Of a DNA stretch of 33,519 bases, positions 1 through 33,519 are shown in pieces (the first letter of the stretch is position 1; each line of letters starts with the position of its first letter). This DNA comes from Gammaproteobacteria bacterium (GTDB lineage: Bacteria > Pseudomonadota > Gammaproteobacteria > J025): assembly GCA_003696645.1 (NCBI GenBank), contig RFGN01000256.1, positions 1 to 33,519 on the forward strand, read 5' to 3'. Under the pieces are notes generated by a model. The model was not told where the DNA came from, did not search any database, and worked only from the letters and a program-made list of their open reading frames with translations. The position numbers were made by a program, and so were the translations under genes.

Positions 1-2343
1 CTTCAGGGCCTCTACTGCAGTGGAGGAGGCCTTCGGTATTCTTACTGTTCCTATGGGCTGATATTCTCTGAGCAGGAAGGACCCACGTCTGGTGGCTATT
101 ATACCAGAGTCGCCAAATACCTCAGTAGCAGCATAGGGATCTGAGAACTCGTAGAACGCTACTGCGGCTTCAACAGTGTTGGCGAATAGCCTCTGCTGCA
201 GGAAGCCTGGGCCCTGCATTTCTCTTCGGGCGAACTCTGTTATGTAGGCAGGCCCTATGCCTTCTCCTAGATTGTAGAGTAGTCTGAGGGCGGCGGCGGA
301 TCTGTCGGCCCCACTGGTTCTTCCGGCAAACCTGAGCTTCTTGTATCCTCTCTCTTCTGGTATTAGCCCCAGATGAGAGCTGGATGTTATGAGCCTTAGG
401 GTCTGGCCTTCGGTTATGAACTCTGGCTTACTAAGGAGATATCCAGCAGCTAGCTCGGGATCTCTATTGAGTGCCTTGGCTAGTCTATCTGATGCCTCTC
501 TAAGATCCTTCTGGGCTCTGGCTAGGGCTGCAGAGTCTCCAGAGCCTATTGCTATATTTCTTCTCTGTAGAGCTTCAGATATTTCTAGTTTGGCGGAGAG
601 TAGAGGGCCGTCGGTTCTAGACAGCCTCATGTCTCCGAGGGTGTTGGCTATGTAGGATACCGACCCATGTAGAGCTGTAGCTGACAGGGAGGGTATGCCG
701 CCGACCATGGGGACAGAACCTATTAGGTTCTTCAGAACGGCCGGCCTAACTACGGTCCTTCCCCCTACATCTACAGCAGCGGTTCCAACCTTACCCCCTG
801 AGACAAAGAAGGGAGCCCTGTATGTCTTCCTCAGGAGGTTGTCTAGGGAGAATACGATGTTCTCATCAGAGAGGGTATACTTGTCTAGTAGTCGATCCAG
901 GACACTGTAGAAAGCGTGGCCGAAGGTTGCGGTTCTTAGCCGACCGGCTCTCTCGAAGGATAGGGCGGCCGCACGATAGGTCTTGGGGCCTATGTGCAGT
1001 ACACCTCTCTGAGTTAGGGCGTCTGCCTGTAGGGGGAGGAACTTGAAGGATTGCGTATCGCCAAATCGGCCAAAAGCCAGGCTCGTATATCCTAGACCAG
1101 CATCCTGCAGGACGAATGTGGCATCCTTTACCCTGTCTGCCAGCTTATGGGCTACTCTACCAAACCTGCGCCCTATGGCTTGGCCGAACTCTTCTGTTAC
1201 GAAGCTAGTTAGCTGCTCAGCTCCCTTCTTGCCGTAGAAGAGATGTACCGGCGGGCCCTGTATTTGGTCGATTACATCGGCCCCATATATCTCTAGCCTC
1301 TTCAGTAGGGCTCTCTGCTCCGTGTAGGAGCCGATGTTCATCACGTCCTGAACTCGAGCTACGTCGTACTTGTTCAGGAGAGCTAGGTCATCTACTACGA
1401 AGGAGCTAGGAAGCGCCCCTATTCTCTGTAGATATTCCTTGAACCTCTTGGCAGCATACGGGTCTCTCTCTGCCCTTAGAAGGGCGGCATGTACCAGAGC
1501 CATGGAGACCCTAACGTCTACTGAGGCCTGGTGGCTGGCCCCTAGACTGGCTAGGTCTAGAGCCTTGTATGCCTCTGCGAACTCCGGTATTCTATTTATT
1601 ACTTCTGGAGTATAATACTGGACAGCCGGGACTATCTTCTTGTAGGCAATTCCTAGGTATCTAGGATCTATGCGGGCAGCAGCAGCTCCGGTTGCCGGGT
1701 TGAACTGAACACCGGCAGCCGCCTCCATGACACCACGGAGATTCTCCAGAGTAAAGGATTGTGGCCGGCCAGCAGCGAAACCCATGTCCCGACCGAATAT
1801 GGTCTGTGTTAGTTGTAGTGTGTCTAGTAGTGCCGCATTGGGACTTAGGCCACGGAACCCTTGAACGCCCCCGATCACGTTCATGTCGAAGGTGATGTTG
1901 TGGCCTATGATTAGGGTCTTCTGCTTGCCGCCCAGTATGCGGTTCATAAGATCCCCAGTCTCCCCCTCTGAGAGCACAGCTCCAGTGGATAGGAACTGCT
2001 GCATCACTCTCTTGTATTGAGAGCGGCCACCTGGGAATATAGCGTTGAAAGCTTCCGAGGAGAAAGGCTGAAACCGGCTTCTATCGTACTTGACGTAGAA
2101 GTGTTTGGAGAACGGCCCAGTTGCTCCTTGTGGGCCGAACTCAATACCCTCCATGCCAACGGAGAATATGTTTACGTTGGGCTGCTGGAATATGTCTGTG
2201 GTGGCGCCGACTACGTCAGCACTACGGATAAGATCCTTGGTCTCCAGGTCCAGAGCAGTCATGCGAAGCTGCTGTGCCGGCGATGAGCTGGCATGCATGA
2301 AGTCGAACAGCTTGGCAAATGTGTGGCTGGTCCTGTTCTTCAT
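1..2343 (-). CDS. DEDDh 3'-5' exonuclease domain at the N-terminus of a large tail-region protein (partial, C-terminus outside window)
   Basis: The frame is open for 781 codons from ATG at 2343 and runs off the left edge, so the protein is incomplete. The N-terminal ~285 residues carry the motifs of a DnaQ-like DEDDh exonuclease: Exo I ALDLET (D32, E34), Exo II GHNITFDMN (H148, N149, D153) and Exo III SHQASVDV (H271, D276, with the H-x4-D spacing typical of the family). All five catalytic residues are present, so 3'-5' nuclease activity is likely. Residues ~290-781 match no family I recognise; they are Gly/Ala/Arg-rich without an obvious membrane segment. The start overlaps the stop of the upstream gene as ATGA, so it is translationally coupled to the giant tape-measure-position gene. 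Such exonucleases normally sit with replication genes, so this position is odd. It may be a virion or ejected protein, or an enzyme encoded at the end of the late operon. The domain call is strong; the role is inferred. Confidence 0.8.
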   Translation of the reverse strand, partial: MKNRTSHTFAKLFDFMHASSSPAQQLRMTALDLETKDLIRSADVVGATTDIFQQPNVNIFSVGMEGIEFGPQGATGPFSKHFYVKYDRSRFQPFSSEAFNAIFPGGRSQYKRVMQQFLSTGAVLSEGETGDLMNRILGGKQKTLIIGHNITFDMNVIGGVQGFRGLSPNAALLDTLQLTQTIFGRDMGFAAGRPQSFTLENLRGVMEAAAGVQFNPATGAAAARIDPRYLGIAYKKIVPAVQYYTPEVINRIPEFAEAYKALDLASLGASHQASVDVRVSMALVHAALLRAERDPYAAKRFKEYLQRIGALPSSFVVDDLALLNKYDVARVQDVMNIGSYTEQRALLKRLEIYGADVIDQIQGPPVHLFYGKKGAEQLTSFVTEEFGQAIGRRFGRVAHKLADRVKDATFVLQDAGLGYTSLAFGRFGDTQSFKFLPLQADALTQRGVLHIGPKTYRAAALSFERAGRLRTATFGHAFYSVLDRLLDKYTLSDENIVFSLDNLLRKTYRAPFFVSGGKVGTAAVDVGGRTVVRPAVLKNLIGSVPMVGGIPSLSATALHGSVSYIANTLGDMRLSRTDGPLLSAKLEISEALQRRNIAIGSGDSAALARAQKDLREASDRLAKALNRDPELAAGYLLSKPEFITEGQTLRLITSSSHLGLIPEERGYKKLRFAGRTSGADRSAAALRLLYNLGEGIGPAYITEFARREMQGPGFLQQRLFANTVEAAVAFYEFSDPYAATEVFGDSGIIATRRGSFLLREYQPIGTVRIPKASSTAVEALK

Positions 2344-5300
2344 CGCATGAGATCCTGGATGTAGTAGTAGGTCCTATCCGTTCTGTCAGATTTGGTGGTG
2401 ACTTCGTATCTGGCGGCCCTCAGAGAGCTGTTTCCATGATACCTGGCTATGGGCCTGTTTGGATCGAATGGGAATTGAGTTCTCAAGGCGTGGTTGACGT
2501 TGTGGGCGAAACTCTCGAAGTTGGGGGCGTTGAGAGTTCTAACTGAAGACACATGTATATCCGGGAATCTTTCCCTGGCTTCCCTTATCTGGGACCCCAT
2601 GAATCCAAACCTGTGGAGATTGTCGGATACTCCGCCTATACCTCCCTCCATTACCTTTATCTTCATTACTGCTGTGGGTATAGAGGGGTGCCATACTAGA
2701 GAGTCCTCGGCTGGAATTGGTTTCTGGGAGAAGTAGTGAAGGGTCTCTTCGTCCGCTTCGTTCGTGCTGCTGTAGTCGTTGTACCATACTTTTTGCAGTG
2801 CTTCAGCGTAATATGTTGGTAGAGAGTGGATTACGCGATTTCTGCTGGATTCTGGGTAGGATAGGAAGGCATTTAGGAACCTCCTGTCTGGGGTGGTCAT
2901 GGCCGACCTTATGTCCATGGCGCTCTGGGCCCCCACAATAGTCTTCCTGGCTACTGCTTCGTAGGACTTGGCCAGGGCGTCATCCCCCACTTCCTCAGCG
3001 GCTATCTGCAGGGCTCGTCCCTTGGCGTACGTCAGATAGTCCAGATATTTGAACGTCTCTGCTTCTCTCTCTGTCTCAGGAGGTATGAAGTTCTTGTCCA
3101 GGAATGCATGCCTGCCTACTGACAGGGCTGTAGCAGCGGCAGCCATACTGGGGACAGCTATAGAAGGAGACCTTAGAGGGGCTATGGGGTTGATTATGTT
3201 GGTTAGAGGATTGGACATCAATACGCCTAGGAATGCTCCCTTGGCCGCCGCCCCAAGGACATTTGTATCTGCTATGTCGTAGGCAGCGGGTCTGATTATG
3301 GTGTTTATGGGGTCCCGCCAGTCTGCGAATTCGGCCCCATAGATCCTCTCTTTCCTGTAACGTTCTATAGCGTCCCTGAATGGGAAGAACTTGGTTCCGA
3401 AGTATGGGATCTCAGCCAGGACATCATGAGTGATGACATCCCAAGCCTGCTGTGCTATCGGAACAGAGATTATGTCTCTTATAGCCCCTTCTATCTGAGA
3501 TTTCTCATTAAGATCCGCTACTCCCCTATCCTCGAATCGGGGATAGGCGAATATCTGGTTCACTACGGCATCCCTCTGAGCGAGGGCCATTTCTACACGC
3601 TTTCTCCATCCCTCCGGTAGAGATTCCATTATGGGCTCTACCTCTTTCCTAGTCTTGAGGAATGCGTAAGAGTATGGGGCTACGTCACTTAGTATGAGTA
3701 GCTTGTCTATTACGTCGTATACGCCAGACACCCCAGAGTGTAGGGGGGAGAGGGCCTCATATCCAGCTCCTGGTAGCCTAGCCTCTCCCTCTGGTATTTT
3801 GGTGAATGGATCTCCTGTGTGGAAATCAATGAAATAATCCCTGTCTGGCAGGAAATCTGAGTCAACCCCCGGCAGGAACGTAGGCATGGTATTCCGTATG
3901 GGGTTGAACCTCTGAGCCAGTCTGTAGGGAGTAGAGAATTCGGGGAGAAGGAATCGGCGGACAGGTTCTGTGAGGCCGAACAGGCCACCCAAGCCTAAGC
4001 CATAGAACTCTCTACCGGTGCTTCCTATGGCCGCAGCACTAGCTGCTGTGTATGATTTGGCGCCCTCCAGATCGACTCCTAGGAGCTGAAGGGCAAACTT
4101 GTAAACGCCAAGAGGCTCAGTGGCTACAGCCGCTAGCTGCCTAGTTCTAGCAGTTATGTCCGATACGTCTTCCCACTCCAGCTCTTGAGGCTCTGGAGGA
4201 GCTATACCCAGTCTTCTGGCGGCACTAGGAGGGACAGACCTGTCCTGCAGAACCCCAGGTACAGAGGGCATACCCAGGAGATATCCTGAGTGCATCCTCT
4301 TTATTGGTTTGCCTATTATTGGTATGTGCTGATCTATCCAGGATAGTATTGGGCCAACTATTGGCAGCTCGTCGAACCTACCAGCCGTCTCTAGATAAGG
4401 TCTGTCGTAGTAATGCTTTTCCTCTAGTGCATATGGGTCCAGTATCTGCCGCAGCCCGAATAGGCTGTGGGGAGTAGGAAAGGGGATGCCAAATACATTC
4501 GTGTACTTGCTGTAATACTCTCTCCTGGACCCATATATGGACTTGGTCCTATAGTCAGTCATCAGCTTGTGATACCAGCTATAGGTGAAGTAGGAGACAT
4601 CAGAGCCGAAGAATGGGGTGTAGCCGAACCCCCACAGGGCTCCCTTCCTCACAGGAACCTTTCTAAGGCCCTCATATTCCTCTCTGAGCTCTTCTGAGGG
4701 CTGGCTTAGTCCCACACCACCAAATAGGGTGTAGGAGGCTCCTGCACCCATTAGAGCGCCTCTCAGGCCCCCTCTACGGAGTCCTCCTAGGAAGGATAGT
4801 AGGGGGAGGCCGATAGTACGGAATATGGTGGCGCCCTCACTCTCTACAGAGCCCGGATAAGCGCTCTCCAGGGCGCCTGCAACCGCTCGTATTCCCAGAG
4901 CTTCTCTTAGCTTCTGCTGAGCTACCCTGGCCTCTGCATATACTGTGGCCAGGGCCTTTACGGGAGATACTCCTGTGATCTCCTCTATGGCGAAGTCGGC
5001 ATATCCGGCCGCCTCTACTATGGCCTTACCAACTATAGGTATGGCTATAAGGCGGCCTATGTTTACCAGCGGACTCCCGCTAGGTTTGGCGGCCAGACCG
5101 AGTTCTGAGGTTAGAGAGCTTACCCTGTGAGCCAGGAAGCTGGATAGTTCTGCAACGGAGGGAAAGACCCCCTTCGGGGCGGCATAATACTTGGCGGCGT
5201 AATTGGGAGATAGCTCACCGGCTCCTGTGAGCCTGGGTTCAGCGAATTCCTTGCTGAACGTAGAGCGGAAAGCCCTATCTACGCCTTCTATACCACCGGT

Positions 5301-6668
5301 GGGATTGGGCAGATACTTGTCTAGCTCGTTGAGGGTCCCTACGTTGGACCTCAATTTCATCTCAGCCGACTTCTTCAGAACCTCGTAGTCGGTGTGTAAA
5401 CCTAGTAGTATTCTAGCTCTGTCCTTCAGAGGTAGGGCATTGAAGTCTACTATCTCCCCGCCGCCGGATATCTGAAGAACCCGACCACCAGTCACTCTCT
5501 GGAATGCTTCTGGGAAGAAAGCTCCTGCTGGGGTTCGCCCTAGGACCGACTCTGCAGCATACTTGAATGGACGCTTGTATACTACGGCCTCTCCAGTCTC
5601 AAGACCGGCAGCTATCTTGATCGGGTCTATGAGGAATCTCTCTATGAGAGACTTCCTACTTCTGTAGGCTGGGCCAATTCCTATGGAGGACTGCAGCTTG
5701 GCAAAGAAACCGCCCTCAGGATCTTTTACTTGGGCGCCGCCATATCTGAGGGCTGAGTATAGCTTCAGGGGATCCCTCTGGGCTTCCCTGAGCTTCATGG
5801 GCCTGTTGGATACGGCCTTAAGAAATACGTCTGCTGGACCCTTCTCAGGGTTGGGGACCGATATTGCTTCGTAGAGAGTGTCCCCGATGAAGTATTGTAG
5901 GCCCCGTCTAGCCTCTCCTGGGGGAGGAGGTAGGATAGCGAATCTCTGATTCGCGCCTAGGAGAGACTTTACTACTCGTCCCTGGCCGAACGGATCGAAG
6001 ATACTGAAGATCCGTCTTACGGTCTCTCTGGAGGCTATACGAGTATCTACTATCCTGCCAGAGGTTCTGTGCCTGTAGATCTGTGGATCTAGTAGGAGTT
6101 CGTCCTTTACCCAGCCCTTCTCTCTAGCGGTGAATAGGGCGTCCCAGGACTGTTTTCCTATGAGGGACTGCCACCTCTTCTGATCTTCGAGTACCTCTCC
6201 TATGGTTACCCGCTCTAGGTCGTGTGGGAATAGAGAGAGGTAGTTGTGGCCAGAGTTCTTGTTGTATATGTAGTCCTTGGCCCGCTCTAGGTAGGCGTTG
6301 GCTACTGCTCGGCTATTTAGGGCCCCCTGTACCTCAGTGAGAGCATAGACATCCTTTACTAGATCCGGCTCGTCTAGTATGGCCTCCTGAGATCGGATGT
6401 CTACCTCAGCATCATGTATGGTTCTTCTGGAGGGAGAACCGCTAGATAGAGGACCTCTTTCTGACCTTTCCGCCAGACGCTTTATGAGCCTGCCGGGAGC
6501 CATGCCGGCCTTACCGACTAGAGAGCCATAATTTACGTAGTGTAGGAAGTCGGCTATTAGCGGGGACCTATATCCCCGTATGGCTAGAGAGCCGAGATAT
6601 ATCGCCCCAAGCCCTGATGTGAAGGCATCAAGGATGTTCTTGTTTTCTCGGCGCTCTTCAGAAGGCAT
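2340..6668 (-). CDS. Giant tail protein in tape-measure position (1442 aa)
   Basis: This is the largest complete gene in the window. It follows the tail-tube and tail-chaperone-like genes directly, which is where the tape measure protein of contractile-tailed phages lies. If it is the tape measure, 1442 residues at about 1.5 angstrom each would give a tail near 210-220 nm. It does not look like a simple coiled-coil tape measure. Gly/Ala-rich hydrophobic stretches lie near residues 12-52, 535-565, 613-653 and 1140-1190, and could insert in a membrane during ejection. A central block rich in Tyr, Trp and Pro contains EEKHYYDRPY (residues 749-758), which I recall, without a search, from large virion proteins of other uncultured phages. 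The start at 6668 overlaps the preceding gene by 11 bases and the stop overlaps the exonuclease gene by 4. No peptidase or lysozyme motif was seen. Role inferred mainly from position and size. Confidence 0.65.
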   Translation of the reverse strand: MPSEERRENKNILDAFTSGLGAIYLGSLAIRGYRSPLIADFLHYVNYGSLVGKAGMAPGRLIKRLAERSERGPLSSGSPSRRTIHDAEVDIRSQEAILDEPDLVKDVYALTEVQGALNSRAVANAYLERAKDYIYNKNSGHNYLSLFPHDLERVTIGEVLEDQKRWQSLIGKQSWDALFTAREKGWVKDELLLDPQIYRHRTSGRIVDTRIASRETVRRIFSIFDPFGQGRVVKSLLGANQRFAILPPPPGEARRGLQYFIGDTLYEAISVPNPEKGPADVFLKAVSNRPMKLREAQRDPLKLYSALRYGGAQVKDPEGGFFAKLQSSIGIGPAYRSRKSLIERFLIDPIKIAAGLETGEAVVYKRPFKYAAESVLGRTPAGAFFPEAFQRVTGGRVLQISGGGEIVDFNALPLKDRARILLGLHTDYEVLKKSAEMKLRSNVGTLNELDKYLPNPTGGIEGVDRAFRSTFSKEFAEPRLTGAGELSPNYAAKYYAAPKGVFPSVAELSSFLAHRVSSLTSELGLAAKPSGSPLVNIGRLIAIPIVGKAIVEAAGYADFAIEEITGVSPVKALATVYAEARVAQQKLREALGIRAVAGALESAYPGSVESEGATIFRTIGLPLLSFLGGLRRGGLRGALMGAGASYTLFGGVGLSQPSEELREEYEGLRKVPVRKGALWGFGYTPFFGSDVSYFTYSWYHKLMTDYRTKSIYGSRREYYSKYTNVFGIPFPTPHSLFGLRQILDPYALEEKHYYDRPYLETAGRFDELPIVGPILSWIDQHIPIIGKPIKRMHSGYLLGMPSVPGVLQDRSVPPSAARRLGIAPPEPQELEWEDVSDITARTRQLAAVATEPLGVYKFALQLLGVDLEGAKSYTAASAAAIGSTGREFYGLGLGGLFGLTEPVRRFLLPEFSTPYRLAQRFNPIRNTMPTFLPGVDSDFLPDRDYFIDFHTGDPFTKIPEGEARLPGAGYEALSPLHSGVSGVYDVIDKLLILSDVAPYSYAFLKTRKEVEPIMESLPEGWRKRVEMALAQRDAVVNQIFAYPRFEDRGVADLNEKSQIEGAIRDIISVPIAQQAWDVITHDVLAEIPYFGTKFFPFRDAIERYRKERIYGAEFADWRDPINTIIRPAAYDIADTNVLGAAAKGAFLGVLMSNPLTNIINPIAPLRSPSIAVPSMAAAATALSVGRHAFLDKNFIPPETEREAETFKYLDYLTYAKGRALQIAAEEVGDDALAKSYEAVARKTIVGAQSAMDIRSAMTTPDRRFLNAFLSYPESSRNRVIHSLPTYYAEALQKVWYNDYSSTNEADEETLHYFSQKPIPAEDSLVWHPSIPTAVMKIKVMEGGIGGVSDNLHRFGFMGSQIREARERFPDIHVSSVRTLNAPNFESFAHNVNHALRTQFPFDPNRPIARYHGNSSLRAARYEVTTKSDRTDRTYYYIQDLMR

Positions 6669-7215
6669 CGGGCTTGTCTGCTGCCTCCGGACTCAGGAGG
6701 TCTTTGGCGGCTCTCTTCTTGTCCTTTCCTATCTGTGTCCCCAGTATGACTTCTGCCTTGGCTAGTAGGTCTAACTGCTGATGGATGTTCAGCTTACGAA
6801 CATCTAGTGGGGACAGGGACTTGAATGCTGTACAGATTAGTGTCTCTATAGTGTTTTCCAGGAGCGCCTGGTTCTGCCTATGCTCCTCGAGGAGATCGTA
6901 GAATTCATCCTGACTCTTGAAGGAAGAAAGACCTAATATGGCTTCTGCCAGAAGGTCTGGGAGGGCGGCCAAACACTTGGAAGATAGATACTCTTCCTTG
7001 TCTTCTACTCCAGGTATGTGGAGGGTGGCTTGGATACAGATCCACTCGTTCACCTCTGTGGGAGGTAGAAATGCTCCCACTTTGGTTAGGTGTCGGACTT
7101 CGGCAGCAGTTAGCGGGCGCACTACTACATCAAGTCCGAGGACCTGAACTAAAAAAAGGTGCTCATGCTCGGTGAGGAGCATGAGCACCCTATCGTTGGA
7201 GTGGCTACTGCTCAC
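6658..7215 (-). CDS. Tail assembly chaperone-like protein, second of pair (185 aa)
   Basis: A mostly helical, soluble protein lies between the tube genes and the giant tail gene, the usual place of the tail assembly chaperone that keeps the tape measure soluble. It shares a short pattern with the gene before it: DVVVRPLTAAEVRHL here versus LFIYRSLNRLEWKQI there. This beta-strand, Arg-x-Leu, helix pattern is common near the N-termini of phage tail chaperones. The proposed start is GTG at 7215; no Shine-Dalgarno sequence precedes it. The frame is open upstream to 7281, inside the preceding gene, so a +1 or -2 ribosomal frameshift from that gene is an alternative to independent initiation. A strong terminator-like hairpin overlaps codons 9-22. 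The C-terminus is charged and lysine-rich. Chaperone function is inferred from position and the weak shared motif. Confidence 0.6.
   Translation of the reverse strand: MSSSHSNDRVLMLLTEHEHLFLVQVLGLDVVVRPLTAAEVRHLTKVGAFLPPTEVNEWICIQATLHIPGVEDKEEYLSSKCLAALPDLLAEAILGLSSFKSQDEFYDLLEEHRQNQALLENTIETLICTAFKSLSPLDVRKLNIHQQLDLLAKAEVILGTQIGKDKKRAAKDLLSPEAADKPDAF
7151..7189 (-). terminator. Intrinsic-terminator-like hairpin inside the second chaperone-like reading frame
   Basis: Read on the minus strand, a perfect 13-bp stem (GGTGCTCATGCTC with GAGCATGAGCACC, plus-strand 7158-7170 and 7177-7189) closes a 6-base loop and is followed at once by seven T residues (7157-7151). This is the textbook form of a Rho-independent terminator. 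It lies at the start of an open reading frame rather than between genes. It could attenuate transcription so that the giant tail gene is made at lower levels than sheath and tube. Confidence 0.75.
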
Positions 7216-7219
7216 TACA

Positions 7220-7627
7220 TTATAGGCGAGTAGGTTCAGGAGCTGCGTTCGAGAAACCGGAGAGCTCAGTAATCCGGTCTGCTAGAGTCGTGACCCAGCC
7301 AGAGGGGAGATGGAGCAGGTCTGATTGAGTATCATATCTGGGGAATAGCAGCGCCTTGAACACTACCTCCTCCTCACCTTCATCCTTGTTCTCCAACACC
7401 TTTGTGGTGTCTACATTGCCATCAGTGCCCTTGGCTCTGTTTAGTAGGGCCTTCTGAATCTGCTTCCACTCCAGACGATTGAGGCTGCGGTAGATGAACA
7501 ACTGGTCTCCCAGAGTAACCATTTCTACCATGCAGCCAGCTCTCTTGGACTCACTGACTGCAGTTTCTACAGTTATGGCCTGCTGATCGGACAAGCCCAT
7601 TCCTTTTAGTGTGTCTGTAAGACTCAT
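7220..7627 (-). CDS. Tail assembly chaperone-like protein, first of pair (135 aa)
   Basis: A small acidic protein follows the third tube-like gene with an ATGA overlap (start 7627, previous stop 7624). Residues ~30-60 hold a strand-strand-helix pattern with LFIYRSLNRLEWKQI, resembling the fold of tail assembly chaperones and matched in the next gene. Phages often encode two overlapping chaperone products upstream of the tape measure, and the gene order here fits that arrangement. The stop TAA is at 7222-7220. The overlap with the open frame of the next gene covers about 60 bases. I see no classic poly-A or poly-G slippery site in it. Identity rests on position, size and motif; no catalytic residues are expected. 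Confidence 0.55.
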   Translation of the reverse strand: MSLTDTLKGMGLSDQQAITVETAVSESKRAGCMVEMVTLGDQLFIYRSLNRLEWKQIQKALLNRAKGTDGNVDTTKVLENKDEGEEEVVFKALLFPRYDTQSDLLHLPSGWVTTLADRITELSGFSNAAPEPTRL

Positions 7628-8247
7628 GTCGTTCTTATTACTCTTCTTGATCTCGCTATGAATTCATAGGTTTCGTAAAGGGGCTCGGCCGAGCCCTGGT
7701 CCCCAGCCATGTTGTAGGACTGGGATACATCTGTTATCTCTGCTCCCTCTATTTGCAGATACCACCTTGCCTCTTCAGGATCTGTGAAGTAAACTGCCAT
7801 GTCAAAAGGAGTTATGACATCTTCTGGAGGAGTAGTAACGATAGAGGGTTCTCTGAGTTCCTCTCCTATCAAGGATTCTATCAGAAGATTCTTGTCTACG
7901 TCTGACACCCTCCCATTAGAGGGGAAGAGTATACTTGATATCATCGTAGCTCGGGCATTAGCAGAAGTCAAGTCACTTGGAAGTAAGCTTAAGTCCTGTT
8001 TTGACCTAGGTTTACGGCGATTCTGTATGTCTAGAATCACAGAGGTGAGATACCCGGGCATCACGAAGTTTATAACGAGAAAGCCCTGAAGAACCTTCCT
8101 TGCTGGCGCAGTCTTGGTGTATTCGTAATCGTTGTATCCATAGATGGGAACTTTTGGTTGACTCTGCTTCCAGTCTAGTCGGAAGGACAGGTCTATATGA
8201 ACGCCATCTATGAAGACAGATACGTTGGAACCAGAAGGAAAATTCAC
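7624..8247 (-). CDS. Tail-tube-fold paralogue 3 (207 aa)
   Basis: This is the third of three consecutive genes that look related to each other and to the tail tube protein. Shared signatures include a PIYGYN segment early on (compare PIYTMG and PVRVLG in the other two), then a strand resembling GFLVINF (compare GSLVFKVF, GTLVFATL), then TPFDMAVYF (compare LPFDIVITA, PPFDILITA), and a closing block on an induced or desired property (EGAEITDVSQSYNMAGD), as in many tube proteins. It is the most divergent copy. A tube initiator, terminator or baseplate-hub adaptor with the tube fold is plausible, since T4-type phages use tube-like proteins at the tail ends. The start overlaps the previous stop by 4 bases. 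The role among the three is inferred. Confidence 0.6.
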   Translation of the reverse strand: MNFPSGSNVSVFIDGVHIDLSFRLDWKQSQPKVPIYGYNDYEYTKTAPARKVLQGFLVINFVMPGYLTSVILDIQNRRKPRSKQDLSLLPSDLTSANARATMISSILFPSNGRVSDVDKNLLIESLIGEELREPSIVTTPPEDVITPFDMAVYFTDPEEARWYLQIEGAEITDVSQSYNMAGDQGSAEPLYETYEFIARSRRVIRTT

Positions 8248-8861
8248 AGGGTTCCCTGATTCAACAGCTTTGTCTGGTCCAATACCCTCTTGACATTGGC
8301 CTCCAGCTCCGCAGGACTCATCTTGTCAAATGGAGTGGTGTATACTGTGGTTGGGGCGCTAAGCTGTCTGTTGGTGGAGACCAATGTTGTCGCAGCTACG
8401 GCTACATAAGTATATGTAGTTTCTACGTATATATCGTCTATGCTGTAGGCTGTGCCGTAGTTGGTCAGAGTGATTCCAAATATGCCCTGGCGGGCTATCT
8501 GACCCATCTCGTTGGCAGCAGTTATGAGTATGTCAAATGGGGGGAGCTGATCGGAGAAGAATAGCTCCTTGCTCTTGGCTGTCCTCTCTACTAGTCCGGG
8601 GCGTAGAACTGGAGCAAATGGATCTTCTTCGAGTGTTGCGAATACTAGGGTTCCTGCGAAGGTGCGGGCCCCCCTGTTATAGGCTATAGGGCTGGATCGT
8701 CCCAGCACCCTCACAGGATGTATAGACCTAGTAGAGGAGAGGGTTAGAGTCTGTATCGTACCCAGGCGGACGAATCGTGGCCGGTTGGACACCTTGTCGG
8801 TTTCCAACGGTATGTAGGCCACAATTTCTACATCAGCGCCTGAGTACGATATGGGGTTCAT
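8244..8861 (-). CDS. Tail-tube-fold paralogue 2 (205 aa)
   Basis: The protein aligns by eye with the preceding tube gene along most of its length. PVRVLGRSSP corresponds to PIYTMGNADP, NRGARTFAGTLVF to SRGKRGIAGSLVF, PPFDILITAANEMG to LPFDIVITAANEYG, and the SIDDIYVE segment to SIDDMSTD. It therefore very likely has the phage tail-tube fold. It carries a ~40-residue C-terminal helical extension absent from the first tube protein, and its codon use includes more ATA and AGA/AGG, which suggests lower expression than the major tube. It may be a tube cap, tube initiator or second tube subunit. The start ATG at 8861 shares one base with the previous stop (TAATG), and the stop overlaps the next start. 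Confidence 0.7.
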   Translation of the reverse strand: MNPISYSGADVEIVAYIPLETDKVSNRPRFVRLGTIQTLTLSSTRSIHPVRVLGRSSPIAYNRGARTFAGTLVFATLEEDPFAPVLRPGLVERTAKSKELFFSDQLPPFDILITAANEMGQIARQGIFGITLTNYGTAYSIDDIYVETTYTYVAVAATTLVSTNRQLSAPTTVYTTPFDKMSPAELEANVKRVLDQTKLLNQGTL

Positions 8862-9532
8862 TAGATCGTCTTGGTCTTACCCTGACCCAGAGTCTTGACG
8901 AAACCCTGGCTGTTCCAAGGAGTGATGCTCGTAGCGACGAAAGTGCAAGCCTCGTCAGTGCTCATGTCGTCGATGGACATGCCCGAACCGACGTTCAGGA
9001 TCTCTACGCCATGAATCGACATTCGAGAGAACGAGCCATACTCGTTAGCTGCAGTGATGACGATATCAAAGGGCAGGATCTGATCAGGATACCGGGGACG
9101 AGCCAGGATCTTGTCCAGAGTGATGACCGAGACGGTTGGATTCGCCGAACCGTCCAGGGTGCCGATCATGCCGGACGCCTTCTCGATAGTCGGGATGTTC
9201 ACATCGCCGATGACGAACAGGGAAGGAGTATCATTCCTGTTGGCAATGAACCCTTGGTCCCTGAACGCCTCCAGGAGGGCCGAGCGATCAAATACCTTGA
9301 ACACCAGAGAGCCTGCGATACCCCGCTTACCTCGGGAGAAGGAGCGGGGATCGGCATTGCCCATGGTGTAGATGGGGGCCTTCTCTCTCTGAACCGTGTA
9401 AGAGAGGCCCTGCAGTTCTCCGATCAGCTTACCACCGAACGTGACATGCATGTCTACGCCAGAGAAGCTATTGTAGCTCTTGCTGTAGACCGAAGTGGTG
9501 GATGCGTCAGAGGGAGGAATTCCTGATACCAT
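8861..9532 (-). CDS. Major tail tube protein (223 aa)
   Basis: The gene lies immediately downstream of the sheath, the standard place for the tail tube (inner tube) subunit through which DNA passes. The sequence is beta-rich with the tube-like features listed for its paralogues: a PIYTMG loop, SRGKRGIAGSLVF, LPFDIVITAANEYG, and a C-terminal strand block ending in the Lys-rich GQGKTKTI. An AAGGTAA ribosome binding site lies just before ATG 9532. Its codons favour ATC over ATA and CGT/CGA over AGA/AGG, unlike the two following paralogues, as expected for the most abundant of the three. No transmembrane segment or signal peptide is present. The assignment as major tube is well supported by context; no structure comparison was possible. 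Confidence 0.82.
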   Translation of the reverse strand: MVSGIPPSDASTTSVYSKSYNSFSGVDMHVTFGGKLIGELQGLSYTVQREKAPIYTMGNADPRSFSRGKRGIAGSLVFKVFDRSALLEAFRDQGFIANRNDTPSLFVIGDVNIPTIEKASGMIGTLDGSANPTVSVITLDKILARPRYPDQILPFDIVITAANEYGSFSRMSIHGVEILNVGSGMSIDDMSTDEACTFVATSITPWNSQGFVKTLGQGKTKTI

Positions 9533-9546
9533 AGTTATTTACCTTG

Positions 9547-11076
9547 TTAGGAGATGCTCTTTGCGAGAGACACGTCAAGAGTTATCTTGGTGACCTCGAA
9601 AGCAGGAACCAGAGTCAGAGAGATGGTGACCTCTCCTGCTACTACCTGCTCAGGAGTGGCAGATAGTGTGAAATCGTAGTCGTTTAGGGCGCTGCCCTTC
9701 ATACCCTGGAGAGCTTGATCGATCTCGTTCTCTAGAGCATTCATTCTAGCGCCGTTGTGTGCCTCGCCGATGTAGTTTTCAGCGATGGAGCGAACCAGGT
9801 CTACGGCGGTCTGAGTAATTCTCATGGTGGACATGAGAACGTAGTCGGACCGGACGAACTTGTTCACGTTGTGGGCGCCAGTAACTCCCTTGGCTATGAC
9901 GAAGCCCTTGGAACGGTTGTACATTGTTACTAGACGCATACCCGTGAGAGTGTTTGCTTGAGACCTGGACAGTAGCTTGAGGGGAAGGACTCCCTTCAAG
10001 AACTTGTTCGTTGGCGCCGAATGTGGTGCCAGGGAAGAGATTAGACCTGCCAGAGCAGCAGCACCGTCGGTTATGTAGGAGGTGTTGCTTAGATCTGCGC
10101 CAGCGGCAGCAGCCAGGGACTGAGTTAGGACAGAAGCGGCACGTATCGGAGCCGAGATGACCGATATGTATGCGCCGGCATCAACCTTGTTCCCGTTGCT
10201 GTCTACAGCGGCGTTACCGGCAGAATCCTTGGCCTGCCAAGATGTGAAGTAGCTAGTGCTGACTGCAGAGGAGCTAGCTGCAGAGGAGAACCTGTTGCCG
10301 TTCGTGTCGAAGGAGCCAGAACGGAAGTTGCCGTATATGGTGTCATATGTAGTTGCGGCCGAGAGACCAACCTCTCCGTGATACTCGTACCATTCGGTAA
10401 GTAGCTCGGTAGAGGGATCGTGGAACCACACTGACTTGAGTGGCGCTATTCCAGTCCCGCCCAGAGCAATTACTTCGCCGGATAGAGAGGCTGAACCGTT
10501 GGTTGCAAGCTCTCCAGACCTCTGGATTGCCCACCAAGTGGGCGGGGAGGTGGCTATTACGCCAACACAGGCGTTGTGATCGGCCGTGGACTGGTAGCAG
10601 AAGTCAGCTAGCTGCTTACCGAAGTTGTTACCTGCGCCAGCAGTGTCATCATCTATGTAGACACCAACAGGAACAACCACATCCACGTCCCTGTTCTTGA
10701 GGACGTTGTAGCCGCTCTGTAGCGCTGCAAATCGTGCCGAGTGTCCACTGTTGGGGTTGAGATATCCAAACAGCTCAGCACCAGTCTTGTGGTCTATTAC
10801 GAGAACCTCTATGTTCTGTGCGCCGGCATTCACAGCCTGCTCGATAGCCAGAGCTAGTTCTCCGGGGAATGGATCCGAGGGAACATCGCCGCTGAAGTAG
10901 AGGCTGTTTATGGCCTTGTCTACAGAGGAGACGGTAAGGGGCTCCATCAGAGGCACACCAGTGTTGCTGGTGATGCCCAGAAGAGTAACCTTAGGCCCCG
11001 CAGGGGGCGGCCCAATCTTGAGTCCTAGATCGTTTAGGACAGCATTCACATTGGGGAGAAAGTCATCGTTTGCCAT
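9547..11076 (-). CDS. Contractile tail sheath protein (509 aa)
   Basis: Length, position before the tube gene and sequence pattern fit the contractile tail sheath. The N-terminal part holds alternating strands and helices (KVTLLGITSNTG, then ELALAIEQAVNAGAQNIEVLVI). A central insertion domain covers roughly residues 100-330. The C-terminal third is the conserved region: MRLVTMYNRSKGFVIAKGVT, a run starting SDYVLMSTMRITQTAVD, an ENEIDQAL helix, and a final beta arm TISLTLVPAFEVTKITLDVSL, typical of sheath proteins and involved in the interlocking mesh between subunits. A ribosome binding site AAAGGTAA lies 11 bases before ATG 11076. Sheath subunits polymerise around the tube and contract to drive it through the host envelope. 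This gene makes the phage a myovirus. Confidence 0.92.
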   Translation of the reverse strand: MANDDFLPNVNAVLNDLGLKIGPPPAGPKVTLLGITSNTGVPLMEPLTVSSVDKAINSLYFSGDVPSDPFPGELALAIEQAVNAGAQNIEVLVIDHKTGAELFGYLNPNSGHSARFAALQSGYNVLKNRDVDVVVPVGVYIDDDTAGAGNNFGKQLADFCYQSTADHNACVGVIATSPPTWWAIQRSGELATNGSASLSGEVIALGGTGIAPLKSVWFHDPSTELLTEWYEYHGEVGLSAATTYDTIYGNFRSGSFDTNGNRFSSAASSSAVSTSYFTSWQAKDSAGNAAVDSNGNKVDAGAYISVISAPIRAASVLTQSLAAAAGADLSNTSYITDGAAALAGLISSLAPHSAPTNKFLKGVLPLKLLSRSQANTLTGMRLVTMYNRSKGFVIAKGVTGAHNVNKFVRSDYVLMSTMRITQTAVDLVRSIAENYIGEAHNGARMNALENEIDQALQGMKGSALNDYDFTLSATPEQVVAGEVTISLTLVPAFEVTKITLDVSLAKSIS

Positions 11077-11091
11077 GGCTTGATTTTACCT

Positions 11092-12147
11092 TTAGTGTTG
11101 TATGGTTATATCTCCGAAGAGATAGTTGCCTGAGAGGTCGTAGAACAGACCTCGATATCCGCTAGTGGTAAGCTCCCCAGACACGAGCTGCCCAGCGATA
11201 TATCTCTTGCCATCGGCTCGAGATATATTGTCCGAAACGTCCAAAACGACATCGTATCGAAGCATATCTCTTTCATAGACTACCTCGAGTTGTTCAGTTC
11301 TGAAGTAGTATTGGGCCCCCCTGGTATAGAGTGGCTGACGCCACCTTGACGTGGTTTCATCCTCCACTCTTCTCCAGAAGAACGTTTGCTCGACTCCATT
11401 TTTCTGTAGAACCCAGCTATACAGTCTCATGAACTGCTCGAACCACTCTATCAGGCTCTCAACAGAAAGACTGTCTTGCCCAAAAGCATCGAACTGAACG
11501 ATGTTGTCGAATGTCTGGCCTCTTACCGAGACCGTGTATCCTTGTTGTAGGGGGTCCTTTAGAACCTCTCGTTGTCTAGGCTTCAGCTCTTTTCTGGTAC
11601 CGAAGGGCTGGGATAGCCCTCCAGGCTCTTTTCTCACCAGATGCCAACCGATAGTTGGCCTTATCGGGGGAGCGTCAGAGCCTTCTCTGTTATCCTTTGC
11701 TGCAATTGAGTTTACGGCCTCGGTCCTAAACGTGTGGTCAAAAACGACGTAATTCCTTTGGTCTAAAAAGGATAGGACATGTCGGTCCTCTTCGGACGGC
11801 GCGTCCTTCAGATCCATACGGATCAGCCCCTCCCACTTCTTGGTAGTGGGGTTGGTCACCAGTTGATCAACGGTATAGACCTCATCGGTCCTCTCGTTGA
11901 GTATTTGGTCCCCTTCCTTGGGCTGTATGAATGCGAAGGGGAACCATATGAGGTTCTTGGAGATCCTATTTACCCTGAAGGTGGTCTGATAGCGCCGTAG
12001 AAGCCTGTCTATCAGCTCCATGGTCTGCAGGAGGGTCAGATTCCCACCAGCTCTGGTGGACTTCCTGCGGACCTCCATGTTCTTGGTACGGGGGTCGTAG
12101 ACTATCAGATACTTGTCTGTGAACAGGTCTGTGGGCTCTATAGTCAT
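11092..12147 (-). CDS. Probable neck / tail-completion (tail terminator) protein (351 aa)
   Basis: The gene sits between a neck-type gene and the sheath, where tail terminator or tail-completion proteins are found. The first ~170 residues are mixed alpha/beta, with an early helix (LQTMELIDRLLRRY) followed by a strand-rich part including FPFAFIQPKEGDQI. The C-terminal ~150 residues contain VESLIEWFEQFMRLYSWVL followed by strands, similar in layout to proteins that cap the tail tube. There are no cysteine clusters, membrane segments or enzyme motifs. The start overlaps the previous stop as ATGA. I do not recognise the family from sequence alone; the role is inferred from position. Confidence 0.5.
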   Translation of the reverse strand: MTIEPTDLFTDKYLIVYDPRTKNMEVRRKSTRAGGNLTLLQTMELIDRLLRRYQTTFRVNRISKNLIWFPFAFIQPKEGDQILNERTDEVYTVDQLVTNPTTKKWEGLIRMDLKDAPSEEDRHVLSFLDQRNYVVFDHTFRTEAVNSIAAKDNREGSDAPPIRPTIGWHLVRKEPGGLSQPFGTRKELKPRQREVLKDPLQQGYTVSVRGQTFDNIVQFDAFGQDSLSVESLIEWFEQFMRLYSWVLQKNGVEQTFFWRRVEDETTSRWRQPLYTRGAQYYFRTEQLEVVYERDMLRYDVVLDVSDNISRADGKRYIAGQLVSGELTTSGYRGLFYDLSGNYLFGDITIQH

Positions 12148-12656
12148 ACTGACGGCCCTCTCGTATCCAGGTTGTATTGGGTTCCTCTGGGTCCTGGTTT
12201 ACCGTCCTGTGTGGTTCTCTCCTCCAGATATACTGCCCAGTAAAGAACCTTACCTTCTCTACCACGGATCCCAAAAGAGTCTGCTACTACGTAGGTTCGG
12301 ATTATGGAGAAGGGCTGAGTTGGTATGCCAGTGTCGTGGTCCGCAGCCAGCTCAAGAATCATGTCGTACTTGTTGACCGGCCGGTCGTGCTGCACAACAC
12401 ATCTGACCCTAAATGTGGATATTCTCCCTGCTTCTGAGTAGAACTCAACCCCTGGAGTTGATATCCAGAGATAGGCCTTTACCAGGAAGTCTGTGAATAC
12501 GAATCCGGTGTTGAGGCATCGTGGACATGGGGCGTCGCCCTTATGGTCACACTTCTGGTTTCTGTTGGCTTGCCTAAGGCCAACCCACCTGTAGTGGCCA
12601 TCGTCTCGTATTCTGGCTAGGACAGTTCTGGGATCTATGAACGATTGGCGGCCCAT
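12144..12656 (-). CDS. Head-tail connector / neck protein candidate with zinc-binding motif (170 aa)
   Basis: A compact 170-residue protein lies among head-completion genes. Residues 36-47 form a likely zinc site: C36, H38, C44 and C47 in the pattern CDHKGDAPCPRC, followed by LNTGF. The rest is beta-rich (strands around 53-70, 80-105 and 118-150), compatible with head-closure or stopper-type neck proteins, some of which carry a metal-binding loop. It begins one base after the preceding stop, and its own stop overlaps the next start as ATGA, so it belongs to the neck gene block. No nuclease or other catalytic motif was found. Neck assignment is by position and size. Confidence 0.5.
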   Translation of the reverse strand: MGRQSFIDPRTVLARIRDDGHYRWVGLRQANRNQKCDHKGDAPCPRCLNTGFVFTDFLVKAYLWISTPGVEFYSEAGRISTFRVRCVVQHDRPVNKYDMILELAADHDTGIPTQPFSIIRTYVVADSFGIRGREGKVLYWAVYLEERTTQDGKPGPRGTQYNLDTRGPSV

Positions 12657-12657
12657 G

Positions 12658-14025
12658 CTAGAACATTGGGTTGTTTGTCCTGGCCTGTCTAGACAAGGAG
12701 GTGTTTCCTATGGGGGCGTCAGGCTGTGAGTACCGGTTTATGGGATTTATGTATCTGCCGTTGGGCCCATACCACAGCCTATCGTTGTAGATTCTCTCAT
12801 CGCCGGGAGTGGTAGATATTGCAAACTGCCAGCCCTTCTTTATGGTTTCTAGGGCTCTATCTCTCTCCTCACGTACACGGATAGCCTTCATGGCTACTCG
12901 TCCTATGAGCTGATCTACAGATAGGTTTAGATCTCCTACTTGATGCCTGTTGCCGGCTACCAGGAACTTCTCGTATTCCTGGTCCTCTATGATGTCCAGT
13001 ATGGTAGCGTAGAGAGTATACTTCGTCCTGGCCCAGTTCTCCTCTGTGAGGCTGAGGGACCTGCCTGTTTGCTCCCAGAGGATTATTAGGTTTTTCAGGG
13101 AGAGGGCGGCTATGTAGTCGTCTCTGACCATATCGCCGCCTATATGGCGAAGCTCCCTCTTTACCGTTCTAGGGTCTGGGCCTCTAGGGAACAGTTCCGT
13201 AGCTATTCTATAGGTCATACCGCCGAAACCATCGTTGTCGGTGGATATGATCTTGTCGCTGAGATGGACTTCTACGCCTGCGTTTTTGGGTAGGTCTTTA
13301 CCAAACGTGACTACTATGTCACTACCGGTTACGGATACTGTCCCGGTAGGGTATGCCCAATCTACTGTGTTGTCCGTATCTTCAGTCTTTAGGAGTTGCC
13401 CAGAAGCCAGGTATTCTTGGTCGAATAGAGGGAAGATATCGATATCTACTTCATCACTTATGTCCGGGGTTCCAGATACGGTCTTGGAGAACGTGAATCG
13501 GATAGTTCTATCCCCGGTGAGAGACGGAGAATTATCTGACGAGTAGTTCTTCGGCCGGACCTTCTCTACGACGAAGTCAAGCCCCAGGGCCTTTACGTTA
13601 GACGGAAGGAATAGGTCCCCCTCCAGAGTCTTGGACTGAGCCTCCTTCTCTATAGTGGTATCTACCTCAAAAAGATCATCCCCAGTTGTGAACTCTAAGA
13701 TTATGGAGGTAGTCAGATCGTCACTAGATCCGGTTCCGGAGAGGGACTGAGTTACTTTTAGATCGTTACCTACGATGATTATCCTGTAGAGAGTATTCTC
13801 TTTCAGGATATGGGTAGGCAGAACTGTTATCGTGAATGTTGAGCTGTCATAGGTTATGCTGACAGGCACCCTCGTCTGTGTAGATAGATCCATTAGGTGA
13901 ATGGTGTTCTCATTCACCGTGCTGGAATCTAGTGCATCCTGGAAAACTAGACGTATAGACTTGTTGAGGTATACGCCTGTTGACTTGTCTACAGGGTCAG
14001 ACGAGGATAGAACTGGTTCAGCCAT
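12658..14025 (-). CDS. Virion protein with N-terminal SbsA/Big_5-type Ig-like domain, probable neck or head-completion protein (455 aa)
   Basis: Residues ~5-115 match the SbsA-type bacterial Ig-like fold: an opening SSSDPVDKSTGVYLNKSIRL, then FQDALDSSTVNENTIHL, and a late ENTLYRIIIVG strand. The order (pre-condition, sum of strands, formation of a variable) is the usual one for this domain. A second similar beta-rich unit may occupy ~150-270 (TIRFTFSKTVSGTPDI, then PKNAGVEVHLSDKI). The C-terminal ~170 residues are helical and charged, as in connector proteins that bind portal or head. The gene shares one base with the preceding capsid paralogue stop (TAATG). Combining surface Ig-like domains with a connector-like C-terminus suggests a collar or neck decoration. 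Only the Ig-like part is recognised from sequence. Confidence 0.6.
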   Translation of the reverse strand: MAEPVLSSSDPVDKSTGVYLNKSIRLVFQDALDSSTVNENTIHLMDLSTQTRVPVSITYDSSTFTITVLPTHILKENTLYRIIIVGNDLKVTQSLSGTGSSDDLTTSIILEFTTGDDLFEVDTTIEKEAQSKTLEGDLFLPSNVKALGLDFVVEKVRPKNYSSDNSPSLTGDRTIRFTFSKTVSGTPDISDEVDIDIFPLFDQEYLASGQLLKTEDTDNTVDWAYPTGTVSVTGSDIVVTFGKDLPKNAGVEVHLSDKIISTDNDGFGGMTYRIATELFPRGPDPRTVKRELRHIGGDMVRDDYIAALSLKNLIILWEQTGRSLSLTEENWARTKYTLYATILDIIEDQEYEKFLVAGNRHQVGDLNLSVDQLIGRVAMKAIRVREERDRALETIKKGWQFAISTTPGDERIYNDRLWYGPNGRYINPINRYSQPDAPIGNTSLSRQARTNNPMF

Positions 14026-15200
14026 TAGACTTGATCATCAATAACTCTAGTAGTTAGAGAGGGGTCATTGCTCAGGTTGGCATTTACAGCGGGTATGGTG
14101 GCGACTATGTTGGACACCATATCAACGGGCCGTCTGTTGGACACGTTCTTGATAACCACAGAGGTTCCCTCTTGGAGGGCTAGGCCCGACCGGAAGAACA
14201 GAGACATACGAGAGAGGTCTCTATCTCTGTCTAGGCTCTCGTTTGTCCTTATGCCTGCGGAGTCAACAACCATAGGACCTACAGCATCTATATCGCACAC
14301 CAATATGTGAGATACGTAGTAGCCCTGGCTGGTCTTCTTTATAGGAACATATGGGGATAGTAGGATGTTCCAGTTGGCCGGGAACTGGCCTCTAGCCTCC
14401 AAAGATCGTCCTCTAGCAGAGCCTACATAAGGCACCTTGCTGGGCTGGCGGACTTGACTAGAGCCTGGGATGGTGAATAGGCGGTAGATACTGGGCTCGG
14501 AGAACACAATCCACATGAGTGGGTGGACTATGAGTGTGTTTGCCTGGTACCCGTTGTCTAGTAGGTCTCCATAAGCCTTGAAGAGATCGTCTGCTGTTAC
14601 CGAGCCGTTGTAGTCTCCCGCACCGTCTCTGCCTGTGGTGGACGGCTTTCCTGTGTCGTAGTTGTCGAACGACACGGTGGCCTTGCTGTAGAGCCTATCT
14701 ACTATGTCTTTCTCTACAGCCCTCCGAATGGCTCTAGCTCCTAGCCTCACATGCCGGCTTATCATCTGAGGAGTTCCCTTGTCTAGAGTCTCCTGAGAGA
14801 CTCTTACCGATACTCCCCACTTGGACATGTCTGCATAGCACAGAGCACCTAGAGATGTACTTGATTCCATAGGTGCTTGTCCGGGGGAGACCTTATGTGC
14901 TACGAGAGCTCCTGCAGCTAGGGTATGCTCCACAGCATCGAACGTATTTACTGGAACCTCGTCCAGAAGGGGCCTGACCACCTCTGTAGGCTCTTCAGCC
15001 TCTATGATATCCTCGTGGAGGATAGCAGGGGTGAAGAACTTGGCGAAGCCACCACTATCCTGTAGTGCCTCAAGTTCTACATTCAGTAGCTCTGAAGCGC
15101 TGCAAGTGCTGGATCTCCACTGATCCCTGAACACCTCATAGGCGCTTTTGATATTGCCCTGCTTGATCAGGTCTACCAGGGTATTTTTTAGTGAGTTCAT
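14025..15200 (-). CDS. Second HK97-fold capsid protein, paralogue of the major capsid protein (391 aa)
   Basis: The protein aligns by eye with the major capsid protein upstream. GDYNGSVTADDLFKAYGDLL matches GQFNGTLTLDDLMYAYGKMV; YQANTLIVHPLMWIVF matches FTPNALIMHPLAWQIF; NILLSPYVPI matches VIVSPFMSF; and RMSLFFRSGLALQEG matches KVKFRERYGLAVVNEG. The ~130-residue N-terminal region differs from that of the major protein and lacks its long charged helix. A GAGGAT ribosome binding site precedes ATG 15200. Paralogous capsid proteins in other phages (T4 gp23 and gp24) divide the shell between hexamers and vertex pentamers, so a vertex or minor capsid role is plausible. Its codon use is less biased than that of the major protein, suggesting fewer copies. 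Confidence 0.72.
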   Translation of the reverse strand: MNSLKNTLVDLIKQGNIKSAYEVFRDQWRSSTCSASELLNVELEALQDSGGFAKFFTPAILHEDIIEAEEPTEVVRPLLDEVPVNTFDAVEHTLAAGALVAHKVSPGQAPMESSTSLGALCYADMSKWGVSVRVSQETLDKGTPQMISRHVRLGARAIRRAVEKDIVDRLYSKATVSFDNYDTGKPSTTGRDGAGDYNGSVTADDLFKAYGDLLDNGYQANTLIVHPLMWIVFSEPSIYRLFTIPGSSQVRQPSKVPYVGSARGRSLEARGQFPANWNILLSPYVPIKKTSQGYYVSHILVCDIDAVGPMVVDSAGIRTNESLDRDRDLSRMSLFFRSGLALQEGTSVVIKNVSNRRPVDMVSNIVATIPAVNANLSNDPSLTTRVIDDQV

Positions 15201-15218
15201 TTTGTGATAATCCTCAGA

Positions 15219-15926
15219 TTACATGCCCCAACCAGGGCCGAACCAGGACCTTACAGATCTAGGCCCAATATGGAGAGAGTGATCTCTTATTACTATCTCG
15301 TCTAGGTAGATGCTGCCAGACGCTGTAGGCGACGCGAACACAACCCCTGCTGTATATGCAGCCATACTGGCGAATGAGTCGTAGTTGTCAATGTTCTGTA
15401 CTGGAGTCTGTTCAACGTTGTCCAGCCATATACGCATAGACCCATCAGCCGCCACATCTGAACTAGCCCTGACCAGCTCTACCTCTACTGCATACGGCCT
15501 GGATTGTCCTGCCAAGACTACTCTTGAGTTAGACCCGGTTAGGTCGTCAGTCATTGAGAAGCTGAAGTAGTAGTCCGCACCTACCTTAGCGAAGGATGCA
15601 GTAAAGAATCCAGCACTACTGAATGGCGCATTGGCGGTTATAGCTGTATGCAGCAGGATATCAGAGCCGTCTGTAGCTAGTGGCAGGTTGTTGGGGTCCG
15701 CGTAATACCTGAACCTTATGAGGTTGGATGCTGGTGGAGATATGGTTACGTAGGCATAGGATTGTTCTGAAGACGATCCTGTAGATTGTGCTTGCAGACC
15801 TAGGTTTGTGCCCACCATACCCGCCGATGTGGATATAGATAGACCTCCCCCAGGGTGGTTGTCTATGGTAGCGGTATACTCGGAGAAGTCCCCTACCTCA
15901 TGTGTCACCCTGTAGAGATCTGTCAT
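15219..15926 (-). CDS. LamG / concanavalin-A-like beta-sandwich virion protein (235 aa)
   Basis: The sequence is Ser/Thr/Gly-rich and almost entirely beta-strand. It has the layout of a LamG or concanavalin-A-like jelly roll: an IRFRYYADPN strand, then YYFSFSMTDD, then AVEVELVRAS, a GSMRIWLDNVEQ strand, and the closing GSIYLDEIVIRDH that is characteristic of such domains. It begins with an ATGA overlap with the preceding small gene and lies between the two capsid paralogues, so a capsid decoration or surface-adhesion protein fits better than a tail fibre. The C-terminal 15 residues are Trp/Gly/Arg-rich and may form the anchor. No glycosidase catalytic residues were identified. Carbohydrate binding is possible but unproven. 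Confidence 0.6.
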   Translation of the reverse strand: MTDLYRVTHEVGDFSEYTATIDNHPGGGLSISTSAGMVGTNLGLQAQSTGSSSEQSYAYVTISPPASNLIRFRYYADPNNLPLATDGSDILLHTAITANAPFSSAGFFTASFAKVGADYYFSFSMTDDLTGSNSRVVLAGQSRPYAVEVELVRASSDVAADGSMRIWLDNVEQTPVQNIDNYDSFASMAAYTAGVVFASPTASGSIYLDEIVIRDHSLHIGPRSVRSWFGPGWGM

Positions 15927-16237
15927 TGCATTACTTCAATATAGGTTATGTGGCCGCCAACCTGTACTGCAGCACTCAGGTTGATGTTGAGAGCTGATCC
16001 TGCAGGAGTCTCGAACAAGCCTCCTTCCGGGAGGGAGGCAGAACCACCATCTCCAGCAGCAGATAGGGTTATCGGCCCTGTCAGATCATTTGAGCCGTCG
16101 TTGAATTTGACAGTAACAGGACCCCCAGCTACTACGGTGTAGCTTAGAACCCGTATCTTCTTTCCAGAGGCAGCCGCTACCAGAACGGTGTTCCCGGAGG
16201 TAGATGTGTCTATAGCTTTGAACTTGGTAGCACTCAT
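15923..16237 (-). CDS. Small beta-sandwich virion protein, probable decoration or fibre module (104 aa)
   Basis: A 104-residue all-beta protein with the pattern GNTVLVAAASGKKIRVLSY, then TVKFNDGSNDLTGPI, then GGLFETPAGSALNINLSAAV, and a final VGGHITYIEV. From memory, modules with this strand order recur in structural proteins of many uncultured phages; I cannot verify this here. A strong ribosome binding site TTAGGAGAG lies just before ATG 16237, and the start overlaps the previous stop as ATGA. Small size, good initiation site and position next to the capsid genes suggest a capsid decoration protein. No catalytic residues are expected. Confidence 0.6.
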   Translation of the reverse strand: MSATKFKAIDTSTSGNTVLVAAASGKKIRVLSYTVVAGGPVTVKFNDGSNDLTGPITLSAAGDGGSASLPEGGLFETPAGSALNINLSAAVQVGGHITYIEVMQ

Positions 16238-16794
16238 TCTTCTCTCCTAACGATCACAGATCCGTCTGGAGTGGTAAGGATATCGATTCTGGGGTTCTTA
16301 CCTTCTTCTTCCGTGACTTCCGATATAGAGCCTAGTCTCCTATCGACATAGGTGAGTGCCGACTCTAGTAACTTCTTTACTTCTGGCCTGTTGAGGGAAG
16401 TATTCTCTTGTGCAAGACAGTGAGTTGCTATCTCTTCTAGAGAATATCCCTTGTCAGACCCTTCTTTTACCAGTTTCTTTAAGGCGGCGACTACTATGTC
16501 ACTTGCGCCGTTTATACGGACCAGGTTCCACCAGTTGTCCAAAACTTCGTCATCCCTGTCTACAGGCTCTATTCTTTCTTTGCCATAGACTATATGGCCA
16601 TCGGAGATGGCTCTCAGAATCATCTGATAGTATTCATCAGGCCACCCTGGACTTATGGTGGCCCACCACCTCTCCGGAGATAGATGTATATCCCCGCAGA
16701 AAAAGAAAGACTCCCTCTTCAGGTTCAACGAAATCTTCTTTCCGAAGAGATGAGAATAAGGGTTTTGTTTCTTCGTTTGACTTTTCTTCGGCAT
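16234..16794 (-). CDS. Unknown protein between capsid genes (186 aa)
   Basis: I do not recognise the family. The N-terminus is strongly basic (six lysines in the first 18 residues), followed by a Trp-rich segment (RWWATISPGW) and a mainly helical remainder with EEIATHCLAQE and a Glu-rich C-terminal part ending in VIVRREE. It is the first gene after the hairpin-containing gap behind the major capsid gene, and has its own ribosome binding site (GAGGAAAAG) before ATG 16794. Codon use is ordinary for the window and unlike the heavily biased capsid gene. A helical regulatory or assembly factor is possible, but no role can be assigned. Confidence 0.6.
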   Translation of the reverse strand: MPKKSQTKKQNPYSHLFGKKISLNLKRESFFFCGDIHLSPERWWATISPGWPDEYYQMILRAISDGHIVYGKERIEPVDRDDEVLDNWWNLVRINGASDIVVAALKKLVKEGSDKGYSLEEIATHCLAQENTSLNRPEVKKLLESALTYVDRRLGSISEVTEEEGKNPRIDILTTPDGSVIVRREE

Positions 16795-16810
16795 AGCTTT
16801 TCCTCATATG

Positions 16811-16845
16811 AGAAAGGCCGGCCGGGGTAGCGAAGCCGGCCGGCC
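16811..16845 (-). terminator. GC-rich hairpin with short T tract behind the major capsid gene
   Basis: On the minus strand a perfect 10-bp stem (GGCCGGCCGG with CCGGCCGGCC, plus-strand 16816-16825 and 16836-16845) closes a 10-base loop and is followed by TTTCT. This resembles an intrinsic terminator placed between the major capsid gene and the next gene. The T tract is short, so partial termination is likely. Such a site would keep capsid mRNA in excess over the downstream genes. Confidence 0.6.
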
Positions 16846-16908
16846 AGGTTGTCTGTCCTACGTTTGTTTTGACGGTCCGGAAAGCACCGGCCTTTTGAAT
16901 ACGGATGT

Positions 16909-16930
16909 GGGGGAGGACTAAGCCTCCCCC
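16909..16930 (-). other. Hairpin immediately after the major capsid stop codon
   Basis: A perfect 8-bp stem, GGGGGAGG with CCTCCCCC, closes a 6-base loop. It begins six bases after the capsid TAA on the minus strand. No T tract follows, so it looks more like a 3' stabilising structure than a terminator. A weaker bulged hairpin (GGTCCGG with CCGGCC, 16874-16892) lies between it and the terminator at 16811-16845. Confidence 0.55.
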
Positions 16931-16936
16931 TGTTGG

Positions 16937-18307
16937 TTAGACGCTGCCCTTGGGCGAATCGCCTGTTATGCTGCTCAGGTCGCCAGAGACAGTTCCGTGA
17001 CTTACGTTGACCACGAGCTTGTCAGAGAAGTCGAAGGACTTGGAGCCGACGAAGATGTCCTTCATCAAGGCTATTCCCTTGCCTTCGTTCACGACGGCGA
17101 GGCCGTAGCGCTCACGGAACTTCACCTTACGGAGATCCCTCTGAGGGACATCCCAATCCTCGGTGAATAGCTCCTCGTCTACGACCAGGAGACCAAGCTC
17201 ATTGGTATCTACCAGAGCAAGGGTAGTCCTCTTGGTCGAGGAATCGAAGGACATGAAGGGGCTTACGATTACTCGGAGAGGAACGGGGAAGATCGAGGGC
17301 ACGGAGCCCCGAGTAGTGGCGATCTGGCCTGGACTGGACACGTAAGTGTTCTGGTTCAGACCGCCAACACGCCACTGGGGAGCGCTGCCGGGAGAGCCCT
17401 GAGCCGCCTGCCACATGAGAGAAGCAAGGCCGTTCTCGAAGCCGAAGGCTCGGGCGATACCTTCATTGCCAAAGATCTGCCATGCAAGAGGATGCATGAT
17501 CAGAGCGTTGGGAGTGAAGCCCGAATCGACCATCTTGCCATAGGCATACATAAGGTCGTCCAAGGTCAGAGTACCGTTGAACTGACCTGCTGCGTTCATA
17601 CCTGTGGAGCTACGAACGTTGGGGTCGGTGTTGTCGATTACGGTGACGCCGTTGGTCGTGATCAGGTCAGCAACCTTCTTCTCCTTGTGGCGCGCTAGGG
17701 CCTGGCCGGCCTTGCGGAACAGGATGGAGAGAACGTCGAACTGACTGTATCGGACAGTCTCTTCGGAGACCTTGACAGCCACACCGGACTTTCCGATGGT
17801 CGCTACGACCTCTCCGCCCAGCTCGAGTTCCCTCTCTGGGTACTCTCCACCCTCTGGTATATCAGCGGCATAGATTGCTCCGAATGCAGGGATGACTAGC
17901 TGTCGCCCAGCAGTGAAGTTTATGCGCTGAAGTAGAGGGGTGAGGTTTAGGGCGGGCTCAATGGCGTCCCGAACCATGTTCGAGATTACACGAGGAATGA
18001 GAAGGGGGTGGTCCGTGGAAAAACCATCTGCGAGCATCTTCTCACGATACTCAGCATCCTTCTCGAGAAGCTCCGGGAGGGTTACACGCTGGTTTAGGCC
18101 ATCGATGAAACCGTTGTTCTCCCAGATTGCCCTGACCTTCTTGACACGCGCAGCATCCTTGGCCAGGCGAGGATCTACAGGGAAGAGTTCCTCTTCTTCT
18201 GTGTCCTTCTTGTGGGCCGCCTCTTCGATATCCCTCTGGATACGAAGTAGTACCTTACGCTGCTCCTCATCGAAGCACTTGAGGTCGTCGTCTGCTATCT
18301 TTGTCAT
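16937..18307 (-). CDS. Major capsid protein, HK97 fold (456 aa)
   Basis: The protein lies after the protease-scaffold gene and has HK97-type capsid features. A charged helical N-terminal region (~1-100) may act as an internal scaffold or delta domain and be cleaved by the prohead protease. It is followed by an N-arm/E-loop region (IPEGGEYPERELELG), a spine-helix-like stretch (ILFRKAGQALARHKEKKVAD), and the P/A-domain segment LDDLMYAYGKMVDSGF then ALIMHPLAWQIF. The ending RVIVSPFMSF, ALVDTNELGLLVVDEEL and KFRERYGLAVVNEGKGIAL is typical. The strongest ribosome binding site in the window (AAGGAGGT) precedes it, and its codons favour ATC and CGT/CGC strongly, as expected for the most abundant protein. 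Hairpins behind it may stabilise or end its mRNA. A second capsid paralogue lies at 14025-15200. Confidence 0.88.
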   Translation of the reverse strand: MTKIADDDLKCFDEEQRKVLLRIQRDIEEAAHKKDTEEEELFPVDPRLAKDAARVKKVRAIWENNGFIDGLNQRVTLPELLEKDAEYREKMLADGFSTDHPLLIPRVISNMVRDAIEPALNLTPLLQRINFTAGRQLVIPAFGAIYAADIPEGGEYPERELELGGEVVATIGKSGVAVKVSEETVRYSQFDVLSILFRKAGQALARHKEKKVADLITTNGVTVIDNTDPNVRSSTGMNAAGQFNGTLTLDDLMYAYGKMVDSGFTPNALIMHPLAWQIFGNEGIARAFGFENGLASLMWQAAQGSPGSAPQWRVGGLNQNTYVSSPGQIATTRGSVPSIFPVPLRVIVSPFMSFDSSTKRTTLALVDTNELGLLVVDEELFTEDWDVPQRDLRKVKFRERYGLAVVNEGKGIALMKDIFVGSKSFDFSDKLVVNVSHGTVSGDLSSITGDSPKGSV

Positions 18308-18313
18308 GATATT

Positions 18314-18321
18314 ACCTCCTT
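18314..18321 (-). promoter_or_regulatory. Strong ribosome binding site of the major capsid gene
   Basis: The minus strand reads TAAGGAGGTAATATC before ATG, a full anti-16S complement at good spacing. It includes the TAA stop of the preceding gene, so the two genes are coupled. Confidence 0.85.
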
Positions 18322-19207
18322 AGAGCCTCACGAGGATGGTTAGAGCCCGATAATTGTTGCTGCCGTCGGAGACGGCGCTCAACAGGTGGGCTGGGACGCC
18401 AGCAGTACCGGATCCAGAGAGCTTGAGGCCAGGAACGGTCTGAACTCGGTTCAGGTCCTGGAACTCCTTCTGACCATCAGCAGTGAGAGCTGCAGTAGAG
18501 TCGGACCGTAGTTCGGAATCTGCAGCGCCAGTGGCGAAGACGATAGAGCTTAGGCATCGGCCTATGACGAACTCTGCCTGCTCACCGTTGGTGACATTCA
18601 GAGAAGTGTCGAACTTACGATACCGGCCCAGTAGCTTGGATTGCTTCTGAGCGATGGAGAGGCCGGAACCGTAGTTCCAAGTCTCGCCGTCGGAGGCGTG
18701 AGCTACAGCGACCATGTCGCCAGCGCGGATGGCGTGCTCATCTGTGGTTATAGCCGGAATCTGAATCACGTAGTCTGTTACGACGCCAACGTTATCGTTG
18801 CGCTTGTAGTTCGTGAACGTCTCCTGCAGCATGAAGCTGTAGATGGGCTGATAAACCACACCAATAGGCTTTACGCTGGTGAGGGAAGAAATGCTTACGT
18901 CAGAAGTGGGCAGGCCCCAGGAAGCGCCGTCACTGTGGTGCTTCATGACTGCTGTGATGGAACCGCTGACAGCTACTGCAGGGAATAGCTTGCCGGCAGC
19001 ATTTGCGGGAGCATTGCCAGTTATGACGCCTACTACAGTGCCTGCGTCGATTACGATGGGATCGTGATGATATTCGTCCACACGGACTGCCGGTAGGCCG
19101 GTCCAAGCCTCAAGAGGTACGGCGTGAACGTTGGGGCGCTCACCCTCGCACAGCTCGAGATACGGAGGACGGACAGCATCATACCCTCGGGGAATTCTGG
19201 TTGCCAT
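18320..19207 (-). CDS. Probable abundant head protein (decoration-type) before the major capsid gene (295 aa)
   Basis: No enzyme motif is present; the sequence is beta-rich with repeated short hydrophobic strands, for example PIVIDAGTVVGVITG and HAIRAGDMVAVAHASDGETW. The latter pattern recalls phage head decoration proteins, in which paired loops cap capsid sites. The gene lies between the protease-scaffold and the major capsid protein, a usual place for decoration genes. Its codons share the capsid gene's preference for CGT/CGC and ATC, and a GAGGTAA ribosome binding site precedes ATG 19207, both consistent with high expression. The TAA stop is inside the capsid ribosome binding site. Decoration is the best guess, not an established identity. 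Confidence 0.55.
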   Translation of the reverse strand: MATRIPRGYDAVRPPYLELCEGERPNVHAVPLEAWTGLPAVRVDEYHHDPIVIDAGTVVGVITGNAPANAAGKLFPAVAVSGSITAVMKHHSDGASWGLPTSDVSISSLTSVKPIGVVYQPIYSFMLQETFTNYKRNDNVGVVTDYVIQIPAITTDEHAIRAGDMVAVAHASDGETWNYGSGLSIAQKQSKLLGRYRKFDTSLNVTNGEQAEFVIGRCLSSIVFATGAADSELRSDSTAALTADGQKEFQDLNRVQTVPGLKLSGSGTAGVPAHLLSAVSDGSNNYRALTILVRL

Positions 19208-19218
19208 TAAAAATTACC

Positions 19219-20778
19219 TCAGAGAATTAGTTTTCCTAGAAGGTCTTTGCGGTCAGGAGTATTGGTATCGTCCGACTCGCCGTCGGGGGTTACCTTTTTG
19301 TCGCTGACCAGAGACGGATTCTTGTCCGTCTTGGTAACAGTGAGAGAAGAAGTATCAAGTTCTAGAGAGAGGTCCTGCAGAGTGTCTCGTAGAGACTGTA
19401 CAGTTCTTTCAGCTAGAGAATCGACATAGGCGGCAAGGCTCTCGTCGTCCTTGATGTCCTCTGTACCGGGCTTCTTCAGAAGGATGCGATACTGAGCGAC
19501 CAGCGTGGCGTAGTCTTTCGCCACATCGCTCTGCATCTTCTGGAGGTCCTCCATAACCCTGGAGAGCTCTTCTTCCTTCTCTTCGAGCTTCTCTTTCAGG
19601 GTGGCGATTTCCTCATCCTTTTGGGTGATTTGCCCTTGCAGAGTCTTCTTTTCCTCACTGAGAGAATCTACGGTTGCTTGGAGTTTTTCAACTTCCTTGG
19701 TCATTCTATCTCTCTTAGTGGGTTGCGCGAGCTTGTCGTTTGTATCGCTCCCCTCAGAATCGGAGTCCCGGTCTAGGCGGCCATCGTCAGCATCGCCTTC
19801 GGGGATGTCTTCATCATCGGTAGCGTCGGTGGGGTGTCTGGAATCCCCGGTCCCCTTCTGAGATAGCTCGTCATCCTCTAGAAGGGAGTTCATGAAGTCC
19901 TCCAAGGACTCCACTGCGGCCTTAGGTACTGCTACCAAGACCTTGTTTCGTCTATTGACGAGAAGGTTCATTTCATCCCCGTTCCCGTCAATTAGTGTCA
20001 TTTCTGATATTATGCTTCTGTTAGCTCTTTCTGTGAATTCGATCAGATCTGCATCTCCGTCCTTCAGCTCCTCCCAGTCAGTAGAGACAACCTTTGCTCC
20101 AGGTTGGGCTGGGATAGTGACGAAGGAGACTTCGTGATACGTGAGCGGTCCCGTTATGGCGTAGCACAACCGCTTGCGGCCTTTTTCGTCTTCGTATACC
20201 TTTCCAGGCAGGTGCTCACAGGCTTTGTCGCTTCCACCCCCAAATATCCTATCGAACGCCGAAAGTAGTGGTTTGGAGCATACGGAGCAGGTCATTACTG
20301 GGCTACTCTGCCCGCTAGAAACGCTCAGATATCTACCGTCTAGGATCTTATCTATGGCGTCTGGGTCGGTTATCCTGGCCTTGATGGTTACGACACCGGA
20401 ACCCGACTCTCCCTTGGATGCTACACCAGGCTTTAGGTAATCTCTGCGGAAGTCATCCCCAGTTTTCAGGGCCGTGAACTTTCCGCCTATGATACGCCCT
20501 ATAGGATCAGACTGATGGTCGTGGTGGGTGAGTACGGGCTTGTCGAACTCAGCAGTGCCCCCATTCTCCCTGGAGAAGTAGGACTTGTAGCTCTTTCTTA
20601 CGAAAACCCCTGGATATACCCTGTTGTTGGCCAGAAGGCCAGAATGGGTAGAATTTACAGAGATTTCCAGAGCTGTATCGTCGCCGCTGGAGTCAAGGCG
20701 ATTCTTGGCGTCGCCGAGAATCCTCTTGCCTATCGGCTGCTCAATTATTTGTGTGTCTCTTATTTTTAACTCAGACAT
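19219..20778 (-). CDS. Prohead protease fused to scaffolding domain (519 aa)
   Basis: The N-terminal ~235 residues are a herpesvirus-type/HK97-type prohead serine protease. THHDHQSDPIGRI (H85-H88 region) carries the catalytic His, LSVSSGQSS (S153-S155 region) the catalytic Ser, and YHEVSFVTIPAQPGA (H215 onward) the conserved closing motif. Between Ser and the closing motif is an insertion with C164, C167, C187 and H189, probably a zinc-binding loop. Residues ~300-345 are highly acidic, ~355-430 form a long coiled coil (Lys/Glu/Leu-rich), and the tail is charged. This C-terminal half is a scaffold that would guide capsid assembly and be removed by self-cleavage. The gene overlaps the portal stop by 8 bases and comes before the capsid genes, as expected. 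Confidence 0.88.
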   Translation of the reverse strand: MSELKIRDTQIIEQPIGKRILGDAKNRLDSSGDDTALEISVNSTHSGLLANNRVYPGVFVRKSYKSYFSRENGGTAEFDKPVLTHHDHQSDPIGRIIGGKFTALKTGDDFRRDYLKPGVASKGESGSGVVTIKARITDPDAIDKILDGRYLSVSSGQSSPVMTCSVCSKPLLSAFDRIFGGGSDKACEHLPGKVYEDEKGRKRLCYAITGPLTYHEVSFVTIPAQPGAKVVSTDWEELKDGDADLIEFTERANRSIISEMTLIDGNGDEMNLLVNRRNKVLVAVPKAAVESLEDFMNSLLEDDELSQKGTGDSRHPTDATDDEDIPEGDADDGRLDRDSDSEGSDTNDKLAQPTKRDRMTKEVEKLQATVDSLSEEKKTLQGQITQKDEEIATLKEKLEEKEEELSRVMEDLQKMQSDVAKDYATLVAQYRILLKKPGTEDIKDDESLAAYVDSLAERTVQSLRDTLQDLSLELDTSSLTVTKTDKNPSLVSDKKVTPDGESDDTNTPDRKDLLGKLIL

Positions 20779-23713
20779 CTGAATCGAGATCCCCCAGGGA
20801 TATCCGCTCTTTGCTGGACTTTGGTATAAGGTTTTTGTAGATGATGGGGCCAGACGAAATAGGGACCTCTATATCGTTTGCACCATCGTTGATCCTGACT
20901 GAGCAGTAACCTATTGTTCTTGCTGCTTTTATGAAGCCAAATCTGCGAGCAACCTCTATCTGGGTGTCTACTAGACGCTCCACAGCAGCTACCATGGACT
21001 CGTATCTGACTCTGACCCTATATGGGGCTGTGTTGCCTTCCTGATCCGGGGTCACGTCGCTTATCATGGCCTCTACAAAGGTTTTACAAACCTTTCTAAA
21101 AGACTTTGCTACAAAGTTTTCCCGGAATTTGGAGATGGCCCGCCTACCTACTACTACTGGGTCCTCATGCCCGGCCTCAACACAGGCCTGATCGGCCCCT
21201 TCTTTTACGAAGCCAGTCAGCATGCGGCCTCCGATATTAGCTGTCTCAGATAGGAGGCTATTGAGTATATTCTCCAGCTCCTCTTCGTCGTCGCAGGATA
21301 CCACCTTGTCTCGGTACCGATCGAAGGTGTTGATAATAGCCAACTTATAATCGTTGGCCTTTATCCTGCTCTTTATCTTGCTACCGCTTTGATTTGTGGG
21401 CGTAGCTTTGTTGCTTACGCTGTTCTGGTTGGCCCTATCTTGCTTGGCTAGCAGCCTACTCTCTATCCTTGCCGCTGTCTCAGAGTGAGTGTCTTTCTCC
21501 TGCTCTGGAGTCATGGGCTTCCTGGATAGATAGTCTCTACGGAGTTCTTCCCGAGTTATGGCGTCCGACAGGTATAGCTGCAGGCCGTGATTCTCCATAG
21601 CCCTGGCCTCTTCCCTATCTATTATGGGGAATACGAACTTCACCATGTTGTCGGGAGTTACGTCGAATCCGCCTTCTAGTAGTAGAGGCAGGATCAGCTT
21701 TTGGGTCAGGGCGGTCGAAACTACTTCCTGATAGTCCCTGGCTGCGTCAGCTACGTTCTTGCTGATGTTGGTAGCAGTGTTGCCGTGGACCGATATTGTC
21801 CCATTTCTGCGGGTTATGAACAGATGATTGGGGACGTTGAAGCAATACACGTCCCCGCTGTAGTTGATCACTCGAACGTCTTGTTTGGGGTCAACTACGT
21901 CATATCCACTGCCTGGAAGAGATACTAGGAGCCTGGAAGGGCCTTCTAGCTCCTTGGACACAAGTCCTGCCTTCAGACATAGAATCTGTATTCCCGCAGA
22001 TATCTTGGGCGTTCTAGAGTAGTAGAACGATGGACTATCAGGGGCTGGAAGCCCTCCATCTAGAATTAGCTCCAGGAATAGCTGTATCTGTGCCTTTGTA
22101 GCGAAGACCACATCGTCTGGCAGAGTCTTGGGATAGGTCTTGCACTGCATAGACTCGTTCAGGAGGTCATACAGTGAGCTGTTCTGGGTAGCTATCTTTA
22201 CATAAGTCCCATTGTCATAGGCCTTTATGTGAGACCTAGTTACCGACGAGAGTATCTGCTCAACAGTTTTGGCCTCATCCTTGTCAAAGATGACGAACTT
22301 CACTTCCTTGCGAGAGTGAGAGAGTTTCCCATACTTTAGGAAGCAGGCATATAGAGATATCAGCTCGTCGGATACTCTCCTATCACCCTTCCACGAGAAT
22401 CTGGTCTGAAATGCAGACTCTTCCTGTATGTCCTCGGCATGTATTTTCTCCCAATACTCCCCATTTAGGGCCCACATGTCATGGTCCGGAGTCACCAGGC
22501 AGTCTGTATGCTCTGTACTGAAGTGGTACATGGGTCCGGTATAGGGGTAGACATGTCTGCTATTCGCAAAATGATACTGTATCTCCCCTGTCTCCGGAAC
22601 CACGGTGGCTATCTTGTCCCGGTCGATGTCTATCTCCCAGTAATACTTCCAGCCTGAGTCTGTGAGGGTTTGGGTATCTCCCGAGTAGCATCCCCTGTTG
22701 GCGGACGATGCTCTGCCTAGATCTAGGGGAGATAGTCGTAGACCACCCAGAACCCGTGATTCAAAGTATTCTAGGAAGGGTCCTATTTCTAGGGCGCCGC
22801 CCTTGGAGCTTACCAGCTCTATGGTGTGTCTATGGGAGGTGACTACCTTACCGTTTATGGGTATGTCTTGGAGTTTGCGGTCTACCTCGTCTATCTCTGT
22901 GGTGCCGTCATCGTATACTATGGCAGGGTGGTCATCGGTTCCTATCTTGTAGTGGTAGAGAGGGAATACTTCTCTAGATGCTAGTAATACGGCTAGCTCT
23001 TCTAGCCGTCTCAGGGCCCTAATGTCGTCTAGTACTGGTAGTATGTATGGCGTGCCGAAGGTGAACCCGGTGGGCTTGTCCATTGTCATGAATATGACAT
23101 CGTGGGGCCAGAACTTCTTGGCTACGCCGGTTTGAGGCTCTTGGAGCCACCTGACTGGTGATCCGTACCGGTCTACATCAACCTTTAGAGTTGTTGGGTC
23201 TAGGGGGAATACGGCCGCTATAGGAGCTAGTACCTTGCCATACATCATGATGGGCCGGCCGGTGCTCCTTCTCATGTCGCGCCTGAATACTAGCGCAGAG
23301 TTGTGGTATTGGATGAGATTGGTTACACACTCTCGAAGCCAGAACTCTGTAGGAATGTCCGAGACAATAGCCATCTCGAACAGTCTACGATTTACGTAGG
23401 ACACCATCTCCTCATCTTCCCCGGTAATGGTGTACCCCTCCTTTAGAACTAGCTCCCTGTGCTTCCTTACGCTCTGGGATACGTAAGGTTCTACGTCACT
23501 GGCGACACCGATCTCTTTGAGATCATACTGGGGAGATATGAAGTTTCCGGTGCCAGTACGTCTATATCTTGGCTGAGAAGCCTCGCTAGAGAGCGCCCTA
23601 CCGAGAAGCTTGGCCCTCAGCATTATGGCTCTCTCTATATTGGCATTAGATGGGGCCACAGACAGCTTTACGTCCGTGTTCATCCCTAACCACTTCTTTA
23701 CTGTTTTTAGCAC
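20771..23713 (-). CDS. Portal protein interrupted by an intein (980 aa precursor, 676 aa after splicing)
   Basis: The portal forms the dodecameric ring at the unique head vertex through which the terminase drives DNA. Position after the terminase and before the protease-scaffold supports this, as do the N-terminal wing pattern (FPLDPTTLKVDVDRYG, then VRWLQEPQTG, then DVIFMT) and the conserved LGRASSANRG segment followed by TATNISKNVADAARDYQ. An intein covers codons 342-645 and is inserted exactly inside this conserved segment. Joining the exteins restores SANRG-TATNIS. The start is GTG at 23713, sharing one base with the preceding stop; a GAGAGG motif lies ~10 bases upstream. The C-terminal ~230 residues are helical and charged. 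Without splicing the portal would be broken, so the intein is presumably active in splicing. Confidence 0.88.
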   Translation of the reverse strand: MLKTVKKWLGMNTDVKLSVAPSNANIERAIMLRAKLLGRALSSEASQPRYRRTGTGNFISPQYDLKEIGVASDVEPYVSQSVRKHRELVLKEGYTITGEDEEMVSYVNRRLFEMAIVSDIPTEFWLRECVTNLIQYHNSALVFRRDMRRSTGRPIMMYGKVLAPIAAVFPLDPTTLKVDVDRYGSPVRWLQEPQTGVAKKFWPHDVIFMTMDKPTGFTFGTPYILPVLDDIRALRRLEELAVLLASREVFPLYHYKIGTDDHPAIVYDDGTTEIDEVDRKLQDIPINGKVVTSHRHTIELVSSKGGALEIGPFLEYFESRVLGGLRLSPLDLGRASSANRGCYSGDTQTLTDSGWKYYWEIDIDRDKIATVVPETGEIQYHFANSRHVYPYTGPMYHFSTEHTDCLVTPDHDMWALNGEYWEKIHAEDIQEESAFQTRFSWKGDRRVSDELISLYACFLKYGKLSHSRKEVKFVIFDKDEAKTVEQILSSVTRSHIKAYDNGTYVKIATQNSSLYDLLNESMQCKTYPKTLPDDVVFATKAQIQLFLELILDGGLPAPDSPSFYYSRTPKISAGIQILCLKAGLVSKELEGPSRLLVSLPGSGYDVVDPKQDVRVINYSGDVYCFNVPNHLFITRRNGTISVHGNTATNISKNVADAARDYQEVVSTALTQKLILPLLLEGGFDVTPDNMVKFVFPIIDREEARAMENHGLQLYLSDAITREELRRDYLSRKPMTPEQEKDTHSETAARIESRLLAKQDRANQNSVSNKATPTNQSGSKIKSRIKANDYKLAIINTFDRYRDKVVSCDDEEELENILNSLLSETANIGGRMLTGFVKEGADQACVEAGHEDPVVVGRRAISKFRENFVAKSFRKVCKTFVEAMISDVTPDQEGNTAPYRVRVRYESMVAAVERLVDTQIEVARRFGFIKAARTIGYCSVRINDGANDIEVPISSGPIIYKNLIPKSSKERISLGDLDSDV
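21779..22690 (-). other. Intein in the portal gene (304 aa) with degenerate LAGLIDADG-type endonuclease region
   Basis: All splicing blocks are visible. Block A begins with Cys1 (CYSGDTQTLTDSGWK, portal residue 342). Block B is TPDHDMWAL with T408 and H411 (the TxxH motif). Block F is VYCFNVPNHLFITRRNG. Block G is SVHGN ending in Asn645, followed by Thr as the +1 nucleophile. The penultimate residue is Gly rather than the usual His, a variant known in some inteins. The middle ~130 residues hold two remnants of LAGLIDADG helices: LYACFLKYG (454-462) and LELILDGGL (547-555). In both, the catalytic acidic position is lost (Tyr461 and Gly554). Splicing is predicted to work while homing does not. 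Confidence 0.9.
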
Positions 23714-25488
23714 TACCTGAATGCCTCTCTTATGTGCGATGCGGCTTTTCTTATGTCGTTGTCTTCAGCAGGTACAGATGGTCCGTATCGTCTTCCTGGG
23801 AACACCCTGCTAGCTGTGGGCTGAATGTTGTCGAAGTACTTTGGCTGACTCTTCAAGACTGGCATAGTCAGGACTGTCTCCAGGCCATCATCAGCTAGAC
23901 CAAACCCGGAAACTGGCTTGGGGCCTTCACAAGACTTTGCTGCTTCTAGATTTACAGCTAGGAAATCCAGAAGTTTTCCAAGAGTGAACAGATATCTCCT
24001 GTCGCCCAAAATGACCAAAGTCCTGTTCTGAGGCCTATTTAGGCTCAATATCTGGGATTGGACTTCAGCGAGAACCTCATCTACTCGACCCTTGAGGCTT
24101 TCTATGGAGAGGCCAATGGCCAGGCCTATGTCCATCAGGCTCGGACAGTTGGTATTTATCTGCCCAAGGCGCTTTTCTGCCTCGGCGAACTTCTCCATGA
24201 CGCTCAGCAGGAGCTTGTCTACAGATATGGTCAGCTCTGAGGCTAGGTTGTATGCGGCGGCGGACAGCATGTTGGTTATCATGCTGTAGAAGGCATCCTG
24301 AAGCTCTATAAGTTCTCCTTGGAGGTCTACAGACAGTAGCTTGAGGGCCTTCCCCATTATGTAGAGGCTATCTGTGTCTATCCCCTCCAGTATCTGCAGC
24401 AGGCAGCAGTAGTCTATTCTCAGTGGGATATCAGAGAATATGTTGTATATGTCGTTGAAGGTAGAGTCCGACCTATCCCTGAGAACCACGAGATGGCTGG
24501 CTAGCTTGGGGCTAAGAGATAGGTCCTTGTCTTCTAGGTATTTAGATGGTTTTCCACTAGCCAAGAAGGGGGCGGACCCAAAGTCCGTCTGGTATTGCTT
24601 GGAGTAGAGAGTGGAGGTGTCTATGGCAGCCCTTAGGAGGTTCTGGTGGGCTATGACAGTTCCGTAAGCTATCCAATGGTCGTATCTTACATCCTCTGTG
24701 AATCCAGCTATGTAGTTTCGGACATAAGTTACCACCAGCTTGGCGTCCTCGAACCTAGTTCCCTTCTTTACCTCTTCGTAGTCTATTCCTGCCTCTGCCA
24801 GTATCTTCCGGCGCTTCTCGGTATTGGTTTCGAGATCATCGTAGTTTTCAATACCAGGGATCTCTAGCAGCTCCTTTATACGAGCCATCTTTATGCCCAG
24901 CTCGACAAGTATGGCTAGAGCTAGAGGTACCTGGGCTACGAAATAGCCTTTGGCTCCTTGCTCTAGTGCTAGCAGACTGAACCCCGGTATTTGGAATAGG
25001 GTTGTGCTGAGCATCATTATGAGGGCGCCGGCAACGCCATCCCCGGTAAGGAACCTGGATATGAGGTCCTTTCCACGACCCTGCTTGTCATAGACGAGGG
25101 AGGACTGAGACTGAAAATCTGGAGGTATCTCTACTCTGTCGTATATCCGTCTCAGGCGCCACTGCTGATCGGCCAAGTAGTCTACTATCTCGGTGTAGGT
25201 CTTGAAGGTTATTACCTCTCCAGGATAGCCTAGCCTTCTCAGGGCAGCGGACACATTGGAGTCCAATACCGGAATCTCTTCGGCAGGGTTTATCTCTTTC
25301 AGGCCGGTCTTTAGTCCCTCTCCCTTTAGGAAGGTAAGAGCTAAGCTGTCATACAGCCTAGTTATCTCCTCCTGAAGTGGGCCGCCGTCTGGTTCCGGCT
25401 TCGGTGCCTTCTTTGGGACTGTAGGCTCGACTAGAGTTCTCTTTCTGAAGAACTCTATCTTACCATTGTAGTCGAGGCGCCCAACCAT
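23713..25488 (-). CDS. Unknown protein between terminase and portal (591 aa)
   Basis: I do not recognise this family. The N-terminus is Lys/Pro-rich (residues 20-36). A hydrophobic region at ~150-205 (including AGALIMMLSTTLFQIPGF and VPLALAILVELGIK) could form two membrane or buried helices. The remainder is mostly helical, with a mid-region (~380-470) of long amphipathic helices and a basic C-terminal tail. It starts two bases after the terminase stop and shares one base with the portal start (TAGTG), so it is tightly coupled to the packaging genes. Candidates are an internal or ejected head protein, a portal accessory factor or a packaging factor. No nucleotide-binding, nuclease or peptidase motif was found. 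Confidence 0.6.
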   Translation of the reverse strand: MVGRLDYNGKIEFFRKRTLVEPTVPKKAPKPEPDGGPLQEEITRLYDSLALTFLKGEGLKTGLKEINPAEEIPVLDSNVSAALRRLGYPGEVITFKTYTEIVDYLADQQWRLRRIYDRVEIPPDFQSQSSLVYDKQGRGKDLISRFLTGDGVAGALIMMLSTTLFQIPGFSLLALEQGAKGYFVAQVPLALAILVELGIKMARIKELLEIPGIENYDDLETNTEKRRKILAEAGIDYEEVKKGTRFEDAKLVVTYVRNYIAGFTEDVRYDHWIAYGTVIAHQNLLRAAIDTSTLYSKQYQTDFGSAPFLASGKPSKYLEDKDLSLSPKLASHLVVLRDRSDSTFNDIYNIFSDIPLRIDYCCLLQILEGIDTDSLYIMGKALKLLSVDLQGELIELQDAFYSMITNMLSAAAYNLASELTISVDKLLLSVMEKFAEAEKRLGQINTNCPSLMDIGLAIGLSIESLKGRVDEVLAEVQSQILSLNRPQNRTLVILGDRRYLFTLGKLLDFLAVNLEAAKSCEGPKPVSGFGLADDGLETVLTMPVLKSQPKYFDNIQPTASRVFPGRRYGPSVPAEDNDIRKAASHIREAFR

Positions 25489-25490
25489 GG

Positions 25491-27326
25491 TTATAGATTC
25501 CGCCTACTAGATCCTCCGCCCAGATTCCTTAGGCGCCCACCCAGTTTCAGGGTTCTACGTGCCACCTCAGGACTGTTTGTAGTGACAGTCATGTGCGCCC
25601 TATTCATCTCAGACTCTACCTGTTCCCTTATGATCTCATTTATTATGTCGCTACGCAACTTGTCTTCAGGAACATCCACTAGCCTTTCTACGGATATCCT
25701 CGAGCTGTAATTTATTTTGCTGAGATCAGAGTGATGCAGTATGTAGCCACTCACAGCCAACATGAAGGCCGTAAGAGTATGTTCTTGGCCCTGGCTATAC
25801 TTTGGCAGTCCGTAGGAAGAATAGGACTCTACTTTGAAGTTCCGCATCTGTTGAACGAGGCCCATCCTAGGACTGTTCTTCGATTCAGAAGTATCCTCGG
25901 AACGTGGTAGTGTTATCAGCCCCTCTGCAAGAGCATTGGCTAGGGTGTTCACAAGGAAGGGCTTCGTATGTTTCCTTACTGTAGATCCATCTATTGGATC
26001 TCGTATCTCGATCATCTTTTGCATGGTGAAGGCTTTGAGAACCTTGTCCATGCGCAGACGCCTCTCCTTGGCGCCGGCCTTCTTGAGCAGCTCTATCTGG
26101 ACGCTGCCAAATCCAGCGTCTATATAGATTCCACAGAACTGCCACTTCCTGTGTAGTTGAAGGATCTTCTCTACAGATTTGGTCTGCGTAAACTCAGATT
26201 GGGGAATTATTATCTTCTGGATAGGACGGAAATGGGTGCCGTCGGTCTCTACTATGATCGTATGGGTGCCGGCGGTCTCGTTCCAGTCTACTCCAAGGAC
26301 ATACTTCCTATCATGTCTGGGAAAGCGTTCCTCCTCTATGGAGTAGTCTTCTAGTGCTTGATCTATATAGTGGTTGAGGAATACACCGTCCTGCTGTACT
26401 CCGAAGTCAGCTAGAACCTCAGACACCCACATAGGAGTGTCGGACTTCTCAGCGTTGTATTCTCTTCTGAGCTGGGCCTCCATCTCCGCGTCCCAGTGCG
26501 GGTTCTCCATGGAGGTATACCAGAATTCCTTGTAGCCGAGATCCTTGTTGACTACTATGTGGTAGAATCTCTTGTGTTCTCCAGTGGGAGTAGAGGTGGC
26601 CCATAGGTTCACGTCGGGGTGAGACATTATGATGGCTATGATGGCCTCTAGCTCTTTGTCGGGGATGTAGTCGAACTCGTCCGCATATATGAGCTTAGCG
26701 TCCTGTCCACGAATCTTGTCAGATTTGGACGATGACCCCGCACCAGCACAGAATCCCTTTATTACAGAGCCGTTGCTAAGTTGTCTCAGTTGTGGTCTTT
26801 GGTGTTTTCTTTCTAGGGAGTTTTGGAGCCTCTCAGACTTGCCCACAAACTTGTCTATAATCTCAAAGATTACATTGATCTGAGACTCGTAAGGCGCAAC
26901 GATTAGGACTGGGTAGTTGCTGTTAGTGAATACTTTGTGCAGTATGCCTACTACTGCACCCTCGGTCTTACCTGATCGGCGGCCCTGACGTATGACTTTG
27001 TATTTGGAGGTGCAGGATAGGACTTCCTGCTGATAGAACCTAGCCTCCCACCCGAACTCCTTCATAGCCCAGCTTACAGGATCCAGGTCTGTTATTGTGT
27101 TGAAGTATTCTTCCTCAGAGGGAAAGTCTTCGACACGAAGCCTAGCAATGGGATTGGCTACATGCCCTTCACACTTTGGAGGGAATGGGCTGTTGGTTAT
27201 GCCCTGCTCATAGAGTCTTCTGTAGTAGTCCTTACAGTGTCCGCACAAATCCGGAAGAGGTGCCTTGAAAGGCTTGAACCCCCTCTCGTAATAGTTCCTC
27301 TCCGGAATGTACTTCTTCCTAGTCAT
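25491..27326 (-). CDS. terL: Terminase large subunit: packaging ATPase and nuclease (611 aa)
   Basis: The ATPase part has Walker A RQGRRSGKT (113-121), Walker B KLIYADEFD (211-219) with the catalytic Glu, and the coupling motif ATSTPTG (243-249). The C-terminal RNase H-like nuclease has acidic residues at VLGVDWN (D347), YIDAGFG (D403) and a closing segment near QEHTLTAFML (513-522). The enzyme cuts concatemeric DNA and pumps it into the prohead through the portal. An unusual N-terminal extension carries a probable zinc knuckle (C28, C31, C52, H55). ATG 27326 overlaps the preceding small acidic gene by 8 bases. No small terminase subunit is recognised by sequence; the upstream 70-residue protein is a possible stand-in. 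No intein is present here. Confidence 0.95.
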   Translation of the reverse strand: MTRKKYIPERNYYERGFKPFKAPLPDLCGHCKDYYRRLYEQGITNSPFPPKCEGHVANPIARLRVEDFPSEEEYFNTITDLDPVSWAMKEFGWEARFYQQEVLSCTSKYKVIRQGRRSGKTEGAVVGILHKVFTNSNYPVLIVAPYESQINVIFEIIDKFVGKSERLQNSLERKHQRPQLRQLSNGSVIKGFCAGAGSSSKSDKIRGQDAKLIYADEFDYIPDKELEAIIAIIMSHPDVNLWATSTPTGEHKRFYHIVVNKDLGYKEFWYTSMENPHWDAEMEAQLRREYNAEKSDTPMWVSEVLADFGVQQDGVFLNHYIDQALEDYSIEEERFPRHDRKYVLGVDWNETAGTHTIIVETDGTHFRPIQKIIIPQSEFTQTKSVEKILQLHRKWQFCGIYIDAGFGSVQIELLKKAGAKERRLRMDKVLKAFTMQKMIEIRDPIDGSTVRKHTKPFLVNTLANALAEGLITLPRSEDTSESKNSPRMGLVQQMRNFKVESYSSYGLPKYSQGQEHTLTAFMLAVSGYILHHSDLSKINYSSRISVERLVDVPEDKLRSDIINEIIREQVESEMNRAHMTVTTNSPEVARRTLKLGGRLRNLGGGSSRRNL

Positions 27327-27531
27327 CGTCGTCTTCTTCTTCGCTGCTCTCCTCTATCTCCTCCTCATACGAAGAGAAGTAGGAGCACACCTTGTTCTTC
27401 GCATCCCATGCAGAGCAGAACTTCTGGTAGCAGTCGTTGAATTCCTCTACTGTCTCTATGGACCCGTCGTTTATTATGGTTCTGGTTACTTTTAGTAGGG
27501 GGCAGCGCTTGATGTTGGACTTTATCGGCAT
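27319..27531 (-). CDS. Small four-cysteine acidic protein before the terminase (70 aa)
   Basis: A short protein overlaps the phosphoesterase stop by 10 bases and the terminase start by 8. A GGAG ribosome binding site lies about 10 bases before ATG 27531. It has four cysteines (C10, C34, C39, C49), spaced as in a small metal-binding domain, and a strongly acidic tail of Glu and Asp over the last ~17 residues. Because it sits directly before the large terminase, it could serve with the packaging machinery, but it is much smaller than usual small terminase subunits and has no visible helix-turn-helix. A competing frame at 27365-27568 was judged less likely because it lacks the coupled start and stop. 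Confidence 0.65.
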   Translation of the reverse strand: MPIKSNIKRCPLLKVTRTIINDGSIETVEEFNDCYQKFCSAWDAKNKVCSYFSSYEEEIEESSEEEDDDD

Positions 27532-28460
27532 GCCTTGTACTCCATGTCCCCCGATACCAGCTTTCCATCCACTATACAGTGCTGGAATATCTGGAAGTTG
27601 CCGTTGCTCTGGTAGTGGACTTCAGTAAACCCTTGCTGCCAGTTGACTGGGGTGTGGAGCCAGTCAAAGCTCTGATCGCACAAACACGCATTCTCTACCA
27701 GAGTGTGTACTCCATACACGTTCCTGTGTCTGATTACGTTGAGTTTGTGTATATGGCCGACCAAAACGGATGTGCCCATCTTCCTGTAGTAAGCTAGAGC
27801 AGAGGCTCCTGGAGAACTTCTAGCTACTGCACCATGCTCTACGTACAGGTTGCCTAGCTTTATACCTTGGTCGATGAAGTCTATATCGAACTCAGATAGG
27901 CCAAGGAGAGAATCTAGGGATAGGCATCGGAGGGATGATAGCTCCGGCGCGCGATCTATTAGGAACTTCTCTATTCTTGCCTCGTGGTTTCCCTTTATGA
28001 ATGTTATCTTTGCCTTTGGATTCTGCTGTCTTAAAAGCCTTAGAAAGTCCCTTGCTTGATCTAGCTCTTCTTGGAAGGTATCGATCCTGAGAGGATCCTT
28101 CATGTACCGACTTACTGAGTACATGTCCACTATGTCCCCATTGAGGACTATCCTGTCCGGCTTCAGGGACTCTGTGTAGTCCATGGCTATAGCCAGAGCT
28201 GATGGACAGTGATAGGGGATATGGATGTCAGATAGAACAACAGCAACCTTGTGAGTGACTCTTTTCTTGGATACTTTCTTCAGCTTTAGTTTTGTGCCGC
28301 GCTTCTGCTTGGGGGCTTTGAGATTGAGCTTGTCTATTACAAGGGATCTGATGATGGATCTTACTCGATACTGACTCAATCCGAGAGCCTTGGCTATACG
28401 TCTATAGCCATACCCCTTCGACATAAGCTCTCTTATCTTTTCTACTTCATCTGTGTACAT
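27522..28460 (-). CDS. Helix-turn-helix / calcineurin-like metallophosphoesterase fusion (312 aa)
   Basis: Residues ~1-45 form a helix-turn-helix resembling resolvase or sigma-region-4 types (SKGYGYRRIAKALGLSQYRV). A Lys/Arg-rich linker (~50-70) follows. Then comes a complete metallophosphoesterase: SDIHIPYH (D78, H80), LNGDIVD (D109), KGNHEAR (N158, H159), VEHGA (H209) and VGHIHKL (H236, H238). These residues bind two metal ions, so phosphodiesterase or phosphatase activity is very likely. The DNA-binding part suggests action on DNA or on a DNA-bound factor. A GAGGCAAGAT sequence precedes ATG 28460, which overlaps the previous stop by 14 bases. It lies two genes before the terminase, so a role in DNA packaging or end processing is possible but unproven. 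Confidence 0.85.
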   Translation of the reverse strand: MYTDEVEKIRELMSKGYGYRRIAKALGLSQYRVRSIIRSLVIDKLNLKAPKQKRGTKLKLKKVSKKRVTHKVAVVLSDIHIPYHCPSALAIAMDYTESLKPDRIVLNGDIVDMYSVSRYMKDPLRIDTFQEELDQARDFLRLLRQQNPKAKITFIKGNHEARIEKFLIDRAPELSSLRCLSLDSLLGLSEFDIDFIDQGIKLGNLYVEHGAVARSSPGASALAYYRKMGTSVLVGHIHKLNVIRHRNVYGVHTLVENACLCDQSFDWLHTPVNWQQGFTEVHYQSNGNFQIFQHCIVDGKLVSGDMEYKACR

Positions 28461-29112
28461 ATCTTGCCTCTTGGCCCAGTATGGCCCTATTTACACTCAG
28501 TTGGCTATCGTGTATAGCTTGAAGTGCTCTTTGGCGCTGAGTGAAAGCCGCTCTGGTGTCGATGAGAACCTGGTCCCCGAGGACCTGCTCTCTATCTTTT
28601 CTAATAGTTTCGTTTCTGACACCTGGAGCAGCCATCTCCATGCCTAGCTGCAGGCCCCAGGAGATTATGCCTGCATAGGCTGTGGCCCTAGCTATTCCTG
28701 CTAGGGTGGCTCCTGCAGATTTCATAGGGTTCAGGTAGGTCTTCCTAAGGCCCCTGTATTCTTGCCTCATGGAGGAGTATGGTCTAGTATACCCCCCAAT
28801 TATAGGCTTCTTCATTACTCCAGCCAGCTCCATCCTACTTAGATCGATCTGGTGAAAGATGTCCTTGGGGACCCTATGTAGGTGTGCAGCCTGAAGATAT
28901 CCTAGCTTGGAGTACGTCCCACGTAGGAAAGAACCCTCCATGGACTTGAGGGGGTATCTGGCCCCCATCCTGGTTAGTCCTCTTACCAGGCTCCTGCCAA
29001 ATAGAGAGAGGCCTATGTCTACTGCTATTACGGGGAGGGATACAAATGGGTCCTGGAGGTCAGGCTGGCCTCCAGTTGGATCCCTGAGCATAGCCTCTAC
29101 GGTACTAACCAC
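28447..29112 (-). CDS. Gly/Ala-rich hydrophobic protein, unknown (221 aa)
   Basis: Not recognised as a known family. The N-terminal part has a hydrophobic stretch (VSLPVIAVDIGLSLFGRSLV, ~24-43), and a second one lies at ~130-160 (AGATLAGIARATAYAGIISW). The C-terminus is a charged helix containing RALQAIHDSQLSVNR, similar to GLVQALHSRDRTIR at the end of the next gene upstream. Start is GTG at 29112, overlapping the previous stop by 8 bases. The paired membrane-like segments and shared C-terminal motif suggest a small virion or ejected protein, perhaps assembled into the head. It is one of three such genes in a row (28447-30279). Confidence 0.6.
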   Translation of the reverse strand: MVSTVEAMLRDPTGGQPDLQDPFVSLPVIAVDIGLSLFGRSLVRGLTRMGARYPLKSMEGSFLRGTYSKLGYLQAAHLHRVPKDIFHQIDLSRMELAGVMKKPIIGGYTRPYSSMRQEYRGLRKTYLNPMKSAGATLAGIARATAYAGIISWGLQLGMEMAAPGVRNETIRKDREQVLGDQVLIDTRAAFTQRQRALQAIHDSQLSVNRAILGQEARYVHR

Positions 29113-29827
29113 GTATAGTTCTGTCTCTGCTGTGTAGGGCCTGCACCAGACCCATAGTCTGGAAGTTCAGCCTAGTCGATGGCTGAGGAGGAGATATTCT
29201 GTTGGATTCTAGAACTTTGTTCTCTTTTACACCAATCTGAGTGCCCAAGGCTACCGAACCTACAAACGTAGTCGGGAATGCTCTTATGTGGAATCTGGTG
29301 TTCTTTCTCCTTGGTCTGATCTGCTTCTTTAGTTGGGCTACTAGTCTGTTGGTTTTCTTCGGTAGGGCGAACTTACCGGCGACAGCCTGTTGCAGATCCA
29401 TGAAGGACGACTCGTGTGGGAACAGTCCTTTTTTGATAGCACCGGATAAAGGCTTACCTAGTGTTCTGCCGGCCCTGCGTAGAGGCTTGGACATTGCTGG
29501 GATGTAGCCTCTCTTCGTGAATGCTCTGAGGCCTAGTAAACCAGAGGATAGGAGAAGGCCGCCCCTGGCCATATCCAGACCGCTACGTAGCCTATCCGTG
29601 TAGTATGAATCACCATAATAGGCCCTCTGGGTCTCTTCGTAGTAGTCTAGAGCAGTCGCTCCTGCCTTGTATAGTCCTATTGCTCCTATGGCATGGAGGC
29701 CAGTTCTGGAGGTTGCTAGGCGGCCCAGAGGAGCATCGTTTATGACGTTGAAAAGTGTTGGGGCCTTATTGGTAGCTTTGGTGGCGGTTCTGGCCAGCCG
29801 GCCCAATATAGCAGCGAATCCTACCAT
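29105..29827 (-). CDS. Basic Gly/Ala-rich protein with hydrophobic segments, unknown (240 aa)
   Basis: Very basic protein with hydrophobic stretches near ~45-60 (GLHAIGAIGLYKAGA) and ~90-105 (GGLLLSSGLLGLRAF), and a Lys/Arg-rich middle (KKTNRLVAQLKKQIRPRRK). The C-terminal GLVQALHSRDRTIR echoes QAIHDSQLSVNR in the neighbouring gene. The ATG at 29827 overlaps the previous stop as a 7-base overlap, and its own stop overlaps the next start. Positive charge with membrane-like helices would suit a protein packaged with DNA and ejected into the host, but no known family is recognised. Confidence 0.6.
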   Translation of the reverse strand: MVGFAAILGRLARTATKATNKAPTLFNVINDAPLGRLATSRTGLHAIGAIGLYKAGATALDYYEETQRAYYGDSYYTDRLRSGLDMARGGLLLSSGLLGLRAFTKRGYIPAMSKPLRRAGRTLGKPLSGAIKKGLFPHESSFMDLQQAVAGKFALPKKTNRLVAQLKKQIRPRRKNTRFHIRAFPTTFVGSVALGTQIGVKENKVLESNRISPPQPSTRLNFQTMGLVQALHSRDRTIRG

Positions 29828-30279
29828 GGCCCAGTATTGTCTCCAGGTCTAAGGATGTTTATCGCTCCCAGGCCTAGATAGCCCAATCCTAGAGCCGACA
29901 TCACTCCCCCGCCCCTTATCAGAGAGGATCCTATAGTTGCGTGTACACCTAGACGTAGTGCTTCGGATGCTAGGGAGGTTGCGCCCAACGGGTCAATTCC
30001 TAAGGCACTAGCCCCAAGGACTGCTGCTGCGGAACCAGCAGCGAGTGCCCTATTCCTAGCAGCTATTCTGTTGGGGGGAGAGATCCTAATCTGTCCTCTC
30101 CTATTCAGTATGGCGGTCCTGCCAGACATGTAGAAGTCTGAGGTGGAGGAGATAGCCTTTCCTAGCTGATCGGCGTCATGTAGGCTTAGAGGCCCAGATA
30201 GCCTGACAGGAGACAGAGAGCCTACCAGGGGGCGGGCATCGTTGAGAGTCTCTAGAAATCCCTTGAAGAGTCTCAGCAT
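29821..30279 (-). CDS. Small Gly/Ala-rich hydrophobic protein, unknown (152 aa)
   Basis: Residues ~75-145 are almost continuously hydrophobic and rich in Ala, Gly, Leu and Ser (LAAGSAAAVLGASALGIDP and GGGVMSALGLGYLGLGAINI), compatible with two or three membrane-spanning or buried helices; the N-terminal half is polar. ATG 30279 overlaps the previous stop by 7 bases. Together with the two genes downstream it forms a group of hydrophobic small proteins between a membrane-anchored nuclease and the phosphoesterase. Lysis function (holin) is conceivable but the size and Arg content are unusual for that. No family recognised. Confidence 0.55.
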   Translation of the reverse strand: MLRLFKGFLETLNDARPLVGSLSPVRLSGPLSLHDADQLGKAISSTSDFYMSGRTAILNRRGQIRISPPNRIAARNRALAAGSAAAVLGASALGIDPLGATSLASEALRLGVHATIGSSLIRGGGVMSALGLGYLGLGAINILRPGDNTGPW

Positions 30280-31127
30280 TGACGGTTGTATCTAGACCCG
30301 TTGTACACAGGGGTTGAGTGGTTGCATCTCTTTACTCCATGCTTTGCTCTTTCATGGAGATGGATGGTCAACCCCATCGTGGGCTCTGTACTTTTTGCCG
30401 AACCCAAGGACCTGTATCTCGAGGCCTGTACTATAGATGCAACTCTGCCGTTGGGAAATTCTGCGTGCGGCTTCATGGTATGGAAACTTGCCGCACTCCC
30501 TCTAGATTGCCTGATTCCCTTGAAGTAACCTGGGCTGGTTTGGAAATGTTGAGTAAGCCAGGCAATTCTATCTGCTGGCATACTCTCTGTGCTGGACATT
30601 ATAGCTTCTCTGACAGCCTGTATGTCAGCTAGTAGCCTGCCAGGCTCGTAGGTTACAGTGAATATTTTCCGCCTTCTGGGATTCTGCGCGTCCAAGTACA
30701 TGAGATATCCATAGGATACCTTGTTGGCGTGCAGATAGGCGTTTATCTGACTTACGTGAGCATCTATTGGAACTGCCAGGTTGTCGAAACCAGTATCGCT
30801 AATGGTCTTTACTTCTACTGGTATTCCGCCCGACAGCATAACGTCTACGAAGCCCCGGACACCTACATCAGAGGCGACCACCTCCACTTCTGAGTCTGCT
30901 ATGTTTCCAAGCTCTTCTTCTACTAGCTGGTGTATGTAGGTTCCGGAGGATAGAAGGTTCTTCGTTAGGGCGTCGTCCTCCTCCTCCCTTATAAGGGCCT
31001 CGAATAGACTCTTGCCCCTCTTACCCAAGAGAGAAGGAGAGATGAACTCTTCTTCCTCTTCATGGAAGATGGAGTAGAGGAGGTAGAAGGCGGCGGCGCT
31101 AATCCCCAGAAGAGGGCCTAACTTCAT
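30273..31127 (-). CDS. Membrane-anchored Cas4/RecB-like PD-(D/E)XK nuclease (284 aa)
   Basis: Residues ~5-21 form an N-terminal transmembrane anchor (PLLGISAAAFYLLYSIF) followed by an acidic patch (HEEEEEF). The nuclease core has the Cas4/RecB set of motifs: GTYIHQLVEEEL (H66), GFVDVML (D95), PVEVKT (E105, K107) and SQINAYLHA (Q127, Y131, the QxxxY motif). All predicted catalytic residues are present. The C-terminal ~100 residues are His/Arg-rich and unassigned. It lacks the four-cysteine iron-sulfur cluster of typical Cas4; however, the neighbouring upstream protein has four cysteines. An AAGGA ribosome binding site precedes ATG 31127, which overlaps the previous gene by 29 bases. Being membrane-anchored, it may act on DNA during entry or on host DNA at the membrane; this is inference. 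Confidence 0.8.
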   Translation of the reverse strand: MKLGPLLGISAAAFYLLYSIFHEEEEEFISPSLLGKRGKSLFEALIREEEDDALTKNLLSSGTYIHQLVEEELGNIADSEVEVVASDVGVRGFVDVMLSGGIPVEVKTISDTGFDNLAVPIDAHVSQINAYLHANKVSYGYLMYLDAQNPRRRKIFTVTYEPGRLLADIQAVREAIMSSTESMPADRIAWLTQHFQTSPGYFKGIRQSRGSAASFHTMKPHAEFPNGRVASIVQASRYRSLGSAKSTEPTMGLTIHLHERAKHGVKRCNHSTPVYNGSRYNRQC

Positions 31128-31911
31128 AATCTGCGTCCTTTATCCTCTCCTCAGCTAGCTTCCGTGCCTTACCTACGTTCTCAGAAGCCTCAGAGGCAGG
31201 AGTTCTTTCTGCCTTGTTGGCCTTCACCTTGGCTTCTCGGGTAGCTAGGAGAGACTCTTTGATCTTCATTATCAGTTTGCTATTCCTCTCGATTATGTCC
31301 AGGGCCGGGGATATTACCTCAGCGAATACAGCATCACCTTGGTGGCTGTATCCGGTTATCTTCTCAGATATTAGGTCTCCTTCCTTGGAGAGATGATTGG
31401 CCGCCCTCCAGTTTATCAGCTCGAACGCTGCTAGCTGATAAAGGAGATCCATGTCGAAGCTGTATTCAGGATCGCTCCAATCGTCTATACCTAGCGCCTC
31501 CAGATGCTTGGTGACCCACATCTGTATGAGGCCCTGCTCGAACGGACATGGCTTACCGAGAGGATAAGCCTCCTTTGCTTCGGTAAGGGGGCAGATGTCC
31601 ACCATGGGACAGTTGGGCCCCCTACACCTCAAAGCCATACTACCAACAAAGCCGAAAGCGTTCTTACGAAAGAACGCCTCGGCCTTGCTGACTGCTCCCT
31701 CTGGTATGTCTAGGGCCTCAGACAGGCCCTTGGCCACCCCTGACAGCGGCCCAGACGGGACTTCCAGTATGTCTTTCTTCTTCCGAGAGGATCTTCTTAG
31801 CTGCCGTCTTGGCGAACGGGCAGGTAGGTCCGTTTTGTCTTCTGAACTGGTCGAACCATTCGAGTTCTCTCGGGTATCTTTCGGCGCAGAATCGTCGAAC
31901 TCTTTCGTCAT
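31099..31911 (-). CDS. Four-cysteine protein of unknown function (270 aa)
   Basis: The first ~55 residues are charged and low-complexity (Ser/Arg/Lys/Asp). The middle carries a cysteine cluster: C96, C101, C107 and C122 within RCRGPNCPMVDICPL then PLGKPCPFE. This pattern suggests a zinc or iron-sulfur site, and from memory occurs in proteins of other large phages. The following region (~125-215) is helical, and the C-terminus is Lys/Ala/Glu-rich, probably coiled coil. The start at 31911 has no strong ribosome binding site and overlaps another open frame (31718-31954). The stop overlaps the nuclease gene by 29 bases, suggesting joint expression. Function unknown. Confidence 0.65.
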   Translation of the reverse strand: MTKEFDDSAPKDTRENSNGSTSSEDKTDLPARSPRRQLRRSSRKKKDILEVPSGPLSGVAKGLSEALDIPEGAVSKAEAFFRKNAFGFVGSMALRCRGPNCPMVDICPLTEAKEAYPLGKPCPFEQGLIQMWVTKHLEALGIDDWSDPEYSFDMDLLYQLAAFELINWRAANHLSKEGDLISEKITGYSHQGDAVFAEVISPALDIIERNSKLIMKIKESLLATREAKVKANKAERTPASEASENVGKARKLAEERIKDADYEVRPSSGD

Positions 31912-31954
31912 TGGCCAATATCAGGCAGAATCGAAGAAGTTCTTCAATTGACAC
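31718..31954 (-). CDS. Possible small protein overlapping the four-cysteine gene (78 aa)
   Basis: A GTG-start frame begins 11 bases inside the previous gene, with a weak AGAAGA motif upstream, and overlaps the next gene over 194 bases in a different frame. The first ~55 residues look protein-like: a helical MSIEELLRFCLILANDERVR followed by CAERYPRELEWFDQFRRQ and a CPFAKTAAKKIL segment. The rest is Gly/Arg-rich and may be incidental. If real, it gives dual-frame coding at the N-terminus of the four-cysteine gene. If not, it explains the weak start of that gene, whose true start might be elsewhere. Confidence 0.4.
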   Translation of the reverse strand: MSIEELLRFCLILANDERVRRFCAERYPRELEWFDQFRRQNGPTCPFAKTAAKKILSEEERHTGSPVWAAVRGGQGPV

Positions 31955-32234
31955 TCTTCTCTACTGCCGCCAACATGTTCATAGCTAGTTGAACTATAGC
32001 CTTGGCTATGTTCTGCATGATCTGGGGCTCGGCCAAAGACCTCTTCTTCTCCACTAGCTCTGTGTGTAGCATCTTGTCCAGATAAGCTCTGAACTGAGAA
32101 GGAGGAACTGGCAGATCGAAGTCATGGAGGATGGCTATGATGGCGTCATAGCCAACCACCAGCTCTGAATCATTTTTCTTCTGCAGGCAGGCCTTGACCC
32201 TGTTCACGAGCCTCTCGTAGGGTGTTATCAGCAT
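31944..32234 (-). CDS. Small helical protein, unknown (96 aa)
   Basis: Helical protein with an N-terminal basic segment (YERLVNRVKACLQKK), a central winged-helix-like stretch (YDAIIAILHDFDLPVPPSQF) and a long C-terminal helix. AAGGA lies about 11 bases before ATG 32234, and the start overlaps the preceding gene by 65 bases in another frame. No recognised family. Size and helical content would allow a DNA-binding or adaptor protein, but no specific motif supports that. Confidence 0.55.
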   Translation of the reverse strand: MLITPYERLVNRVKACLQKKNDSELVVGYDAIIAILHDFDLPVPPSQFRAYLDKMLHTELVEKKRSLAEPQIMQNIAKAIVQLAMNMLAAVEKSVN

Positions 32235-32511
32235 GCTTTATCAGTTCCTTTATTTCGGTTACCAGTCTCTCCTCTAGGTCTTCTAGAGAGTCGGCGGTTA
32301 TGAGTACCGTAGGTGGAGTAGGGAGGACGATAGCGCTTTGGTTGGGTGACTGCTGTTGCTTGTGAAGATCTGGGAAGATGTTCAGCGACAGCCAGCAGCC
32401 AAAACGGTGAGTTCGCTCACCGCCCGTCTCTAGATCCGGTACTGTCGGTAGGTCGCTCGCCACCACGCCTACGTTGGTGACTACGAGAGACATTCCTGAT
32501 TTCTCTGTCAT
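32170..32511 (-). CDS. Small protein, unknown (113 aa)
   Basis: The N-terminal half is strand-like with no known motif, and the C-terminal third (residues ~73-113) is a charged helix (LEDLEERLVTEIKELIKHAD). ATG 32511 has only a weak purine stretch (GAAAAGA) upstream; a second in-frame ATG lies six codons later with AGGA just before it. The gene overlaps the zinc-ribbon frame at its start by 95 bases and the next gene at its end by 65 bases, unusually long overlaps for this window. Either the overlaps are real or one start is misplaced. Confidence 0.5.
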   Translation of the reverse strand: MTEKSGMSLVVTNVGVVASDLPTVPDLETGGERTHRFGCWLSLNIFPDLHKQQQSPNQSAIVLPTPPTVLITADSLEDLEERLVTEIKELIKHADNTLREAREQGQGLPAEEK

Positions 32512-32638
32512 TCTTTTCTATCTTTTCGGTTATGGGTTCGTGGATGTGCTTTCCGCACATGTCGCAGACATCATCGAAGATGAGGCCGTGCGTCTCTCTT
32601 ATATTTACAGCACCGCAGAAACATTCCCAATACTTCAT
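32417..32638 (-). CDS. Small zinc-ribbon protein (73 aa)
   Basis: Starts with ATG at 32638 overlapping the protease stop as ATGA. The first ~32 residues form a compact zinc ribbon: C6 and C8 (ECFCG) and C25 and C28 (VCDMCGKH). Residues 33-45 are charged, and the Arg-rich remainder has low complexity. A longer version of the frame begins at 32827 inside the protease gene, but its extra N-terminal part (Trp-rich) is a shadow of that gene, so I chose 32638. It may bind nucleic acid or a partner protein; no specific function is visible. Confidence 0.6.
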   Translation of the reverse strand: MKYWECFCGAVNIRETHGLIFDDVCDMCGKHIHEPITEKIEKNDREIRNVSRSHQRRRGGERPTDSTGSRDGR

Positions 32639-33390
32639 AGGAGTTTTTTGGACCTGAGCCAAGGAACTATTTTGTCTACGCCTAGACAGATGTGGAGATG
32701 AGGGACCATGGCGTTCCTCAACACATCGTACCCGATAGATTGGGTTACACCGATTACCTTTCCTGTTTTCACGTCGATGACTGGTCCACCAGAGCCACCA
32801 CCATACAGCGGCGCCGTAACAACCCACCTACCACTCAAAACAGTAGATCTAGCAACGAGACCTTCTGTAATGACAGGGGGGCGCGACATATCACATCCTA
32901 CCCTAACCACCCTATCCCCAGGATGGATTGTCTCCTTGCTAAGGGTAAGACAGAAATTTAGTTGTTTTGCGGTGAATAGGACGGCCAGGTCCATTTCAGG
33001 GGCGGCGGCTATCACAAAAGCTTGAGCCTTCCCTAGAGACTTGGAATTGCGGAAGAATTCCACACTCGCCGGCCCCTTCAAATCCTTCACAACATGATGT
33101 GCAGTAAGTAGATAAGTTCCTTTCTCGTCCCTCTTGTAGGCGAAACATGTACCCCCGTTTACGTATCCTACCACAGTTTTGGCCAGATCCCTGTAGTTGG
33201 GTGGCACTGACAAAATGACAGCCCCGGCGCCCACCAAAAAACCAACAAAAACCCTACTAAAGTTTCTCACATACACATTTGCTGAGTAGAGAGTCCCCCC
33301 CCCCCTCATCACTAAAGAATAAGAAGGTAGAGAGGAGGAAGGGGGAAAAATTACCGACACCAGGCCGGCGCGCCCCCACAAAAAACACAT
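32635..33390 (-). CDS. Membrane-anchored trypsin-like (S1/HtrA-type) serine protease (251 aa)
   Basis: The catalytic triad of an S1-type protease is intact: LLTAHHVV (H99, the HtrA-like T-x-x-H position), EMDLAVL (D134) and GGGSGGPV (S200, matching GxSGGP). Residues ~46-62 (RVFVGFLVGAGAVILSV) form a signal anchor, so the protease is probably exported or membrane-bound. No PDZ domain follows. The start is uncertain: ATG 33390 gives the longest frame, but it crosses an 11-base C tract (G tract on the coding strand). ATG at residue 28 or GTG at residue 41 (33270), just before the anchor, is equally possible, and no clear ribosome binding site decides. A phage-encoded protease of this type could process virion or host envelope proteins. 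Codon use is less like the neighbouring genes, hinting at separate acquisition. Confidence 0.82.
   Translation of the reverse strand: MCFLWGRAGLVSVIFPPSSSLPSYSLVMRGGGTLYSANVYVRNFSRVFVGFLVGAGAVILSVPPNYRDLAKTVVGYVNGGTCFAYKRDEKGTYLLTAHHVVKDLKGPASVEFFRNSKSLGKAQAFVIAAAPEMDLAVLFTAKQLNFCLTLSKETIHPGDRVVRVGCDMSRPPVITEGLVARSTVLSGRWVVTAPLYGGGSGGPVIDVKTGKVIGVTQSIGYDVLRNAMVPHLHICLGVDKIVPWLRSKKLL
33295..33305. repeat. Poly-C/poly-G tract (11 bases) in the N-terminal region of the protease gene
   Basis: Eleven C residues on the plus strand encode Arg-Gly-Gly-Gly just after an in-frame ATG. A tract of this length is prone to slipped-strand changes or sequencing error, and a change by one or two bases would disconnect the starts at 33390 and residue 28 from the protease domain, leaving the downstream GTG intact. 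Confidence 0.8.
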
Positions 33391-33519
33391 CCACTCTCAG
33401 AGAGAGAGAGAGAGTCGCGCCATAAAAAAACCACCCCCTTAAGGAGGCTTCTGGGACTAGTAAGGATCTAAAGTGGGGGGTCCCTTAAGGGGTTTTTTGG
33501 GCTTAGTAAAGTCATGAAG
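33391..33519. other. Non-coding leader upstream of the protease gene
   Basis: No supported gene lies in these 129 bases. They hold an (AG)8 tract at 33399-33414. They also hold two copies of a CCTTAAGG core (33437-33446 and 33482-33492), each next to a run of six or seven T or A residues (33424-33430 as TTTTTTT on the minus strand; 33493-33498 as TTTTTT on the plus strand). Each core can form a 4-5 bp stem with a TTAA loop followed by T residues, so weak terminators on both strands are possible. I see no convincing promoter. Confidence 0.5.
33399..33414. repeat. (AG)8 dinucleotide tract
   Basis: Eight AG units on the plus strand, next to the longest possible start of the protease gene. It reads as CT repeats on the coding strand, so it is not a ribosome binding site. 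Confidence 0.85.

Follow-up and report, generated by a model that had tools for sequence, protein, structure and literature searches.

Why would a phage place a nuclease domain at the head of a large gene in its tail region? The question is raised by the left edge of the stretch of DNA analyzed here (hereafter the window), which has a length of 33,519 nucleotides. A minus-strand gene begins there with an ATG at position 2343 and encodes 781 residues (P0001), and its frame has no stop before base 1, as the window is an entire 33.5-kb contig (C392 of assembly G000). A sequence-only reading had noted the five residues of a DEDDh exonuclease in the N-terminal part of P0001, followed by at least 500 residues of unknown sequence, and had suggested that a tail-borne exonuclease might act on host DNA or on DNA ends at ejection. 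The features discussed below are collected in Table 1.

Table 1. Features of the exonuclease-encoding locus and of its apparent continuation on a second contig.
Feature	Position	Strand	Basis or remark
Putative exonuclease-polymerase gene, 5' part (781 codons)	1..2343	-	Contig end at base 1 truncates the gene
Predicted DEDDh exonuclease domain (residues about 23-285)	1489..2277	-	A7 profile and catalytic residues
Exo I motif TALDLET (D32, E34)	2239..2259	-	
Exo II motif IGHNITFDMNVI (N149, D153)	1873..1908	-	
Exo III motif SHQASVDV (H271, D276)	1513..1536	-	
Predicted virion RNA polymerase family, N-terminal region (residues 331-781)	1..1353	-	hhalign 537-781; alignment A12
P0002, upstream virion-protein gene, 1442 aa	2340..6668	-	Homology to MTATph1 CDS0026, KLEB27-3 gp033 and ME3_35
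Two small genes (185 and 135 aa), tail-chaperone position	6658..7627	-	Position only; cf. orfs 143/144 of 0305phi8-36 (PMC2147016)
Tail-tube-like and tail-sheath genes	8244..11076	-	PHROG 16991 tail sheath, E 8e-57; PHROG 9206
C224 ORF, apparent missing 3' half	G000:C224:3-3209		1068 codons; frame open at the start of the contig

The N-terminal region of P0001 is predicted to be a DEDDh exonuclease

All five catalytic residues (D32, E34, D153, H271 and D276) were confirmed in P0001 at the positions originally given, in the contexts TALDLETK, IGHNITFDMNVI and SHQASVDV, and the D-x-E, D and H-x4-D residues of the DEDDh class are present in the expected order. This strict ordered pattern arose in 1 of 20,000 shuffles of P0001. 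Taken alone, P0001 gives sub-threshold matches (Pfam E 0.14, PHROG E 0.038), and relatives were needed because the single sequence obtains no significant match in general libraries. An alignment of 14 homologous exonuclease domains (A7, consisting of P0001 and 13 distant homologues) has a median pairwise identity of about 20%, and its only invariant columns, conserved in 14/14 domains, are D32, E34, N149, D153, D174, H271 and D276. As the five catalytic residues are invariant at so low an identity, the active site appears to be under purifying selection, and the earlier concern that they might be lacking in all relatives is not borne out. The A7 profile, which includes P0001, covers its residues 23-329, while a profile built without P0001 recovers it at E 0.0042; none of the shuffled decoys appeared at E<=10 with this held-out profile. 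When compared to the PDB, A7 (again with P0001 included) matches ExoI, PolC, RNase T, TREX and Cas2-DEDDh, with a best E of 2.8e-10, and the Pfam RNase_T domain was found in 3 of 17 family members, mostly weakly. AlphaFold modeling of the domain yielded a low-confidence structure (pLDDT 48, pTM 0.50), for which Foldseek returned noise. The profile and motif data indicate that the N-terminal region of P0001 is almost certainly a DEDDh exonuclease domain, with its enzymatic activity predicted from these features.

Relatives share the upstream gene and a place in the tail module

As a query, P0001 retrieved no useful relatives in IMG/VR, phage records or the PDB, and only P0001 itself was recovered from 94 genomes of the same class. 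Relatives were reached not via P0001 but via the conserved upstream gene P0002, as profiles of its conserved end retrieved about 160 loci. P0002 homologues occur in the Moorella phage MTATph1 (CDS0026), the Bacillus phage KLEB27-3 (gp033) and the Acinetobacter phage ME3 (ME3_35), which also have a terminase in common with the window phage, and in all three the next large gene after the P0002 homologue precedes a baseplate-hub gene. Two alignments that mixed full and partial sequences (A8 and A10) misplaced the register of P0001 and were excluded from the analysis.

The exonuclease gene had been described as coupled to a gene in the tape-measure position. The coupling is correct, as the start of the P0001 gene overlaps the stop of P0002 by an ATGA (2340-2343), but the positional label belongs elsewhere: P0002 is homologous to the gene located before orf146, the 'tape measure' gene of phage 0305phi8-36, and it is the exonuclease gene itself that occupies the orf146 position. 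The name given to orf146 was based chiefly on a correlation with tail length (PMC2147016). In the window phage, P0002 could equally be the tape measure. Further upstream, the tail-tube-like and tail-sheath genes place the exonuclease gene in a predicted contractile-tail module; PHROG 9206 is named a major head protein, and KLEB27-3 annotates the same slots as tail tube.

Several other features of these genomes were observed. The portal gene of the window (20771-23713, minus strand) contains, between its portal matches, an insert that begins (CYSGDTQT) and ends (HGN) in the manner of an intein and is likely to be one (Pfam Intein_splicing E 0.0037, below its cut-off). Two different major-capsid-like genes (14025-15200 and 16937-18307, minus strand) both match PHROG 3922 and others, and KLEB27-3 likewise has two capsid annotations. 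A small nuclease-like gene upstream of the terminase (30273-31127, minus strand) matches a Cas4/CRISPR-associated exonuclease PHROG at E 3e-16, and a trypsin-like serine protease with an unusual N-terminus lies at the right contig end (32635-33390, minus strand; Pfam Trypsin_2 E 5e-17). By eye, MTATph1 CDS0026 (L002:24648-30497) contains a staphylococcal-nuclease-like insert at about residues 1415-1500 that is also seen in its KLEB27-3 homologue; a Pfam search with the MTATph1 insert gave no match at E<=0.01.

The remainder of the gene is related to a virion RNA polymerase family

The region that follows the exonuclease can now be assigned. Residues 331-781 of P0001 can be aligned to the N-terminal part of a polymerase family represented by L005, L006, L008 and L009 (alignment A12), and a profile comparison of the kind proposed in the sequence-only reading for residues 286-781 matches residues 537-781 to the L006 family (hhalign E 1.6e-4). 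The sequence previously described as unknown thus shares homology with the N-terminal part of a family of virion RNA polymerases.

The catalytic half of the gene is expected beyond the contig end. A search of the contigs of the same assembly with the polymerase-core profile A13, which represents the polymerase half of this family, identified contig C224 (E 2.1e-13), whereas KLEB27-3 gp034 used as a query gave no match in the window's own genome. The C224 ORF contains the motifs NPAQTSTHA...RDLDQD, in which RDLDQD, a β'-type DxDxD sequence located outside the window, is found at residue 597. It is followed by a gene of 2112 codons that is homologous to the hub gene following the polymerase in L006 (E 1e-148), as well as to the hub genes of MTATph1, KLEB27-3 and ME3. 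The GC content of C224 is 51.7%, compared to 51.4% for the window, and the tetranucleotide correlation between them is 0.964, as compared to at most 0.36 for four other readable contigs of the assembly, in which two more were masked. The apparent missing half of the gene has been located beyond the contig end, but because C392 and C224 share no overlapping sequence we infer their joining. Judging from L006, about 45 codons would be missing between the contigs, and the two parts very probably make up a single gene of about 1.9k codons. A 194,812-base contig of another assembly (G096) has the exonuclease half at its end and a polymerase half (RYPSFHG...GDQDGDQ) at its start, as expected for a circular or permuted genome cut within the gene.

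A DxDxD motif alone was not accepted as a polymerase; it was accepted once two independent profiles, the polymerase-core profile of the relatives (A6) and a core alignment that includes C224 (A14), both matched RNA polymerase chains at this site. The only invariant columns in A6 are RYP and DxDxD. Its best PDB match is the phiKZ RNA polymerase protein PHIKZ055 (E 0.0017), and it also matches cellular largest subunits exactly at the β' barrel. A14 matches bacterial β' subunits over about 170 positions (best E 0.0051), with RNA polymerase chains accounting for 39 of 41 among the matches listed. The PDB matches of both profiles fall at the same place, and the profiles align with one another (hhalign E 1.1e-5). 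The Pfam RNA_pol_Rpb1_2 domain was found in 4 of 17 family members, mostly weakly, and an AlphaFold model of the L088 core was of low confidence (pLDDT 43, pTM 0.31). As judged from these profile matches, the C224 ORF carries a β'-type double-psi barrel with DxDxD, from which a two-barrel enzyme is predicted.

Recurrence and distribution of the fusion

An exonuclease and an RNA polymerase core occur together in one uninterrupted ORF of 2.4-3.3k residues in 12 distinct relatives, and their layout is the same in 12/12 cases: the exonuclease is N-terminal (about residues 60-470) and the core lies at about residues 1760-2550. Because A7 and A6 were built from mostly the same proteins that they match, the PDB and Pfam comparisons described above were run as independent tests. 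KLEB27-3 gp034, which is annotated as a 'structural protein', contains all five DEDDh residues and an ADYDGD sequence in a single protein of 2434 residues. In every relative found, the exonuclease domain resides within a giant protein encoded in a late structural slot, so the possibility raised earlier that its homologues are standalone replication enzymes was rejected.

The two domains do not always occur together. The A6 profile detects no polymerase core in L086 or in MTATph1, which was searched whole, although the DEDDh residues are intact in both; in these proteins the exonuclease is located in the middle of the chain. In MTATph1 (L002:30512-37868), the exonuclease ORF is separated by a transposase gene from a short ORF that matches the C-terminus of the family, an arrangement that looks as if a gene had been split. 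Conversely, in the nearest kin of the window (L005-L012) the polymerase is present and an exonuclease was not detected. The slot protein of 0305phi8-36 has no A6 match. On a tree of P0002 homologues, the exonuclease is found in one large clade (KLEB27-3, MTATph1 and the kin of 0305phi8-36) and, separately, in the window, and under parsimony the exonuclease needs three changes and the polymerase seven; the polymerase assignments, made by profile or motif, carry less certainty for the most divergent rows. Because the window is nested among phages with a polymerase and no detected exonuclease, its domain may have been acquired a second time or retained from an ancient ancestor, and the weak mutual similarity between this exonuclease and that of the other clade does not decide between the two.

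Other proteins in the same slot were also noted. Giant tail-slot proteins with an RNA-polymerase-like DxDxD and no exonuclease occur in L004 (ME3_36), L160, L011, L012, L100 and L112; the slot protein of Acinetobacter phage ME3 has the motif GGDHDQDQ and is annotated as hypothetical. In a large clade of mostly freshwater IMG/VR contigs (L013-L084) that share the upstream gene, neither domain was detected in the slot.

Proposed function and its alternatives

The encoding of an exonuclease in the tail module is supported by these data, and its proposed role against host DNA or DNA ends is not the one that we prefer. Because the remainder of the gene belongs to a polymerase family, and because the C224 half carries the core, the protein is better read as an injected polymerase that possesses an exonuclease. 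As a whole, we favor a virion-injected two-barrel RNA polymerase whose N-terminal DEDDh exonuclease trims or proofreads RNA 3' ends, to which we assign a probability of about 0.45. According to this mechanism, the protein would either be a component of the tail or be ejected along with the DNA, and the first phage genes would be transcribed by the injected polymerase ahead of recruitment of the host enzyme. The exonuclease would act on the 3' ends of the RNA made by the attached polymerase, removing or trimming them in proofreading, backtrack rescue or the clearing of abortive transcripts, in parallel with the exonuclease domains of DNA polymerases that act on DNA.

The components of this reading differ in their strength. 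It is likely that the protein is virion-borne, as suggested by its position between the P0002 homologue and the hub gene in relatives, the 'structural' annotation in KLEB27-3 and the precedent of Thermus phage P23-45; both enzymatic activities are predicted from sequence. Action in cis on RNA 3' ends, with RNA rather than DNA as the substrate, is a more tentative proposal. Joint action with the polymerase is favored because the exonuclease is N-terminal in all intact fusions and its active site is conserved. However, two-barrel RNA polymerases are known to cleave RNA with the active site that they already possess, so it is not evident that they would require an additional exonuclease, and the domains are not strictly coupled (MTATph1 and L086 on the one hand, L005-L012 on the other). 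A narrower version, in which the injected polymerase has its own proofreading exonuclease, perhaps acquired twice, seems rather doubtful.

The proteins that have an exonuclease and no detectable polymerase core keep the host-DNA or DNA-end idea in contention. In one form of it, a serious competitor though somewhat unlikely in our estimation, the exonuclease is an injected effector that rides on a polymerase or ejection protein and degrades host DNA, host RNA or defence-related nucleic acid independently of transcription. This alternative stays alive because exonuclease-only proteins exist, with the domain in mid-protein; moreover, 'polyvalent' proteins fuse polymerases to effectors, as in the podovirus vRNAP that carries an ADP-ribosyltransferase domain (PMC5512222), and the closest solved relatives of A7 include ExoI, PolC, TREX and Cas2-DEDDh, which mostly act on DNA. 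Nevertheless, a passenger would be expected to have a scattered placement, rather than the constant N-terminal location seen in the 12 intact fusions, and neither toxin nor defence genes were noticed alongside it in the window. In a second form, the exonuclease would trim the phage's own DNA ends, or remove bound ends at ejection or at the start of replication, while the polymerase pulls the DNA in. The tail-module position is compatible with this role, and polymerase-driven DNA entry has been proposed alongside the tail-fused RNA polymerase of P23-45 (PMC10770324), but it is improbable, as there is no sequence evidence of DNA-end specificity.

Two further explanations concern the identity of the domains. 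The two-barrel enzyme could be a DNA polymerase or primase, with the DEDDh domain as its proofreading subunit, since archaeal PolD combines an RNA-polymerase-like catalytic core with a proofreading exonuclease (PMC4996933, PMC10721889) and N-terminal DEDD fusions are typical of DNA polymerases; this is very unlikely, as it is the largest subunits of RNA polymerases that the profiles match, the matches listed include no PolD chain, and the gene lies in a virion module, where the known precedent is RNA polymerases. Least credible is a degenerate or purely structural RNase-H-fold domain kept as a tail scaffold, for although L094 has apparently lost the catalytic His and 0305phi8-36 (L093) gives only weak exonuclease-profile matches in broken pieces, the catalytic residues are invariant in A7.

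Relation to known systems and significance

The closest parallel to the proposed injected polymerase is gp96 of P23-45, a virion RNA polymerase fused to a tape-measure tail protein (PMC10770324). Both are two-barrel RNA polymerases with DxDxD in a giant tail-module protein of the tape-measure region, and for gp96 both injection and the transcription of pre-early genes have been proposed. P23-45 differs in being a siphovirus, with the polymerase at the N-terminus of a 5,002-residue TMP that has a metallopeptidase domain, whereas the window phage is predicted to have a contractile tail and a DEDDh domain ahead of the polymerase; an exonuclease is not mentioned in the main text of the P23-45 paper (PMC10770324). 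The crAss-like phage virion RNA polymerase (Drobysheva et al., as cited in PMC7886860) and the phiKZ-type enzymes (PHIKZ055) are likewise phage two-barrel RNA polymerases. The phiKZ enzymes differ in being split over several subunits. To our knowledge, neither the crAss-like nor the phiKZ-type polymerases have a DEDDh domain. KLEB27-3 gp034 and 0305phi8-36 gp146 occupy the same slot between a P0002 homologue and the baseplate hub, the former annotated only as structural and the latter assigned as a TMP mainly from tail length (PMC2147016). DnaQ/epsilon, PolC and PolD DP1 also couple an exonuclease to a template-directed polymerase, and DnaQ and PolC are of the same DEDDh class; in contrast, the polymerase described here belongs to the RNA-polymerase superfamily and is encoded by a virion gene, and the PolD exonuclease is Mre11-like. 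N4-type virion RNA polymerases and 'polyvalent' proteins (PMC5512222) are similarly injected giant polymerases, some with effector domains, but the N4 enzyme is T7-like rather than two-barrel, the fused domains that are named are ART and others, and the main text of that paper does not mention DnaQ (PMC5512222).

Virion two-barrel RNA polymerases, a tail-fused example (PMC10770324) and N4-like polymerases with effectors (PMC5512222) are therefore already known. What appears to be new is the joining of a DEDDh exonuclease to a virion RNA polymerase, a variant of that enzyme; in the openly accessible literature, to which our search was confined, we found no report of such a fusion. Error correction in two-barrel RNA polymerases, all cellular enzymes among them, relies on the polymerase active site itself together with cleavage factors. 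If the reading that we favor is true, a dedicated DnaQ-type exonuclease within one and the same polypeptide would tie proofreading to transcription in a new way; alternatively, these phages may inject a nuclease together with their first polymerase. Both meanings are directly testable, as the cultivated phage KLEB27-3 carries an intact fusion. In either case, the analysis provides a candidate function for a giant gene that is annotated as 'structural', 'tape measure' or 'hypothetical' across a widespread lineage of large contractile phages.
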